A DNA stretch of 64,000 bases from Roseburia sp. 499 (GTDB taxonomy: Bacteria; Bacillota; Clostridia; Lachnospirales; Lachnospiraceae), in the NCBI RefSeq assembly GCF_001940225.2, contig NZ_CP135164.1, forward strand, positions 930,001-994,000. Direction: 5' to 3'. The notes under the pieces were generated by a model, which ran no database searches, was not told the DNA's origin, and saw nothing but the letters and a program-made list of their open reading frames with translations. A program made the position numbers and the translations under genes. Numbering within the stretch: position 1 is the first letter of the stretch; each line of letters begins with the position of its first letter. Below are positions 1 to 64,000 of the stretch, piece after piece.

Positions 1-843
1 AAGGTACGTGAAGTTTATGATAACGGAGACAATCTGATTATTGTAGCGACAGACAGAATTTCTGCTTTTGATGTTATTTTAAAGAACAAAGTTACAAAGA
101 AAGGTGCAATCCTTACACAGATGTCTAAGTTTTGGTTTGATTTTACAAAAGACATTGTGCCGAACCATATGCTTTCCGTGGATGTAAAAGATATGCCAGA
201 ATTTTTCCAGGATGAAAAGTTTGATGGTAATAGCATGATGTGCAAAAAGTTAGAGATGCTTCCAATTGAGTGTATCGTACGTGGATATATTACAGGAAGT
301 GGTTGGGCAAGTTATCAGGAAAACGGAACTGTTTGTGGAATTAAGCTTCCGGAAGGATTAAAAGAGTCTGACAAGTTGCCGGAACCGATTTACACACCAA
401 GTACTAAGGCGGAAATTGGAGATCATGATGAGAATATTTCCTTCGAAAGAAGTGTAGAAGTATTAGAGAAGATTTATCCGGGAAAAGGTGCTGATTATGC
501 ACAGCAGATTAAAGATTGTACGATTGCATTATATAAAAAATGTGCAGAGTATGCATTAAGCAAAGGTATTATTATTGCAGATACTAAGTTTGAATTTGGT
601 TTGGATGAAAATGGAAAAGTCGTTCTGGGAGATGAGATGTTGACACCGGATAGTTCACGTTTCTGGCCATTAGAAGGATATGAATCAGGAAAGTCACAGC
701 CATCCTTTGATAAGCAGTTTGTAAGAGATTGGTTGAAACAGAATCCGGACAGTGATTATTTATTACCACAGGAAGTTGTAGACAAGACAGTAGATAAATA
801 TAAAGAAGCATATGAATTATTAACCGGTAAAAAATTTGTATAA
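1..843 (+). CDS. purC: SAICAR synthetase, 5' end outside window
   Basis: Phosphoribosylaminoimidazole-succinocarboxamide synthetase joins CAIR and aspartate with ATP in the purine pathway (cytosol). The reading frame is open from base 1 (K-V-R-E-V-Y-D, the usual region just after the start), so only a few N-terminal residues are missing; about 280 residues are visible. Family motifs seen are IECIVRGYITGSGW, the TPSTKAEIGDHDENI stretch and the D-T-K-F-E-F-G segment that contributes to the active site. purF follows 17 bases downstream and purB after it, so this is a purine operon read left to right. The match is clear along the whole visible length. Confidence 0.97.
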   Translation, partial: KVREVYDNGDNLIIVATDRISAFDVILKNKVTKKGAILTQMSKFWFDFTKDIVPNHMLSVDVKDMPEFFQDEKFDGNSMMCKKLEMLPIECIVRGYITGSGWASYQENGTVCGIKLPEGLKESDKLPEPIYTPSTKAEIGDHDENISFERSVEVLEKIYPGKGADYAQQIKDCTIALYKKCAEYALSKGIIIADTKFEFGLDENGKVVLGDEMLTPDSSRFWPLEGYESGKSQPSFDKQFVRDWLKQNPDSDYLLPQEVVDKTVDKYKEAYELLTGKKFV

Positions 844-860
844 TAGAACTGGAGATATCT

Positions 861-2306
861 ATGAACAACGATAAGATAGAAAAAAATATTTCAGGAGATG
901 AATTGCATGAAGAGTGCGGCGTCTTCGGAATGTATGATTTTGATGGAAATGATGTAGCTTCCACCATATATTATGGATTGTTTGCATTACAGCACAGAGG
1001 ACAGGAAAGCTGTGGTATTGCAGTCAGTGAGACAAGTGGTCCTAAGGGAAAGGTTACTTCCTATAAGGGAATGGGACTGGTAAATGAGGTATTTACGGAA
1101 GAGAATCTGGAGGCAATGAAGGGAGATATCGGTGTAGGTCATGTACGTTACTCTACTGCCGGAGCATCTACCAGAGAAAATGCACAGCCTTTGGTGTTGA
1201 ATTATGTAAAAGGAACATTGGCATTAGCGCATAACGGTAACTTAATTAATGCGAAAGAACTTCGCCATGATTTGGAATATACCGGAGCAATTTTCCAGAC
1301 AACCATTGACTCTGAGGTAATTGCATATCATATTGCAAGAGAACGTTTGAACAGCAAGACTGTAGAAGAAGCAGTGGGACGTGCGATTAGAAAGATTAAG
1401 GGTGCGTTTTCATTGGTTGTTATGAGTCCAAGAAAGCTGATTGGAGCAAGAGACCCGTTTGGATTCAAGCCTCTTTGTATTGGAAAACGTGATAATGCAT
1501 ATATTTTGGCATCCGAGACCTGTGCCCTTGATACCATTGGTGCAGAGTATGTAAGAGATGTGCTTCCGGGAGAGATTGTAACAATTACACCGGAAGGAAT
1601 TCAGTCGGATACAAGTCTGTGTCTGCCAAAAGAGCAGGAAGCAAGATGTATTTTTGAATATATTTATTTTGCAAGACCGGATAGCCATATTGACGGCGTA
1701 AGCGTATATGGCTCCAGAATCAAAGCAGGACGTTTTCTTGCTATGGATTCACCGGTAGAAGCTGATTTAGTAGTTGGTGTACCGGAATCCGGTAACGCAG
1801 CAGCACTTGGATATTCCATGGAATCCGGAATCCCTTATGGAACAGCTTTTGTAAAGAACGGATATGTAGGTCGTACCTTTATTAAGCCAAAGCAGAGCAA
1901 TCGCGAATCCAGTGTAAAGGTAAAATTAAATGTGTTAGAAGAGTCGGTAAGAGGAAAACGTGTCATTATGATTGACGATTCCATTGTACGTGGAACCACC
2001 TCCGACCGAATTGTAAAGATGCTTCGTGAAGCAGGAGCAACAGAGGTGCATGTGAGAATATCTTCTCCACCATTCTTATGGCCATGCTATTTTGGAACCG
2101 ATATTCCGGAGAGAGAACAGTTAATTGCTTATAATCGTACCATCGAAGAAATTCGTGATATTATTGGTGCAGACAGCCTTGGTTATCTTGGAATCGACCG
2201 CCTGACAGAATTGTCAGAGGGACTTCCAATTTGTACCGGATGCTTTAACGGAAAATATCCAATGGAACCGCCAAAAGAAGATATTCGCGGGGACTACGAG
2301 AAATAA
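861..2306 (+). CDS. purF: Amidophosphoribosyltransferase (glutamine PRPP amidotransferase)
   Basis: Catalyses the first committed step of purine synthesis: PRPP plus glutamine to phosphoribosylamine. The 481-residue protein has a class II glutamine amidotransferase domain with the nucleophile Cys in ECGVFG near residue 19, preceded by a short leader that the family removes, followed by a PRPP-binding phosphoribosyltransferase domain with MIDDSIVRGTTS. Cysteines in EARCIF, LWPCYFG and CTGCFNG sit where the Bacillus-type enzyme binds its [4Fe-4S] cluster, so this is the oxygen-sensitive type. The start is preceded by ACTGGAGATATCT, a usable ribosome site. It lies 17 bases after purC and 20 bases before purB. 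Confidence 0.97.
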   Translation: MNNDKIEKNISGDELHEECGVFGMYDFDGNDVASTIYYGLFALQHRGQESCGIAVSETSGPKGKVTSYKGMGLVNEVFTEENLEAMKGDIGVGHVRYSTAGASTRENAQPLVLNYVKGTLALAHNGNLINAKELRHDLEYTGAIFQTTIDSEVIAYHIARERLNSKTVEEAVGRAIRKIKGAFSLVVMSPRKLIGARDPFGFKPLCIGKRDNAYILASETCALDTIGAEYVRDVLPGEIVTITPEGIQSDTSLCLPKEQEARCIFEYIYFARPDSHIDGVSVYGSRIKAGRFLAMDSPVEADLVVGVPESGNAAALGYSMESGIPYGTAFVKNGYVGRTFIKPKQSNRESSVKVKLNVLEESVRGKRVIMIDDSIVRGTTSDRIVKMLREAGATEVHVRISSPPFLWPCYFGTDIPEREQLIAYNRTIEEIRDIIGADSLGYLGIDRLTELSEGLPICTGCFNGKYPMEPPKEDIRGDYEK

Positions 2307-2326
2307 GTAGAAAAGGAGAACACAAT

Positions 2327-3778
2327 ATGTCAACAGATAGATATAACAGCCCATTATCTGAACGTTATGCAAGTAAAGAGATGCAGTACATTTTTTCCCC
2401 GGACATGAAGTTCCGTACATGGAGAAAACTGTGGATTGCCCTTGCTGAAACAGAAATGGAATTGGGATTAAGCGAGAATGGAAAACCAGTCATTACACAG
2501 GAACAGATTGACGAAATGAAGAGCCATGTGGATGATATTAACTATGATGTAGCCAAAGAAAGAGAAAAACTGGTACGTCATGATGTTATGAGCCATGTAT
2601 ATGCATATGGACAGCAGTGTCCAAAGGCAGCAGGAATCATCCATTTAGGAGCAACATCTTGTTATGTTGGTGACAATACAGATATTATTGTTATGAATGA
2701 GGCATTAAAGCTTGTTCATAAGAAGTTGGTAAATGTAATTGCAGAACTTGGTAAGTTTGCAGATGCTTATAAAGACCTGCCAACACTGGCATTTACACAT
2801 TTCCAGCCGGCACAGCCTACTACAGTAGGAAAGCGTGCGACTCTTTGGGCTCAGGAATTTATTATGGACTTAGAGGATTTGGAATATGTACAGAACAGTC
2901 TGAAACTGTTAGGTTCTAAGGGAACTACAGGAACACAGGCAAGTTTCCAGGAATTATTTGCAGGAGATCAGGAGACTATCGATAAGATTGATCCTATGAT
3001 TGCAAAGAAAATGGGATTTGAGGAATGTTATGCAGTATCCGGTCAGACCTATTCCAGAAAGGTAGATACCAGAGTTGCTAATGTTTTGGCAGGAATCGCA
3101 GCAAGTGCTCATAAGATGTCTAATGACATTCGTTTGTTACAGCACTTAAAGGAAGTAGAAGAGCCATTTGAAAAGAATCAGATTGGTTCCTCCGCTATGG
3201 CATATAAGAGAAATCCAATGCGTTCTGAGCGTATTGCATCTTTGTCTCGCTATGTAATGGTGGATGCATTGAATCCGGCAATTACTTCTGCTACTCAGTG
3301 GTTTGAGAGAACTTTGGATGATTCTGCAAACAAGCGTCTTTCCATTCCGGAAGGATTCCTTGCAATCGATGGAATTTTAGATTTGTGCCTCAACGTAGTA
3401 GATGGACTTGTAGTATATGATAAGGTAATTCGCAAGCACATGATGGCAGAACTTCCATTTATGGCAACCGAAAACATTATGATGGACGCAGTAAAGAACG
3501 GTGGTAACCGTCAGGAAATGCATGAAAAGATTCGTCAGCTTTCTATGGAAGCAGGCAAGAATGTTAAGGTAGAAGGAAAAGACAACAATCTGTTAGAATT
3601 GATTGCTGCTGACCCTGCATTCAATTTGTCATTGGATGAACTTCAGAAGTCTATGGATCCGTCTAAGTATGTAGGACGTGCTCCGTTGCAGGTAGAGAAG
3701 TTCCTTCAGAACGTAGTAAATCCGGTACTTGAGAAAAATAAAGATGTACTTGGAATGACAGCAGAGATTAATGTATAA
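2327..3778 (+). CDS. purB: Adenylosuccinate lyase
   Basis: Cleaves SAICAR to AICAR and adenylosuccinate to AMP, each with release of fumarate. At 483 residues it has usual length. It carries the fumarase/aspartase superfamily signature GSSAMAYKRNPMRSE in the mobile active-site loop, the HFQPAQPTT segment with the catalytic His and the HDVMSHVYA region. A good ribosome site (AAAAGGAG) is 9 bases before the ATG. It closes the purC-purF-purB operon and is followed by a hairpin terminator. Confidence 0.97.
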   Translation: MSTDRYNSPLSERYASKEMQYIFSPDMKFRTWRKLWIALAETEMELGLSENGKPVITQEQIDEMKSHVDDINYDVAKEREKLVRHDVMSHVYAYGQQCPKAAGIIHLGATSCYVGDNTDIIVMNEALKLVHKKLVNVIAELGKFADAYKDLPTLAFTHFQPAQPTTVGKRATLWAQEFIMDLEDLEYVQNSLKLLGSKGTTGTQASFQELFAGDQETIDKIDPMIAKKMGFEECYAVSGQTYSRKVDTRVANVLAGIAASAHKMSNDIRLLQHLKEVEEPFEKNQIGSSAMAYKRNPMRSERIASLSRYVMVDALNPAITSATQWFERTLDDSANKRLSIPEGFLAIDGILDLCLNVVDGLVVYDKVIRKHMMAELPFMATENIMMDAVKNGGNRQEMHEKIRQLSMEAGKNVKVEGKDNNLLELIAADPAFNLSLDELQKSMDPSKYVGRAPLQVEKFLQNVVNPVLEKNKDVLGMTAEINV

Positions 3779-3785
3779 GTCGAAA

Positions 3786-3812
3786 AAGATTCCCGGAAAC
3801 GGGAATCTTTTA
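3786..3812 (+). terminator. Terminator after purB
   Basis: An 11-base perfect stem (AAAGATTCCCG pairing with CGGGAATCTTT) with a GAAA tetraloop, ending in a short T-rich stretch just after the purB stop. Confidence 0.85.
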
Positions 3813-3956
3813 GCGTGCAGACAAAGTATGTTTATTAAATGAGTTGATGTATATTAATGAAAAAATATACATCAGCTTATTTTTATGTTATCATTGATGA
3901 TAAAGAAAAATTTATATTTTATGAATTTGACAAATCGAAATTTGCAGGAGAATAAT

Positions 3957-4496
3957 ATGCCATTAGGATTAAAAATAGGAACTGTTGCAATTGAACCACA
4001 TAGAATTGAGTGGGAAATATCAGCTCAAGAGATAATAGGAATATTGAAAGAAGTATTGAAGGAAGATATTATTGATGCACAACATATTGGTAGTACATCA
4101 ATAAAGAGTATCTGTGCGAAACCCATTGTGGATATTGTCGTTGGGGTCAGTAGTTTTGATAAAATCATGCAGCATAATGATGTTTTAAAGGAAAAAGGGA
4201 TAGTCTATCGTAGAGAAGACCATCCTGGGCAACATTTATATTTTTGTGGAGATATAGAGAACGGTATTCAAACACACTATATTCATGTGGTTATTTGGGG
4301 ACAAGAGAACTGGAATAATTATATTAATATGCGTGATTATTTGAATGCACATGAGGATAGAGCTAAGGAGTATTCAGAACTAAAAGAACGTTTAGCTAAG
4401 ATATATCCAGAGGATAGGATTGCGTATACAAATGGCAAGAGTGCGCTTATTGAAGATATCTTACGGTGTGCAGAAGAATGGCGTAAGGAACAATAG
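3957..4496 (+). CDS. GrpB / UPF0157 family protein
   Basis: About 179 residues, nucleotidyltransferase-like GrpB family; the biochemical role is not settled. Family marks visible are the HIGSTSIKSICAKPIVDI segment near residue 45 and a conserved H-Y-x-H-V-V-I strand. I chose the ATG at 3957 because CAGGAG lies 6 bases upstream and the protein then begins like other members (start-PLGLKIG, then V-x-I-x-P-H); an in-frame start further upstream has no ribosome site. It is a single gene between purB and eno with its own intergenic space, and looks more AT-rich than the purine genes, so it may be a later arrival. Confidence 0.85.
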   Translation: MPLGLKIGTVAIEPHRIEWEISAQEIIGILKEVLKEDIIDAQHIGSTSIKSICAKPIVDIVVGVSSFDKIMQHNDVLKEKGIVYRREDHPGQHLYFCGDIENGIQTHYIHVVIWGQENWNNYINMRDYLNAHEDRAKEYSELKERLAKIYPEDRIAYTNGKSALIEDILRCAEEWRKEQ

Positions 4497-4611
4497 CGAA
4501 CTCCCACTTTCTAATTTACGCGAGTTTCGTCTCGTTTTTGATAAAAAGCATAAATTTTCTCTAACTGGTAAATACTGATACAAAGAAAAGTATTAAGTTG
4601 AAGCATATTAG

Positions 4612-5967
<1,356 letters not shown>

Positions 5968-5997
5968 CCCATCTTTGACACTTGGAAAAGAATAAGA

Positions 5998-6040
5998 CAG
6001 TCACAACCCTACTATTTTCAAGGGTTGCGGCTGTTTTTTT
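5998..6040 (+). terminator. Terminator at the left end of the insertion element
   Basis: Imperfect stem (CAGTCACAACCCT against AGGGTTGCGGCTG) around a short loop, then seven or more T on the + strand. It should stop transcripts arriving from eno before they cross the transposase gene in antisense. Confidence 0.75.
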
Positions 6041-6073
6041 GTTCGTAGCGATATGTGCTATTTTTTGATTATG

Positions 6074-7810
6074 CTATTTAATCTGTTTTGTTTGTTTTAT
6101 GATGGTTCGCATGAAAGCTTTTGAGAGGAATTCAAAGTCTGTCCTAAATCCGAATGCATTGTGTAAAGCATCGGTAAGTTTTGTGCGTTTATACGATGGT
6201 ATATATCCACCGTCTTTTGACAACAGTGTCACATTCATATTTCTTAAGGTTTCCAATATCTGGCTGCAGGTGAAGTCTGATTCAAGTTTTTTCTCAAGCA
6301 GACGATAGAGAAGCAGGCTGATATAACATGTCATAAAATGAGCCTTGATACGGTCATCTCTTCTAACGTACACAGGCCGTGCTTCGAATTCCGTCTTCAT
6401 AATACGGAAGTTTTCTTCAATCTCCCAGCGTTGTTTGTTGATCTTTATAATCTCATTGATATCTCCTTCAAGATTTGTGATAACAGCATAGAAGCCATCA
6501 TATAGCTCTTCTTTTCGAATCAAATCTTCATCAAGCCCATAGACCTGATTTTCAGCAATCTCGCCATCAGTAGTGACTAATGTCTTTTTGACAAAGCGCA
6601 TAGGGTCGTTTTGATTTTTTCCTTTTCGCTTTGAACCCGGAGAGGCAATAAGCTTTTCGGCACGTTCAATCTGACGGGCACGTACTTTTCTCTGATATGC
6701 CTTATATTTAGGAGAGTAGGTGACAATGAGGGTCTCATCCATGTCTCCTGTAACAACGGGAACTTCCTTGTAATAGATAGAGTTGAAGACCTCTTCGTCT
6801 GTTTCATCCAAAGTGCGAAGATCAACAAATGAAGTTGTTCCTGTTTTTCGGAACTGTGTTGGATTCATGGCAATATCACGATCCTCTTTTTTCATTTTTT
6901 TCAAAGAGTGTGTGATGATGTATGAACGATTTCCAATGCTGTTAAAACGTCGGTTGTCTGCACTGCCGAGACCCGCATCGGAACAAAAGATAAAATCGCT
7001 GCAGTTAAAATCCTGAAGAATCTTTTTCTCTAATGGTTTTAATGTTGTCTGCTCATTCTGATTTCCAGGAAAAATGTCAAAGGCTAAAGGAATGCCATCT
7101 GCATCCATAAACAAGCCCATAGTAACAATCGGGTTTGGACGGTTTTCTTTGCTTTTTCCATACTTTTTGATGCTGTCTTCTTCTTCAATTTCAAAGTAGT
7201 AATTCGTGCAGTCATAATAGAGGATACGTTGATTTCTTGGATGTATGAAGTTAGAGTTCTTGTAGAGCTCTTCTTGTATGAAATCGGATTCCTGTGCAAT
7301 AACAGAGAGTGCGCGATACAGATTTTGAAGAGAATATTTTGGTGGTTCCAGGAGAGATTGGCAGTAAGAATAGCTGCTCAGTTTACTGGATGGGGAAAGA
7401 ATTCTGGCATAAATCAAATCTGTAAGGATGGCATGAAAATCATAGTTGAATTTATGGCGGGTACGAATGTTTCTGCAGATGTTATCCAGTCTTAATTCGC
7501 TACAGAGCTGCTGTAAAAACAGATATCCGACATTAAAAAATCTATCTTCCTCCAATGGAATGCGTGAAAGAGGTGAAAAAGAAACGGACACTTTCTCTTT
7601 TCTCTGATTAAAAAGATTTGTTTCTTTTTCGGCTTCCTTTTTAGCCCATGCCATCATTTCTTTTTCGTCTCCAGAAAACTGTTCTAAAAGATCGTTGTAT
7701 TTTCCGAGTTTCTTATAGATGCGGGAAGAAGTCTTTCCATTATCTTTGCGGTAAGATTGTTTGATATAAACATCTTTGTTATTTTTGCTGCCAGTAATAC
7801 ATATATACAT
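6074..7810 (-). CDS. IS1634-family transposase
   Basis: A 578-residue DDE transposase, full length for the family. Candidate catalytic residues are Asp in YYDCTNYYF, Asp in FCSDAGLGS, and Glu in the C-terminal W-E-I-E-E-N-F-R-I-M-K motif, followed by the helical RIKAHFMTCYISLLLYR segment typical of the IS4/IS1634 group. GAGG precedes the ATG at a normal distance on the minus strand. No frameshift or stop is present, so it may be active. Confidence 0.95.
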   Translation of the reverse strand: MYICITGSKNNKDVYIKQSYRKDNGKTSSRIYKKLGKYNDLLEQFSGDEKEMMAWAKKEAEKETNLFNQRKEKVSVSFSPLSRIPLEEDRFFNVGYLFLQQLCSELRLDNICRNIRTRHKFNYDFHAILTDLIYARILSPSSKLSSYSYCQSLLEPPKYSLQNLYRALSVIAQESDFIQEELYKNSNFIHPRNQRILYYDCTNYYFEIEEEDSIKKYGKSKENRPNPIVTMGLFMDADGIPLAFDIFPGNQNEQTTLKPLEKKILQDFNCSDFIFCSDAGLGSADNRRFNSIGNRSYIITHSLKKMKKEDRDIAMNPTQFRKTGTTSFVDLRTLDETDEEVFNSIYYKEVPVVTGDMDETLIVTYSPKYKAYQRKVRARQIERAEKLIASPGSKRKGKNQNDPMRFVKKTLVTTDGEIAENQVYGLDEDLIRKEELYDGFYAVITNLEGDINEIIKINKQRWEIEENFRIMKTEFEARPVYVRRDDRIKAHFMTCYISLLLYRLLEKKLESDFTCSQILETLRNMNVTLLSKDGGYIPSYKRTKLTDALHNAFGFRTDFEFLSKAFMRTIIKQTKQIK

Positions 7811-7966
7811 AAGAATTATCCTCCGATATGTCTTTTCTTATATTATACCACAAAGAGTACAAAAGAGCACGTATAAAATCATAAAATTTGACAAAAAAAT
7901 AAGCCCAGAATGGCTTAAATAAAGGATTTGTATTAAAATGTAAAAAAATCAAGTGTCAAAGACCCG

Positions 7967-8058
7967 AGTACAATCAGCTTCTTAGAATCGAAGAACAGCT
8001 AGGTTGTGTGGCTGAGTATAAGAATCCGTTTGACAAGTTTTAGACGCTATGATACAAT
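7967..8058 (+). repeat. 92-bp direct repeat, right copy
   Basis: Identical to 5876-5967. It contains an orphan copy of the eno 3' end, which cannot be translated as part of enolase, and restores native sequence directly upstream of secG, including its promoter. Confidence 0.93.
8030..8058 (+). promoter_or_regulatory. Duplicated promoter driving secG-rnr-smpB
   Basis: TTGACA at 8030-8035 and TACAAT at 8053-8058 with a 17-base spacer, the same promoter as at 5939-5967 carried over by the target duplication. It lies about 45 bases before the secG start. Confidence 0.78.
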
Positions 8059-8102
8059 ATCCTAAGTTGTGAATGAAGACAGCCTCAGGAGGTGTAGGAT
8101 AA

Positions 8103-8342
8103 GTGGCAGTATTAAAAACAGTTTTGCAGGTTGCATTTATTATAATCAGTATTGCACTGACAGTTATCGTTTTAATGCAGGAAGGCAAGCAGACAGGACT
8201 TGGCGCAATTGCAGGAAGTTCTGAGACATACTGGAGCAAGAATAAAGGTCGTTCCGTAGAAGGAATGCTCGTGAAGATTACCAGAGTGTTGGTAATCTTG
8301 TTTCTGGTGATTGCAGCAGTATTAAATATTGGAAGTTTTTAA
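8103..8342 (+). CDS. secG: Preprotein translocase subunit SecG
   Basis: A 79-residue membrane protein with two hydrophobic helices (about residues 5-25 and 58-78) joined by a Gly-rich loop containing QEGKQTGLGAIAGSSETYW, the SecG hallmark. SecG assists the SecYE channel. Translation starts at GTG with AGGAGGTG 7 bases upstream. The order secG-rnr-smpB is common in Firmicutes. Its promoter is the one restored by the insertion-element duplication. Confidence 0.95.
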   Translation: MAVLKTVLQVAFIIISIALTVIVLMQEGKQTGLGAIAGSSETYWSKNKGRSVEGMLVKITRVLVILFLVIAAVLNIGSF

Positions 8343-8350
8343 GTACGAAA

Positions 8351-8386
8351 GACTGTCGGGATATTATTTTCCGGCAGTCTATTTTT
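8351..8386 (+). terminator. Terminator or attenuator after secG
   Basis: GACTGTCGG pairs with CCGGCAGTC (one G-T pair) around an 11-base loop, followed by TATTTTT. Confidence 0.8.
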
Positions 8387-8490
8387 ATCCTATAGGATAA
8401 AAATGCTCCGCGAAGGATGCGCACCTCGCGGAGATGAAGTTAGTCGTAAACGACGCCGCTCGGGCGCGGCGAATTTCCTAAGCGGAATTC
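8386..8490 (+). repeat. Cluster of short palindromes between secG and rnr
   Basis: Five short inverted repeats in about 105 bases: a perfect 14-base palindrome TATCCTATAGGATA (8386-8399); CTCCGCGA/TCGCGGAG (8406-8433); GTCG/CGAC around 8444-8454; GCCGC/GCGGC (8455-8470); and GAATT-based arms (8471-8490). The block is much more GC-rich than its surroundings. The 18 bases at 8405-8422 recur at 58809-58826 with one change, so this is a dispersed element rather than a unique regulatory site. Confidence 0.7.
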
Positions 8491-8514
8491 TTTATATATA
8501 TTATAGGAGAGAAA

Positions 8515-10653
8515 ATGGAGAAAGAATTACTGGAGAAAAGAAAACAGGCAGTTTATGAACTGATGTGTAATGATATGTATGTTCCCATGAAGATAAAGGA
8601 ACTGGCGATTCTCATGAATGTTCCAAGAGAGGACAGGCCTGATTTAGAGGAAGTATTGAATGCTCTGATGGCAGAAGGTAAGATTGAACTTTCTAAGAGA
8701 GGAAAATATTCTAAAGCAGAGGGAACATTTCTGGTGGGAACTTTTACCGGAAATATTCGTGGATTTGGTTTTGTTACGGTGGAAGGTGAGAATGAAGATA
8801 TTTTTATTCCGGAAACACAGGTAAACGGTGCTATGCACGGAGATACGGTGCAGGTGGTCTTGTCTACGGGAAAAGTGGCAGAAGGAAAGCGTAAGGAAGG
8901 AACGGTAGTCAAGATTCTGGCAAGAGGAACCGTACAGGTAGTAGGAACCTTTCAGAAAAGCAAGAATTTTGGGTTTGTAGTACCGGATAATCAGAAATTC
9001 GGACAGGATATTTTTGTCCCGATAGAACGTTCTAAGGGAGCGGTAGATGGTCATAAGGTAGTAGTAGAACTTACGGATTATGGGAAGAAGAATCGAAAGC
9101 CGGAAGGAAAGGTCATGGAGATTATCGGTCATATCAACGACCCGGGAACGGATATTATGTCTATTGTAAAGGGATATGATTTGCCCGTGGAGTTTCCGGA
9201 AAAAGTGCTAAAGCAGGCTGATACAGAGGCAAAGCCTGTCAGCACTGCGGATATGGCAGGGCGTATGGATGTTCGTGACTGGCAGATGGTAACCATAGAC
9301 GGGGAAGATGCTAAAGACTTGGATGATGCTATTACCATTACGAAAGAGGGCGATAAGTATCGTTTAGGCGTACACATTGCGGATGTTACCAATTATGTAC
9401 AAGAACGCAGTGCATTAGATGTAGAAGCGTTGGAACGTGGAACCAGTGTCTATCTGGTAGATCGTGTGATTCCTATGTTGCCGCATACCCTTTCCAATGG
9501 AATCTGTTCCTTGAATGCAGGAGAAGACCGATTGGCATTAAGCTGTATTATGCTTATTGATAAAAAGGGAAATGTAGTAGACCATAAGATTGCAGAAACA
9601 GTGGTAAGAGTAGACCGTCGTATGAGTTATACCAGTGTGAAAAAGATTCTGGTAGATCATGACGAAGCCGAAATAGAAGAATATAAAGAACTGGTGCCAA
9701 TGTTTGAATTGATGCAGGAATTGGCAGCAATTTTGCGAGAAAAGCGTAGAAAAAGAGGTTCCATCGATTTTGATTTTCCGGAGACAAAGATTATTCTGGA
9801 TAAGCAGGGAAAACCATTGGAAGTAAAGCCTTATGAGCGAAATGTAGCTACCAAGATTATTGAGGACTTTATGTTGATTGCCAATGAAACAGTGGCACAG
9901 GATTATTTTTGGCAGGAACTTCCTTTTGTATATCGTACCCATGATACGCCTGACCCGGAAAAGATTCAGAAGTTGAGTCTTTTTATCAATAATTTTGGAT
10001 ATACCATTAAAAACGGCCAGGAAGAGATTCATCCAAAGGAGTTGCAGAAGCTTTTAGGCAAAATTGAGGATACACCGGAAGAGGCGCTAATTAGCCGTTT
10101 GACCTTACGCTCTATGAAACAGGCAAAATACACAGTAACCAGTACAGGACATTTTGGACTGGCTACCCAGTATTACTGTCATTTCACATCCCCAATCCGC
10201 CGTTATCCTGACTTACAGATTCACCGTATTATCAAGGAAAATCTGCGAGGAAAGCTGAATGAAAAGCGGATTGAGCATTACGATAAGATACTTCCGGATG
10301 TGGCATCCCATTCCAGTGAGATGGAACGAAGGGCAGATGAAGCAGAACGGGAAACAGAAAAGCTGAAAAAGGTAGAATATATGGAGAAACACATCGGAGA
10401 GACTTTTGAGGGTGTTATTTCCAGTATTACTGCCTGGGGCATCTATGTAGAACTTCCGAATACCATAGAAGGTATGATTCATGTAACGAATCTGACAGAT
10501 GATTATTATCATTACGAAGAAGAAACCTATGAAATGGTAGGAGAAGCTACAGGGAAACGTTATAAATTAGGGCAGAAAATAGAAGTAGTGGTAGATAACG
10601 CTGACAAGTTTATGCGTACCATTGACTTTGTACTGCCGGAAAAGGAAGAATAG
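8515..10653 (+). CDS. rnr: Ribonuclease R
   Basis: A 712-residue 3'-5' exoribonuclease that degrades structured RNA and works with tmRNA/SmpB on non-stop messages. Domains in order: N-terminal winged helix (about 1-70), two cold-shock-type OB folds (about 75-225), the RNB catalytic domain (about 255-580; DGEDAKDLDDAI holds the metal-binding Asp cluster), and a C-terminal S1 domain (about 625-710). TATAGGAGAG lies before the ATG. smpB follows after 9 bases, fitting the known link to trans-translation. Confidence 0.97.
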   Translation: MEKELLEKRKQAVYELMCNDMYVPMKIKELAILMNVPREDRPDLEEVLNALMAEGKIELSKRGKYSKAEGTFLVGTFTGNIRGFGFVTVEGENEDIFIPETQVNGAMHGDTVQVVLSTGKVAEGKRKEGTVVKILARGTVQVVGTFQKSKNFGFVVPDNQKFGQDIFVPIERSKGAVDGHKVVVELTDYGKKNRKPEGKVMEIIGHINDPGTDIMSIVKGYDLPVEFPEKVLKQADTEAKPVSTADMAGRMDVRDWQMVTIDGEDAKDLDDAITITKEGDKYRLGVHIADVTNYVQERSALDVEALERGTSVYLVDRVIPMLPHTLSNGICSLNAGEDRLALSCIMLIDKKGNVVDHKIAETVVRVDRRMSYTSVKKILVDHDEAEIEEYKELVPMFELMQELAAILREKRRKRGSIDFDFPETKIILDKQGKPLEVKPYERNVATKIIEDFMLIANETVAQDYFWQELPFVYRTHDTPDPEKIQKLSLFINNFGYTIKNGQEEIHPKELQKLLGKIEDTPEEALISRLTLRSMKQAKYTVTSTGHFGLATQYYCHFTSPIRRYPDLQIHRIIKENLRGKLNEKRIEHYDKILPDVASHSSEMERRADEAERETEKLKKVEYMEKHIGETFEGVISSITAWGIYVELPNTIEGMIHVTNLTDDYYHYEEETYEMVGEATGKRYKLGQKIEVVVDNADKFMRTIDFVLPEKEE

Positions 10654-10662
10654 AGGAAACAT

Positions 10663-11130
10663 ATGGGGAAAGATAGTATTAAGTTGATTGCCAATAATAA
10701 AAAGGCATTTCATGATTATTTTATTGAAGATAAGTATGAAGCTGGTATCAGCCTTGCCGGTACGGAGGTAAAGTCTCTCCGTATGGGCAAGTGCTCCGTA
10801 AAGGAATCCTTCATAAGAATTGAGAAGGGCGAGGTTATTATTTACGGAATGCATATCAGTCCCTATGAAAAGGGAAATATTTTTAACAAAGATCCATTGC
10901 GTCCAAGAAAACTGTTATTGCATAAGCATGAGATTAATAAAATAGCAGGAAAAATGGCGGAAAAAGGTTATACAGTAGTGCCATTGCAGGTATACTTCAA
11001 GGGGAGCCTGGTAAAAGTAGAGATTGCATTGGCAAGAGGAAAGAAATTGTATGATAAGCGTCAGGATATTGCCAAAAAGGATCAGAGAAGAGAATCAGAG
11101 CGGGAGTTTAAGGTCAAAAACTTATATTAA
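10663..11130 (+). CDS. smpB: SsrA-binding protein SmpB
   Basis: A 155-residue tmRNA partner needed for ribosome rescue. Seen: the beta-barrel with [13 protein letters not shown], the [11 protein letters not shown] segment, and the C-terminal basic tail [17 protein letters not shown] that enters the empty mRNA channel. It sits 9 bases after rnr. Its RNA partner ssrA is not next door as in most Firmicutes but 34.7 kb downstream, past the whole secretion locus. Confidence 0.97.
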
Positions 11131-11133
11131 ATA

Positions 11134-11162
11134 TTGCATCTCCAGTTTGGTTGTGTTATAGT
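11134..11162 (+). promoter_or_regulatory. Candidate promoter of the T7SS core operon
   Basis: TTGCAT at 11134-11139, 17-base spacer, TATAGT at 11157-11162, immediately after smpB and about 135 bases before the first secretion gene. The leader contains AGGGGAGTCAT, faintly like the start of the shared leader element elsewhere in the locus, but lacks its hairpin. Confidence 0.5.
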
Positions 11163-11297
11163 CTTTTTTAGAAAAAAACGGGTTTTAGAGTATGATTAAT
11201 AAGGGGAGTCATGTCTGAAAGAAATCAAAATTCTATTTTTAATTTCGTATACATTTTCCCTAATATCATAAACATATAGGAAAAAAGGAGTATAAAA

Positions 11298-12185
11298 ATG
11301 AGCAATTTCGTTTGTGAAAGTATTGTACAGTCAGGGCGTACTTCAGAGCGTTTGAGTTATACCTTGACCGATAATAATTTTTTTTACCAGACGGCATATA
11401 AGATTTTGCAGAATCAGGCAGGAAATACGTTTATTTCTTGCTATAAGTCTATGTGGAACGGAAAAGTGCGGCTAAGTTATCCGATTGGAAATTATCATCC
11501 TATTTATAGTTATAAGGGACAGCTTTTGCCGGAACATGTGATTGAGATTATTACAGAAATATGCAAAAATATAGATTCTTTTAAAATGAATGGATTGATA
11601 CAGCCGGAAACGATTGATTTGTCTTATGATTCGATATTTTTAGATGAATATCTTGCAGTACATATGATATGTGTTCCACTGGCCATTTCTTCTACACCTG
11701 AGACGCAGATGTCTTTTGAACTGGCAATGAAAAGTTTACTATGTGAGATAATCGAAAAGGCACAGTGCCAACAGGACGAAGGGTTACTCCTACTTTATCA
11801 GGATTGCCAAGACAGAAAAAATACCTCAGAGGATATTTTTAGAAATTTAAAAATGAAGAAATATAGTTTTGGAAGAAGTACGAATAGTAATATGCAGAGA
11901 ATAGAACTATGGGGAATTACCAATGGACAGAATCTGCAGATTGATATGGAAGAATGTATTCTAGGGAAGAGTCCGGAATATGCACATAAGGTAATTGCTG
12001 GGTCTAGTTCTGTCAGCAGGAAGCATTGTAGAATTTTTTGGTTGAACGGTCAGTTCTATATTGAAGATATGGGAAGTCTGAACCATACTTATGTCAATGG
12101 AAGCTTGGTGAAGAATGGGGAATATATTCCTTTGCAGCAAGGCGACGTGATACAGATTGCAGATTTGGAATATGAAGTACGATAA
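11298..12185 (+). CDS. FHA-domain protein, first gene of the T7SS locus
   Basis: A 295-residue cytosolic protein without membrane segments. Residues 1 to about 190 form a globular domain of the kind annotated DUF6382, which by layout resembles the pseudokinase-like front of EssB/YukC. About residues 195-295 form an FHA domain: GKSPEY in the phosphate-loop position (Lys instead of the usual Arg), S-R-K-H, and N-x-T-Y-V-N-G, so phospho-threonine binding is plausible. AAAAAAGGAG precedes the ATG. The next gene starts 12 bases on. I infer a regulatory or scaffold role; it pairs with the FHA protein at 20518. Confidence 0.75.
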   Translation: MSNFVCESIVQSGRTSERLSYTLTDNNFFYQTAYKILQNQAGNTFISCYKSMWNGKVRLSYPIGNYHPIYSYKGQLLPEHVIEIITEICKNIDSFKMNGLIQPETIDLSYDSIFLDEYLAVHMICVPLAISSTPETQMSFELAMKSLLCEIIEKAQCQQDEGLLLLYQDCQDRKNTSEDIFRNLKMKKYSFGRSTNSNMQRIELWGITNGQNLQIDMEECILGKSPEYAHKVIAGSSSVSRKHCRIFWLNGQFYIEDMGSLNHTYVNGSLVKNGEYIPLQQGDVIQIADLEYEVR

Positions 12186-12197
12186 GGAGTGTAAGTC

Positions 12198-13259
12198 ATG
12201 CAGAGTATATCAATGGTATTAATTGATAGTGATACAAAGTTTGTGGAAGGGCTGGAATGGAAGCTTCTGGAAGAATTGGGAGAAAGAGTTGAGCTAGAGT
12301 CCATAACAGAACAGGAGTATTTTGATACATATTTTGAAAAACCTAAGAATATAGATGTCCTGGTGGTTCATGAAGAACAGTATTTGGAGTGTGTACAAAA
12401 ACAGAATATTAACCTGACTTTTGTACTTCGGGAAAATGAAATTGAGATGCAGGAGGATAACCGTATCTGTATGCTGCATAAATATATGAATCTGGGTGAG
12501 ATGGTACGTCGTATTACAGAAAAGATAAGTCGGAGATTGAACATACAGACCAATACAGATGCCAATCGTGTTACCAGAGGAATTATGGTATATTCCCCTA
12601 TTGGCGGTGCAGGAAAGACCACAACCGCATTAGGATTATCGGTTGCACTTTCCAAGCAGGGGAAGAAAGTATTATATTTTAATGCGGAAAATGTGCAGAA
12701 TTTTCAATGGTATATGAGGGATAGGAATTATGCATATGAAGAATTGGCCGCATGCATCGTAAATGAGGACGAGCATGCTTTGTCCTATTTGAAAAATGCG
12801 TTGGGACATGAGGAATTTGATTATGTGAGACCGTTGCGACAGTCTGTACTGGCATATGGCATAACTGAGGATAATTATTTCTATTTCATCAGCCGGATTC
12901 TGGAGGCAAATGTATATGATTATATTATCTTCGACGTTTCTTCTGAATTAACACTGTTTAAGACAAAACTCATGGCAAAGTGTTACCGTGTGGTGAATGT
13001 TCTGCAGCAGGACGCATTATCAGTGTATAAAACAGAAGAATTTTTGAAAAATATTGATTATTCCGATGATGAGAAAATGCTTTGGATATGCAACAATTAT
13101 GAAGAAAACCATGAGAATCGTATTCTGGGCAGCGAAATATTGCAAAATTGCAGTATTGCAGAGTACGTTGGAAAGGAAAATATGAATGGGGCATCCATTA
13201 CATTAGAAAATATTCGTAGAAGTAACTTATTTCAGGCAACAGCATATCTGCTGGGTTAG
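12198..13259 (+). CDS. CpaE/TadZ/MinD-like ATPase in T7SS locus
   Basis: 353 residues. The first ~120 resemble a response-regulator-like fold without a clear phospho-Asp. From about residue 130 there is a MinD/ParA-type ATPase: the P-loop reads SPIGGAGKTTT, lacking the signature Lys at the front of the deviant Walker A motif (position taken by Ile), and YDYIIFDVSSEL is the Walker B region. CpaE/TadZ proteins with this layout position secretion or pilus machines at the membrane; a similar role here is inference. The ATG has GGAGTGTAAGTC upstream. It lies between an FHA protein and the EsaB-like gene with short gaps, so it is in the operon. Confidence 0.75.
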   Translation: MQSISMVLIDSDTKFVEGLEWKLLEELGERVELESITEQEYFDTYFEKPKNIDVLVVHEEQYLECVQKQNINLTFVLRENEIEMQEDNRICMLHKYMNLGEMVRRITEKISRRLNIQTNTDANRVTRGIMVYSPIGGAGKTTTALGLSVALSKQGKKVLYFNAENVQNFQWYMRDRNYAYEELAACIVNEDEHALSYLKNALGHEEFDYVRPLRQSVLAYGITEDNYFYFISRILEANVYDYIIFDVSSELTLFKTKLMAKCYRVVNVLQQDALSVYKTEEFLKNIDYSDDEKMLWICNNYEENHENRILGSEILQNCSIAEYVGKENMNGASITLENIRRSNLFQATAYLLG

Positions 13260-13267
13260 GAGAAACA

Positions 13268-13519
13268 ATGGAAAATACAATTATTATGTCACTTTATTTG
13301 CATAAAAGGCAAGAAATACATGATATAGAAGTACCTTTGGATATTACAGCAAATGAATTGCTGACGGCATTGAATCAAGGGTATCATCTGGGAATCGATT
13401 TGAAGGATATTAGACAGTGCTATTTGAAAACGGAGAATCCCATAGCCTTATTAAAGGGGAATAAGACCATAGAAGAATATCAGCTTAGAAATGGAACAAT
13501 TATTAATTTTACAAGATAG
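13268..13519 (+). CDS. esaB: EsaB/YukD-like ubiquitin-fold protein
   Basis: 83 residues with the beta-grasp pattern of EsaB/YukD: an opening beta hairpin, a helix around TANELLTALNQGYHLGI, and a closing strand that ends in R-N-G-T-I-I-N-F-T-R. These small proteins belong to T7SSb loci and affect secretion; the mechanism is not settled. The gene has AGGAGAAACA before its ATG and sits 8 bases after the ATPase gene and 9 bases before essC. Recognition rests on size, pattern and position. Confidence 0.8.
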   Translation: MENTIIMSLYLHKRQEIHDIEVPLDITANELLTALNQGYHLGIDLKDIRQCYLKTENPIALLKGNKTIEEYQLRNGTIINFTR

Positions 13520-13528
13520 GGGAAGAAA

Positions 13529-16500
13529 ATGAAGGAACAGAATTATAAATTAATTTTATTTGGGACAAAAATATACCAGGAAATTGTATTGTATGGAAAA
13601 AATAAGGATGGAGTATGTATAGGTACCACAAAGAACTGTAATGTGCGATTTAGCCGTGACAGTTTTTTTGATGATTTTGAAATTCTGGTTACACCACAAG
13701 GGAGAGAATGGAAACTGGTGTGTAGCGATTCCGTGTATTTCATCTCAGAAGGTTTGATGAAGCAGTCTGCCATGACCTTAAAGCATGGAGCGGAAATTGT
13801 TTTAAAATATCAAAGTAGCAATGCAGAATTGATGAAGGTTTCTTTTTATATCGATTTTGATAACATGTACAGCGATTTCGAACGTGTATTGGAAATACCG
13901 GAGCAGGAGAGTATTACTATTGGTGGAAAGCCATTTTGCAATATCCATATTCAAGATGATTTGGTGGAAGAAGATACAATTGCATTGGTAAAAAGTAATG
14001 GGGATTATATCCTGAAGGATACCGGAGCAAGATACGGTGTTTATGTAAATGGATTCCGTATGGAAGAAAAGGAACGGAAAGTGTATGATATGGATTTCTT
14101 TATGCTGGATGGATATTCCTTTTATATACGCAATTCAAAGCTGTTTACCACTAATGCAGAGACCATACAGGTCAATGGAATGAAGGAAAAGGATGTCTCT
14201 AAAACAGGAAATCAGCTCATGTATCCTAAGTTTCAGAGAAGTACCAGAGTAAAGTATATTGTGCCGGAAGATGAGATAGAAGTATTGGCACCGAAGGCAA
14301 AAAAAGAAGTGCCGAAAAAAAATCTTGTAATGACGTTAATTCCGGCATTGCTATCTATGGTGTTGATGGTATTTTTACGTGGAGCCATGGGTGGTGGTGG
14401 AATGTTCGTTATTTACAGCGCTGCCATGATGGGAATGGGAATTGCTACATCAATCGTTACATATTTCATGGATGGAAAAGAGTACCGGACGGAGATAAAG
14501 GAAAGAAGAAAAGAATATCTTCAGTATGCGCAGGATAAAGAAAAAGAAATTAAGGAAATTCGAAAAAAGGAATTAAGAATTCTGGATCAAAAGTATATTT
14601 CTATTGATCGGGAAATCGAGGAAGTGGAACAATTTGACAGCAGATTGTTTGAAAAAGACGTTGAAGATGATGACTATCTGACTATCCGAATCGGAACAGG
14701 AACGGTAGAGTCAAATAGTCAGGTTTCGTATAAAAAACAGGAATTCAAGGATACAGAAGATGATTTAAGCGAGTATCCGGAAAAATTGGCAGATGCCTAT
14801 CGGTATATCGAAAACGCTCCGGTCTGCATTGATTTAAAGGAGAATAATTGTGTCGGAATTGTAGGAACTCCTCAGGTGCAGTATGAGATACTGAAAAATA
14901 TTACCATTGATTTATCCGTGCGCCATTTTTATCATGATGTAAAGTTTTATTATTTGTTCAATGAAAAGGAGCAGGAAAAATATACATGGTTACGCTGGCT
15001 TCATAATGTAAAAAGTGGGGTCGGAAACATTCGAAATTTCATGTATGATGAAGAGAGTAGAAAAATCATTTTAGAGGTTTTGTATGAAGAATTATCTTCC
15101 AGAGAAGGATTGAAGGAAGAAGAATTAAAACATCTGCCTCATTATGTGGTGTTTGTTACAGATGCAGAAGGATTGGCACAGCATCCGGTATCTAAGTATG
15201 TGGAAGAGTGTGGAAAGTACGGATTTAACTTTTTGTTCTTTGAAGAATATGAAGAATTATTGCCAAAGGGATGCGACCGAATTCTGAAAATGGAGAATGA
15301 TTTTGCCACAGGTGTGATGGTAACTTCTGAGAATGGAGAAGAAAAGCAGCCATTTCATTATCATACCATTCCAAATCGTGTGGCAGAGAATCTGGCATTA
15401 CGGTTGGGGTGCGTTTATGTAGACGAAGTGAGCTTGGAAAGCAGCCTGACGAAGAGTATTTCATTATATGAGTTGTTGGGAATCATCAATATTGATAACT
15501 TAGATATTGCATCCAGATGGCAGGAATCTAAAGTCTATGAGAGTATGGCAGCGCCTCTTGGCGTGAAAAGTGGTGATGAGGTGGTATGCCTTGACTTGAA
15601 TGAAAAGCATCATGGACCCCATGGACTGGTAGCGGGTACCACAGGTTCCGGTAAGAGTGAGATTTTGCAAAGTTATATTTTATCTATGGCAACCTTGTTC
15701 CATCCTTATGAAGTAGGATTTGTAATCATCGACTTTAAGGGCGGTGGTATGGTAAATCAGTTTAAGGAACTTCCACATTTGATTGGTGCAATTACCAATA
15801 TTGACGGAAGGGAAATTGACCGTTCCCTGCTCTCTATTAAGGCAGAACTGCGAAAAAGACAGGAATTATTTGCAGAGTATAATGTAAATCATATTGATGC
15901 TTATATTAAGAAGTTCAAGGCAGGAGAGACCTCTATTGCATTGCCTCATTTGATATTGATTGTAGATGAATTTGCAGAGTTAAAGAGTGACCAGCCGGAA
16001 TTTATGAAAGAGTTAATCAGTGCGGCGCGTATTGGTCGAAGCCTTGGTGTACATTTGATATTGGCAACACAGAAGCCATCCGGTGTAGTAGATGATCAGA
16101 TTTGGAGTAACTCTAAGTTCAAGCTTTGTCTGAAGGTGCAGAACAAAGAGGACAGTAACGAAGTATTGAAGTCGCCATTAGCAGCAGAAATTAAGGAGCC
16201 GGGACGTGCTTATCTTCAAGTGGGAAATAATGAAATATTCGATTTGTTTCAGTCTGCGTACAGTGGTGCAGCAGCGGACCAGAGCCAGGTGGATATCGTA
16301 AAGGAATTTTCCGTTAGTGATGTAAATCTTCTGGGAAAGAGCCAGGTGATTTTCCAACAGAAGAATCCAAAGTCCGAAAAGTCCGCTACTCAGTTGGAAG
16401 CAATCGTAGAATATGTGGCGAAATATTGCGCTGATAATAAGATAGAGCGGTTGCCGGGAATCTGTCTGCCATCACTGGGTGAAGTGATAGATTATTGTCA

Positions 16501-18085
16501 GTGTGAACCGAATTTTGAAATTGAGACAGATATAGGTGTTGTGATTGGTATTTACGATGCTCCGGAGCAACAGTTACAGAAGGAGACCTTTATAAATTTT
16601 TCGCAGGAAAACATTTTTGCAGTGGGTTCATCACAGTATGGAAAGACCAATTTATTGCAGGTATTAATTAAGGGACTGGCGATGAATTATACTCCGGACG
16701 AAGTCAATATTTATATTTTGGACTTTGCATCTATGATTCTGAAGACATTCGAAGGATTGAATCATGTGGGTGGAGTCATTACTTCTTCTGAGGATGAAAA
16801 GCTGAAGAACTTCTTTAAAATGATGAATGAGGAAATTTATCGCAGAAAAGATATGTTGTCACAAATGGGAATTAGTTCCTTTAGTTCCTATCGTGATGCC
16901 GGATATCGGGAACTGCCTCAGATTGTAATTATGGTAGATAATCTTACAGCATTGAAGGAATTATATCTTCAGGATAATGATAATTTACTGCTGATTTGTC
17001 GTGAAGGTCTGGCAGTAGGTATTTGTGTTGTAGTAGTAAATGCACAGACCACCGGAATTGGTTATAAGTATTTAGCGAATTTCTCAAAAAGAATTGCTTT
17101 ATATTGTAATGACTCCTGTGAGTATAACAGTGTGCTGGATCATTGTCGTATGCAGCCAAGAAATGTACCGGGACGTGGAATTATCGATATTGATAAGTCT
17201 TTATATGAGTATCAGACATATCTTGCGTTTAAAGGAAGAAAAGAGATTGAACGTGTAGAAGAAATGAAATCATTTATGGCAGAGGTAAATGCTAAAAGTA
17301 AAGCTAGGGCAAAACGGATTCCTGAAATTCCGGCAGTATTGGATTGCAATTATGTTGCAGAGCAGTATCCGGAAATAGCCCAAAAGGCATATCAGGTCAT
17401 GATTGGTTTAAATTACAGTACCATTATGCCGGTAGTATTGGATATCCGTACGCTCGGTGTACTTGGAATTGTTGGAAAAGAAAAATCGGGACGTGGAAAC
17501 TTTGTTCGTTATTTATTGCATACATTGCAGAAGAACAGTCAAAATGCACCGGTTAAGGTTGTTATTATTGATGATGTTTCAAAGAAATTCGCAGATTTAG
17601 CAGAAATGGAAATGATAGAGAAGTATACTATGGATGCGAATTATATTGGAGAAGCATTGACGTTGTGGGAAGAGGAACTGAGAAATCGCTATGAAGCAAT
17701 GGTGGCAGGTGATGATCAGATACTTGAACAGGCACCGTTACTTCTTTTGATAATTCAGAATATGGATGCTTTGGATATCTTGCAGAATAATCTGGCATGG
17801 ATGGATTTGTACAAGAATATTACAGGAAAATTGAAGGCTATGAAGGTAGCAATCTTACTTTCGAATGTACCAAATGCTAATATTTCCTATTCTTCACCGG
17901 AACCATTGAAAAATATAAAGGATAGCAAGCATATGTTGATTTTTGATGAAATACCAAATCAAAAAGTACTGGATATCCCGATGTCTATTGCAAGAGAATA
18001 TAAGAAAAAGTTGGAAGTGGGTGAGGGATTCTATTGTAAGGAGAATGAAGTAATTAAGATAAAAAGTGTGTTGGATTGTGAGTAA
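13529..18085 (+). CDS. essC: EssC-type FtsK/SpoIIIE ATPase, T7SS motor
   Basis: A 1518-residue membrane motor that recognises and exports WXG100/LXG cargo. Two N-terminal FHA-like domains (about 1-110 and 125-215) lack the S-x-x-H and Arg of phospho-peptide binders, as known for EssC. Two membrane helices lie at about residues 265-310, followed by a coiled, charged linker. Three ATPase domains follow: D1 with an intact Walker A GTTGSGKS near residue 703 and Walker B LILIVDEFAEL near 809; D2 with GSSQYGKT near 1031 and IVIMVDNL; D3 with degenerate GKEKSGRG near 1311 and a weak Walker B. This gradient of decay from D1 to D3 is typical of EssC. A GGGGAAGAAA site precedes the ATG. Confidence 0.95.
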   Translation: MKEQNYKLILFGTKIYQEIVLYGKNKDGVCIGTTKNCNVRFSRDSFFDDFEILVTPQGREWKLVCSDSVYFISEGLMKQSAMTLKHGAEIVLKYQSSNAELMKVSFYIDFDNMYSDFERVLEIPEQESITIGGKPFCNIHIQDDLVEEDTIALVKSNGDYILKDTGARYGVYVNGFRMEEKERKVYDMDFFMLDGYSFYIRNSKLFTTNAETIQVNGMKEKDVSKTGNQLMYPKFQRSTRVKYIVPEDEIEVLAPKAKKEVPKKNLVMTLIPALLSMVLMVFLRGAMGGGGMFVIYSAAMMGMGIATSIVTYFMDGKEYRTEIKERRKEYLQYAQDKEKEIKEIRKKELRILDQKYISIDREIEEVEQFDSRLFEKDVEDDDYLTIRIGTGTVESNSQVSYKKQEFKDTEDDLSEYPEKLADAYRYIENAPVCIDLKENNCVGIVGTPQVQYEILKNITIDLSVRHFYHDVKFYYLFNEKEQEKYTWLRWLHNVKSGVGNIRNFMYDEESRKIILEVLYEELSSREGLKEEELKHLPHYVVFVTDAEGLAQHPVSKYVEECGKYGFNFLFFEEYEELLPKGCDRILKMENDFATGVMVTSENGEEKQPFHYHTIPNRVAENLALRLGCVYVDEVSLESSLTKSISLYELLGIINIDNLDIASRWQESKVYESMAAPLGVKSGDEVVCLDLNEKHHGPHGLVAGTTGSGKSEILQSYILSMATLFHPYEVGFVIIDFKGGGMVNQFKELPHLIGAITNIDGREIDRSLLSIKAELRKRQELFAEYNVNHIDAYIKKFKAGETSIALPHLILIVDEFAELKSDQPEFMKELISAARIGRSLGVHLILATQKPSGVVDDQIWSNSKFKLCLKVQNKEDSNEVLKSPLAAEIKEPGRAYLQVGNNEIFDLFQSAYSGAAADQSQVDIVKEFSVSDVNLLGKSQVIFQQKNPKSEKSATQLEAIVEYVAKYCADNKIERLPGICLPSLGEVIDYCQCEPNFEIETDIGVVIGIYDAPEQQLQKETFINFSQENIFAVGSSQYGKTNLLQVLIKGLAMNYTPDEVNIYILDFASMILKTFEGLNHVGGVITSSEDEKLKNFFKMMNEEIYRRKDMLSQMGISSFSSYRDAGYRELPQIVIMVDNLTALKELYLQDNDNLLLICREGLAVGICVVVVNAQTTGIGYKYLANFSKRIALYCNDSCEYNSVLDHCRMQPRNVPGRGIIDIDKSLYEYQTYLAFKGRKEIERVEEMKSFMAEVNAKSKARAKRIPEIPAVLDCNYVAEQYPEIAQKAYQVMIGLNYSTIMPVVLDIRTLGVLGIVGKEKSGRGNFVRYLLHTLQKNSQNAPVKVVIIDDVSKKFADLAEMEMIEKYTMDANYIGEALTLWEEELRNRYEAMVAGDDQILEQAPLLLLIIQNMDALDILQNNLAWMDLYKNITGKLKAMKVAILLSNVPNANISYSSPEPLKNIKDSKHMLIFDEIPNQKVLDIPMSIAREYKKKLEVGEGFYCKENEVIKIKSVLDCE

Positions 18086-18115
18086 AACAAGATTTACAAA
18101 AATTGGAAAAAGTAG

Positions 18116-18144
18116 TTGACTTTATTGGAGTGAAGTAGTATACT
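18116..18144 (+). promoter_or_regulatory. Promoter of the WXG100 gene
   Basis: TTGACT at 18116-18121, 17-base spacer, TATACT at 18139-18144. It leaves a leader of about 220 bases before the start codon. Confidence 0.8.
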
Positions 18145-18187
18145 TGACCTTGGAGTTGAGAGGGACGAGTTGCGATAATGAAAGGCT

Positions 18188-18238
18188 AGGGGTAGTCATT
18201 CATGGTTTATCATTCGATAAGCAACTATTTCAGTAAAA
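18188..18238 (+). promoter_or_regulatory. Leader element shared with the surface-protein operon (copy 1)
   Basis: Begins AGGGG and contains a 7-bp hairpin GTTTATC-ATTC-GATAAGC (18205-18222) followed by CAACTATTTCAGTAAAA. Bases 18205-18238 match 33982-34015 at 31 of 34 positions. Two of the three differences fall in the stem and keep pairing through G-U pairs. It lies in the transcribed leader about 60 bases after the -10 box, so it probably acts as RNA. I do not recognise it as a known riboswitch. Confidence 0.65.
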
Positions 18239-18371
18239 TATCCGAGTAGGTAATTAAAAGTTAATTGCATATTGTTAGATTAAATTACCGAGAATAGGTA
18301 TATCTATGTTTGTAGTTATGCTTATGCGTAGGGGTTTAATATATATTATAATTTTTAAGGAGGAAAAAACA

Positions 18372-18668
18372 ATGAGTAATGGTCAGATTAGAATTACACC
18401 TGACACAATGAGACAGCGTGCATCACAGTATGATGCTGAAGCAGCAAACGTAGGTGAGGTAATCTCAAAAATGAACACTTTGTTAACAACATTGCAGGAA
18501 GAATGGGAAGGTGCTGCTAGCCAGTCCTATGCAGAGAGATTCATAGAATTAAGACCTAACTTTGAAAAAGCACAGGCACTTATTACTGAAATCGCAAATG
18601 CATTAAGAGCTACTGCACAGACAATTGAAACAACAGATTCTGACATCGCTAGTCAGTTTAAAGGCTAG
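18372..18668 (+). CDS. esxA: WXG100 family protein (EsxA-like)
   Basis: 98 residues, the helical-hairpin WXG100 fold, with W-E-G at residues 45-47 in the turn. It begins SNGQIRITPDTMR and ends TDSDIASQFKG. WXG100 proteins are exported as dimers and are needed for T7SS function. The ATG at 18372 follows AAGGAGG at 8 bases; an in-frame upstream ATG at 18306 has no ribosome site and would fall in the leader. It has its own promoter and terminator, so it is expressed apart from the flanking core genes, as expected for an abundant substrate. Confidence 0.95.
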   Translation: MSNGQIRITPDTMRQRASQYDAEAANVGEVISKMNTLLTTLQEEWEGAASQSYAERFIELRPNFEKAQALITEIANALRATAQTIETTDSDIASQFKG

Positions 18669-18680
18669 ATAGGTGACAAA

Positions 18681-18713
18681 AGCCTCTTAATGAAAATTAA
18701 GAGGCTTTTTCTT
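18681..18713 (+). terminator. Terminator after the WXG100 gene
   Basis: An 11-base perfect stem AGCCTCTTAAT / ATTAAGAGGCT with loop GAAA and a TTTTTCTT tail. Downstream core genes would need read-through or an unseen promoter. Confidence 0.9.
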
Positions 18714-18749
18714 AACATAAGAAAGAATTTTTTTCGGGCAGGTGAGAGC

Positions 18750-20501
18750 ATGAAGTGCAGAGTATGTGGAAGTGAAATAGAGAATCAAATATATTGTCCT
18801 ATGTGCGGAGCAACAGTGAATCCGCAGCAAGAAGTACAGGAACAGCAGCAAGAACAGGCAGATTATTCCTACAAGTATCAGGGAATAGATGCAGATGCTA
18901 CGACTGTTTTATCTGTGAATAATATTGAAAATGAAAAAGAAGAAAAGGAAAATGACGAAGAAGAGAAATGTGTGGTATCTGCAGAAGTAGAATTACCGCG
19001 GAAGAGTCACAAGAAACTGATTATAATATTGAGTATTATAGCAACAGTTTTGATGGTGGCGGGTATCGCAGTTTTTTGTTATTTTCATTACATATATCCA
19101 AACAAAATTGCTTACATGGAAAAGGAACTTTATTTTGTCAATAAGGGAGCAATTGAAAGTAGTAGCGGAGCGAAGGTAAAGAAACCGGATGGTTCGTATA
19201 CACTAATACAGGCAGATTACGAGAAAAATGCATTTTTATATGCCGGAGAAGATGGGAAAAGCCTGGTAATAGCAGGAGAAAAAGAGAATTTAAAAGCGTC
19301 TAAGGATAAGCAAATCGTAGCGGTAATCGCAGATGAGGCACTGTCTAAGGTGTATTATTGGACACAAGAGGAAGAAAACTTTTATTCTTTACATTGTATG
19401 GGAGAAGAGGATACCATAAAAAGATATGTTACAGGAGTAAATGGAACCGTAATCAGTGAGAAAGGGAATTATTTGGCGTATTCCTATCAGGCGGGGGAAG
19501 ATGCATATGTGGTTTGTGAGGTTATGCCTTCCGGTGAGGTAAATCAGATTGCAACCATGGAGAATCCTGTCAGGGTTCTGGGCGTAACAGAAGAAGGAAA
19601 GGTATTTTGTGAGCAGCAAAACCCGGCAAATACGAGGACCGAAGAAGGGGAAGAACCGGAACTTACCTATACGATTTATTGTATTCAGGATAAAAAGAAT
19701 TATGGAAGTGACCTGTCAATGGTTACTTATTTTGGCTATTACAGTAATTTAAATTCCTTCTGTATACAGACTGCGGATAAGTCTGTTTATTATTTCGATA
19801 TGAAGGAAGAAGGAAAAGAACAGTTAGTAGCAACCAATGTAGACTGGTTTACCGATGTCTCAGAGCCGTGTACATATGAGAAGTCTTGTGACAGACAGGT
19901 GATTTTTGGTAACAGTATGGATAGAAATTTCGAGAATACATCCCCATGTTACTATTATCTAAAGGAAAATTGTATGTATAGCTACGATATATTAAATGAT
20001 CAGGAATCATGCAAAGTAGCAGGAAATTTTGGAAGAGCACAGAAGATAGAAATGTGGAATAGCAATCTGATTTTTTATTTAGCTGGGGATAAACTTTATA
20101 GTTGTGAGAAATTAGATGAGGAATGGCAGGAACCAAAGCTTTTGGCAAAGGAATGTACAGATTATAAGTATTCTCCGGAGCAGGACTGTGTGTACTATTT
20201 GACGGATGAAACACTTTATTCTTATGGTGATGGAAAGGAAGAAAAGATTTCTGATAAGGTGAAGAGTTTTGACCTGAATCCAGAGGAAGAAAGATTAGCT
20301 TATAACACGGATACAAGTATTGTAATATACGAGAAAGAGGAAGAAGAATATGCAGTAAAGTCTCAGGGACAGATATTTGTGATTGGTCAGGACGTATATT
20401 ATACAGATGATAAAAATAATTTGTATCAGTTATTGAGTGAAACAGGAGAAACACAGAAGGTTACAGACGGGATAGAATCCGTAGGGTACATTTGGAAATA
20501 G
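18750..20501 (+). CDS. Zinc-ribbon, single-pass membrane protein of the T7SS locus
   Basis: 583 residues from the ATG at 18750, chosen because CAGGTGAG lies upstream and the protein then opens with the zinc ribbon (C3, C6, C16, C19: CRVC and CPMC). An acidic, Gln/Glu-rich linker follows that contains TTVL at 51-54, then basic residues and one membrane helix (about 89-112), then a ~470-residue outside domain rich in Y/W-containing beta repeats, suggestive of a propeller. I do not recognise a named family. Position between the WXG100 gene and the FHA/phosphatase/kinase genes suggests a machine component or sensor; the cytosolic TTVL could be a phospho-acceptor for the neighbouring FHA proteins. 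Confidence 0.65.
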   Translation: MKCRVCGSEIENQIYCPMCGATVNPQQEVQEQQQEQADYSYKYQGIDADATTVLSVNNIENEKEEKENDEEEKCVVSAEVELPRKSHKKLIIILSIIATVLMVAGIAVFCYFHYIYPNKIAYMEKELYFVNKGAIESSSGAKVKKPDGSYTLIQADYEKNAFLYAGEDGKSLVIAGEKENLKASKDKQIVAVIADEALSKVYYWTQEEENFYSLHCMGEEDTIKRYVTGVNGTVISEKGNYLAYSYQAGEDAYVVCEVMPSGEVNQIATMENPVRVLGVTEEGKVFCEQQNPANTRTEEGEEPELTYTIYCIQDKKNYGSDLSMVTYFGYYSNLNSFCIQTADKSVYYFDMKEEGKEQLVATNVDWFTDVSEPCTYEKSCDRQVIFGNSMDRNFENTSPCYYYLKENCMYSYDILNDQESCKVAGNFGRAQKIEMWNSNLIFYLAGDKLYSCEKLDEEWQEPKLLAKECTDYKYSPEQDCVYYLTDETLYSYGDGKEEKISDKVKSFDLNPEEERLAYNTDTSIVIYEKEEEEYAVKSQGQIFVIGQDVYYTDDKNNLYQLLSETGETQKVTDGIESVGYIWK

Positions 20502-20517
20502 AAAATGGAGGAAAGTC

Positions 20518-21687
20518 ATGGAAGAGATATTCGAGGTAAAAAATCATGGATTAGAGAATTTTTTAGTATATTGGGTGCAGGACAAACAGGCGATAGAGCC
20601 TAAAAGCGTTGAGATTATCAAGGGAATTCATTCTAATATTATTGAATCATTAGAAGAAATAGAAGAAGAGGAAAAGTATGGATTCCAGTATAATATTGCA
20701 TATAAAGCTACGCTACGCAAATATCTTATGCAAACTATGGGAAAAACGGAAGTGTTAAAGCTTCTAGAAACAGTCATTGAAGCATTTCAGTTTTTGAAGA
20801 ACAAAGGGATTGATGAGAAATATTTGTATTTAAATCTGGATTATATTTTTGTTGATTTTGTAACCAGAGATATTTCTTTTTTATGCATTCCGGAAAATAA
20901 GAAATTACCAGGTAATAAGAGTTTACGAGAGTTTTTGAAGGAACTGCTTATGAGTATTACCTATAAAGAAGAAGAGGATATTTACTATATTGCAAAACTG
21001 GTGTTGTATGTTTCCAATAATCCATATATTGAGGTGGAGAATTTTGAAGAACTGGTATTAAGTTTGAAAGAAACGAAAATTATACAGAGTCAGCCACAAG
21101 TAACTGTTTCAAATGCAGTACCGCTGGTGGCTCCGGTATCTGCTACACCGGTTATGCCGGCATTCACGGCGCCGGCAGCACCACGTCCAATGAGGGAGGA
21201 AACGGTACAAGGAAGCCAGCCGAAGCCAATTAAGCTGGAGGCTGCGAAACCTGCACCATCCGGAAGCCTTGCAGGTTCTCAAGAGATAGGGGAGCATGAT
21301 GAAACAACGGTATTAACTACACCGTCCGGAAATTTAAAAGAGCCATTGAAGACAAGAAAGGGACTGTTTCAAAGAGTATCGGATAAAAAACCGACGCAAG
21401 TGTTAATTCGTACGAAGAATCAAGAAAAAATTGTTATTAATAAAAATGTATTCCGTATTGGTAAATCAAAAACAGATACAGATTATACAGTGGAAGATAA
21501 TGTGGCAATCAGCCGAGTACATGCCGTTATCTATAAAAGAGATGGAGCTTGCTATATTCGGGATAATGATTCTACCAATAATACATATGTAAACGGAGTC
21601 ATTTTAAAGGGAGAAAAGGAACAACTTCTGATGAAGGGAATGAAGGTTTCCTTAGCAGACGAAGAATTTATATTTGATTTAGTATAG
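20518..21687 (+). CDS. EssB-like N-terminal domain fused to FHA domain
   Basis: 389 residues, no clear membrane helix. Residues 1 to about 190 resemble the DUF6382/EssB pseudokinase-like fold also seen in the protein at 11298. A Pro/Ala-rich linker (about 195-300) contains ETTVL at 262-266. About residues 300-389 form an FHA domain with R-I-G-K-S near its front, S-R-V-H and N-N-T-Y-V-N-G, so it keeps the phospho-threonine-binding set (Lys in place of the core Arg). A TTVL in its own linker next to an FHA domain recalls GarA-type self-binding. AATGGAGGAAAG precedes the ATG; the phosphatase gene follows 11 bases on. Confidence 0.75.
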   Translation: MEEIFEVKNHGLENFLVYWVQDKQAIEPKSVEIIKGIHSNIIESLEEIEEEEKYGFQYNIAYKATLRKYLMQTMGKTEVLKLLETVIEAFQFLKNKGIDEKYLYLNLDYIFVDFVTRDISFLCIPENKKLPGNKSLREFLKELLMSITYKEEEDIYYIAKLVLYVSNNPYIEVENFEELVLSLKETKIIQSQPQVTVSNAVPLVAPVSATPVMPAFTAPAAPRPMREETVQGSQPKPIKLEAAKPAPSGSLAGSQEIGEHDETTVLTTPSGNLKEPLKTRKGLFQRVSDKKPTQVLIRTKNQEKIVINKNVFRIGKSKTDTDYTVEDNVAISRVHAVIYKRDGACYIRDNDSTNNTYVNGVILKGEKEQLLMKGMKVSLADEEFIFDLV

Positions 21688-21698
21688 TAGGGAGAAAT

Positions 21699-22469
21699 AT
21701 GAGATATATTACAGCTTATGCAAGTGATGTTGGGATCAAAAAAGAGACAAATCAAGACGCTATATTGATAAAGAAAGCAAGGACAGCACAGGGAGAGATT
21801 CTCCTTGCCATTATCTGTGATGGTATGGGAGGGTTGGAAAAAGGAGAAGTAGCAAGCAAGGAAGTAATTGAGCGATTTTCCGGATGGTTTCATGAAGAAC
21901 TGCCGCAGATGCTGTATGAAGGATTCGACCAGAACAAGCTTCAGATGAGATGGAAAGAAATTGTGGTAGAAGAGAATCTGAGGATTGGTGAATTTGGGAA
22001 GAAGAATAATGTAAATCTGGGAACTACACTAACTGCATTACTTGTAATAGAGGACAGTTATTATGTAGTGCATGTAGGAGACAGCCGTATTTACGAATTA
22101 TCTGATATGTTGTATCAGATAACGGAAGATCAGACACTGGTAGCAAAGGAAATAGCAGCAGGTCGTCTGAGTGAGGAACAGGCGGAGACGGACCCGCGAA
22201 GGAGTGTTTTGTTACAGTGTATAGGAGCATCACAGACAGTGGAACCGGTGTTTTATCACGGAAAGATAAAAGAAGATGCGGTTTATATGTTGTGTTCAGA
22301 TGGATTACGTCATATGTGTACACCGATGGAAATGTGGAATTCTTTTTGCGCACAAGCCAATCCGGATGAAAAAGTTATGAAAAATAATATTTTAGAATTT
22401 ATTGAAATGTTGAAACAGAGACAGGAAAAAGACAATATAAGTTGTATATTAGTAAAAACGATAAGATAG
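21699..22469 (+). CDS. PP2C-family Ser/Thr protein phosphatase
   Basis: 256 residues, Stp/PrpC type, Mn/Mg-dependent. Metal and catalytic motifs: D20 in K-E-T-N-Q-D, IICDGMGG with D41, HVGDSRIY, QTLV and the CSDGLRHM and DNISCILV segments, in the usual order and spacing. It should remove phosphate from Ser/Thr in proteins phosphorylated by the partner kinase encoded 10 bases downstream. Pairing of PP2C and kinase genes is standard in Firmicutes; in this locus the likely targets are T7SS components. GTAGGGAGAAAT precedes the ATG. Confidence 0.93.
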   Translation: MRYITAYASDVGIKKETNQDAILIKKARTAQGEILLAIICDGMGGLEKGEVASKEVIERFSGWFHEELPQMLYEGFDQNKLQMRWKEIVVEENLRIGEFGKKNNVNLGTTLTALLVIEDSYYVVHVGDSRIYELSDMLYQITEDQTLVAKEIAAGRLSEEQAETDPRRSVLLQCIGASQTVEPVFYHGKIKEDAVYMLCSDGLRHMCTPMEMWNSFCAQANPDEKVMKNNILEFIEMLKQRQEKDNISCILVKTIR

Positions 22470-22479
22470 AGGGATTAGA

Positions 22480-24480
22480 ATGTCAAAAGTAGGTCTGGTA
22501 CTGGATGGAAAATACGAAATATTAAAAGAAATCGGTCAGGGTGGAATGAGCATTGTATATGTGGCAATGGATAACCGACTGAATAAACAATGGGCAGTAA
22601 AGGAATTAAAGAATGACGGCTCGCAGAGCGTAGAAATGCAGTTAAAGGGAATTGAGCGGGAAGCTAATATATTGAAAAAGGTAGACCATCCCGTATTGCC
22701 GAGAATTGTAGATATTATAGATAAAGACGGAACAATATATGTTGTCATGGATTATATTCAAGGATTGGCATTAGATCGTATTTTGAAGGAAGAAGGAGCA
22801 CAGCCGCAGGAAAATGTAATTGAGTGGGCAAAACAGTTGGCAAGTGCTTTGGATTATCTTCATTCCTTGAATCCGCCCATTATCTATCGTGATATGAAAC
22901 CCTCCAATATTATGTTGCAGCCGGACGGGTGAGTAAAGCTGATTGATTTTGGAACAGCAAAGGAATATAAAGTTGAAAATATTGCAGATACTACAGCTCT
23001 TGGAACCAGAGGCTATGCAGCTCCGGAACAGTTTGGGGATGAGCAGGGCCGAGGAATCTACAAAACGGATGCGAGAACAGATATTTATTGCCTAGGTGCA
23101 ACTATTTATCATATTGTAACAGGGAAAAATCCCTGTGAGCCTCCATATGTTATGCGTCCCATTCGGGAATGGAATCCGGCATTATCTAGTGGATTAGAAA
23201 AAATTATAGAAAAATGTACACAGCCAAATCCGGAAGATCGTTATCAAAACTGTTCTGAGTTAATTTACGCCTTAGAACATTATGATGAATTGGATAGTGG
23301 TCATCGTAAGAAGCAGACAGGAAAGTTGATGCTCTGGGGTGGAACCGTAGCTGCAATGGCAGTTAGTATCGTAATATCTGCATTGGGATATCAAGGAATT
23401 CAAAATACCAGAAAGCAGGATTATCGAAGTCTGATTGAAAAGGCGAATACATATAAAATAAATGGAGATTATTCCAAAGCATCGGAAGTATATGTAGAAG
23501 CAATTACAGATGTAGATGGAAAGAATCCGGAAGCATATTTGGATATGTTAAGCCTTTATGTGAATTATATGGATGCAGAAGAAGGACTGGAAAGAATTGG
23601 TGCATATATTAATTCCGGCTATCAGAATATTCAGGATAACAGTGAGGTAGTACGTCAGGTAGCATTGACGTATCTGAACGAGGAAAAAGATTATGCCAAC
23701 AGTTTATATTATTTTCAGATGTTGGATGAAGAAGAAGTGCCGGAAGCAGTATATTATAAGAAAATATTGTCATGTCTGTCTGAATTAGATGTTACAGGAA
23801 GCAATATGGAAGATTTAGCAGAGACAATGAAGGATTTTGAAACTTATAATGACAGTCAGACCCTATCTGAGGCGAAAATGCTTAACTACAAAATCATGGG
23901 CGATATTTACATGATATATCCAGGGTCCATAGAAGGAGCAGTAGAGTCTGCTATTCGAGTGGCTGATAAGGCATTGGAAGAAGTAGAAGATTTAGATAGT
24001 GATGAGATGCTTGTGGAATACACGGTTGATTTCAGTGATATTTTGTACAAGGCTTATAGAGAACGAGCAGAAGAAATAGAAGATAACACAGAGAAAAGTG
24101 AGAATTATAATTTAGCCATTACATATTGTGAAGAAATACTATCTATTATTTCAGATGATAATCAGGAAAAAGACCGTTGCAAATATATATGTGATGTTGC
24201 TGAAATGTATGAAGAAATCGGTGATTTGGAATCTGCCAAAGCAAAGTATGAAGTAGGAATTAAGGAATTTGGAAATAAATATAAGGATATTTATATTGGA
24301 TATTTATCCTTGTTGTGTAATGAAGCAGCAGCAAAGGACAGTAATATAGAAAATTGGAATCCGGATGCTATTTTTGCCATTTATGATCAGGGTATGCAGG
24401 TTGCAGATATTTCCAACGATATAAAATGGAAAAAATTAGTGCAGAAGCTAGGACCATTATTTCAAAAGTATGGGAGGTAA
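22480..24480 (+). pseudogene. PASTA-less Ser/Thr protein kinase with TPR-like tail, interrupted by in-frame TGA
   Basis: A Hanks-type kinase split by one TGA at 22930-22932. Before it: the Gly loop GQGGMS (19-24), K41 and E61 for ATP, and YRDMKPSN with catalytic D138. The same frame then continues without a break: VKLIDFG with the metal-binding Asp at about 156, the activation segment, APEQFG, a membrane helix (about 283-304) and a ~360-residue outside part with TPR-like helices. Read through, it would be 666 residues. TGA is used as a normal stop elsewhere in this window (for example rnc), so recoding to an amino acid is unlikely. CGA or GGA to TGA by one change would explain it. The front fragment (150 residues) lacks DFG and should be inactive. 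A sequencing error cannot be excluded. Confidence 0.85.
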
Positions 24481-24485
24481 AACAG

Positions 24486-24962
24486 ATGGCAAATGAAATT
24501 ATGTTCTATGGAGGAATTGCAGGTGCAGTTCTATTTGGAATAGGAGCTATCATCTTGTTTTTCGTTTTTCGTATTCATACTGTAATAGGAGAATTGACCG
24601 GAATTACAGCGAAAAGAAGTATTCGAAAGATTCAAAAAGAGGGATATGAAGGGCAGAGTAAGATTCGTGCTATTCGTGAGAATACAGATCAGATTGTGGC
24701 AAAGAGAGGTAGAACAACCGGAAGATTACAGCCAAAGACAAATAAGCAAATAGCTTTGGAAAAACCAAATATACATGATGAGACAGTTGTACTGAATCAG
24801 ACATTAGACGAACAGACAACAGTGCTGAACCAAGGAATAGACGAACAGACAACAGTGCTAAATCAAGGAATAGAGGAAGAAACAACAGTATTGCAACAGC
24901 CACAGATTCAGTTTGAGGTGGAGGAAGATGTGGTAGTGACGCATACGGAAGAGCGGATATAA
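24486..24962 (+). CDS. Small membrane protein with tandem TTVL repeats
   Basis: 158 residues from ATG 24486, with GGGAGG upstream; 5 bases after the kinase frame. One membrane helix at about residues 7-29, a basic segment, then four near-repeats at 98-139: DETVVLNQTL, DEQTTVLNQGI twice, EEETTVLQQP. The motif TTVL also occurs in the zinc-ribbon and FHA proteins of the locus. Acidic residues followed by paired Thr and hydrophobic residues resemble known bacterial phospho-acceptor sites that FHA domains read (GarA has E-T-T-S-V-F). I infer a membrane-tethered docking tail for FHA proteins; no family is recognised. Confidence 0.65.
   Translation: MANEIMFYGGIAGAVLFGIGAIILFFVFRIHTVIGELTGITAKRSIRKIQKEGYEGQSKIRAIRENTDQIVAKRGRTTGRLQPKTNKQIALEKPNIHDETVVLNQTLDEQTTVLNQGIDEQTTVLNQGIEEETTVLQQPQIQFEVEEDVVVTHTEERI
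24777..24902 (+). repeat. In-gene tandem repeat, 33-bp units
   Basis: Two nearly identical 33-bp units (24807-24839 and 24840-24872) flanked by two more diverged copies encode the TTVL array. Copy number could change by slippage. Confidence 0.75.
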
Positions 24963-24988
24963 ATTATTAGTATAAGAAAGGGGAAGTT

Positions 24989-25435
24989 ATGAGTAGAATT
25001 AAGCAATTGGAAACTGAGATTAGAGGGTATAAGAATAAGATTCAGGAATTACAGTCTGAAATTAAAAAGAATGAACAAAATTATGAATCATTAAGAATTT
25101 TTAAAGGGAATGTGGAAAAGTCATATGAAGAATTTAATAATGTAAATAATGCAAAGAAAAGCCAACTTACTGATATAGAGATGGTAAAAAAGAATAGTAT
25201 TACTGCTCAGAGGTATTATGATGGAATGAATAATATTTTGAATGGGATTGGAACTAAAACGGTTGTGGGGGCGTATTTGGGATTACTTTTTATGATTTCA
25301 GGTAAAATGCAAAGTTACATGAATAATATTAATTGTTGTGAGACGAAAATCAAAAGTTATAATGGGACAATTGCAGGTTTGGATATAGCTTTGCAGGATG
25401 CAAAAAATAATGAAAAACAGGGAGGAAATAAATAA
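24989..25435 (+). CDS. Coiled-coil DUF5082/YwqH-like T7SS accessory protein
   Basis: 148 residues, nearly all helical, with an N-terminal coiled coil starting MSRIKQLETEIRG and a short hydrophobic stretch near residues 85-100. The opening residues match the protein at 33076 (MSxIxQLExEIRG), so the two are paralogues, one per lipase module. Size and pattern fit the DUF5082/YwqH group that partners LXG-type cargo. GAAAGGGGAAGTT precedes the ATG. The next gene starts on the last base of its stop codon. A chaperone or targeting-factor role is inferred from context. Confidence 0.65.
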   Translation: MSRIKQLETEIRGYKNKIQELQSEIKKNEQNYESLRIFKGNVEKSYEEFNNVNNAKKSQLTDIEMVKKNSITAQRYYDGMNNILNGIGTKTVVGAYLGLLFMISGKMQSYMNNINCCETKIKSYNGTIAGLDIALQDAKNNEKQGGNK

Positions 25436-25767
25436 TGGGAAGGCATGTTGTTTATGACGAGAATGAGTTATCACTGGTAACCAATAGTATGGTAAATTAT
25501 GCAGAGTTTTTATCACGTTGTATTGAAGAATACATAACATTGCTTGACGATTTGCAAAGTAAGGGAATCCAAGATGAGGTAATTTGCTCAAAAATTGCAG
25601 ATTTAGAAACAACAATAAAATCATATAAAACCGTAATTTATGATGAGTGCCAAGATATTAGAACAAAAGTAAATAAGAGCATTGAGGAAATTGCATTAGA
25701 AGACGATTTTAGATTTCCGAGTGATATTACTTCTGTGGTAGGTTCTCTATTATCTATGTTTTTGTAA
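25435..25767 (+). CDS. Small helical protein of lipase module A
   Basis: 110 residues, predicted helical hairpin, with no signal peptide or membrane segment. No family recognised. Its start codon shares one base with the previous stop, so the two are translationally coupled. It sits among small helical genes ahead of the lipase, fitting the Lap/TlaA-like partners that pair with T7SS cargo; this is inference. Confidence 0.6.
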   Translation: MGRHVVYDENELSLVTNSMVNYAEFLSRCIEEYITLLDDLQSKGIQDEVICSKIADLETTIKSYKTVIYDECQDIRTKVNKSIEEIALEDDFRFPSDITSVVGSLLSMFL

Positions 25768-25783
25768 ATATAGGAGGTATACA

Positions 25784-26068
25784 ATGTCAACACAGGTAAA
25801 AGTAAATTTATCAGAATTAGAAAAAATAGAAGGAAAATTGTTATCTTTACAAAAGAGAATGACTAACCGGAAGGTGAGTGTGAACTTTGTAAATACCAAG
25901 GGAAGTGTAGCTGATGAAATGGTTAATGCAGCTTCAAAACTAAATGAAATAGGCACAACATTAACTACACTTATTACTAAAACCGGAAAAGTAGTAGAGA
26001 ACGCAAAAGTTTCATTTGAAGCTGTAGATGCAGAAATATCAAGGCTATTTGAATCAGGAGATGAATAA
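25784..26068 (+). CDS. Small helical YwqI/TlaA-like T7SS partner
   Basis: 94 residues. Starts STQVKVNLSELEKIEGKL and contains a long C-terminal helix ending EISRLFESGDE; the pattern (small WXG100-sized helical hairpin lacking WXG) matches the proteins at 33571 and 42186. AGGAGG lies 6 bases before the ATG. Such proteins bind the helical domain of the neighbouring cargo in known T7SSb systems. Confidence 0.65.
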   Translation: MSTQVKVNLSELEKIEGKLLSLQKRMTNRKVSVNFVNTKGSVADEMVNAASKLNEIGTTLTTLITKTGKVVENAKVSFEAVDAEISRLFESGDE

Positions 26069-26073
26069 AAGTC

Positions 26074-26841
26074 ATGAAAAGAATGAGAAAATTTATTATT
26101 TTAGGAATCATTGTAATAATTGGAATAGGAGTGTGCGGTTGTAATATGAAAAAAAATACGGACAATGCTAAGAAGTCAGAATTGGTTTTAAGTGAAAGAC
26201 AAAAAGAAATTTTGGAGGAGGCAGGCTTATCTACGAATCCGGAAGAACTGACATATTCCCAAAAAAAATCAATTGTGGCAATAGAAGAAATGCTCACAGC
26301 AGTAGAAAAGAAATATAATCGTTCATTTTCATATGATGGGTATGTTCAGAAAGGACCATTGGAGTATGAACATTTAATAGCATATCCTTCGGACGGAGAT
26401 CCTCAAACGGATAGTTTTGAAGTGAGAAAAGTAGAAGGTGAAAATGGAACGGAATATGAAGATGATTATATGTTAGTGGCAATAAGAGATGATTATACGG
26501 AATATGTAGAAGAGCTTATAGTTTCAAGTTTAGATAATGAACATATAAAAGTTTTTGCAGATATTTATACAACTGAATTAAGTGCTATTCCGACTGATAA
26601 AAAGGAATATAATGAAAATGTTAGTAGTTGGAAAGGGGTATTCATATATTGTTCAAATAACGATGAAATGTCAAGGGATACTGAAATAATACAACAGTTA
26701 CTGGAAAATGAGAATTTAAGATATGATTGTGATATTATCTTTTTGAAAGAGGATGTTATAGATAAACTTACAGAATATAATTATACAGAATATATAACTT
26801 CAGATTGTTACGTGAAAAAAGAAAAAATTAGAATTGATTAG
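26074..26841 (+). CDS. Lipoprotein, candidate immunity to lipase A
   Basis: 255 residues with a type II signal peptide: basic MKRMRK, hydrophobic core, lipobox GVCGC with the lipid-modified Cys near residue 23. The mature part opens ERQKEILEEAGLS and is distantly like the lipoprotein at 30502 (E-K-E-L-E-I-L-E-G-C-N-I-S), so they are paralogues. In Staphylococcus the T7SS lipase TslA is neutralised by the lipoprotein TilA encoded beside it; the same arrangement occurs here twice. An IS110-type element now separates this gene from its lipase. The 5-base gap after 25784-26068 indicates one operon. Confidence 0.7.
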   Translation: MKRMRKFIILGIIVIIGIGVCGCNMKKNTDNAKKSELVLSERQKEILEEAGLSTNPEELTYSQKKSIVAIEEMLTAVEKKYNRSFSYDGYVQKGPLEYEHLIAYPSDGDPQTDSFEVRKVEGENGTEYEDDYMLVAIRDDYTEYVEELIVSSLDNEHIKVFADIYTTELSAIPTDKKEYNENVSSWKGVFIYCSNNDEMSRDTEIIQQLLENENLRYDCDIIFLKEDVIDKLTEYNYTEYITSDCYVKKEKIRID

Positions 26842-26976
26842 GAGACCAGCTATGAAAAGTCAAGCATAAATTAGCTGGAAATTTCAAAATTCTTTTTATG
26901 GTAAAAATGGGTAACTTTAACAAAGCTCCCGAAAAGCCCTTTTTCAAAATCTACTATTGATTGATATACAGACCTC

Positions 26977-28146
26977 TTACTCGAGGTTAAATTCTACATT
27001 GTCAGTGAGCATCTTCCAGATGACTCTGACTAGCTTGCCGGCACAATGCCCAAGTGCATTGTAGTGAGACCGGCCTTCAGACCTCTTGGCATCATAATAA
27101 GCCTTGAAGGTTGCGTTGTTTCTAACAACGTTCCATGCTGCATTTACAAGGGCATATCGTAATACACGAGAGCCACGTTTGGACATACGAGTGGTTTTAG
27201 CCTGAAAGTTTCCAGACTGATAAACAGAAGGATCCAAACCAGCAAATGCTAGCAGTTTATTAGGATTGGAGAAACGGTGAATATCACCAATTTCACCAAG
27301 GATCATTCCACCATTGATATATCCGATACCAGGAATGGTCATGAGCACAGAATCATTGAATTTCATGATTTCTGTCATCTCAGCTTCAATCTTTTCTAAT
27401 TGACTATCCAGTAACTCGATTTGTTGAATGGTTTGAGTTATCTGAATAGATATAGCGCTGTCGTTAGCACCGACAGACTTCTGTGCTAGAACTCTTAATT
27501 CTTTGGCCTGCTCCTTTGTAAAGTGTCCGTGTGAGTTCACTTTGAGTAGATTTGCCAGATGAGTCATATGCATGGAAGCAATCTCTTTTGGAGAAGGTGC
27601 TTCTTTTAAAAGAGCATAGACAGCGTGTTGATGCAGACCAGATTTGAAGAAATACTGAATTTCCGGAAATACTTGATCAACATAGGTTGTCAGTTGGATT
27701 TTCAAGCGGGTTCGCTGTTTTATAGTTTTCTGTCTAAAGCGTCCCAAGGCCTTAAGATCCATCATATCGAGGTCATAGAAACTGAAGAATCTTAGGTTAT
27801 CCTGCATCATAAGAGTTTTAGCAATCACATATGTGTCGACCTTATCTGTCTTAGTTTTGCGAATGTTATTCTTTCGCATCTGACAAGTTTTGATGGGGTT
27901 CAACACACACACTTGGTAAAGCTCAGTAACAAGGTATCGAACAAGGTTGTCACCGTAGTGTGCCGTTGACTCAAGACCGATGATGATGCTGTTCTTGTCG
28001 AATGATTCGAGCTTAGAGATCAGCAGTTGGAAGCCATCAGCGTCGTTTGTGAATTTGAACGGCTCAAGAATTATTTCACCGTCGGAAGAAATCGCAGCGG
28101 CGAAATGGTTGAGTTTGGCAATATCAATGCCTACAAAAATTTTCAT
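26977..28146 (-). CDS. IS110-family transposase (DEDD recombinase)
   Basis: 389 residues from the ATG at 28146, where the protein opens [10 protein letters not shown], the RuvC-like start with the first catalytic Asp; GGGAGG lies upstream on the minus strand. [11 protein letters not shown] carries the family Glu, [11 protein letters not shown] the later Asp pair. The C-terminal Tnp2 domain has [20 protein letters not shown] and a Ser-rich R-M-S-K-R-G-S segment. Length and motifs are intact, so it may be active. Confidence 0.93.
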
Positions 28147-28149
28147 GAG

Positions 28150-28380
28150 GTTGTACCTCCCTTTCATAAAGTCTGATACCATGATGTCCACCATCGATTA
28201 TCATCGTAGACTTGATAGAAATAAGTACTCTGAGTGAAAAACACTTCGGTAACATCCAGCTGATAAACAATTCAGATAAAGGTAGTGGCAATACACTCCA
28301 GTAGAGTAGTCAAGCTACAGGGTAAAATCAAAAGTCCATAGTATCTGAATTGTATTAAACCATAAATATAGAAAAATGAA
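28150..28380 (-). ncRNA. Candidate IS110 bridge-RNA region
   Basis: IS110 elements encode a structured bridge RNA in the non-coding stretch upstream of the transposase. Here that stretch has no gene and holds an 11-bp perfect inverted repeat, ACAATTCAGAT at 28267-28277 and ATCTGAATTGT at 28343-28353, separated by 65 bases with further short helices. The placement is right for a bridge RNA read on the minus strand. Ends and fold are inferred. Confidence 0.45.
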
Positions 28381-28427
28381 AGGATAGTATGATTACTAGC
28401 TTCTAATTAATCATACAAGGTGGGAAA

Positions 28428-30140
28428 ATGGAATTAAGTGAAAGTGAATTGTGTATGTTGGAGCAACTATGTTATTTGAACAGAGATGTTGCCGCTGCAG
28501 CTGGAATAGAAGAAAAATTTGGCGGTATAAGGTTAATTGAGTCAGAGGGACAAGCTATAGAAGATATACTTGAAGTGTTTGATGAAACTGCTCTAGCGAA
28601 CCTCGAGGCACTAGGTGATGAAGAAGTTGGAGGTGCATGTGCAAGTGGCAAAGAATGGGCAGATATAATCAGATATATAAAATCGAGTAATTTAAAGGAT
28701 TTAGTTTTGACAGACACTATGGAAAATTCAAATGGAACGACTTTGGCATTATGTTTTGCAGAGACAGCAGATTCATCAGAGGCAATAGTGGCATTTAAAG
28801 GGACAACTGGCAAGCAGGAGTGGATTGATAATGTGGAAGGATTGAATATAGAGGAGACAAAACTCCAAAAAGAAGCATTGGATTTTATAGAGAGCCTTAA
28901 ATATACGAATATAACAGTAACAGGACATTCAAAAGGTGGAAATAAGGCTATGTATGTTGCAATTACATCAGATAAGGTGACACGATGTGTTGCATTTGAT
29001 GGACAAGGATTCTCACAGGAATTCATTAATAAGTATTGGGCTGAGATTCAGGCGAAAGGAAAAAATATTTCAAATTATTCATTGGCAACAGATTATGTAC
29101 ATGCATTATTGTTTCCGGTTCCTAATTCCAATCAGTTTTATTGTATTGGGTATGGAGTCGATAATATGAAGCAGCATCATAGTCCAAATTCTTTTTTTAT
29201 GCAAGATAATGGTGGAAATTTGTGGATAGATGAAAGTGGAAACATCATTATTAGAATAACAAAAGAAGAAGAGTCGATTACGATGTTGCATGAGTTTACC
29301 ACCTTTATAATGAATAACGCAGATGGGAAAGATGAAGAAAAGATCATTGAATATGTTTCTGGATTAGTGGCAATGGCATTTGGTGGTAGTGAAATCTCGA
29401 AACAAGAAATAATTGATTATGCTTTATCAGACCCAGATTCATTAGCACTTGTTTTGGCATATTTGGTCAAATATATGGATGTGTATGATTTAGATGCTGA
29501 TGATATCGACAAGTTATTAGAGACACTGGGATTAAATTCTTTGAATCAGTTGATTACAATAACGCAGTTTGAGTTTTTGGGAGATAAGTATAACCTTAAT
29601 GTAAATTTGGCCAATATACTAAATCTTATAAAACAGAATCTAACAGATGGAGATGATGATTGGATTATAAAAAGAATTTTGCCATTACTAAAAAGTTGGT
29701 TCTTTGATGATGTTGATATAGATGTGAGTGATTTATGGGAAAGAATCAATAGTAAAGTTAAAGCCATAGATACATCTGGAGGAAAAGATAACGCGAAAGT
29801 AAGGACAGGTAAAATTTATGATTTTTCGCAAAATGTATATGATACTTTAATGAGTACTATTTCAAAAATAGAGAATATATCTATTTCTCCTGTTGAATCA
29901 TGGTCAAGTTATGCAAGCGAAGAGTGGTATTCCCAGATTTTTGTTCCAATAGCAATAAGTGGAATAAGAGCATATTTTGATAAATTGTCAGAAACAAACT
30001 TAGAGTGTAAAAGACGTATAGATACAATATTTGAAAATGTGCTACAAACAGATTCAGATTATGCAAAAAAAATCACGGAAAACAATAATAACTTGGAAAC
30101 AATAAACAACAATTTGTTAGAAGGGATATTGGCGTCATAA
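28428..30140 (+). CDS. T7SS lipase effector A, reverse architecture (TslA-like)
   Basis: 570 residues without a signal peptide. The N-terminal half is an alpha/beta hydrolase of DUF2974 type: oxyanion segment FKGTTG, nucleophile elbow GHSKGG with Ser168, FDGQGFS, Asp in A-T-D-Y-V (about 222) and His in HHSPNS (about 251). The C-terminal third is helical with W/Y-rich WSSYASEEWY, resembling an LXG-like targeting domain placed at the end instead of the front. This reversed layout, with small helical partners and a lipoprotein next door, is the organisation of staphylococcal TslA, a phospholipase. GGTGGG lies before the ATG. The substrate here is inferred. Confidence 0.78.
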   Translation: MELSESELCMLEQLCYLNRDVAAAAGIEEKFGGIRLIESEGQAIEDILEVFDETALANLEALGDEEVGGACASGKEWADIIRYIKSSNLKDLVLTDTMENSNGTTLALCFAETADSSEAIVAFKGTTGKQEWIDNVEGLNIEETKLQKEALDFIESLKYTNITVTGHSKGGNKAMYVAITSDKVTRCVAFDGQGFSQEFINKYWAEIQAKGKNISNYSLATDYVHALLFPVPNSNQFYCIGYGVDNMKQHHSPNSFFMQDNGGNLWIDESGNIIIRITKEEESITMLHEFTTFIMNNADGKDEEKIIEYVSGLVAMAFGGSEISKQEIIDYALSDPDSLALVLAYLVKYMDVYDLDADDIDKLLETLGLNSLNQLITITQFEFLGDKYNLNVNLANILNLIKQNLTDGDDDWIIKRILPLLKSWFFDDVDIDVSDLWERINSKVKAIDTSGGKDNAKVRTGKIYDFSQNVYDTLMSTISKIENISISPVESWSSYASEEWYSQIFVPIAISGIRAYFDKLSETNLECKRRIDTIFENVLQTDSDYAKKITENNNNLETINNNLLEGILAS

Positions 30141-30196
30141 ATTGAGGAAAGGTCTGCCTATAAATATTATGGCATAGAAGAGGAGAAAAAAAGAAA

Positions 30197-30490
30197 ATGG
30201 CAAAAGCAGGAGGAAACGTTATCATTGTAGATAGTGAGTATGAAAGTTGTGCAGCAACAGTAAATTCCGTAATTGCTGAGGTAATAGAATTAGGGCAGAG
30301 TTTTTCAAAGGAATTATTGTATTTAACGGAAAACGGATTGCAAGACATGTTAATAGATAATGAAATTATTGATAAGTCTTCAAAAATATGTGCAGCTATG
30401 TTGAAATTAGAGGAAGCGGCTAAAGATGTGCCGGATTCTTTGAAAGCATTTTTAAGTGAAGCAGACGCAACAGATGCTTATTTATATTAA
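30197..30490 (+). CDS. Small helical T7SS-associated protein
   Basis: 97 residues, WXG100-sized, predicted helical hairpin without a WXG motif. It begins AKAGGNVIIVDSEYESC and ends EADATDAYLY. AAGAGGAGAAAAA precedes the ATG. Position directly after lipase A suggests a partner that binds the lipase C-terminal helices; function not demonstrated by sequence. Confidence 0.6.
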   Translation: MAKAGGNVIIVDSEYESCAATVNSVIAEVIELGQSFSKELLYLTENGLQDMLIDNEIIDKSSKICAAMLKLEEAAKDVPDSLKAFLSEADATDAYLY

Positions 30491-30501
30491 GGGGTGGAAA
30501 A

Positions 30502-31353
30502 ATGAAAGCGAAAATCATAGTAGTACTTCTGGCATTAGGTTTTGCGAGCCTTTCCGGATGTAAGGATTCTAAAGTAGCAGAACAGAAACAAAATGAAAGT
30601 GTAGAAGAAAGTGGCAAGGAGGAAGACGAAGTGCAGGTATATCGAAATCCAACAGAAAAGGAACTGGAAATTTTAGAAGGATGTAATATATCAAGTGATT
30701 CTATGAAAAAAATAAAAGAAGAAGGAATGAATCTTTCTACACAGAGTTTTGTAGATACAGCTCAGATTATGCTGGATTATCTGGAAGAAAAGTACGGGGA
30801 AGAGTTCAAGGTAGTAGGAGGAGAAATACCGGGAATTATATCAGGAGATTACATGATATTTGCCCAAGCAGTAGAGGGTGAACATAGAGGAGAGCGCTTT
30901 GAGGTATATTATCAGGTAGATGATGACGGAAATGTGTATTGTGAAGATGGATATTTTGCCATTTTGAAAAGCGATGAGTTTCAACAGATGATGCAAAAAA
31001 AGGCAGATGAAACAGGAGAAGGATGGAAAGTATTTGCCGTGTTAAGTGGAACGTATAATGAGAAATACACGAAGGATACGATATTATCGAATTTAGATCC
31101 GTCAACGTTACGAGGCGAAGTACGATGTGCTATGAGTCCTGAGAAAACAGAAGAAGAATATGAAAAACAAACAGAAAAATTGGAACAAGAGAATAGTGAT
31201 TTAAGTGGAATGGGGAAAGGAATAAGTATTTTATATTGTCAGATACTGAAACAGGAAGAGTATGATAAATTGCAAACATTTGAAGATTTTATAGATATTT
31301 TGTTAAGGCATAGTGAAGAAAAACCTTTGTATAGAGGAGAAAAATGGTCATAA
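30502..31353 (+). CDS. Lipoprotein, candidate immunity to lipase B
   Basis: 283 residues with signal peptide and lipobox LSGC (Cys near residue 20). The mature region, after an acidic linker, has a 200-residue mixed alpha/beta domain with EVYYQVDDDGNVYCEDGYF. It is a distant paralogue of the lipoprotein at 26074. It starts 11 bases after the previous gene and ends 15 bases before lipase B, the place of TilA-type immunity genes. AAGGGGTGG precedes the ATG. Confidence 0.7.
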   Translation: MKAKIIVVLLALGFASLSGCKDSKVAEQKQNESVEESGKEEDEVQVYRNPTEKELEILEGCNISSDSMKKIKEEGMNLSTQSFVDTAQIMLDYLEEKYGEEFKVVGGEIPGIISGDYMIFAQAVEGEHRGERFEVYYQVDDDGNVYCEDGYFAILKSDEFQQMMQKKADETGEGWKVFAVLSGTYNEKYTKDTILSNLDPSTLRGEVRCAMSPEKTEEEYEKQTEKLEQENSDLSGMGKGISILYCQILKQEEYDKLQTFEDFIDILLRHSEEKPLYRGEKWS

Positions 31354-31368
31354 AGAGAGGGGAAGAGT

Positions 31369-33027
31369 ATGGAGGAATTATCAAATGAAGAATTATTATT
31401 TCTAAGTAATCTAATGCATATAAAAGAGGCTGGAGAATATGAAGAAGATAAATTTGTGTTTAATGATATATGGATAGGTAATAATAAAGGAAAGACAATA
31501 GGTGTTTTAATAGGAAATATTGACACTGACAAACTTGCTACTGATTATGCAGACAAAACTTTCGATGGTGAAATTTCCGGTGCCGAATGGGCAGCAATGT
31601 TAGAAAAAATTCAAAATGATAAAAATATCTGTGATTTAAAGTTAGTAGACTTAGAACGTGATGATAGAAATGCATTATCCGTATGCTTAGAAGACAAAGA
31701 TGGAAATCAGTATGTGGTATTTCGCGGTACAGCAGCCGGAGAATGGGTCGATAATTTTCAAGGTGGTTATCTGGCAGACACAGAACAGCAGTTAAGAGCA
31801 TTGGCATTTGTAGAACGTCAGAGTGGGGAAAATATAACGGTGGTTGGACATTCTAAGGGTGGAAACAAGGCAAAATATGTAGCGATACGTTCCGACAAAG
31901 TAGATCGATGCGTTTCCTTTGATGGACAAGGATTTTCCGCAGCGTTTTATGAAAAATATGGTCCACTGATAGATGCGAACAAGCACAAGATAACCTGTTA
32001 CGCATTGGATTACGATTTTGTAAATATTCTTTTGTCGGATATATATAATGATAAGACTTATGTGGATGGACATGGCGTAGAGGGATTCAACTTTGCGCAG
32101 AACCATAGCCCTAATTCATTGTTCAATGAAGAGTTTGGATTTGATGAATGTGAGCAGTCAGATGCAATGGCAAGTTTCCATAATTTCTTTAATTATATCA
32201 TAAATACAGGAGATCCGGAAGAAGTAGCAGCACTGATGGATTATCTGGGAAACATTGTGAATATGTTGATGGGAAAGAGACCTCCGAAATATGACAAAGG
32301 ATATTCCGATGAGGAGAAAAGAGCATACATTTTGGATCCGGAGAATGCAGAAGAACTTGGCATGTTTATTGCTTATCTGGCAAAATATGAAAGAAGTGGA
32401 AATCATATGACAGATATAGTTGTTGATGTATTGCAGGGACTGGATTTTGGATGGTTTGGAGAGATATTATGTTGGTTGATAGGAAGGTGGATGAAAAACA
32501 GCGAGGAAGATGATGAACATCCTATTTTGGACTTTGTTGAGGACAATGGAGCAAGTCTGAGTTGGATTTTGTCAAAATTCGATATTTTGACGGAAGAAGA
32601 AGCAGAAACAATTATGACAGCACTTAGAGTGGCAGAAGCGAAAGAAAAGGAAATACCGGAACCGAGCAGTAAGTACTACAAAGAACAGGAAGTATCCTTT
32701 ATCATACGTGATTTCAGCACAGATATGCGTACGACTTTGATGGAGCAGGTAAAAGAGGTAGAGGATGAGGCATTCTGGGATTTCACAAAATGGGACGTCT
32801 GGTACAGGGTAGAAGATTTGTTTGGAAATCTTGACATAGCGCATTATAAGAATAGTATTCAGGAATACCATAGAAAGGTCATAGACATTAATGATACTAC
32901 AACGGCGCAGATGCAGAACATTTTTGATGCAGTTGATAATTTGGACGATAAGTATGGTGCAATATTTGAGAAAAAGGCAGAAGAATTTGCATCCATTACT
33001 CAGGAAGTAAGAAAGATTATGGCATAA
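31369..33027 (+). CDS. T7SS lipase effector B, reverse architecture (TslA-like)
   Basis: 552 residues, no signal peptide. Same plan as the protein at 28428: FRGTAAGEWVDNFQG, nucleophile elbow GHSKGG with Ser162, SFDGQGFS, Asp in A-L-D-Y-D (214/216), His in NHSPNS (246). The last ~120 residues are helical with W-D-F-T-K-W-D-V-W-Y and a long terminal coil, a likely T7SS targeting domain. The overall likeness to lipase A is clear in the catalytic half and weaker at the end, as expected for paralogues with different partners. GAGGGGAAGAGT precedes the ATG. Confidence 0.78.
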   Translation: MEELSNEELLFLSNLMHIKEAGEYEEDKFVFNDIWIGNNKGKTIGVLIGNIDTDKLATDYADKTFDGEISGAEWAAMLEKIQNDKNICDLKLVDLERDDRNALSVCLEDKDGNQYVVFRGTAAGEWVDNFQGGYLADTEQQLRALAFVERQSGENITVVGHSKGGNKAKYVAIRSDKVDRCVSFDGQGFSAAFYEKYGPLIDANKHKITCYALDYDFVNILLSDIYNDKTYVDGHGVEGFNFAQNHSPNSLFNEEFGFDECEQSDAMASFHNFFNYIINTGDPEEVAALMDYLGNIVNMLMGKRPPKYDKGYSDEEKRAYILDPENAEELGMFIAYLAKYERSGNHMTDIVVDVLQGLDFGWFGEILCWLIGRWMKNSEEDDEHPILDFVEDNGASLSWILSKFDILTEEEAETIMTALRVAEAKEKEIPEPSSKYYKEQEVSFIIRDFSTDMRTTLMEQVKEVEDEAFWDFTKWDVWYRVEDLFGNLDIAHYKNSIQEYHRKVIDINDTTTAQMQNIFDAVDNLDDKYGAIFEKKAEEFASITQEVRKIMA

Positions 33028-33075
33028 AAAGAAGAAGATGAGGCATGATTTTAAAATGTAGGTGGAGGATTAATT

Positions 33076-33525
33076 ATGAGCCAAATCAGTCAGTTAGAAG
33101 CAGAAATCCGGGGATGTCAGGAGAACATTCGTAAATTACAGGAAAAAAAGGGACAATTGGAAGAAGCGAAAAGTCAAAATGGTATGATTGCCAATGAAAC
33201 TAGGGTATATATTAGTAACCGAAGAAGTTATGCAGGTAATATTCATCAATATAACCAGAGAACTACAATATCTAAGATTATCGCAGAAAAAATAGGAGTA
33301 AACTATAGTAGGACAGAAGAAGTAAAGCTTCTTAACAATTATGATGAGATTGAAAGGGAACTAAAAAAGGCAATTCAAAAGATGGAAGAAGAGATTGAGG
33401 AACAGAATGAATCAATCAGAGTAAAACAGAAAAGGATTGAAGAAATAAGGGAAGAAGAACGAAGAGAGAGGGAAAGAAGAGAACGTGAGCGTAATGAACA
33501 GCAAAGCAGGGAAAGAACACGTTAA
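33076..33525 (+). CDS. Coiled-coil DUF5082/YwqH-like accessory protein, module B
   Basis: 149 residues, entirely helical, N-terminus MSQISQLEAEIRG matching 24989-25435. The last 45 residues are a highly charged Arg/Glu helix (repeats of R-E-R-R-E-R), unlike the paralogue. GGTGGAGGA precedes the ATG. It follows lipase B, whereas its paralogue precedes lipase A, so module order has been shuffled. Confidence 0.65.
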   Translation: MSQISQLEAEIRGCQENIRKLQEKKGQLEEAKSQNGMIANETRVYISNRRSYAGNIHQYNQRTTISKIIAEKIGVNYSRTEEVKLLNNYDEIERELKKAIQKMEEEIEEQNESIRVKQKRIEEIREEERRERERRERERNEQQSRERTR

Positions 33526-33570
33526 GCCGGGCATTTGTTAGAAAACAGATTTAGGGGAGAGGTGAGAAAA

Positions 33571-33867
33571 ATGGCGAATGTAGGAAGTCAGGAAATTAAT
33601 ATAAGCAAAGAAGAAATAAACACAAGTATAAGTAGATTAAATAATATCAGTGTAAGACTTGGATGCTGCAAAAATCAGAAGTTTTTCTTAAACGAAAGTA
33701 TAGGAGAGACAGCAGTGCAGGCAAAAAATATGTATGATGAAGTATTATATGTGATTGGAGCCATGCAGGAATTGGTAGACCAGACGATGTCATTGTTAGA
33801 AAATACGATTGCTTCATTTGAAGAGGCAGAGAAAGTGGCAGTCGCACAGTACATAGAAAAAATTTAG
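33571..33867 (+). CDS. Small helical YwqI/TlaA-like partner, module B
   Basis: 98 residues from ATG 33571 with GGGGAGAGGTG upstream (an earlier in-frame ATG at 33535 lacks a site). Predicted helical hairpin: ISKEEINTSISRLNNISVRL near the start, a long helix ending EEAEKVAVAQYIEKI. It resembles 25784-26068 in size and pattern. Last gene of the lipase modules; a strong promoter for the next unit begins 24 bases later. Confidence 0.65.
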   Translation: MANVGSQEINISKEEINTSISRLNNISVRLGCCKNQKFFLNESIGETAVQAKNMYDEVLYVIGAMQELVDQTMSLLENTIASFEEAEKVAVAQYIEKI

Positions 33868-33890
33868 TATAAAATTTAGGGACATTTGGG

Positions 33891-33919
33891 TTGACAATAT
33901 ATGGAAGAAATATTACAAT
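33891..33919 (+). promoter_or_regulatory. Promoter of the surface-protein unit
   Basis: TTGACA at 33891-33896, 17-base spacer, TACAAT at 33914-33919. The leader to the first surface gene is about 265 bases; the 320-base gap 33868-34188 contains this promoter, the shared leader element and a 24-base palindrome, and no gene. Confidence 0.8.
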
Positions 33920-33962
33920 AAATTTTATGTATAAATAATAGTAAATAAGGATAAGGGGAATT

Positions 33963-34015
33963 AGGGGAATTCATAATCAATGCTTATCATTCGATAGGCA
34001 ACTAATTCAGTAAAA
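33963..34015 (+). promoter_or_regulatory. Leader element shared with the WXG100 gene (copy 2)
   Basis: AGGGG start, hairpin GCTTATC-ATTC-GATAGGC (33982-33999), then CAACTAATTCAGTAAAA. See copy 1 at 18188-18238. An AGGAT upstream (33949 region) could pair with ATCCT at 34016-34020 to close the structure. Confidence 0.65.
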
Positions 34016-34112
34016 ATCCTAAATACAAAAGTTTAATAAGTTAAAGTTTTAAAGTTCATAGTTAGGTTCAGATTGCCCAAATGGTCAGAAATGTTATGGC
34101 ATAAATTAGGAA

Positions 34113-34136
34113 TATAAAGTTAAAACTTACTTTATA
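34113..34136 (+). repeat. 24-base palindromic block before surface gene 1
   Basis: TATAAAG (34113-34119) and CTTTATA (34130-34136) flank TTAAAACTTA. The same 24 bases occur before genes 2 and 3. Possible operator or RNA processing hairpin. Confidence 0.6.
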
Positions 34137-34188
34137 GATTATTACAAAAAAACAATGACACAAAATAGGAAAGAGTGGAGGAAAAGAA

Positions 34189-34959
34189 ATGAAAAAAAGA
34201 ATATTTGCATTAGCAACAGCATTAGTAATGACGTTGTCTATGGGAATGACAGCATTTGCAGCAGAGAGTCCGACCGTAACAGGGAGTTTAGCAGGAAAAT
34301 TTGCAGAATCAGCAACAGCAGTAATCGATGGACAGACAGTAGAGTTAGATTTTGACTATGGACTCTATCCTAAGAATTTAACACAGGCACAGATAGATTC
34401 TGTAGACTATTATAAGCCTGAGGAAGTAACGAGAAATGATGAAGAATGGCAGAGATTATTGGAAAAGCAGGATGAGAGAGCACGTGAGTTATTTGAAAAG
34501 GTAATGGGATATAAAAACGAAGGAGCTGCTATAAAAGACTGGTTTGGATTGTCATTGCCGGAAGGGTATACGATGCCAGCAGAGGGTGTAGAGGTCACTA
34601 TTAACGCTCCATATGGAGGGGATGGAAAGTATACGTATCTTATCTTCCATTGTAAGGCAGATGGTACATGGGAGTATATTCCAACCACAGAAGGTAACGG
34701 AACTCTTAGTGGAAGATTTACTTCTTTTTCACCGGTATTTATTATTAGAATACCAAAAGAAAATACAACATCTACACCAAGTACAGATACTGTAAAGCAG
34801 ACAGTGCAGACCCCGGCAACAACTACTCAGAATGCAACATCTACCACAAAGGCACCAAAAACAGGAGAATTTGCAGGAATTTATGTAGCAGGAATGATGG
34901 CATTCTTAAGCATGGCAGGAATTGTTGTATATGTAAGAAAAAAGAACGTCAGATTATAG
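34189..34959 (+). CDS. Sortase-type surface protein 1 of a tandem triplet
   Basis: 256 residues. Signal peptide MKKRIFALATALVMTL to A-F-A-A (cleavage near residue 25), a ~170-residue domain with LPEGYTMPAEGV, FHCKADGTWEYIPTTEG and a closing F-T-S-F-S-P-V-F strand, a Thr-rich stalk, then APKTGE, a membrane helix and R-K-K: the layout of a wall-anchored protein with an atypical x-P-K-T-G sorting motif. GTGGAGG lies 8 bases before the ATG. Domain not recognised. Differs from copies 2 and 3 mainly in the middle. Confidence 0.75.
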   Translation: MKKRIFALATALVMTLSMGMTAFAAESPTVTGSLAGKFAESATAVIDGQTVELDFDYGLYPKNLTQAQIDSVDYYKPEEVTRNDEEWQRLLEKQDERARELFEKVMGYKNEGAAIKDWFGLSLPEGYTMPAEGVEVTINAPYGGDGKYTYLIFHCKADGTWEYIPTTEGNGTLSGRFTSFSPVFIIRIPKENTTSTPSTDTVKQTVQTPATTTQNATSTTKAPKTGEFAGIYVAGMMAFLSMAGIVVYVRKKNVRL

Positions 34960-34986
34960 AACAAAAATAAGGCGTTAAAAAAGTTA

Positions 34987-35010
34987 TATAAAGTTAAAAC
35001 TTACTTTATA
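34987..35010 (+). repeat. 24-base palindromic block before surface gene 2
   Basis: Identical to 34113-34136, inside a longer repeated spacer that extends to the ribosome site. Confidence 0.6.
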
Positions 35011-35062
35011 GATTATTACAAAAAACAATGACACAAAACAGGAAAGAGTGGAGGAAAACGAA

Positions 35063-35836
35063 ATGAAAAAAAGAATATTTGCATTAGCAACAGCATTAGT
35101 AATGACGTTGTCTATGGGAATGACAGCGTTTGCAGCAGAGAGTCCGACTGTAACAAATAGCAATTTAGCAGGAAAGTTTGCAGAATCAGCAACAGCAGTA
35201 ATCGATGGACAGACAGTAGAGTTAAAATTTGATTATGGGCTTCGTCCTAAGAATTTGACACAGGCACAGATAGATTCTGTAAATTATTATATGCCCATGG
35301 AACGAACGAGTAACGATGAAGAATGGCAGAGATTACAGGAAAAGCAGGACGAGAGAACACGCGAGTTGTTTGAAAAGGTAATGGGATATAGAAATGAATC
35401 TGTTGATATGAATGATTGGTTTGGTTTATCATTACCGGAAGGTTATACGATGCCGGCAGAGGGAGTAGAGGTTACCATTGATGCGCCATATGCAGGAAAA
35501 GGAGATTACACATATTACATTTTCCATTGTAAGGCAGATGGTACATGGGAGTATATACCAACAACGGAAGGTGATGGAACCCTTAGTGGAAGATTTACTT
35601 CTTTTTCACCGGTATTTATTCTTAGAATACCAAAGGAGAATACAACATCTACACCAAGTACAGATACTGCAAAACAGACAGTGCAGACCCCGGCAACAAC
35701 TACTCAGAATGCAACATCTACCACAAAGGCACCAAAAACAGGAGAATTTGCAGGAATTTATGTGGCAGGAATGACGGCAGTTTTAAGCGCGGCAGGAATT
35801 GTTGCATATGTAAGAAAAAAGAACGTCAGATTATAG
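35063..35836 (+). CDS. Sortase-type surface protein 2 of a tandem triplet
   Basis: 257 residues from ATG 35063 (GTGGAGG upstream; a start 15 bases earlier overlaps that site). Signal peptide identical to copy 1 and the Thr-rich stalk, A-P-K-T-G-E and C-terminal helix almost so. The central part differs at scattered positions (for example M-P-M-E-R-T-S-N and N-E-S-V-D-M-N-D). Nearly identical ends and a variable centre suggest duplication followed by diversification or gene conversion. Confidence 0.75.
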   Translation: MKKRIFALATALVMTLSMGMTAFAAESPTVTNSNLAGKFAESATAVIDGQTVELKFDYGLRPKNLTQAQIDSVNYYMPMERTSNDEEWQRLQEKQDERTRELFEKVMGYRNESVDMNDWFGLSLPEGYTMPAEGVEVTIDAPYAGKGDYTYYIFHCKADGTWEYIPTTEGDGTLSGRFTSFSPVFILRIPKENTTSTPSTDTAKQTVQTPATTTQNATSTTKAPKTGEFAGIYVAGMTAVLSAAGIVAYVRKKNVRL

Positions 35837-35863
35837 AACAGAAATAAGGCGTTAAAAAAGTTA

Positions 35864-35887
35864 TATAAAGTTAAAACTTACTTTATA
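35864..35887 (+). repeat. 24-base palindromic block before surface gene 3
   Basis: Third identical copy. Spacing between copies is 874 and 877 bases, the size of the duplication unit. Confidence 0.6.
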
Positions 35888-35939
35888 GATTATTACAAAA
35901 AAGCAATGACACAAAATAGGAAAGAGTGGAGGAAAAGAA

Positions 35940-36704
35940 ATGAAAAAAAGAATATTTGCATTAGCAACAGCATTAGTAATGACGTTGTCTATGGGAATGA
36001 CAGCGTTTGCAGCAGAGAGTCCGACAGTAACAAACAGTTTAGCAGGTAAATTTGCAGAATCAGCAACAGCCGTAATTGATGGACAGACAGTAGAGTTGGA
36101 TTTTGATTGGGGACTTAGACCAGAAAATTTAACAGAAGCACAAGTCGAACAAGTTGAATATTATATCCCTAATGAGGTACTCTTGGAGGGAGATGAGGAA
36201 GCAGAGAGAAGACTTGACGAGAAACGAATAGAAAGAACAAGAGAATTATTCGAAAAAGTAATGGGATATAGAGTTGAAAATGTTGCAAGAAAAGATTTCT
36301 TTGGTTTAGCTTTACCGGAAGGTTATACGATGCCGGCAGAAGGAGTAGATGTTACAATTGATGCGCCATATGCAGGAAAGGGAGATTATACTTATCTTAT
36401 TTTCCATTGTAAAGCAGATGGAACATGGGAATATATTCCGACTACAGAAGGTGATGGAACTCTTAGTGGAAGATTCACATCATTTTCACCGGTGTTTATC
36501 ATGGCAATACCAAAGACAAATAGTACAACTACAACAAATGAAAGCACACCAGTAAAAACTGGAACAGCAGCAACAGCAACAACATCTACTGCAACAGCAC
36601 CAAAAACAGGAGAATTTGCAGGAATTTATGTGGCAGGTATGCTGGCGTTCTTAAGCGTAACAGGAATTGTTGTATATACAAAGAAAAATAAGATAATGAT
36701 GTAA
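35940..36704 (+). CDS. Sortase-type surface protein 3 of a tandem triplet
   Basis: 254 residues, the most diverged copy. Same signal peptide and the same LPEGYTMPAEGV, FHCKADGTWEY and F-T-S-F-S-P-V-F core, but a different helix region (E-E-A-E-R-R-L-D-E-K-R) and a shorter stalk rich in T-A-T. Ends A-P-K-T-G-E, helix, K-K-N-K. It may be the oldest copy or may have taken its middle from another source. Confidence 0.75.
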   Translation: MKKRIFALATALVMTLSMGMTAFAAESPTVTNSLAGKFAESATAVIDGQTVELDFDWGLRPENLTEAQVEQVEYYIPNEVLLEGDEEAERRLDEKRIERTRELFEKVMGYRVENVARKDFFGLALPEGYTMPAEGVDVTIDAPYAGKGDYTYLIFHCKADGTWEYIPTTEGDGTLSGRFTSFSPVFIMAIPKTNSTTTTNESTPVKTGTAATATTSTATAPKTGEFAGIYVAGMLAFLSVTGIVVYTKKNKIMM

Positions 36705-36736
36705 CACAGATAAAAGAGAATATTTAGTAAGAAAAA

Positions 36737-36770
36737 AGCTGCATATCTTGAAAAAGGAAGATATGCAGCT
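36737..36770. other. Perfect 13-bp hairpin after the surface triplet
   Basis: AGCTGCATATCTT (36737-36749) pairs with AAGATATGCAGCT (36758-36770) around 8 bases. There is no T run on the + strand side (AAATTAAAA follows), while the minus strand has six T after the stem. It may protect the 3' end of the mRNA or act as a weak terminator. Confidence 0.6.
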
Positions 36771-36852
36771 AAATTAAAAAAAGGAATATGTAGGGTAGAC
36801 AATTTAAATTAACATCATAAAAGAAATTTATTGAAGTGAAAGGGAGAGAAAA

Positions 36853-39800
36853 ATGCGAGAGATATTTAATAAAAAAACTCGTAAGAAGGGAAAAAGAATA
36901 GTAGCAGGAGTAATTGCAGCCGTTTTAGCTGTTATGATGGCGATTCCAATGCGAATTCCTGTGATAAAAGCAAATGCGGAAGAACCTGAGAATTCCATTG
37001 AAATTATAAGTGGAAATTTAAATAGTGCAAAATATACATACTGGATAGAAGATCCAAATGTAGCGGGGGGGAAAGCGCCAAAAGAAAAAACAACATACTT
37101 TGACAGTACGACTACAAGATATGATTTCGAAAGAAGAAATGTATCAAAAATAAAAATTCAGTATGAAGTAAGAGATGGATATTGTTTGAAAGCAGTAAAA
37201 CAAAATGGTTTACTTTTACAAGAAAACCAATATGAAATAGGTGACGATGAAAAATTTACCTATGATGCAGGAAATGAAAACAACATCGGCACAATCAAAA
37301 TCATCTGCATCCCGAAAGAACTTAAAGTAAGCGAACTAAAAGTAGCCCGTGAACAGGATTCTTCAAGACTATACAATAATAACGTAGTTTTATCTTGGAA
37401 AAATCCTCAAATACCATCTGGAAGCGAATATGCTTTAAATGATTATCGTTTAATCATTCAAAAAGAAGTAAATGGAAATAAAACTACAATTTATAATGGT
37501 AGTTATTTAGACAAATGTAATGAAACGAATGGCACTTTCGTAGATTGCGAAGCAGGTGCACATTCTACCAATGCGACATATACCGTTTCCGTTGTTGCTA
37601 ATAAGGCATATGAACAGGATAATACATTTACAGGTGTGGGAAGCAGTATAGACTGGAAAGCACATTATGATGTAGAGTTAGTAGTAAATGGAGATGGAAA
37701 AGTAAAAATTGGTGATACAGAATATGCAAATTCTGTGGAACCATATATTTTATATAATATTCTTGAAGCAGAAAATAATGAAACAAATTTAAACATGACA
37801 ATAACACCGGGAGAAAACCAGGGTGTAAAATCCTTGTTGGTGAATGGAACGGAAGAAAAGCTGGAAATAGAAAATAATACATATAATATGCTTGTAAAGC
37901 AAAATGGAAGAGTAGAAATTACTTTCGCAGAACTTACAGCAGCTCCATCCATCACAACCTCCGGTGATAAATATACACAGATTGCAGATAATGGAGAAGT
38001 ACAGGTTACTTCCGCAGAAAATGTAGACGAGACCCGTTATGGATATGAAGCACTGGGAACACCTCAGGAACAGCCAAGATGGAAAAATGTAGAAAATGAT
38101 TTTTCTAAGAAATTTGATGGTGCTTCTCAGACCGACAAGATTTCAGCAAATGATTTGTTTGGAACAGAAAATTATGCTATTTTGCGTGCATTTTCAGGTA
38201 AAGAAGGAAAGGCAGACAGTAACGTAGCAGAACAGTATTATGTTCGTACACCGGAGATGCCGGCAACTACCGGTGTGTCATTAGACGGATATACTTTAGG
38301 CCAGTGGACAGCATCAGACGTAACACTTAACTATAAGAATACATCAGCACGAAAGTATGCCGGATTAGAGTTAGGATATTTAGATGATCAGGGTAATATA
38401 ACCTGGCAGGAAATGGGGAAAACAGATAATAATTATGGGTTCACGTTGAGTGATACTAAGGAATACAAAGTATACTTGCGATTTAAGATTGAAGATCCAA
38501 ACAACAGAGAACCATTTATTTATGGAGAACCATTTGAATTAACAGATAGCGTCAAAATCGATAAAGAACAGCCTGGGCTTACAGTATCAGGATACACAAG
38601 CGGAACATGGGTGAATGAGGATGTAACACTGACACTGGAAAACAACAATCCACAGCAGATTTCTGGAACGAGTTATCAGTATGCCGTTTCTGAGAATCAG
38701 GTTGATGTAACAAGTGATACTCTGAACTGGCAGGATTGTATTTCTGGCAATGAAGTCAATATTTCCTGTGAAGATGGAAAAGTGCTGAAAGAGTATGTAT
38801 ATATGAAAGCAGTCAGCGGAGCAGGGGTAGAATCACAAGTATGTGTATGTGAAGTAAAAATCGATAAAGAAAATCCGGATACACCGGAAGTAGTTGCAGA
38901 TCCGATAGACGGAGATAATGGTTGGTATAAGACTTTACCGGAAATCAGGGTAGAGGAAGTAGCAAGAGACGCCGGAAGTGAGATTTCCACTTACTATAAA
39001 CTGTATGACATCCATCAGCCGGAAAGCAGCATAGTGGAAATGAATTTGGTTGAAAACGGCCAGCCCAAGATTACCCAGGATGGTTCTTATATTTTGGAGT
39101 ATTATGCAAAGGATGAAGCAGGAAATATCAGTGAAGTAGGAAAACTGCAATTGGATGTAGATACAGGAGCACCAAATAGTCCTTCCATAGAATTCAGAAC
39201 CGAAAATGATTCTGTGCTGGCACATATCATTAACTTTATCACCTTTGGATATTTCTGTAATGAAAGAGTCGTTGCAGTAATAGAAAGTACTGACAGTCTG
39301 TCTCAGGTGAAAGAATATGGTGTATGGTATACCCAGGATGGAGAAGAGGGAGAAGTAAGCATCCTTGAGGGAACGACAGTGGAAGTAGAACTGCCGGAGA
39401 ATTTCAAAGGAACAGTGTCTGCTTATGCAGTGGACTATGCAGGAAATCAATCAGGTGTCAGTGTATCAGATGGTATTGTTTATGAAAGTACACAGGCAGA
39501 GATTACCATTACCACAGATGTGGATAATAGCAAGTGGCAGAATAAAGATGTAAGTTTTCATGTTATTACACAGGACAAACAGTCCGGTCTACAGAAGGTA
39601 GAATATATTTTGAACGGAAAGACCGTATATGAGAATGATTTTACAGATGGTAGCCATAATGATGTGGTATATATGGATCAGCAGGCGATTCAGGCAACAG
39701 AAGAAGCTGTAACCAGTGCAGGATATACGTTGCTGGTAAAGGTTACCGATAATGCAGGAAACAAATCAGAGAAATCAGCAGTAGTATATCTGGATAAAAC

Positions 39801-41361
39801 GGCACCGGTAATTGGATTTAGTGGTGTTGAGAATGGCGCTTATTCTAATAATACCGAGACTTTGAATGTCAAAGTAGATGAGCAGATTTACGATTTGAAT
39901 CATGTAACGGTATCAGCAACCAGAACAATAGATGGAGTTACCACTCCATACGATATGGAAGGATTTGTTTCTGATAGTGTGAATGCTAAGAAGAGTTATG
40001 CTTTTTCAGAAGATGGTAACTATGTAGTAACAGTAAATGCAGTGGATGCAGCAGGAAATACAGCAGCTCCAAAGCAGATATCATTTACCATAGATAAGAC
40101 CGCACCAAAAATAGAAATTAACGGACCACAGAATGATTCCTATCATGCGTCAGATGTTCCGATAGAAGTAAAGGTAGAGGAATCTTTCTTTGATACAGAT
40201 ACAGTATCCATCAGTGTGACAAAGACTCTGGATGGTCAAACAGGAAATGTAGACTTTGGAAACTGGAGCAATCAGAGTAAAAATAGTACCTTGTCAAGAA
40301 ACTTCAGTGAAGATGGAACATATCAGATTGAAGTACAGGCAAAAGATGCCGCAGGAAATGAGGCAGTAGCACAACAACTGACTTTTACAGTAGATAAGAC
40401 CGCACCGGAAGTAAATATCAATGGTGCAGCAGATTATCTGATTACAGGTAATAATATTACATTATCCTATGATGTAGTGGAATCTTATTTTGATACTGAC
40501 AATGTAACCATTCAGATGCAGAAAGAAGATGCTGCAGGAAACGTGACGGATGTGAATGTGGGAAGCTGGGTAAACAGTGGAAAGGAATCCACTCTGACTT
40601 ATGTGGTGAAAGAGGAAGGAATCTATACATCTGTTATTACAGCGGTAGATAAGGCAGGAAACGAATCCACAGCAAGAAAAACTGTAACCGTAGATACTTC
40701 TGATCCGATTATTAAGCATGTAGACGAAATGAATGGAAAGTATTATCAGGTCTTCAAGTTGCCGTATGAATTAAGTGAGATGGTAAGAGACCTGACCGTT
40801 CCAAACGTTAGTATGTATTTGAACAGTGATGAGTACGATGGTGCATCAGAGATAACAGATGAAGGAAAATATGTATTTAAAATGGATGTTTCCGACGAAG
40901 TAGGACACAAGGCAGTAGCACAGGCAGAATTTATTGTAGATAATACAGAACCTAAGATTATTTTTAGCGGTATCGAAGACGGAGCAAAGTATGACAAAGA
41001 AGTGGAATGGAGTATTTCTCTGAAAGATGCCAAAGACGTAATGAAAGAAATCACAGTTGATGGAGAAAAGCAGGAGTTTGATACAGAGAAGAACATCTGT
41101 CAGGGAACACTGAAAAGTAAAGGAACACACACCGTTCAGGTAAAGGCAGAGGACTTAGCAGGAAATATTACTGAAAAATCAATCAACGTAACCATTACAG
41201 AGGGAACAGTACTTGAGACTTGGAGTGATAATAAACCGCTCGTAGTAGGTGGAATTGTAGCAGTAGCAGGAGTTACGGGAGTAGGTGCTGCTTATGCAAC
41301 CGGAATCGTAGGAAAAGGAGCCGGAAAGGGTCTCTTTAAGAAAAAAGGAATGAAGAAGTAG
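36853..41361 (+). CDS. Giant Ig-repeat surface protein in T7SS locus
   Basis: 1502 residues. Basic N-terminus and long signal peptide (hydrophobic stretch about 18-36, likely cut after A-N-A near 41). A body of beta-sandwich repeats is joined by D-K-T-A-P-like linkers: I-D-K-E-Q-P, I-D-K-E-N-P, V-D-T-G-A-P, L-D-K-T-A-P, I-D-K-T-A-P, V-D-K-T-A-P, V-D-T-S-D-P, V-D-N-T-E-P. The four linkers starting near 39792, 40093, 40393 and 40693 are about 300 bases apart. The C-terminus has one membrane helix (PLVVGGIVAVAGVTGVG) and a Lys-rich tail, with no LPxTG motif. It is likely a membrane-anchored stalk reaching through the wall. AAAGGGAGAG precedes the ATG. Its role in secretion is unknown. Confidence 0.8.
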   Translation: MREIFNKKTRKKGKRIVAGVIAAVLAVMMAIPMRIPVIKANAEEPENSIEIISGNLNSAKYTYWIEDPNVAGGKAPKEKTTYFDSTTTRYDFERRNVSKIKIQYEVRDGYCLKAVKQNGLLLQENQYEIGDDEKFTYDAGNENNIGTIKIICIPKELKVSELKVAREQDSSRLYNNNVVLSWKNPQIPSGSEYALNDYRLIIQKEVNGNKTTIYNGSYLDKCNETNGTFVDCEAGAHSTNATYTVSVVANKAYEQDNTFTGVGSSIDWKAHYDVELVVNGDGKVKIGDTEYANSVEPYILYNILEAENNETNLNMTITPGENQGVKSLLVNGTEEKLEIENNTYNMLVKQNGRVEITFAELTAAPSITTSGDKYTQIADNGEVQVTSAENVDETRYGYEALGTPQEQPRWKNVENDFSKKFDGASQTDKISANDLFGTENYAILRAFSGKEGKADSNVAEQYYVRTPEMPATTGVSLDGYTLGQWTASDVTLNYKNTSARKYAGLELGYLDDQGNITWQEMGKTDNNYGFTLSDTKEYKVYLRFKIEDPNNREPFIYGEPFELTDSVKIDKEQPGLTVSGYTSGTWVNEDVTLTLENNNPQQISGTSYQYAVSENQVDVTSDTLNWQDCISGNEVNISCEDGKVLKEYVYMKAVSGAGVESQVCVCEVKIDKENPDTPEVVADPIDGDNGWYKTLPEIRVEEVARDAGSEISTYYKLYDIHQPESSIVEMNLVENGQPKITQDGSYILEYYAKDEAGNISEVGKLQLDVDTGAPNSPSIEFRTENDSVLAHIINFITFGYFCNERVVAVIESTDSLSQVKEYGVWYTQDGEEGEVSILEGTTVEVELPENFKGTVSAYAVDYAGNQSGVSVSDGIVYESTQAEITITTDVDNSKWQNKDVSFHVITQDKQSGLQKVEYILNGKTVYENDFTDGSHNDVVYMDQQAIQATEEAVTSAGYTLLVKVTDNAGNKSEKSAVVYLDKTAPVIGFSGVENGAYSNNTETLNVKVDEQIYDLNHVTVSATRTIDGVTTPYDMEGFVSDSVNAKKSYAFSEDGNYVVTVNAVDAAGNTAAPKQISFTIDKTAPKIEINGPQNDSYHASDVPIEVKVEESFFDTDTVSISVTKTLDGQTGNVDFGNWSNQSKNSTLSRNFSEDGTYQIEVQAKDAAGNEAVAQQLTFTVDKTAPEVNINGAADYLITGNNITLSYDVVESYFDTDNVTIQMQKEDAAGNVTDVNVGSWVNSGKESTLTYVVKEEGIYTSVITAVDKAGNESTARKTVTVDTSDPIIKHVDEMNGKYYQVFKLPYELSEMVRDLTVPNVSMYLNSDEYDGASEITDEGKYVFKMDVSDEVGHKAVAQAEFIVDNTEPKIIFSGIEDGAKYDKEVEWSISLKDAKDVMKEITVDGEKQEFDTEKNICQGTLKSKGTHTVQVKAEDLAGNITEKSINVTITEGTVLETWSDNKPLVVGGIVAVAGVTGVGAAYATGIVGKGAGKGLFKKKGMKK

Positions 41362-41395
41362 TAAAATGTACAGAACATTCGAGGAAAGGAGAAGC

Positions 41396-41725
41396 ATGAT
41401 GGTTGAGAAAATGGAATACTTACCACTAGGGAGCATTGTAGTTGTCAGTGGCGGAGTCAAGAAGTATGTCATTGTGGCAAGAGGGCTTCAGGTAAAGATA
41501 AATGGTGAAAATAAATTTTTCGATTATGGAGCCTGTATGTATCCGGAAGGAATGGTAGGAGACCAGTTAATGTATTTTCAACACTCCAATATCAGCAAAG
41601 TAGTATTTAAAGGCTTTTCAGATGAAGATGACGAAATGATGATTCAAAATATTCAGGAAGCCATGGAGAACCTTGAAATAGAACATGCAGATGTAAGGCA
41701 GTTGAAGCAGAGTATGAGGAATTAA
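41396..41725 (+). CDS. DUF4176-like T7SS-associated protein
   Basis: 109 residues from ATG 41396, with AAAGGAG 5 bases upstream. The core YLPLGSIVVVSGGVKKYVIV, FFDYGACMYPEGM and DQLMYFQHSNISKVVFKGF match the small DUF4176 family that accompanies T7SSb/LXG loci. Function unknown. It opens the LXG toxin cassette; the next gene begins 1 base after its stop. Confidence 0.8.
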   Translation: MMVEKMEYLPLGSIVVVSGGVKKYVIVARGLQVKINGENKFFDYGACMYPEGMVGDQLMYFQHSNISKVVFKGFSDEDDEMMIQNIQEAMENLEIEHADVRQLKQSMRN

Positions 41726-41726
41726 T

Positions 41727-42164
41727 ATGGCAAAGGATTATGATGAGGAAGAATATAGAAGGTTAAAATCCAAGAAGCGGAACAATGAGGAACAGCAGGA
41801 AGACTGTCAGGCAGAAATAGACAGTCTGGATGACCAGATTTCGCGGCTCCGTGCGGTATACAATACCATTGACGGAGCCAAGGAATCCATGGAAGATATT
41901 AAGATGGTACACAGTAATATGCCCATGTTTTATGAAAGTTTGTGGAAGGGTGGCAAGGCACAGTATTTTTATGATATGTGTGAAAGCGGAGAGTTAAATG
42001 CCAATTATACCGGATATATCAAAAATCTGGATGCGGCAGAAGATGCCATCAACTGGGAGATTAATAAATTAGAAGAGAAGAAGAATGAAAAATATGGAAT
42101 TCTTTCAGGATTAATGAATGCATGGGATGATTTGTGTACCAGAATCCGTAATTTTTTCAATTAG
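41727..42164 (+). CDS. DUF5082/YwqH-like helical partner of the LXG toxin
   Basis: 145 residues, helical, with an N-terminal coiled coil and a W-K-G turn in YESLWKGGKA near residue 73 that looks like a WXG motif. No signal peptide. It precedes the YwqI-like gene and the LXG toxin, the usual place for Lap-type targeting factors that form a complex with the LXG domain. Confidence 0.7.
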   Translation: MAKDYDEEEYRRLKSKKRNNEEQQEDCQAEIDSLDDQISRLRAVYNTIDGAKESMEDIKMVHSNMPMFYESLWKGGKAQYFYDMCESGELNANYTGYIKNLDAAEDAINWEINKLEEKKNEKYGILSGLMNAWDDLCTRIRNFFN

Positions 42165-42185
42165 AGAAAGGGTCAGTGTATAAAG

Positions 42186-42476
42186 ATGGAAATAAAATTA
42201 GATTCCTTATATGTGGGTATGGATGTTGCAGTAATGCGGGCGAATGCAGCGGCACTGACAATGGAGGGACTTACAACAGAAATCAGTGGACAGTCGGAAG
42301 CGCTGGAGAAATTTGTAAGTGTATACGGTGAGCTTTCAAAAACTCTGTCTGAATATCTTGCAGTTCTTGAAAATGATATGCAAAGTGTGTCAGAGGCTCT
42401 TGATACTATAGTTCGAAATGATAATGAACAGTGTCAGAGCATAGGAACAATGGGACGATATTCGATGACACGTTAG
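42186..42476 (+). CDS. Small helical YwqI-like partner of the LXG toxin
   Basis: 96 residues, helical hairpin, no WXG. AGAAAGGGTC precedes the ATG. It lies directly upstream of the LXG toxin (22-base gap), the position of the second Lap-type factor. Similar in size to 25784-26068 and 33571-33867. Confidence 0.7.
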   Translation: MEIKLDSLYVGMDVAVMRANAAALTMEGLTTEISGQSEALEKFVSVYGELSKTLSEYLAVLENDMQSVSEALDTIVRNDNEQCQSIGTMGRYSMTR

Positions 42477-42497
42477 AAGTAAAGTGAAGGAGAGATT

Positions 42498-44612
42498 ATG
42501 AACGGATTTGTAATAAAATACAATGACATATATAATCTGTTATGGGAGTATAAGTCAAAGTTGGAGAATTTAATGGAAAGAATAGATGTATGCCAGGAGA
42601 GCATAAATCGTTTTATTGGAGATTCGGGATTTCAGGGAAAAGCAGCAACAGCGATTAAAAGCTATATGAATGATGTACATCTTACAATGCTTTCTAGTTT
42701 TAGGGTGACAATTCAGAGTTTACTTGATAATATAGTATTGTACAAGGCCGGATATTATGGAATCGATGATTCAACAAATTTTGTAATTCCAGAGGAAACA
42801 ATCAAAGAGTTCAGGACGAAACTGAATACCAACTATATGGAGATGCAGGAGCAGGAAGACGGAGTGTACCGGGCGGTTTCAGGTATCTCCGATATCTCTT
42901 CTGTAGGACAGCCGGATACAAATCAGGTTCCCAAAATACACCAACAGTTGGATCAGGAACTGTTAAATCTTATCACGGATATCGAAACGCAGGAGAGCAG
43001 TACTGTGACAGCACTGGAACAGTCCACAGAACTTCTGATTACAAGTCTTAATAACTGTATCGGGAAGATTGGAACCAATTGGACTGATATCAATAGCTAT
43101 GAGGGTAACAGCTTTTACACAGATGTAGATGCGTATGTGCTGGCAAATTTAAGCCAGATGTTCTATCAACAGCATGAAGCTAATCAGGAAGTGTATGATG
43201 AGATATGGGAAGTTGAACAGAGCCTGAAAGATGCGGCAGAAGAAAGAGAGACCATGGGAATCTGGAAGACTATTGGAGGTGCTGCCCTTGTTATAACCGG
43301 TGTGTTCTGTATTGCGGCGTCAGGAGGTGCAGCAACACCGGTAGTAGTGGCAGGTTGGACGAGTGGAGGTGTGACCGTTGCGTTTGGTGTGTGCGATTCT
43401 ATAGAAGGTGCACAGGATATCTACTATGGAAGTATGGGAGATATTGACAGTACAGCATTCAATTGTCTGAAAGATGTGGTGTTCCAGGGAAATGAAGATG
43501 CCTATTATATGGTGGAGAACATTTTTGCATGTTCAGCTTCGGCGTGTATTCCAATCAGTAGGGCATCCCAAGTGGGCCAATTGACCTTCCGTTCGGGAAG
43601 CGTAATCGCAGCAAAAGAAGTAATGTCTACTGTGATAGGAGATAAAACCTCAGAATTAACGATGGATTTGACGGGAAACCGGACACTGAGTATGTTAGCA
43701 GGTATGGTGTCAAGTAATGCAAGTGCACATGGATTGAATGGGCTGGATGCACGGTTCAATTGGTCGGGGTATACTTACCAATCACTTTTGGGACCGATGT
43801 CACCGGAAGATGCAAAAGCATACGAGCACTTTATGAAAAATGGAAGTGAAGCAGGGCTTACCGAGATTGAACTAAACGCATTACAGAAAGTAGATGGCCA
43901 GATAGCGCTGAATAAAATAGATATTGATGAATGGCTGAAGTTCAAAAAAAGTGAGAGTGGTAGTAATTCTACAGTAGTTAGTAAGCTAACATCAGCAGAT
44001 GTAAAGGCTGCAATTGAAAAGAACGGAATGTCTGTTGAAGACTTTTCAAAATTACTTGACCCTAATAGAATGTTGACTCCAGATGAATTGAAATTTGTAG
44101 ATAGAGTAAGAGCTGATATAGGATTGCCAGAGGTTGGTACAGTGATGAACAAAACAATACCTCAAAGTGATATATATAATTACTTATATAATGAGAATTA
44201 TAGTGGTGTCAGAGGTTTTGTTTCGGTTGATGAACATTCTAATACCCTAAAGACATTAGCTGATGTATTTGAAGGGAATAGGTTGGATTATAACAATACT
44301 GCATTTAAAACAGGAAGTGGAGTTGATGGAATTTCAAAATCAGTAGGTAATGCCGATACAGTATATGGAAAAATAACATATGTGTTAGATGATGCAGATG
44401 GTATTAAAGTTCCAGAGGATTTTCCAATAGAGGCAAACGCTCCTTATACAGGACGTGGATTTACAGGTAGTAAGAATATTGTCTTGCCAGAGCTTGTACA
44501 AGATACGCGACCGTTTGTAGATGGAGATATTCTGGGTATATATGATGCTAAAACAGGAGCGCTAACGCAACAATTTGTATACGATTCAGATTTAGGTTGG
44601 TTATTAAGATGA
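42498..44612 (+). CDS. LXG-domain polymorphic toxin, unidentified tip
   Basis: 704 residues. Residues 1 to ~230 form the LXG domain, which pairs with the small partners and the T7SS. Residues ~258-308 are hydrophobic and Gly/Ala-rich (GGAALVITGVFCIAASGGAA), as in the middle of many such toxins. The tip (about 560-704) carries R-G-F-V-S, EGNRLDY, NAPYTGRGFTGSKN and VLPELVQD and ends GWLLR; I cannot assign it. It could be a nuclease or a nucleotide-modifying enzyme. Base usage becomes clearly AT-richer from about 43940, as for an exchangeable tip. GAAGGAGAG precedes the ATG. The candidate immunity gene follows 17 bases on. Confidence 0.82.
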   Translation: MNGFVIKYNDIYNLLWEYKSKLENLMERIDVCQESINRFIGDSGFQGKAATAIKSYMNDVHLTMLSSFRVTIQSLLDNIVLYKAGYYGIDDSTNFVIPEETIKEFRTKLNTNYMEMQEQEDGVYRAVSGISDISSVGQPDTNQVPKIHQQLDQELLNLITDIETQESSTVTALEQSTELLITSLNNCIGKIGTNWTDINSYEGNSFYTDVDAYVLANLSQMFYQQHEANQEVYDEIWEVEQSLKDAAEERETMGIWKTIGGAALVITGVFCIAASGGAATPVVVAGWTSGGVTVAFGVCDSIEGAQDIYYGSMGDIDSTAFNCLKDVVFQGNEDAYYMVENIFACSASACIPISRASQVGQLTFRSGSVIAAKEVMSTVIGDKTSELTMDLTGNRTLSMLAGMVSSNASAHGLNGLDARFNWSGYTYQSLLGPMSPEDAKAYEHFMKNGSEAGLTEIELNALQKVDGQIALNKIDIDEWLKFKKSESGSNSTVVSKLTSADVKAAIEKNGMSVEDFSKLLDPNRMLTPDELKFVDRVRADIGLPEVGTVMNKTIPQSDIYNYLYNENYSGVRGFVSVDEHSNTLKTLADVFEGNRLDYNNTAFKTGSGVDGISKSVGNADTVYGKITYVLDDADGIKVPEDFPIEANAPYTGRGFTGSKNIVLPELVQDTRPFVDGDILGIYDAKTGALTQQFVYDSDLGWLLR

Positions 44613-44629
44613 GTTGAGGAGATTTAAGT

Positions 44630-45109
44630 ATGAGTGATATGTATTGTGAGTATAGTGGCTTAAAATACAAAATTAAAAAGAGAAATTGTGAATACATAAT
44701 TACATCAAAAGTAAGAAAGGAGGGCTTTACTAATTATATTGATGTACTGGGAAATGAACATTCTGAGTTATATATGAAAATTGTTAAAGCAAATGAGGTA
44801 GATGTAATATACAGTGAAGATGTATTTATAAAATATAAAGATAAATACTTTCAATTATTTGCAGATAAAATATCTAGAAATGCCGTGCTCGATGATTCGT
44901 ATATGATATGGACTAATTCAGAACAATTGGCAGAGGAATATATTTTTGAAAAGAAAGAGCAATTTGTATTTATTAAGTATATAACAAGAAAAGAAATTGA
45001 GGCTGTAAAAATAGTGAAAACTCCAGTATTGGATTTTAAAGATATTGAGCAATCAGAAGAGATTCTAGAGGGAGATGTTTTGGATAGTTGGCTTTCTGAA
45101 TTAATTTGA
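44630..45109 (+). CDS. Candidate immunity protein for the LXG toxin
   Basis: 159 residues, no signal peptide or membrane segment, mixed alpha/beta and acidic at the C-terminus. No family recognised. It lies 17 bases after the toxin, shares the AT-rich composition of the toxin tip, and has GAGGAG upstream of the ATG. By position and composition it is the cognate cytosolic antidote; that would imply the tip acts inside cells. Confidence 0.65.
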   Translation: MSDMYCEYSGLKYKIKKRNCEYIITSKVRKEGFTNYIDVLGNEHSELYMKIVKANEVDVIYSEDVFIKYKDKYFQLFADKISRNAVLDDSYMIWTNSEQLAEEYIFEKKEQFVFIKYITRKEIEAVKIVKTPVLDFKDIEQSEEILEGDVLDSWLSELI

Positions 45110-45142
45110 TTTTATGCATCCACATAATTTAGTCAGTGTATT

Positions 45143-45189
45143 AGCGGTATTCAAGACCTTAAAAAGTCATGAAATACCGCTGATTTTTT
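45143..45189 (+). terminator. Terminator of the LXG cassette
   Basis: AGCGGTATT (45143-45151) pairs with AATACCGCT (45173-45181), with an inner GAC/GTC pairing, and TTTTTT at 45184-45189. Confidence 0.8.
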
Positions 45190-45284
45190 ATCTGCCTCTA
45201 TAAGTCAGCCAATTGCATGAGCAGTGAAAAACAACGCTGCATAGCCATACGGAAAACAACTGCGGTATAAGCCTCATCCTGTGC

Positions 45285-45461
45285 ATGAATGGAAGTACAG
45301 CTGTTATGGGACTTTTATTTAATAAAGGGATAATTAAAGACAGAAAAAGCATTAAAGAATCAAATGAGACAATAGAACTACGTAAGAAATTCAAATCTGA
45401 AGACAGAGAAGAACGTAAAAGAATTCTTGAAAGATTTGAAAAAGGAGAATTAGTAAAATAA
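45285..45461 (+). CDS. Small orphan ORF, possible remnant of a toxin C-terminus
   Basis: 58 codons, highly charged and helical (E-L-R-K-K-F-K-S-E-D-R-E-E-R-K-R). No ribosome site before the ATG, so it may be the tail of a lost longer gene. At 45480-45520, after AGGAG, a start codon opens M-S-D-I-M and stops after nine residues, echoing the M-S-D-M opening of the immunity gene at 44630. The segment 45190-45660 otherwise has no gene and looks like the remains of a toxin/immunity cassette. Confidence 0.35.
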   Translation: MNGSTAVMGLLFNKGIIKDRKSIKESNETIELRKKFKSEDREERKRILERFEKGELVK

Positions 45462-45541
45462 GTATTGCTGGTATAACAATAGGAGAAAATATGAGTGATA
45501 TTATGCTCTCGAGTACCTAATAAACTAAATCCATGCATTTT

Positions 45542-45600
45542 TATTAATTAACCATCATGGCTGTTGCGAAGCAATTAAGAATCCATGATGTTAATTAATA
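45542..45600. repeat. Long inverted repeat near ssrA
   Basis: TATTAATTAACCATCATGG (45542-45560) pairs with CCATGATGTTAATTAATA (45583-45600), an 18-bp stem with one bulged C and a 22-base loop. No T run follows, so it is not a standard terminator. Confidence 0.7.
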
Positions 45601-45667
45601 GACACTAGAGAAATTTTGCCAAGCCCCGTATACGAACGAACATTGCAAAATGAATATGCTGATGTAG

Positions 45668-45709
45668 CGCACTCTTAGTAACAGAATGTTGTGAAAGAGT
45701 GCGTTTTTC
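45668..45709 (+). terminator. Terminator upstream of ssrA
   Basis: CGCACTCTT (45668-45676) pairs with AAGAGTGCG (45695-45703), then TTTTTCT. No intact gene lies just upstream, so it probably served the decayed segment. Confidence 0.75.
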
Positions 45710-45734
45710 TGCGTAAGAAGTGCTGTAAAATGCC

Positions 45735-45763
45735 TTGACTTTCCACTACACCACTGTTATAAT
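45735..45763 (+). promoter_or_regulatory. Promoter of ssrA
   Basis: TTGACT at 45735-45740, 17-base spacer, TATAAT at 45758-45763, about 35 bases before the mature tmRNA 5' end. Confidence 0.85.
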
Positions 45764-45798
45764 AATAAACTGCTAAACAACATCAGCCATCAAAACCA

Positions 45799-46141
45799 GG
45801 GGTTGTACTGGTTTCGACGGGGGTTGTGAAGCTATGGAAGCCATTGGCGGGCTCGACCGCCTCATCAACGGAAACACTAAATATAAACGCTGAAGATAAT
45901 TTAGCATACGCTGCCTAGTTGCAGCAGTCGGCCTTAGACCACCCACAGTTTAAGATCCCGGCTTCGACCATGTGGGAAACGACTTATGCAAAGCTTTGCG
46001 CATATGGGCGTATCATGAAGCTACTGAAACTGTAAGCCTGTTATCCGGCGTGCAGTAGAGGGAATGTAAAAAGAATAACTGTAATGGGAGACGCCATAGT
46101 GGATTGACTTTCGGACAGGGGTTCGATTCCCCTCAGCTCCA
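45799..46141 (+). ncRNA. ssrA: Transfer-messenger RNA (tmRNA)
   Basis: One-piece tmRNA that rescues stalled ribosomes with SmpB. The acceptor stem pairs GGGGTTG (45799-45805) with CAGCTCC (46134-46140); the D-loop-like GTTTCGACGGGGG and T-arm GGGTTCGATTCCC are classical. The tag frame at 45889-45918 reads A-E-D-N-L-A-Y-A-A then TAG. CCA is not encoded (ACTA follows the stem). It normally neighbours smpB, which here lies 34.7 kb upstream. Confidence 0.97.
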
Positions 46142-46151
46142 CTATTGATAG

Positions 46152-46178
46152 AGTTCAGCAATCGTGCTGAACTTTTTC
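46152..46178 (+). terminator. Terminator of ssrA
   Basis: AGTTCAGCA / TGCTGAACT stem with an ATCG loop and a TTTTTC tail, 10 bases after the tmRNA. Confidence 0.85.
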
Positions 46179-46295
46179 TGTATTATATGGCAAAATTTGC
46201 CAATCAAATTCTATTTTTATTTTCATAGAAATATATCAATTTATTTTGTTTTATTTAGAAAGAAAAGAGAAAAAAGTGAAATTTTTTAGCAGATA

Positions 46296-46304
46296 TGGTA
46301 TAAT
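46296..46304 (+). promoter_or_regulatory. Extended -10 promoter of the EIIC-EAL gene
   Basis: TGGTATAAT: extended TG plus a consensus -10 box, about 60 bases before the start codon; no strong -35 box is visible. Confidence 0.5.
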
Positions 46305-46365
46305 ATTGCGAAGGGTTTGATTCCCTGTAAATATATTAGCAAGAAGAAAAAATGGAGTATAAACT

Positions 46366-48456
46366 ATGGAGAAGACATTAAAAAAACATATGATGAAAAG
46401 TTTTTATAAAATAGAAAGTAGTCATTTACTGTCTATGATTAGAAGAGGACTTACCATGTTGGTTCCAATTCTAGTAATAGGGACAATGACACATGCAATT
46501 TTGTATTTTCCCAATGAAAGTTTTCGATATCTGATTGAAGAAAGAGTTCCGATGATTTCACAGTTTTTAGAAATTATTTATCAGGGAACATTTGGAATGT
46601 TTTCTATGTGTCTTGTGATTTCTTTGAGTATTAGTTATGCAATGGAAAAAGGCGAAGAAATTGATAAGATGTTTTTTTATGCGATAGTAGCAGTCGCTAG
46701 CTTTGGAACACAACTTGGGATGGTCGATGGAGAAATACAGACGGACATTTTGGGGAATACAGGTTGTTTTATGGCTATGATTGTAGGGCTATTGTCTTGT
46801 GCCATGTTTCATAGGTTGAGAAAGATAGAGGGGATTTCGCTTCGGAAATACACGGTAGGAATGGAGGCAATTCCGGCAAACGCTATCCAGAGTATTTTAC
46901 CGGCAACTATTACAGTTGGAAGTTTTGCTTTAATTCAGTATGCAGTGACAGCAATATCAGGTGAGAAGAATCTATATACTCTGCTGACAGGATTTGCATA
47001 TCGTGGATTTGAAGGAATAGGAAATGGTTTTTTATCTGCATTGTTATATACTGTGTTGGTACATGTTTTGTGGATACTTGGATTCCATGGAAGCCATATG
47101 ATGGAAACAGTAGCAATCGATAATTTCTCGGCAGTTGGTGAAAATATCATTTTCAGCAAGAGCTTTTTCGATACCTTTGTTGTAATGGGCGGATGTGGAA
47201 CGACTATTTGCGCTTTGATTGGAATTTTTCTTGTTGCGCGGAAAACGAGAATGCGCAATATTGGAAAACTGGCATTGCCAACTATAATATTTAATTCAAA
47301 TGATATTTTGAATTTCGGAATTCCTATTATATTAAATCCGGTTCTGGCAATTCCATTTGTATGTGTACCAATTATGGCGTTGGTAGTATCTTATGGAGCT
47401 GTTGCACTTGGACTGGTTCCTTGTGTTACTCATGAGATTACTTGGACAATGCCAATTCTGTTCAGTGGCTATATGGCGACAGATTCAGTTGCAGGAAGTA
47501 TACTACAATTAGTAATTGTAATAGTTGGACTTGCAATGTATATTCCATTTTTGAAAATGTATGAAAAAATATACGATTTGAAAATGGAAGAAAAGATGCA
47601 AAATCTTATAAGAGGACTTCAGGAATGTGAGGAAAAGGGGCAGAAGCCGGATTTTCTTCAGCGTATTGACGATTCCGGTATGGTAGCACGAACCTTGCTT
47701 CAGGAATTAAAAGCAGATTTGAAAAATAAAAAATTATATTTGATGTATCAGCCACAAGTGAATCGTGAAGGAAAATATATTGGTGGAGAAGCGTTGATTC
47801 GCTGGCAGCATCCGGAGTATGGATTTATTTATCCACCACTTATTATCTATTTGGCAACAGAGGGTGGAATCCTTCCGGAACTGGAGCGTGAATTGGTGGA
47901 TATGGCAGTGAAGGCAATTCAACAGATTTCCGAAAAATGTGAAGAGGATTTTAAAATATCCATAAATATTACGGCGCATTCATTGAATTGGGAGCTGGAA
48001 GAGTGTATAAAAGAAAAATTGGAGGAATGTCATGTACCGGCGGAAAAATTGTGGTTAGAGATTACAGAACAGGATGTATTAACCAATTCAGAAATAGTAA
48101 CCAGAAAAATCCATCAGTTAAAAGAGGCGGGACATAGGTTACTCATTGATGATTTTGGAATGGGTCATACCTCTTTGATTTATTTGCAATCTGACAACTT
48201 TGATGTAGTGAAACTGGATGGTTCATTGGTGCGTCAAATTGTGGAAAACGAGACGAATCAAAAGATTATAGCGTCTATTGTAGAATTGGGTAGAAAGCTT
48301 AGAATAAACGTAATTGCAGAGTTTGTGGAAAACGAAGAGCAGAAGCAGAAATTAGAAGAACTTGGATGCTACTGTTATCAGGGATACTTGTATGGAAAGC
48401 CAATGCTTTTGGAGGAGTTTATCGAAAATTTATGTGAGAATCATGCGAGAAAATAA
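46366..48456 (+). CDS. PTS EIIC-like membrane domain fused to EAL phosphodiesterase
   Basis: 696 residues. About 20-400 form a multi-helix EIIC-type sugar-permease domain (GFHGSHMMETV, NFGIPIILNPVLAIPF) without the EIIA or EIIB parts. About 440-695 form an EAL domain that hydrolyses cyclic di-GMP, with the catalytic set present: E-A-L at 475-477 in GGEALIRW, Asn in N-I-T-A-H-S, E-I-T-E-Q, LIDDFGMGHTSL, V-K-L-D-G, A-E-F-V-E and Q-G-Y-L-Y-G-K-P. The fusion suggests that a small molecule sensed or carried by the membrane part controls cyclic di-GMP breakdown. ssrA lies upstream; the next gene starts 13 bases downstream. Confidence 0.9.
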   Translation: MEKTLKKHMMKSFYKIESSHLLSMIRRGLTMLVPILVIGTMTHAILYFPNESFRYLIEERVPMISQFLEIIYQGTFGMFSMCLVISLSISYAMEKGEEIDKMFFYAIVAVASFGTQLGMVDGEIQTDILGNTGCFMAMIVGLLSCAMFHRLRKIEGISLRKYTVGMEAIPANAIQSILPATITVGSFALIQYAVTAISGEKNLYTLLTGFAYRGFEGIGNGFLSALLYTVLVHVLWILGFHGSHMMETVAIDNFSAVGENIIFSKSFFDTFVVMGGCGTTICALIGIFLVARKTRMRNIGKLALPTIIFNSNDILNFGIPIILNPVLAIPFVCVPIMALVVSYGAVALGLVPCVTHEITWTMPILFSGYMATDSVAGSILQLVIVIVGLAMYIPFLKMYEKIYDLKMEEKMQNLIRGLQECEEKGQKPDFLQRIDDSGMVARTLLQELKADLKNKKLYLMYQPQVNREGKYIGGEALIRWQHPEYGFIYPPLIIYLATEGGILPELERELVDMAVKAIQQISEKCEEDFKISINITAHSLNWELEECIKEKLEECHVPAEKLWLEITEQDVLTNSEIVTRKIHQLKEAGHRLLIDDFGMGHTSLIYLQSDNFDVVKLDGSLVRQIVENETNQKIIASIVELGRKLRINVIAEFVENEEQKQKLEELGCYCYQGYLYGKPMLLEEFIENLCENHARK

Positions 48457-48469
48457 GCGAGGGAACAGC

Positions 48470-49036
48470 ATGGAAAAAAAAGGAAGAATGGTAGAGGGTT
48501 TTTATTTTACAGATGAAAAGTTGGCAGAACAGGCGAAAAGAGAAGCAGATGGTGTCCGGTATATCAAGGAGCATACCAATATGGAGAATCAGGAAGTTGT
48601 ACTACAACTATATCATAAGCTTATGGAAGAAAAACTTTTTGAGACGCCGGTAGGAATTGGCTTTTTGAAAGAATTACGAGATTTTCTTCGAAAGGTGCCT
48701 GGTGTGCAGGAAAAGGAACTTGAGCCAATTCCTGTGGAGGTGCGTTCAAATGAAGATGAGGTGCGGAATATAAAGAGGGAAAAGACCGCATTTAAGGGGA
48801 AAATGGAGAGAAGACTAGAGCAGGAAAAGAAAAGATTGAGAACAAGCCTGGCAATAAATCTGTTTTTGGTAATTCTGGTGATTGGAATGATAGTTGTTAC
48901 GTTGACGAACAATCATCCTAATATTATAAATTATGAGAATAAGATTGTTGATAAATACGCACAATGGCAGCAAGAACTAGAAGAACGGGAGCAGACAGTA
49001 AGAGAAAAGGAGCAGGAACTCGGAATAACACCATAA
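48470..49036 (+). CDS. Membrane protein with coiled coils, unknown function
   Basis: 188 residues from ATG 48470 (GAGGGAAC upstream); an upstream in-frame ATG at 48443 overlaps the EAL gene end. Soluble N-terminal ~120 residues, a basic helix, one membrane helix at about 130-150, then an outside coiled coil ending in EREQTVREKEQELG. Family not recognised. Position suggests co-expression with the EIIC-EAL protein. Confidence 0.65.
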   Translation: MEKKGRMVEGFYFTDEKLAEQAKREADGVRYIKEHTNMENQEVVLQLYHKLMEEKLFETPVGIGFLKELRDFLRKVPGVQEKELEPIPVEVRSNEDEVRNIKREKTAFKGKMERRLEQEKKRLRTSLAINLFLVILVIGMIVVTLTNNHPNIINYENKIVDKYAQWQQELEEREQTVREKEQELGITP

Positions 49037-49104
49037 GTTTCACAGTTTTTACATATTTGTATGATATGATGTAGAACAAGTGAGAGTGGAAGGTGTGAAA
49101 GCAG

Positions 49105-49785
49105 ATGGAAAAATTGAAGATACTGGTAGTAGATGATGAGAGCAGGATGCGTAAATTAGTAAGTGATTTTCTGGTAAAACAGAACTTTGAAGTGTTGGAA
49201 GCGGCAGATGGAGAAGAAGCACTGGACAAGTTTTACGCAGATAAGGAAATTGCATTGATAATATTAGATGTTATGATGCCTAAGATAAATGGTTGGGATG
49301 TTTGTAAAGAGATTAGAGAGACTTCTAAGGTGCCGATTATCATGTTGACTGCCAAGGGAGAAGAGAGTGATGAACTGCTGGGATTTGATATTGGAGCAGA
49401 TGAATATATATCTAAGCCATTTAGTCCGAAAATACTGGTGGCACGTGTAGAAGCTATCTTGCGAAGGACGGGTAAGACAGGGGAGGATGAGGTCTTAGAA
49501 ATCGGTGGCATTACGATTGACCGTTTAGCACATCAGGTAAAAGTAGAAGGAAAAGAACTGGAATTAAGTTATAAGGAATTTGAATTATTAACTTATTTTG
49601 TAGAAAATAAAGGAATTGCACTTTCCAGAGAGAAGATTTTGAACCATGTGTGGAATTATGATTATTTTGGAGATGCAAGAACCATTGATACACATGTAAA
49701 AAAATTGCGTAGTAAATTAGGTAGTAAGGGAGAATACATTAAGACCATTTGGGGAATGGGTTATAAGTTTGAGGTAGAAGAATGA
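49105..49785 (+). CDS. OmpR/PhoB-family response regulator
   Basis: 226 residues. Receiver domain with D10, D11, phospho-acceptor D55 in LIILDVMMP and the conserved Lys in Y-I-S-K-P; a C-terminal winged-helix DNA-binding domain with ELSYKEFELL and DTHVKKLRSKL, ending GMGYKFE. It overlaps the histidine kinase gene by 4 bases (ATGA), a tight couple. Target genes unknown; the lipoprotein downstream is a candidate. Confidence 0.95.
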   Translation: MEKLKILVVDDESRMRKLVSDFLVKQNFEVLEAADGEEALDKFYADKEIALIILDVMMPKINGWDVCKEIRETSKVPIIMLTAKGEESDELLGFDIGADEYISKPFSPKILVARVEAILRRTGKTGEDEVLEIGGITIDRLAHQVKVEGKELELSYKEFELLTYFVENKGIALSREKILNHVWNYDYFGDARTIDTHVKKLRSKLGSKGEYIKTIWGMGYKFEVEE

Positions 49786-51254
49786 AACATTCCATAACCA
49801 GAAAAATTACAACTATTATGATAAGCATCGTAGCCGGCACAGTCTTACTGTGCTGGTTTATTAATACCACTCTTTTGGAGGACTACTATATCTCTCATAA
49901 AAAAGATGTTCTGATTGAGACGTTTCAGACGGTAGATAAGGCTTACGCGGAAGGAAACGGCGATACAGAATCGTTTGAAATTGAGTTGGAAAAACAGTGT
50001 GCCAATAGCAATATTACACTGATGGTAATTAGTTCAAATGGAACCATTATTCAGTCTAATGTGTCTAACAAGGACATGCTGTTAGAACAGTTTTTAGATA
50101 TTATGTTTTCCGCCCAAAGCCAGAATGCTGTAGTAGTAGAAAATACAAAGGATTATCTGATAGAAAAAACAGCAGATACCAGGTTGAAATCTGATTATTT
50201 GGTATTGTGTGGAACGATGCAGGATGGAAATCAGATTCTTTTACGAACTGCGTTGGAGAGTATTAAGGAAAGTGTAGGAATCGCCAATCGTTTTCTGGCA
50301 TATGTAGGAATAGTGGCTGTTATTTTGTGTGCTATTATTTTGTATTTTGTTACAAGAAGGATTACAAACCCTATTTTGCAACTGGCAGAAATTTCCAGAA
50401 GAATGACCAATCTGGATTTTGATGCAAAATTCCAGAGCCGGGGAGAGAATGAGATAGATTTTCTGGGCGAGCATATGAATCAGATGTCGGAAACGCTGGA
50501 AAAGACCATATCAGAGTTAAAAAGTGCCAATAATCAGTTGAAAATTGACATAGAAAAGAAAGAACAGGTTGATGAAATGCGCAAGGAATTCATTTCCAAT
50601 GTGTCCCATGAACTAAAAACACCGATTGCATTGATTCAGGGATATGCAGAAGGTTTACAGGAATGTATCAATGATGATGCAGAGAGTAGGGAGTTTTATT
50701 GTGAGGTTATCATGGATGAAGCGGAAAAGATGAATCGAATGGTAAAAAATCTTTTGACCTTAAATCAGTTGGAATCCGGAAATGAGCAAGTCGTATTTGA
50801 GCGTTTTGATATTACCGAGTTAATACAAGGAGTAATCAATGCCACAGCAATTTTGAGGGAACAGAATGGAATTAGCTTAACTTTAGACGCAGGAAAGCCG
50901 ATGTATGTATGGGCGGATGAATTTAAAACAGAGCAAGTGTTGACAAACTATATCAGCAATGCGATTCATTATGCTTCTGGTGAAAAAAAGATTCACATTA
51001 CGGTAAAACAAGAGAATGATATTGTAAGAGTAGGAGTATTTAATACAGGAAATCCAATTCCTGAGTCTGACATAGAACATATATGGGAGAAGTTTTACAA
51101 GGTAGATAAGGCAAGAACCAGAGAATATGGTGGGAATGGAATTGGACTTTCCATTGTAAAGGCAATTATGGATTCCTTCCATCGAGAATGCGGTGTTATT
51201 AATTATGAAAACGGGGTAGAATTCTGGTTTGAATTGGATGGCAAGAACAGCTAA
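49782..51254 (+). CDS. Sensor histidine kinase
   Basis: 490 residues. Membrane helix about 8-30, an extracytoplasmic sensor of ~130 residues, a second helix about 168-190, a HAMP domain (R-R-I-T-N-P-I-L-Q-L), HisKA with the phospho-acceptor His near 275 in SNVSHELKTP, and an HATPase domain with N-box NYISNAIHYA and G-box GNGIGLSIVK. The sensor domain gives no hint of the signal. Partner of the regulator at 49105. Confidence 0.95.
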   Translation: MKHSITRKITTIMISIVAGTVLLCWFINTTLLEDYYISHKKDVLIETFQTVDKAYAEGNGDTESFEIELEKQCANSNITLMVISSNGTIIQSNVSNKDMLLEQFLDIMFSAQSQNAVVVENTKDYLIEKTADTRLKSDYLVLCGTMQDGNQILLRTALESIKESVGIANRFLAYVGIVAVILCAIILYFVTRRITNPILQLAEISRRMTNLDFDAKFQSRGENEIDFLGEHMNQMSETLEKTISELKSANNQLKIDIEKKEQVDEMRKEFISNVSHELKTPIALIQGYAEGLQECINDDAESREFYCEVIMDEAEKMNRMVKNLLTLNQLESGNEQVVFERFDITELIQGVINATAILREQNGISLTLDAGKPMYVWADEFKTEQVLTNYISNAIHYASGEKKIHITVKQENDIVRVGVFNTGNPIPESDIEHIWEKFYKVDKARTREYGGNGIGLSIVKAIMDSFHRECGVINYENGVEFWFELDGKNS

Positions 51255-51332
51255 AATAGTTGCGGCTTAGATAAAATAATGGTAGAATAAAAGTATATTT
51301 GATGAAAGACAGCGTAGAAAAGGAGAGGGCCT

Positions 51333-52049
51333 ATGAAAGGATTCATGAAAAAGGGCACAGTCATCATAGTAGCAGGGATGCTTCTGACAGGCTGTGGAGA
51401 AGAGTTGACTACATTGACAGAGAGTGAAGAGGCAGTAATTGTTAATTATTCAGCCGGAACACTGGCGAAGTTCAATAAGCGTCAGCAGGATGGGATGACC
51501 GCTGTTGCTTTAAAAGAAGAAACAGAGACAGACGAGATGACAGTTTCGGAAGAGAACGAACAGACGGACGAACAGGAGAAGCAGGAAAGCCAGGAGAAGC
51601 AGGATGCGGATACGGTGGATGCACAGGAAGGGGAACCGGAAGTAAGTTTGAACCAAGCACTTGGACTTACAGGAGTGGAGATAAAGTACACTGGGTATGA
51701 GATAAGCAGCAGTTATGAAGAAAGTGATTATTTTTCCATGGCGGCTACAGAGGGAAAAACATATTTTGTAATGAAGTTTAATCTTACTAACACAGGGAAC
51801 GAAGAGGTGATGTGTGATATATTAAATCAAAAGCCAATCTTCACATTATCTTTAAATGGAACTTCAGCACGCAAGAATGAGGTTACATTGCTTCCGAATG
51901 ATTTGTCTACATATTCTGCAAGTCTGGCACCAGGGGCAGTTACGGAGGCAGTGCTTATCTTTGAAGTACCGGTAGGAGAGACTACAGAGATTACATCTAT
52001 CCAGGCTGATGTTCAGGTGAACGGGATAACTGTAAATGTCATCATGTAA
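51333..52049 (+). CDS. Lipoprotein with Glu/Gln-rich linker and beta-sandwich domain
   Basis: 238 residues. Signal peptide with lipobox LLTGC (Cys near 21). Residues ~55-105 form an acidic Glu/Gln/Lys linker; the C-terminal ~125 residues look like a DUF4352-type Ig-like domain (KTYFVMKFNLTNTGNEEV, then V-L-I-F-E-V-P). AAAGGAGAGGG precedes the ATG. Located 78 bases after the kinase, so it may belong to its operon or be its target. Confidence 0.7.
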   Translation: MKGFMKKGTVIIVAGMLLTGCGEELTTLTESEEAVIVNYSAGTLAKFNKRQQDGMTAVALKEETETDEMTVSEENEQTDEQEKQESQEKQDADTVDAQEGEPEVSLNQALGLTGVEIKYTGYEISSSYEESDYFSMAATEGKTYFVMKFNLTNTGNEEVMCDILNQKPIFTLSLNGTSARKNEVTLLPNDLSTYSASLAPGAVTEAVLIFEVPVGETTEITSIQADVQVNGITVNVIM

Positions 52050-52115
52050 AAAGTACAAAATAACAAAAAAGTTTGAAAAAATGTAAAAAATATTGTGTAT
52101 TTTTTGAAAATAATA

Positions 52116-52124
52116 TGCTATAAT
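52116..52124 (+). promoter_or_regulatory. Candidate promoter of cheV
   Basis: Extended -10 TGC-TATAAT with no good -35 box, in a very AT-rich 150-base gap; about 80 bases before the start. Confidence 0.4.
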
Positions 52125-52203
52125 ATTTGAAAAGAGCAGAGAAAAAATAATGTAAATACGGATAAAAACAGTATGAGTAAGATGCCGGAGAGGAGAAGGT
52201 ACT

Positions 52204-53145
52204 ATGGATACAAATATTCTTTTAGAGAATGGAACAAATGAACTGGAGGTGTTGGAATTTACCTTAGCTGGAAATCATTATGGTATTAATGTTGCTAAGA
52301 TTCGTGAAATTTTGACATATCAGCCGGTAACTCCGATTCCAAATGCTCATCCAAGCGTGGAAGGTATATTTATGCCAAGAGATACCATGATAACAGTTAT
52401 TAATTTGAGAAATTGTCTTGGAATTCCGAACATGGAACAAGACGGACTGTTTATTATCACAAACTTTAATAAGTTGAACATTGCATTTCATGTCGATGAA
52501 GTTTGTGGAATTCACAGACTTTCTTGGGCAGATATCATTAAGCCGGATTCTACAATTAATGTTGAAGAAAGTGGAGTATCTACAGGTGTTATTAAGTTAG
52601 AGGATCGTTTGATTGTAATTCTTGATTTTGAAAAGATTGTAACTGATATTAGTCCGGAAACAGGATTGCAGGTATCTGATATGGATGAAATTGGAGAAAG
52701 AGACAGAAGTGAATCTCCAATCGTGATTGCAGAAGATTCACCATTGTTATCTAAACTGATTACAGATTGTCTGAAGAAAGCCGGATATACACATTTAGTA
52801 GTGTGTGCGGATGGACAGGAAGCATGGGATAAGCTTTGTGAGTTCCGTGATAGTGGTACTCTGGACAATAAGGTACATTTAATTATTACGGATATTGAGA
52901 TGCCGAGAATGGATGGACACAGACTTACGAAGTTAGTAAAGGAAGATGATGATATAAAACATATTCCTTTGATTATTTTCTCATCAATGGTAAATGAAGA
53001 TTTACGAAGAAAGGGAGAAGCACTTGGTGCAGATGCACAGCTTACAAAGCCGGAGATAGGAAAGCTGGTAGATGCTATCGATAAGCTTTTGGATGAGAGA
53101 GAAAATAAATTAGCAGCAAAGGCGGCTAAGAGTAATATTGCATAG
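52204..53145 (+). CDS. cheV: Chemotaxis protein CheV
   Basis: 313 residues: a CheW-like coupling domain (about 1-155; EFTLAGNHYGINVAKIREIL) and a receiver domain (about 173-300) with I-A-E-D-S, TDIEMPRMDG and T-K-P-E. CheV couples receptors to CheA and adapts when phosphorylated. It implies that the organism is motile or has a chemotaxis-like pathway, although no flagellar or che genes lie nearby. GGAGAGGAGAAGG precedes the ATG, and a hairpin terminator follows. Confidence 0.95.
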   Translation: MDTNILLENGTNELEVLEFTLAGNHYGINVAKIREILTYQPVTPIPNAHPSVEGIFMPRDTMITVINLRNCLGIPNMEQDGLFIITNFNKLNIAFHVDEVCGIHRLSWADIIKPDSTINVEESGVSTGVIKLEDRLIVILDFEKIVTDISPETGLQVSDMDEIGERDRSESPIVIAEDSPLLSKLITDCLKKAGYTHLVVCADGQEAWDKLCEFRDSGTLDNKVHLIITDIEMPRMDGHRLTKLVKEDDDIKHIPLIIFSSMVNEDLRRKGEALGADAQLTKPEIGKLVDAIDKLLDERENKLAAKAAKSNIA

Positions 53146-53157
53146 TCTATAGATAGA

Positions 53158-53194
53158 AGGAGATTCTGATGAGAAGTCGGAGTCTCCTTTTTAT
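53158..53194 (+). terminator. Terminator after cheV
   Basis: AGGAGATTCTGA pairs with TCGGAGTCTCCT (with G-T pairs) around 7 bases, then TTTTTATT. Confidence 0.8.
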
Positions 53195-53318
53195 TAAGTA
53201 AACTTATAAAATACAGTAAATTTTTTAATATCACTTATATGCTCCGCTCCTTGTCACAGGCAAAAACCCATGTTACAATAAAAAAGATGTAATACCATAT
53301 CGAAGGAGGATGTCAGGA

Positions 53319-54032
53319 ATGAACATGTTGTCATTGGAAACTGAATTAAAAGGAAATTCTTATCCTGGAAGAGGAATTGTAATCGGTAAATCAACGGATG
53401 GAAAGTACGCTGTTACCGCTTATTTTATTATGGGAAGAAGTGAAAATAGCAGAAATCGTGTATTTGTAGAGGATGGGGAAGGAATCCGTACACAGGCATT
53501 TGACCCGTCTAAGCTGAGCGATCCAAGTCTGATTATTTATGCTCCTGTAAGAGTGTTGGGCAACAAGACAATTGTTACTAATGGAGATCAGACAGATACT
53601 ATTTATGAGTTGATGGATAAGCAGCAGACTTTTGAACAGGCACTTCGTACCCGTGAGTTTGAACCGGATGCGCCGAATTATACCCCTCGTATCTCTGGTA
53701 TTATGCATGTGGAGAATGGAGCATATAATTATGCAATGTCTATTTTGAAGAGTAACAACGGTAATCCGGATGCTTGCAATCGTTATACATTTGCTTATGA
53801 GAATCCGGTAGCGGGAGAAGGACATTTTATTCATACCTATATGGGAGATGGTAATCCATTGCCAAGTTTCGAAGGAGAACCGAAGCTTGTAGCACTGGAA
53901 GGTGATATTGATAGTTTTACAGAAAAGGTATGGAATAGCTTGAATGAAGATAATAAGGTATCTCTTTTTGTAAGATATATTGAAATTGAGACAGGAAAAT
54001 ACGAGACCAGAATCGTAAATAAGAATAAATAA
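53319..54032 (+). CDS. purO: IMP cyclohydrolase, PurO-like
   Basis: 237 residues of the IMP_cyclohyd family, which closes FAICAR to IMP, a job done in most bacteria by the N-terminal part of PurH. Seen: NSYPGRGIVIGKS, YFIMGRSENSRNR and NYTPRISGI. I chose ATG 53319 because AAGGAGG ends 9 bases before it; ATG 53310 overlaps that site. The next gene encodes the AICAR formyltransferase half of PurH, so the two last steps of IMP synthesis are made by separate proteins. Confidence 0.88.
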   Translation: MNMLSLETELKGNSYPGRGIVIGKSTDGKYAVTAYFIMGRSENSRNRVFVEDGEGIRTQAFDPSKLSDPSLIIYAPVRVLGNKTIVTNGDQTDTIYELMDKQQTFEQALRTREFEPDAPNYTPRISGIMHVENGAYNYAMSILKSNNGNPDACNRYTFAYENPVAGEGHFIHTYMGDGNPLPSFEGEPKLVALEGDIDSFTEKVWNSLNEDNKVSLFVRYIEIETGKYETRIVNKNK

Positions 54033-54057
54033 ATTGTGTTGGAGCATGGAGGAAAAC

Positions 54058-55236
54058 ATGAAAGAATTAGAGTTAAAATATGGATGTAATCCGAATCAGA
54101 AGCCATCCAGAATTTATATGGAGAATGGCGAGCTTCCTATTAAAGTATTAAGTGGTAAACCAGGATATATCAATTTTTTGGATGCATTTAATGGATGGCA
54201 GTTGGTAAAGGAATTAAAGCAGGCAACCGGACTTCCGGCAGCAACATCCTTTAAGCATGTATCACCGGCAGGTGCAGCAGTAGGACTTCCTCTTACTGAT
54301 GTGGAAAAGAAAATCTATTGGGTAGATGATATGGATATAGAGTTTACACCGCTTGCTAATGCATATGCAAGAGCCAGAGGTGCAGACCGTATGTCTTCCT
54401 TTGGAGATTTCATTTCTTTATCTGATGTCTGTGATGTGGCAACAGCTAAAATTATTAAACGCGAGGTTTCTGATGGTGTTATTGCACCGGGATATGAACC
54501 GGAAGCGCTTGAAATTTTAAAGGCGAAAAAGAAGGGAAATTATAATATTATTGAAATTGACCCAAATTATGTACCGGCTCCAATTGAGCATAAAGAAGTA
54601 TTTGGTATCAGCTTTGAACAGGGAAGAAACGAACTGAAGATTGATAAGGATTTCTTTGATAATATTGTAACAGAAAATAAGGAAATTCCGGAATCTGCAA
54701 AAATTGACCTTGCAATTGCAATGATTACGTTGAAGTATACTCAGTCTAATTCAGTCTGTTATGCAAAGGGTGGACAGGCAATTGGAATCGGTGCCGGACA
54801 GCAGTCCAGAATCCATTGTACTCGTCTTGCAGGACAGAAGGCAGATAACTGGTTCTTACGTCAGTCTCCAAAGGTACTTGGATTACAGTTCGTAGACGGA
54901 ATCGGAAGAGCTGACCGTGATAATTCCATTGACCTTTATATTGGTGATGATTATATGGACGTATTGGCAGATGGTGCATGGGAGAAAATCTTTAAGGTAA
55001 AACCAGAGGTATTTACCAGAGAAGAAAAGCGTGCATGGTTAGATCAGATGACAGATGTGGCACTTGGCTCTGATGCATTCTTCCCATTCGGCGATAATAT
55101 TGAACGCGCTCATAAGAGTGGTGTGAAGTATGTGGCAGAACCGGGCGGATCTATTCGTGATGATAATGTTATTGATACATGTAATAAATACAATATGGCA
55201 ATGTGCTTTACAGGAATTCGTTTGTTCCATCACTAA
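54058..55236 (+). CDS. AICAR formyltransferase (stand-alone PurH C-terminal type)
   Basis: 392 residues from ATG 54058 (TGGAGG 5 bases upstream). Transfers a formyl group from 10-formyl-THF to AICAR. The protein begins directly in the transformylase fold (ELKYGCNPNQKP), has S-F-K-H-V-S-P-A-G-A-A-V-G and ends with the EPGGSIRDD and FTGIRLFHH segments of PurH; the cyclohydrolase half is absent and replaced by the upstream gene. The spacing of 25 bases supports an operon. Confidence 0.93.
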   Translation: MKELELKYGCNPNQKPSRIYMENGELPIKVLSGKPGYINFLDAFNGWQLVKELKQATGLPAATSFKHVSPAGAAVGLPLTDVEKKIYWVDDMDIEFTPLANAYARARGADRMSSFGDFISLSDVCDVATAKIIKREVSDGVIAPGYEPEALEILKAKKKGNYNIIEIDPNYVPAPIEHKEVFGISFEQGRNELKIDKDFFDNIVTENKEIPESAKIDLAIAMITLKYTQSNSVCYAKGGQAIGIGAGQQSRIHCTRLAGQKADNWFLRQSPKVLGLQFVDGIGRADRDNSIDLYIGDDYMDVLADGAWEKIFKVKPEVFTREEKRAWLDQMTDVALGSDAFFPFGDNIERAHKSGVKYVAEPGGSIRDDNVIDTCNKYNMAMCFTGIRLFHH

Positions 55237-55252
55237 GAAAATAATGATGAAA

Positions 55253-55289
55253 AAAGGGCGTTACACCAAGGTTTGGTGTAACGCCCTTT
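55253..55289. terminator. Bidirectional terminator between convergent genes
   Basis: A 17-bp perfect stem AAAGGGCGTTACACCAA / TTGGTGTAACGCCCTTT with a 3-base loop; A-rich and T-rich flanks serve both strands. It closes the AICAR formyltransferase and tmcAL genes. Confidence 0.92.
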
Positions 55290-55295
55290 AGAATA

Positions 55296-56555
55296 TTACG
55301 GAATTATTACCAGTGGATGTCGATAGTCATTGAGTGGTGGTTGATTGCCTTTGGCGGTTAAAGCCAGATGATATAAGTCGGAAGCGGTAATATCCAGCTG
55401 GAGAAGAGAACGAGCATCAGCTGATAATTGGTTCTCTGCATCGGAAATATTGGTAATGAGAGGAGCCTTTCCGGTTTCTTTGAACGAAGAAAGCAGAGGA
55501 GCGGCAGACTTACGAAAACCTAGTAATTTAAAGTAGGGAGTGAGTGTGTCTGTTTTTAGAAATCCATAATCAGTACTTTTTATATTTAATATCAGATGTA
55601 GCAACAGACGGCTGATTCTGGTATATGTGGTGTTCTTTGTTTTTAAAAGTTCACAGAATTGGGACCATGAGGTAAAGGAATGTCTGGCGCGATACATACG
55701 GTTTGCTAGTTCTGGAGAACTGTCGGCATAAGTGGCAAGTGCATCCGGGGATTCTGTTAGAAGTTTATAATGTACTAATTGGGAAAAATCATCTTCAAAT
55801 AGCAAGGTATGTGGATATTGGGTTAGTAGCTCAAAACTGTATTCCGGCATAGTGGAGTGTTCCAAATTCCTATCTGCAGAATCAGTGTTTAAATCATGCA
55901 GATGTTTGCGAATGGCGGAAGCTGAGCAGAAACCCTCTGACATCTCTGTGTCATGATATCCCTTTCCTTTGCGTAAAAGAGGAACAGGTTGGATGGAAGA
56001 GGAAAGGGAAGCCAAAGCTTTTAAATATTCAATAGCTAAAATATTATTTGGCGAAGCCAAAATATGATTTACTTCAGTAGCATCATCCGATTCTGTGACA
56101 GAAAAAACAGTTTCCAATGCCTTAGCGCGGGCAGCGGGAAAGGAAAGTCCGTTTTTTAATTCTTGTTGGAGATGTTCTTGAAATGCTAGAGGATTTTTCA
56201 GCAGAATATCGGAAATCTTTTGAAGAATGGAAAGATTATCGTTCTCTGTACCGAATCCAAGATGAGTGACAACTCCTGTATTATGAAGGAGAGAGACACC
56301 GCCTTTGGCAAAATACTCGGCACTGGCAGAAGCGTATAATACCGGAAGTTCTAATACCAGGTCTGCACCACCCTTTAGTGCCATATGAGCGCGGGTATAT
56401 TTTTCAAGCAAGGCAGGTGCGCCCCGTTGAACAAAATTTCCACTCATAGCAATGATAACGTAGTCTGCGTTTGTTTGTTTTTTTAAGGTTTTTATCTGAT
56501 AAGCGTGACCATAATGAAATGGGTTATATTCTGCAATGATTCCTAATACGTTCAT
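55296..56555 (-). CDS. tmcAL: tRNA(Met) cytidine acetate ligase TmcAL (YlbM)
   Basis: 419 residues. Makes N4-acetylcytidine at the wobble base of elongator tRNA-Met from acetate and ATP. It has the nucleotidyltransferase opening LGIIAEYNPFHYGHAYQI, MSGNFVQRG and GADLVLELP, all family hallmarks. The ATG at 56555 fits the family start and has GGAGGT upstream on the minus strand. It is divergent from ackA, whose product handles acetyl phosphate and acetate; the pairing is metabolically sensible but may be chance. Confidence 0.93.
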   Translation of the reverse strand: MNVLGIIAEYNPFHYGHAYQIKTLKKQTNADYVIIAMSGNFVQRGAPALLEKYTRAHMALKGGADLVLELPVLYASASAEYFAKGGVSLLHNTGVVTHLGFGTENDNLSILQKISDILLKNPLAFQEHLQQELKNGLSFPAARAKALETVFSVTESDDATEVNHILASPNNILAIEYLKALASLSSSIQPVPLLRKGKGYHDTEMSEGFCSASAIRKHLHDLNTDSADRNLEHSTMPEYSFELLTQYPHTLLFEDDFSQLVHYKLLTESPDALATYADSSPELANRMYRARHSFTSWSQFCELLKTKNTTYTRISRLLLHLILNIKSTDYGFLKTDTLTPYFKLLGFRKSAAPLLSSFKETGKAPLITNISDAENQLSADARSLLQLDITASDLYHLALTAKGNQPPLNDYRHPLVIIP

Positions 56556-56659
56556 TAATAATGCTACCTCCAAATAGCTACATAATAACTAAATTATATG
56601 TGTTTTTTTAGAAATTATCAAGAAAATAAAAAAGCACGGAAATTTGTACAAAAATGCTA

Positions 56660-56688
56660 TTGTATACAAGATAGGATTGGTTTATAAT
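56660..56688 (+). promoter_or_regulatory. Promoter of ackA
   Basis: TTGTAT at 56660-56665, 17-base spacer, TATAAT at 56683-56688. A hairpin AATAGCGA / TCGCTATT with a TTTTG tail (56705-56733) lies in the leader and may attenuate. Confidence 0.7.
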
Positions 56689-56761
56689 AAATATAATAAT
56701 TAGCAATAGCGATGGTGGAAACGTCGCTATTTTGTATTGTTTGAGAAAAGGAGAAACGACA

Positions 56762-57961
56762 ATGAACGTATTAGTAATCAATTGCGGAAGTTCTTCCCTG
56801 AAATATCAGGTTATTGATTCTGAAACAGAGGAAGTTCTGGCAAAGGGACTTTGCGAGAGAATTGGAATTGATGGAAGACTGGTTTACCAGAATAAGAAGA
56901 ATGGTGGAGAAAAGGAAGTTTCAGAAGTAGCAATGCCTACACATAAGCAGGCAATTCAGTTAGTTCTGGATGCAATTGTGAATCCAAAGACCGGAGTGTT
57001 AAAGGATTTATCTGAAATCGGAGCAGTAGGACACAGAGTAGTACATGGTGGAGAAAAGTTCGCTTCTTCCACTATTTTAAATGAGGAAGTTTTAAAGGCA
57101 GTAGAAGAGTGTAATGATCTTGCACCGCTTCACAATCCGGCAAACTTAATTGGAATCCGTGCATGTCAGGAATTGATGCCGAATGTACCAATGGTCGGAG
57201 TATTTGATACTGCATTTCATCAGACCATGCCGGAAAAAGCATATCTTTATGGTATTGATTATGACTATTATGAGAAATATAAGATTAGAAGATACGGTTT
57301 CCATGGAACTTCCCACAGCTATGTTTCTAAAAGAGCCGCTGAAATGTTAGGAAAACCATATGATCAGGTAAAGACGATTGTATGTCATTTAGGAAATGGT
57401 GCATCTGTGTGTGCAGTAGAAAATGGAAAATCTGTAGATACATCTATGGGACTTACACCATTGGAAGGTTTAATCATGGGAACACGTTCCGGAAATATTG
57501 ATCCGGGAGCAATGGAATATCTGGCAAAGAAGGAAAATTTGAACTTGGAGCAGGTTGTACAGATATTGAATAAAAAGTCCGGATTAGAGGGATTATCTCA
57601 TATTTCCAGTGATTTGCGTGATGTAAGATCTGCAGCAGAAGAAGGAAAGCCGGAAGGAATTCGTGCATTAGAAGCATTCTGCTATCATATTGCAAAATAT
57701 ATCGGTGCTTATACAGCAGCTATGAACGGTGTGGATGTTATCTGCTTTACTGCCGGAATTGGTGAAAATGCCGGTGGTATTCGTTCTAAAATTTGTAACT
57801 ACTTAGGATATCTTGGATTAAAGATGGATGAAGAGGCAAATAAAGTAGAAGGCGAAGAACGTATCATTTCAGCAGCAGATTCTAAAGTAACCGTAATGTG
57901 TATTCCTACAAATGAAGAACTTGCAATTGCAAGAGAGACGGTAGCATTAGTTACAAAATAG
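56762..57961 (+). CDS. ackA: Acetate kinase
   Basis: 399 residues from ATG 56762 (AAAGGAGAAACG upstream). Converts acetyl phosphate and ADP to acetate and ATP. Seen: VLVINCGSSSLKYQ at the N-terminus, GHRVVHGGE, FDTAFHQTMP, GFHGTSHSYV and the C-terminal FTAGIGENA. pta is not adjacent. Central to acetate-forming fermentation. Confidence 0.97.
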   Translation: MNVLVINCGSSSLKYQVIDSETEEVLAKGLCERIGIDGRLVYQNKKNGGEKEVSEVAMPTHKQAIQLVLDAIVNPKTGVLKDLSEIGAVGHRVVHGGEKFASSTILNEEVLKAVEECNDLAPLHNPANLIGIRACQELMPNVPMVGVFDTAFHQTMPEKAYLYGIDYDYYEKYKIRRYGFHGTSHSYVSKRAAEMLGKPYDQVKTIVCHLGNGASVCAVENGKSVDTSMGLTPLEGLIMGTRSGNIDPGAMEYLAKKENLNLEQVVQILNKKSGLEGLSHISSDLRDVRSAAEEGKPEGIRALEAFCYHIAKYIGAYTAAMNGVDVICFTAGIGENAGGIRSKICNYLGYLGLKMDEEANKVEGEERIISAADSKVTVMCIPTNEELAIARETVALVTK

Positions 57962-58041
57962 CTTGTCATAAAATAGAAAATTATCATTGACAAATGGAAT
58001 TTAGATATGTATAATATATCGAGTGTGGATAGGAGACTGCC

Positions 58042-58563
58042 ATGATAGTAGAATTAGCAGACATTATTTCCTGTGAGAATAAGGAAGTGTCGAAACAGGT
58101 AGAAATTGAATTAATGTCTTTTAACTCAAGACTGGGAGAGTTTCCCATCGTGAAGAAAGCACCTTTTGTACTGAAGTTTACCAACGAAGAGAATAAACGG
58201 TTGTTTATTCGCGGGGAAGCTGATGTTACAATTGCGATTCCGTGTGACCGTTGTCTGACTGATGTAGACAAGGAGTTTCACATTTTGATTGATAAGGAAT
58301 TAGACCTTACTAATCAGAACGAAGAGAAACGCATGGATGAGACAGATTATATGGTAGGTACCAATCTGGATGTAGATAAACTTATTTTTGGAGAAATTTT
58401 GGTGAGTTGGCCGATGAAGGTTCTGTGTAAAGAAGATTGCAAGGGTATTTGCAAACGGTGCGGAGCCAATCTGAATGTCACAGAGTGTCAGTGCCAGAAA
58501 ACAGAACCGGATCCAAGAATGGCAGCAATCCAGGATATTTTTAACAAATTTAAGGAGGTGTGA
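58042..58563 (+). CDS. YceD / DUF177 family protein
   Basis: 173 residues. The family sits before rpmF in most bacteria and is linked to 23S rRNA and ribosome assembly. Conserved parts: I-P-C-D-R-C-L, LICPMKV-like PMKVLCKEDCKGICKRCGANLN with a Cys set that may bind metal. The ATG has GGAGACTGCC upstream. It runs to within 3 bases of the rpmF start. Confidence 0.88.
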   Translation: MIVELADIISCENKEVSKQVEIELMSFNSRLGEFPIVKKAPFVLKFTNEENKRLFIRGEADVTIAIPCDRCLTDVDKEFHILIDKELDLTNQNEEKRMDETDYMVGTNLDVDKLIFGEILVSWPMKVLCKEDCKGICKRCGANLNVTECQCQKTEPDPRMAAIQDIFNKFKEV

Positions 58564-58565
58564 CC

Positions 58566-58745
58566 ATGTCTATATGTCCAAAAAATAAATCTTCCAAAGG
58601 AAGAAGAGATCAGAGAAGAGCAAACTGGAAAATGACTGCTCCAACATTAGTAAAATGCAGCAAGTGTGGCGAATTAATGATGCCTCATAGAGTTTGCAAG
58701 AACTGTGGAAGCTATAATAAAAAAGAGATTATTCCTCAGGACTAA
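58566..58745 (+). CDS. rpmF: 50S ribosomal protein L32
   Basis: 59 residues: CPKNKSSKGRRDQRRANWK followed by a zinc ribbon C-S-K-C-G / C-K-N-C-G, the zinc-binding form of L32. ATG 58566 follows AAGGAGGTG; the GTG at 58560 is too close to that site. Confidence 0.96.
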   Translation: MSICPKNKSSKGRRDQRRANWKMTAPTLVKCSKCGELMMPHRVCKNCGSYNKKEIIPQD

Positions 58746-58759
58746 TAACAAGCAGTAAA

Positions 58760-58787
58760 GGACCGTTAGTAATAACGGTCCTTTTTT
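58760..58787 (+). terminator. Terminator after rpmF
   Basis: GGACCGTTA / TAACGGTCC stem with a GTAA loop and six T. Confidence 0.9.
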
Positions 58788-58808
58788 ATTTCCTAGAATA
58801 TAAAAAGC

Positions 58809-58826
58809 GCTCCGCTAAGGATGCGC
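58809..58826 (+). repeat. Dispersed 18-base element, copy 2
   Basis: Matches 8405-8422 in 17 of 18 bases. Here it forms the loop side of a hairpin AAAGCGC / GCGCTTT. Confidence 0.6.
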
Positions 58827-58917
58827 TTTATAAACTTTTAATAAAATGATACATTGACTTTTGGGCGTGGATAGTGGACAATATGTAATAGAATTTACAT
58901 AAGAAAGGAATAGAGAA

Positions 58918-59568
58918 ATGGGAATATTTAATATGGACGGGGAGCTTGTGAGAACATTGGGGAAGATAATAGATATTATTTGTTTGAGTATTCTGTTTAT
59001 TGTCTGTTCTTTTCCTATATTCACCATGGGAACCGCAGCTACAGCATTATATTATACTGTGAATAAAGTAATCAGAAATGACAGAGGATATATTTTTAAA
59101 GAATATATGTTGGCCTTTAAGAATAATTTTAAACAGACAATACCTATATGGCTTTTAGTGTTAGCGCTTTCTGGTTTGCTTGGATTAGATATTCATATTA
59201 TGAATGCTTGGAGTGAAAATGGAAGCAAGCTAGGTGCCCTTGTTGTTGTTTTTTTAATTATGGGAGCATTTTTGGTGGCATGGATGCTTTATCTTTTGGC
59301 ATATATGGCAAGATTTGAGAATACTAGAAAACAATCTATGAAAAATGCATTATTAATTATGTTGATACATCTTCCGTGGACGGTGGTACTGATTGTATTG
59401 ACACTTGCAGGTTTATTTCTTATGTATGTGGCGCCGATATCTATATTTTTTGTTCCGGGATTGTTTACATTGTTGGAATCCCTCATTTTAGAGAAAATTT
59501 TCTGGAAGTATATGAGCGAGGAAGATAAGGAAGCAGAGAAGGAGCGGAATCGGGAATATAAAAACTGA
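58918..59568 (+). CDS. YesL-like (DUF624) membrane protein
   Basis: 216 residues with five or so membrane helices; first segment IFNMDGELVRTLGKIIDI, then helices around 22-42, 74-94, 108-128, 140-190, and a charged tail EEDKEAEKERNREYKN. DUF624/YesL proteins often sit with sugar-uptake genes; here it stands alone between rpmF and plsX, which are usually adjacent. GAAAGGAATAG precedes the ATG. Function unknown. Confidence 0.82.
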   Translation: MGIFNMDGELVRTLGKIIDIICLSILFIVCSFPIFTMGTAATALYYTVNKVIRNDRGYIFKEYMLAFKNNFKQTIPIWLLVLALSGLLGLDIHIMNAWSENGSKLGALVVVFLIMGAFLVAWMLYLLAYMARFENTRKQSMKNALLIMLIHLPWTVVLIVLTLAGLFLMYVAPISIFFVPGLFTLLESLILEKIFWKYMSEEDKEAEKERNREYKN

Positions 59569-59696
59569 TTTTAAAACTGATTTTTTATATTGATTTCTCT
59601 ATATAGTTATAGTATATTCATTAGTAGGCATCCGTTGAAAAGGAAATATAGTTCCGTAAGGAAGTTCTTTTTCAAGGACCGTAAGGAGGAAATTTC

Positions 59697-60719
59697 ATGC
59701 AGGAAACGATAAAAGTAGCAGTAGATGCCATGGGTGGAGATAATGCACCGGCAGAAATTGTGAAAGGCGCCATTGAAGCTGTTACACTGCGTCAGGACAT
59801 CAAGGTATATCTTGTAGGTCAGCAGGATGTGGTGAAGGAAGAATTGGCGAAAAATTCCTACACGGGTTCTCAGATTGAAGTGGTTCATGCAGATGAAGTC
59901 ATTGAGACAGCAGAGCCTCCGGTTATGGCAATTCGAAAGAAAAAACAGTCATCAATCGTGATAGGAATGAATATGGTAAAACAACAGGAGGCAGATGCCT
60001 TCGTATCCGCAGGAAGTTCCGGGGCAATATTGGTAGGCGGACAAGTCATTGTAGGAAGAATCAAGGGCGTAGAACGTCCACCGCTGGCACCACTTATTCC
60101 AACGGAAAAGGGAGTATCCTTGTTAATTGACTGTGGGGCGAATGTAGACGCGAGAGCGTCACATCTGGTACAATTTGCCAAAATGGGTTCCATTTATATG
60201 GAAAATGTTATGGGAGTTAAGAATCCCAAGGTTGCCATTGTTAACATCGGTGCAGAAGAAGAGAAGGGAAATGCTCTTGTAAAGGAAACATTCCCACTGC
60301 TTAAAAATTGTCCTGATATTAACTTTGTAGGAAGTATCGAGGCAAGAGAGATTCCACATGGTGAAGCGGATGTTATTGTCTGTGAGGCATTTGTGGGAAA
60401 CGTAATCTTAAAGCTTTATGAAGGTGTAGGATCAACGCTGGTTAGTAAAGTAAAACAGGGAATGATGACTACCTTAAGAAGTAAGATAGGAGCCCTACTG
60501 GTAAAACCTGCGCTGAAGAAGACATTAAAGTCTTTCGATGCATCTGAATATGGTGGAGCACCATTGTTAGGCTTAAATGGATTGGTGGTTAAGACTCACG
60601 GAAATTCAAAGGCCAAAGAAGTATGTACTTCAATTATCCAATGTGTTACCTTTAAGGAACAGGAAATTAACGAAAAAATAAGAAAGAATATTGGAACATC
60701 TCCCATGGAAGAGGAGTAG
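59697..60719 (+). CDS. plsX: Phosphate acyltransferase PlsX
   Basis: 340 residues. Makes acyl phosphate from acyl-ACP for phospholipid synthesis. Seen: VAVDAMGGDNAPAEIVKGA at the start, SAGSSGAILVGG, and FVGNVILKLYEG near residue 230. AAGGAGG lies 7 bases before the ATG. acpP follows after 12 bases. Confidence 0.97.
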   Translation: MQETIKVAVDAMGGDNAPAEIVKGAIEAVTLRQDIKVYLVGQQDVVKEELAKNSYTGSQIEVVHADEVIETAEPPVMAIRKKKQSSIVIGMNMVKQQEADAFVSAGSSGAILVGGQVIVGRIKGVERPPLAPLIPTEKGVSLLIDCGANVDARASHLVQFAKMGSIYMENVMGVKNPKVAIVNIGAEEEKGNALVKETFPLLKNCPDINFVGSIEAREIPHGEADVIVCEAFVGNVILKLYEGVGSTLVSKVKQGMMTTLRSKIGALLVKPALKKTLKSFDASEYGGAPLLGLNGLVVKTHGNSKAKEVCTSIIQCVTFKEQEINEKIRKNIGTSPMEEE

Positions 60720-60731
60720 AAAGGAATTATC

Positions 60732-60962
60732 ATGGAATTTGAAAAGTTAAAGAAAATCATTGCAGAAGTATTAAATGTAGACGTAGAGGAAATCACAATG
60801 GACACTACATTTGTAGATGATTTAGGAGCAGATTCTCTGGATATTTTCCAGATTATCATGGGATTAGAAGAAGAATTTGACATCGAAATCGCAAACGAAG
60901 AAGCAGAGAAAATTGTTACCGTTGGCGATGCAGTAGAACAGATTAAAAATGCAATGAATTAA
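60732..60962 (+). CDS. acpP: Acyl carrier protein
   Basis: 76 residues, acidic, four helices. Ser35 in G-A-D-S-L-D is the phosphopantetheine site. AAAGGAATT before the ATG. Forms an operon with plsX, as in most Firmicutes. Confidence 0.97.
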
Positions 60963-60995
60963 GAAGCATTTAACTGTATACGGTAAAAGAGGAAC

Positions 60996-61045
60996 AAGGG
61001 TGTCTGAAAGAACGTGCAATATACGTTTTTTCAGGCTACCCTTTT
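60996..61045 (+). terminator. Terminator or attenuator after acpP
   Basis: AAGGGTGTCTGAAA pairs with TTTCAGGCTACCCTT (one bulge), with an inner ACGT/ACGT helix, then a T run. Confidence 0.75.
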
Positions 61046-61084
61046 CGTCATATATTGCGAACATATACACAGGAAAGGAAAAAT

Positions 61085-61780
61085 ATGAGTTTACTAAAAG
61101 AATTTGAAAAGCGAATCGGCTATGAGTTTTCCGATGAGAAACTGTTGAGGCAGGCTTTGACACATAGTTCATATGCAAATGAACGCCATATGGGAAAACT
61201 GGCAGATAATGAGAGATTAGAATTTCTGGGAGATGCAGTATTGGAAATTGTAAGCAGTGAGTTTCTGTTTCATAAGTATCCGAAACATCCGGAAGGAGAA
61301 CTTACCAGATTGCGGGCAAGTATGGTATGTGAACCAACACTTGCATTTTGTACCAGAGAACTGGAATTGGGAAAATATCTTTTGCTGGGAAAGGGCGAGG
61401 ATATGACGGGAGGAAGAGAACGTAAGTCTATTCTTTCTGATGCAATGGAGGCTGTTATAGGGGCAATTTACCTGGATGGTGGTTTTGCTAGTGCAAAAGA
61501 GTTTATCAACCGTTTTATTTTAAATGATATTGAACATAAACAACTCTTTTTCGATAGCAAGACTATCCTGCAAGAAGTAGTGCAGGCAAAAGAAGAAGGA
61601 GAATTGAGTTATCGTTTGATTCATGAAGAAGGGCCGGACCACGATAAAAAGTTTGTAGTAGAAGCCAGAATAGGTGAAGTAGTTTATGGTCAGGGAACAG
61701 GCAGAACAAAAAAGAGTGCAGAGCAGGAGGCAGCTTATCACACTCTTTTAGAATTGAAAAAGCAGGAAAGTAGTTCCTGA
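61085..61780 (+). CDS. rnc: Ribonuclease III
   Basis: 231 residues from ATG 61085 (GGAAAGGAAAAAT upstream). Cuts double-stranded RNA in rRNA and mRNA maturation. The nuclease domain has NERLEFLGDAVLEI with the catalytic acids and SDAMEAVIGAIYLD; the dsRNA-binding domain occupies about 155-225. It ends in TGA, showing that TGA is used as a stop in this genome. smc begins 11 bases on, the usual order. Confidence 0.97.
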   Translation: MSLLKEFEKRIGYEFSDEKLLRQALTHSSYANERHMGKLADNERLEFLGDAVLEIVSSEFLFHKYPKHPEGELTRLRASMVCEPTLAFCTRELELGKYLLLGKGEDMTGGRERKSILSDAMEAVIGAIYLDGGFASAKEFINRFILNDIEHKQLFFDSKTILQEVVQAKEEGELSYRLIHEEGPDHDKKFVVEARIGEVVYGQGTGRTKKSAEQEAAYHTLLELKKQESSS

Positions 61781-61791
61781 CAGGAGGAGTT

Positions 61792-64000
61792 ATGTATTTA
61801 AAAAGTATAGAGGTACATGGATTTAAGTCCTTTGCTAATAAAATTGTGTTTGAATTTCACAATGGGATTACTGGTATTGTGGGACCAAACGGAAGTGGAA
61901 AGAGTAACGTAGCGGATGCGGTTCGTTGGGTATTGGGAGAGCAGAGGGCAAAACAATTGCGTGGTGCCAGTATGCAGGATGTTATTTTTTCCGGGACAGA
62001 GAATCGTAAACCCTTAAGTTATGCATATGTAGCGATTACCCTTGATAATGCAGACCGTTCTCTCAATATTGACTATAATGAGGTTACGGTGGCGAGAAGG
62101 GTGTATCGTTCCGGAGAAAGTGAATATCTGATTAATGGAACAGCATGTCGTTTGAAGGATGTAAATGAGCTTTTCTACGATACTGGAATTGGTAAGGAAG
62201 GGTATTCCATTATCGGTCAGGGACAAATTGAGCGAATCTTAAGTGGAAAACCTGAGGAACGTCGAGAACTTTTTGATGAAGCGGCAGGAATTGTAAAATA
62301 TAAGCGGAGAAAAGCCACAGCTCAGAAAAAGCTAGAGGATGAACGCCAGAATCTGGTACGTGTAAACGACATTTTGTCAGAATTAGAAAAACAGGTTGGA
62401 CCATTAGAGCGACAGTCGGAAAAGGCAAAGATTTACTTAAAGAAAAAAGAAGAGTTAAAGACTTATGATGTAAATATGTTCCTAATGGAAATGGAACGGA
62501 TGGAAGAACAGTTGAAAACCGTGGAAGAAAACGTGGGAATTGTGGAAAAAGACCTAGAGGAATCCAACCGTTCTTATACCAATATCAAGGCTGAATATGA
62601 GCAAATGGAACAGGATATGGAGGCGGCGGATGAAAGAATTGCTGCTTTACGGGAGGAAATTGGAAATACCACTGTTTTAAAGGGAAAGCTGGAAGGCCAG
62701 ATTAATGTTTTAAAGGAACAGATTCATACAGCAGAACAGAGTGAAGAGCATTTCCGTAGCAGGCAGGAGGCTATCAATCGGGATAAGGGCCAACGTCAGG
62801 AACAAAAAGCAGCTTATGAAAAGGATAAATCAGAACTGGATGTGCAGATGCAGGCAATGGCAGATGAAAAAGCCAAAGTTATGGAACATTTTCAGAAGAT
62901 TCAAGATGAGATTGAGCGCTGTACCAGAGGGATAGAAGAAGGCAAGAATGAAATTATTGAACTTTTGAATAATAAGGCTTCTACCAAGGCAAGACAACAA
63001 CGCTATGATACCATGCAGGAGCAGGTCAATATCCGAAAAGCACAGCTGAGTAAGCGTTTATTAGAGCAAAAGAGCGAAGAAGAAGAACTTCAGGCTGTGG
63101 TGGAGGAATGCGAGAAACGTTACGAAGAGGCAAAGGCAGAGTATACCGGTCTGATTGAGAAAGAACAGAAGTTAGAAAACAGCCGACGAGAATGGCAGAC
63201 GAAACAGGAAGAAGTAAAAAATGCTCTGGAGCAGGACACTACACGCTATCATAGAGAACAGTCCAGACTGGAATCCTTGGTGAATATCGCAGAACGATAC
63301 GATGGTTATGGTAATTCCATTCGTCGTGTGATGGAGCAGAAGGAAAAGGAAAACGGAATCTTAGGTGTGGTTGCTGACATCATAAAGGTAGAGAAAAAGT
63401 ATGAAACAGCGATTGAGACTGCTTTAGGTGGAAGCATTCAGAATATTGTTACCAGTGACGAAGATACTGCAAAACGAATGATTCAGTATCTGAAACAGAA
63501 CCGATACGGAAGAGCTACATTTCTTCCGTTGACCAGTGTTGGAAAGAAACAGCCACAGATTAATGAGAATGCTTTAAAGGAGCAGGGAGTTATTGGAATT
63601 GGAAGTGACTTGGTACAGGCAGAGAGCAAGTACAATGGATTAAAGAGTCATCTTTTAGGCAGAACTTATGTGGTAGATACCATTGACCATGCAGTTGCAT
63701 TAGCAAGAAAGTATCAGTATACACTGCGTATTGTAACATTGGAAGGTGAATCCTTAAGCCCGGGTGGTTCCATGACCGGTGGAGCTTTTAAGAATACCAG
63801 CAATCTTCTGGGAAGAAAAAGAGAAATTGAAGAGCTGGAAAAAAACGTGGCCCAGTTGAAGGAAAATATTGCGAAATATAGGAATCGTATGGAAGAAATT
63901 GCGACCGCAAGAGAGTTGTTGAAGGAAGATTTGGAACAACTGCGGGAGGATTTGAAACAGGCGATGCTAAATTCCAATACAGCGAAGCTGAATATGGAAC
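61792..64000 (+). CDS. smc: Chromosome segregation protein SMC, 3' end outside window
   Basis: 736 codons visible of an expected ~1190. ATG with CAGGAGGAG upstream. [14 protein letters not shown] opens the ATPase head, with Walker [10 protein letters not shown]; the first coiled coil runs from about residue 165 to 500; the hinge begins near [13 protein letters not shown] [12 protein letters not shown] and GVVADIIKV and contains [10 protein letters not shown]; the return coil starts near 675. The frame stays open to the window edge. Confidence 0.97.

What the first reader, a model, noticed from the sequence alone, without database searches (positions are those of the whole stretch)
18188..18238. 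Unidentified leader element shared by the WXG100 gene and the surface-protein triplet
18205-18238 and 33982-34015 match at 31 of 34 bases in otherwise unrelated leaders. Each contains a 7-bp stem with an ATTC loop; two of the three differences are in the stem and keep pairing by G-U exchange, which is a sign of RNA structure. Both follow strong promoters with 17-base spacers, and both begin with AGGGG. It does not look like any riboswitch I know. It may be a new cis-regulatory RNA or protein site that ties WXG100 output to surface-protein output.
Basis: seen in the sequence. Interest (0 to 1): 0.75.

Follow-up and report, generated by a model that had tools for sequence, protein, structure and literature searches.

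The report
Shared RNA leader of T7SS operons
Two matching stretches of DNA turn out to be copies of a folded RNA leader, not found in the RNA library searched, that begins the predicted transcripts of a bacterium's type VII secretion machinery and of many toxins it may export, so it probably helps to switch that weapon system on or off as one unit.

Summary
In detail: 31 of 34 bases match, the 7-bp stem has an ATTC loop, and both stem differences keep pairing. The match is the 3' half of an element of about 85 nt that begins some 10 nt after a near-consensus promoter.

Covariance searches give 39 strong copies: 7 here, 12 and 11 in two congeners, 9 in a species of another genus. The stem (P3) covaries, also in a structure-blind alignment; a closing helix (P1) has weaker support; a third (P2a) fails. 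No Rfam match in the loci scanned.

Downstream genes are readable for 32 copies; 27 lead type VII secretion (T7SS) units: the core operon in all four species, or LXG, DUF4176, pre-toxin-TG or colicin-E5 effector operons (three by architecture only). The "surface-protein" unit itself runs into an LXG gene. Distance to the promoter is fixed, distance to the start codon is not, and no terminator or masked ribosome site recurs. I infer a leader RNA bound by a trans factor and acting after initiation, perhaps antitermination-like; neither factor nor regulation is shown.

Limits: four carrier species; 26 of the genus's 29 genomes lack it, five of these with T7SS.

The parts
18116..18144 (+). promoter of copy 1 (TTGACT-17-TATACT)
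18163..18243 (+). leader RNA element, copy 1 (model match 18143-18246); P1 is 18163-18165 with 18241-18243 (GGA/UCC)
   Evidence: R2 88.9 bits; pair counts
18205..18222 (+). P3 hairpin: 7 bp, loop AUUC at 18212-18215
   Evidence: covariation
18227..18235 (+). conserved unpaired stretch AUUUCAGUA (consensus NAUUCRGUA)
   Evidence: column conservation
18372..18668 (+). WXG100 gene, first gene behind copy 1
   Evidence: PF06013
18679..18714 (+). intrinsic terminator directly behind the WXG100 gene; the same in the core loci of G271, G256 and G056
   Evidence: script; the simple scanner does not list it
13529..18085 (+). essC, T7SS ATPase, just upstream of copy 1
   Evidence: PF01580, TIGR03928 over cut-off
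33891..33919 (+). promoter of copy 2 (TTGACA-17-TACAAT)
33949..34019 (+). leader RNA element, copy 2 (model match 33922-34023); P1 GGAU/AUCC by eye, P3 33982-33999
   Evidence: R2 73.9 bits; fold z -3.96
34189..44612 (+). gene row behind copy 2: three paralogous surface proteins, a 1502-aa Ig-domain protein, DUF4176, YwqH-like, DUF5344-like (below cut-off) and LXG protein; co-transcription is assumed

Best explanation
It is a structured cis-acting 5' leader RNA that marks the transcripts of a T7SS regulon in a few species of one bacterial family. Shown by computation: about 85 nt near the predicted 5' end; a covarying hairpin (P3) with invariant loop bases; a likely closing helix (P1); invariant unpaired bases 3' of P3; fixed spacing to a near-consensus promoter; placement before the T7SS core operon and before several unrelated families of effector operons. 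Inferred: a trans-acting factor, or the elongating polymerase itself, recognises the P3 loop and the invariant unpaired bases on the new transcript and changes its fate after initiation. My first choice is read-through or elongation control of a processive-antitermination type (about 0.35), then transcript stability (about 0.25), then binding of a small ligand (about 0.2).
For: 39 strong copies in 4 species. P3: 24-29 double-change cells in a structure-blind alignment, next stem 4; arm-swap test over 18 dissimilar representatives -6.71 against -2.79 kcal/mol, 0 of 20000 permutations. P1: same test p 0.0093. Near-consensus promoter picked in 37 of 39 copies, element end at +81 to +98 (first genus) or +108 to +115 (G056) of the predicted start. 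27 of 32 readable copies lead T7SS units, with unrelated first genes, so the leader is shared without the genes being copies of one another. In all four core loci an intrinsic terminator follows the WXG100 gene, where read-through control would matter.
Against: No expression or binding data. P2a fails the arm-swap test (p 0.39), P1 is not recovered blind, and RNAalifold on A6 gives P3 only. Two copies fold little better than shuffles (z about -1). Five copies are not before recognisable T7SS genes (L005, L065, L067, L102, L114). Five T7SS-bearing genomes of the genus lack the element. 5 of 9 effector regions scanned have no terminator-like site by the script, and the others no strong one inside the effector unit, which weakens antitermination as the sole role. 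No LoaP-type factor over its cut-off.
Confidence: 0.6

Rival explanations
1. Orphan riboswitch: the element binds a small molecule or ion, and the bound fold controls expression of the T7SS units.
For: Compact covarying fold with invariant unpaired bases in the loop and in the 3' strand.
Against: No expression platform recurs: no common terminator or SD-masking helix in the 30 leaders printed, and the distance to the start codon varies from about 18 to 165 nt. The gene context is a secretion system, not metabolism or transport.
Confidence: 0.2
2. 5' stabiliser: the folded 5' end protects long T7SS mRNAs from 5'-end-dependent decay and has no switch.
For: 5'-proximal fold at a fixed place; strong promoters; variable 3' spacing.
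Against: Invariant unpaired bases are more than a plain stem needs. The idea that the purine run docks the ribosome 3' tail is not supported: 1 of 39 copies below p 0.1 against shuffles, median p 0.41.
Confidence: 0.25
3. DNA operator: the inverted repeat TTATC-N4-GATAA binds a repressor or activator just downstream of the promoter.
For: Palindromic P3 at a fixed distance from the promoter.
Against: Arms change together while pairing is kept (TTATC/GATAA, CTGTC/GACAG, CTATG/CATAG, CTGCC/GGCAG), often through G-U; a protein site would keep its letters.
Confidence: 0.05
4. Mobile promoter-leader cassette: the sequence spreads by recombination and is alike because it is recent; no regulatory role.
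For: Multi-copy; L059, L060 and L061 in G271 are nearly identical; several promoters share spacer letters.
Against: 18 representatives below 75% identity still keep P3; copies precede unrelated first genes; the core-operon copy is kept in four species of two genera.
Confidence: 0.06

Closest known systems
LoaP with the dfn/mln leader hairpin (Bacillus velezensis; PMC12691694, passages seen)
   Same: RNA hairpin in the 5' leader of long operons, needed for read-through of downstream terminators by a NusG paralogue.
   Different: That hairpin is of UNCG type; here the loop varies (AUUC, GUUC, AAUC, AGUC, GGUC) and is part of a larger element. No LoaP over the family cut-off in the 29 genomes of the genus.
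processive antitermination RNAs put (phage HK022) and EAR (Bacillus eps); recalled, no paper read
   Same: Structured leader RNA with no local terminator or SD masking; put also sits at the very start of the transcript.
   Different: No sequence or fold match was tested for put; EAR is not reported by Rfam. Context and fold differ from what I recall.
orphan riboswitch candidates
   Same: Covarying leader RNA with one gene-context theme.
   Different: No expression platform seen; the context is a protein secretion system and its toxins.

Membership tests
any of 4227 Rfam 15 families | match at or above the gathering score over the element | tested here: not met
   Searches (window; six loci) at gathering scores; (L001-L005) with E-value up to 5 lists nothing that overlaps the element
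cis-regulatory structured RNA (as a kind) | covarying helices across dissimilar copies | tested here: met
   P3 clearly, P1 moderately, P2a not
cis-regulatory structured RNA (as a kind) | recurrent place upstream of one functional group of genes | tested here: met
   27 of 32 readable copies before T7SS units; 3 of the 27 by architecture only and one (L004) through a long gene row
riboswitch | expression platform (terminator or SD masking) | tested here: not met
   none recurs in the 30 leaders, judged by eye; L002 alone has a terminator-like hairpin
riboswitch | ligand binding | not testable with these tools
   needs probing
LoaP-type antitermination leader | LoaP protein in the genome | tested here: not met
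   0 of 29 genomes of the genus over the NF033641 cut-off; at most one weaker match each, taken as core NusG. G056 was not searched.
LoaP-type antitermination leader | UNCG-type hairpin in the leader | tested here: not met
   loop letters in A6 against the description in PMC12691694
processive antitermination RNA (put, EAR) | read-through of downstream terminators caused by the RNA | not testable with these tools
   anatomy compatible; needs transcription assays

The most novel reading that the evidence does not exclude
An undescribed RNA class that switches a whole type VII secretion regulon, machinery plus polymorphic toxins, after transcription initiation, through a new antitermination-type factor or directly through RNA polymerase, so that one signal sets the antibacterial arsenal of these bacteria.
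Probability: 0.3. Interest if true: 0.9.

Novelty: new variant of a known kind. Interest (0 to 1): 0.74.

Why it matters
How T7SS expression is coordinated in the commensal clostridia that carry it is largely open (my reading of the field, recalled). A shared leader RNA defines the regulon at sequence level, lets effector operons be found by their leader (the copies led to LXG, DUF4176, pre-toxin-TG and colicin-E5 operons far from the core locus), and gives a small reporter-testable target for finding the regulator. No RNA-level control of this kind turned up in the paper searches made here.

Tried and rejected
Helix GAATTAG/CTAATTC, seen by hand in copy 2: counts at shuffle level, dropped. 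A 3-bp hairpin RCU/AGU around the invariant stretch: pairs in 98% of cells but does not covary beyond shuffles, undecided. P2a (AGU../..ACU): looked good in the fitted alignments, failed among representatives (p 0.39), dropped from the claim. LoaP and anti-SD pairing of the purine run: not supported. DNA operator: rejected on covariation.

Hits judged to be chance and not counted as copies: G033 and G243 by BLAST, G012 with R1, G276 and G257 with R1, G006 with R2, G727, G444 and G600 with R2, two weak G271 places with R3 (E 0.03; context not looked at), L009 (pattern match that no model lists), the six viral contigs (at most 18.3 bits with R2). Plasmids: no blastn match to one copy.

Full report
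OBSERVATION. The two segments match at 31 of 34 bases, the next-best ungapped match in the window being 22 of 34. The 7-bp stem, the ATTC loop and the two pairing-preserving differences are as described. Both copies follow near-consensus promoters with 17-bp spacers. AGGGG lies within the element.

MORE COPIES. BLAST of a 151-base stretch around copy 1 against its own genome (3.38 Mb, one contig) gave five places at E up to 0.001. BLAST of another own copy against the 29 genomes of the genus (own included) gave eight places in G271 and two in G256 at E up to 0.001 and none in the other 26. Covariance model R1, from 14 copies, gave 7 places in the own genome, 12 in G271 and 10 in G256 at E up to 0.01, an eleventh in G256 (C110) at E 0.83, and chance hits in G276 and G257. 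The final model R3 gives G000 7, G256 11 (C110 now 59.7 bits), G271 12 strong plus 2 weak (E 0.03), and nothing at E up to 0.5 in the other 26. In a family-wide sample of 397 genomes R1 pointed to G056, of another genus; R2 (33 copies) found 9 copies there and none in the 7 other genomes of that genus. In the family sample R2 listed only G000, G056 (8 of its 9) and one chance hit, and in an order-wide sample of 392 genomes only G000 and three single hits near unrelated genes. These large scans use stricter filters, so weak copies may be missed. Total: 39 strong copies in 4 species, each at 34 bits or more with R2 in the fetched loci; 33 of the 39 built R2 and match it by construction, the six others are all from G056.

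STRUCTURE. On the 39-copy alignment A6, which is fitted to the model, 86.9% of cells pair for P1+P2a+P3 (shuffles 74.1 +- 0.9), with 78 double-change cells (shuffles 29.4 +- 3.9; slid controls 7 to 27). Because that alignment leans to the structure, I repeated the test without it: in a MAFFT alignment of the bare sequences three overlapping windows of P3 lead with 24 to 29 double-change cells, the next stem has 4, and P1 does not pass the 75% filter. Swapping arms (cut out by A6 columns) between 18 representatives under 75% identity: P3 own -6.71 against cross -2.79 kcal/mol, 0 of 20000 permutations; P1 -4.19 against -3.52, p 0.0093; P2a no difference, p 0.39 (37 of 39 copies entered, L148 and a copy with a short 3' segment left out). 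RNAalifold on A6 gives five pairs, all in P3. So P3 is established, P1 likely, P2a not. With the two genera weighted equally, the columns with a single letter are two bases of the P3 loop (U, C), U, C and G of the stretch AUUC-GUA 3' of P3, and one G of the purine run. The window copies fold better than shuffles (z -2.1 and -4.0), as does L121 of G056 (z -3.0), but L104 and L112 hardly (z about -1). Several G056 copies have a C-C mismatch inside P3 (seen).

POSITION. A script picked TTGAC[AT] with 16-17 bp spacing in 37 of 39 copies; L103 has TTGACT-17-TACACT by eye where the script chose another pair, and L114 has no convincing site. Taking the start as 7 nt behind the -10 box, the model match ends at +81 to +98 in the first genus (L103 and L114 left out) and at +108 to +115 in G056 (L148 is cut by its contig end); P1 begins about 10 nt (first genus) or 17 nt (G056) after the predicted start. 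Start codons follow after about 18 to 165 nt (some of the script's picks are doubtful). No terminator or SD-masking helix recurs in the 30 leaders printed, judged by eye.

CONTEXT. Seven copies lie at a contig end with no gene readable behind them (L059-L063, L148, L150), always with the break downstream. Of the 32 readable: core operon in four (L001, L064 and L107 before the WXG100 gene behind essC; L121 before an EsaA-like gene [TIGR03929, below cut-off], WXG100 and EssC, both over cut-off). Effector operons by Pfam family or homology in twenty: L002, L003, L100, L106, L111 (DUF5081 / pre-toxin TG group), L101, L103, L104, L112, L113 (group with a colicin E5 domain in L101), L066, L110, L122 (DUF4176), L123, L147, L149, L151, L152 (LXG), L058 (29 readable residues, 24 of 29 identical to the N-terminus of the window's LXG protein) and L004. 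By architecture only in three: L105, L108, L109. L003 has two transposase-like ORFs between leader and operon. L004, the surface-protein copy, is counted because its gene row continues, 4 nt behind the 1502-aa gene, with DUF4176 and on to an LXG protein; if that row is split, the count is 26 of 32. Not T7SS by these tests: L005 and L065 (small membrane proteins; that of L065 is homologous to the first gene of the DUF4176 operon of L110), L067 (49-aa ORF), L102 (ORF6N protein), L114 (small uncharacterised ORFs).

DISTRIBUTION. EssC (TIGR03928) is over its cut-off in 8 of the genus's 29 genomes; the element is in 3 of these 8 and in none of the 21 others. It is one lineage's way to mark its T7SS units, not a universal one.

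MECHANISM. Fixed distance to the promoter, variable distance to the start codon, no local platform, and invariant single-stranded bases fit an RNA that is read after initiation by a factor or by the polymerase. In all four core loci a strong intrinsic terminator sits behind the WXG100 gene (window 18679-18714; not listed by the simpler scan), so the machinery genes behind it need read-through or their own promoters. That favours an antitermination-type role there. Against it as the sole role: of nine effector regions scanned, five have no terminator-like site and the others no strong one inside the effector unit. LoaP is absent by its cut-off, and docking of the 16S tail is not supported.

NOVELTY. 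No Rfam match. Paper searches: WXG100 with 'RNA motif', 0 papers; WXG100 with riboswitch, 3, all mycobacterial by title; type VII secretion with antitermination, 1, on mycobacterial small proteins; the listed parts (15 of 110; 12 of 165) show nothing on a T7SS leader RNA. Term searches in the main text of PMC11109978, PMC8632094 and PMC2864571 find no WXG, LXG, type VII or toxin, and in PMC8040213 no WXG, LXG or type VII. Supplementary motif lists were not readable, so an unnamed listing there is possible. The kind (covarying leader RNA) is known; the family, the T7SS context and the missing platform are new as far as these searches reach.

Noticed in passing
window 10663-46144: The T7SS island (about 34 kb) lies between smpB (10663-11130, PF01668) and the tmRNA gene (45799-46144), which are often neighbours (recalled): a possible insertion between partner genes.
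   Followed up: no
window 18278-18348: A second block (GATTAAATTACC ... GGTTTAATATATATT, ends complementary) recurs between the element and the start codon in the core leaders of three species (L001, L064, L107): perhaps a second regulatory structure.
   Followed up: no
window 28428-30140 and 31369-33027: Two Mbeg1-like (alpha/beta-hydrolase type) ORFs flanked by small helical ORFs in the T7SS locus: candidate lipase-type effectors.
   Followed up: no
G271 contigs C2, C14, C27, C4, C25 (L059-L063) and G056 C22, C27 (L148, L150): Assembly contigs break at or just behind the leader, which suggests repeated, near-identical effector genes behind several leaders.
   Followed up: partly
L121, L122, L123, L147-L151 (G056), 5' end of the element: A further small hairpin precedes P1 with changing arms (CAGC/GCTG, CAGT/ACTG), seen by eye.
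   Followed up: no
window 34189-36704: The three surface proteins share nearly the same signal peptide and an APKTGE C-terminal motif (sortase-like, recalled) but match no Pfam family.
   Followed up: no
window 26977-28194 and 6074-7810: An IS110-type transposase inside the T7SS region and a DDE transposase upstream of it.
   Followed up: no
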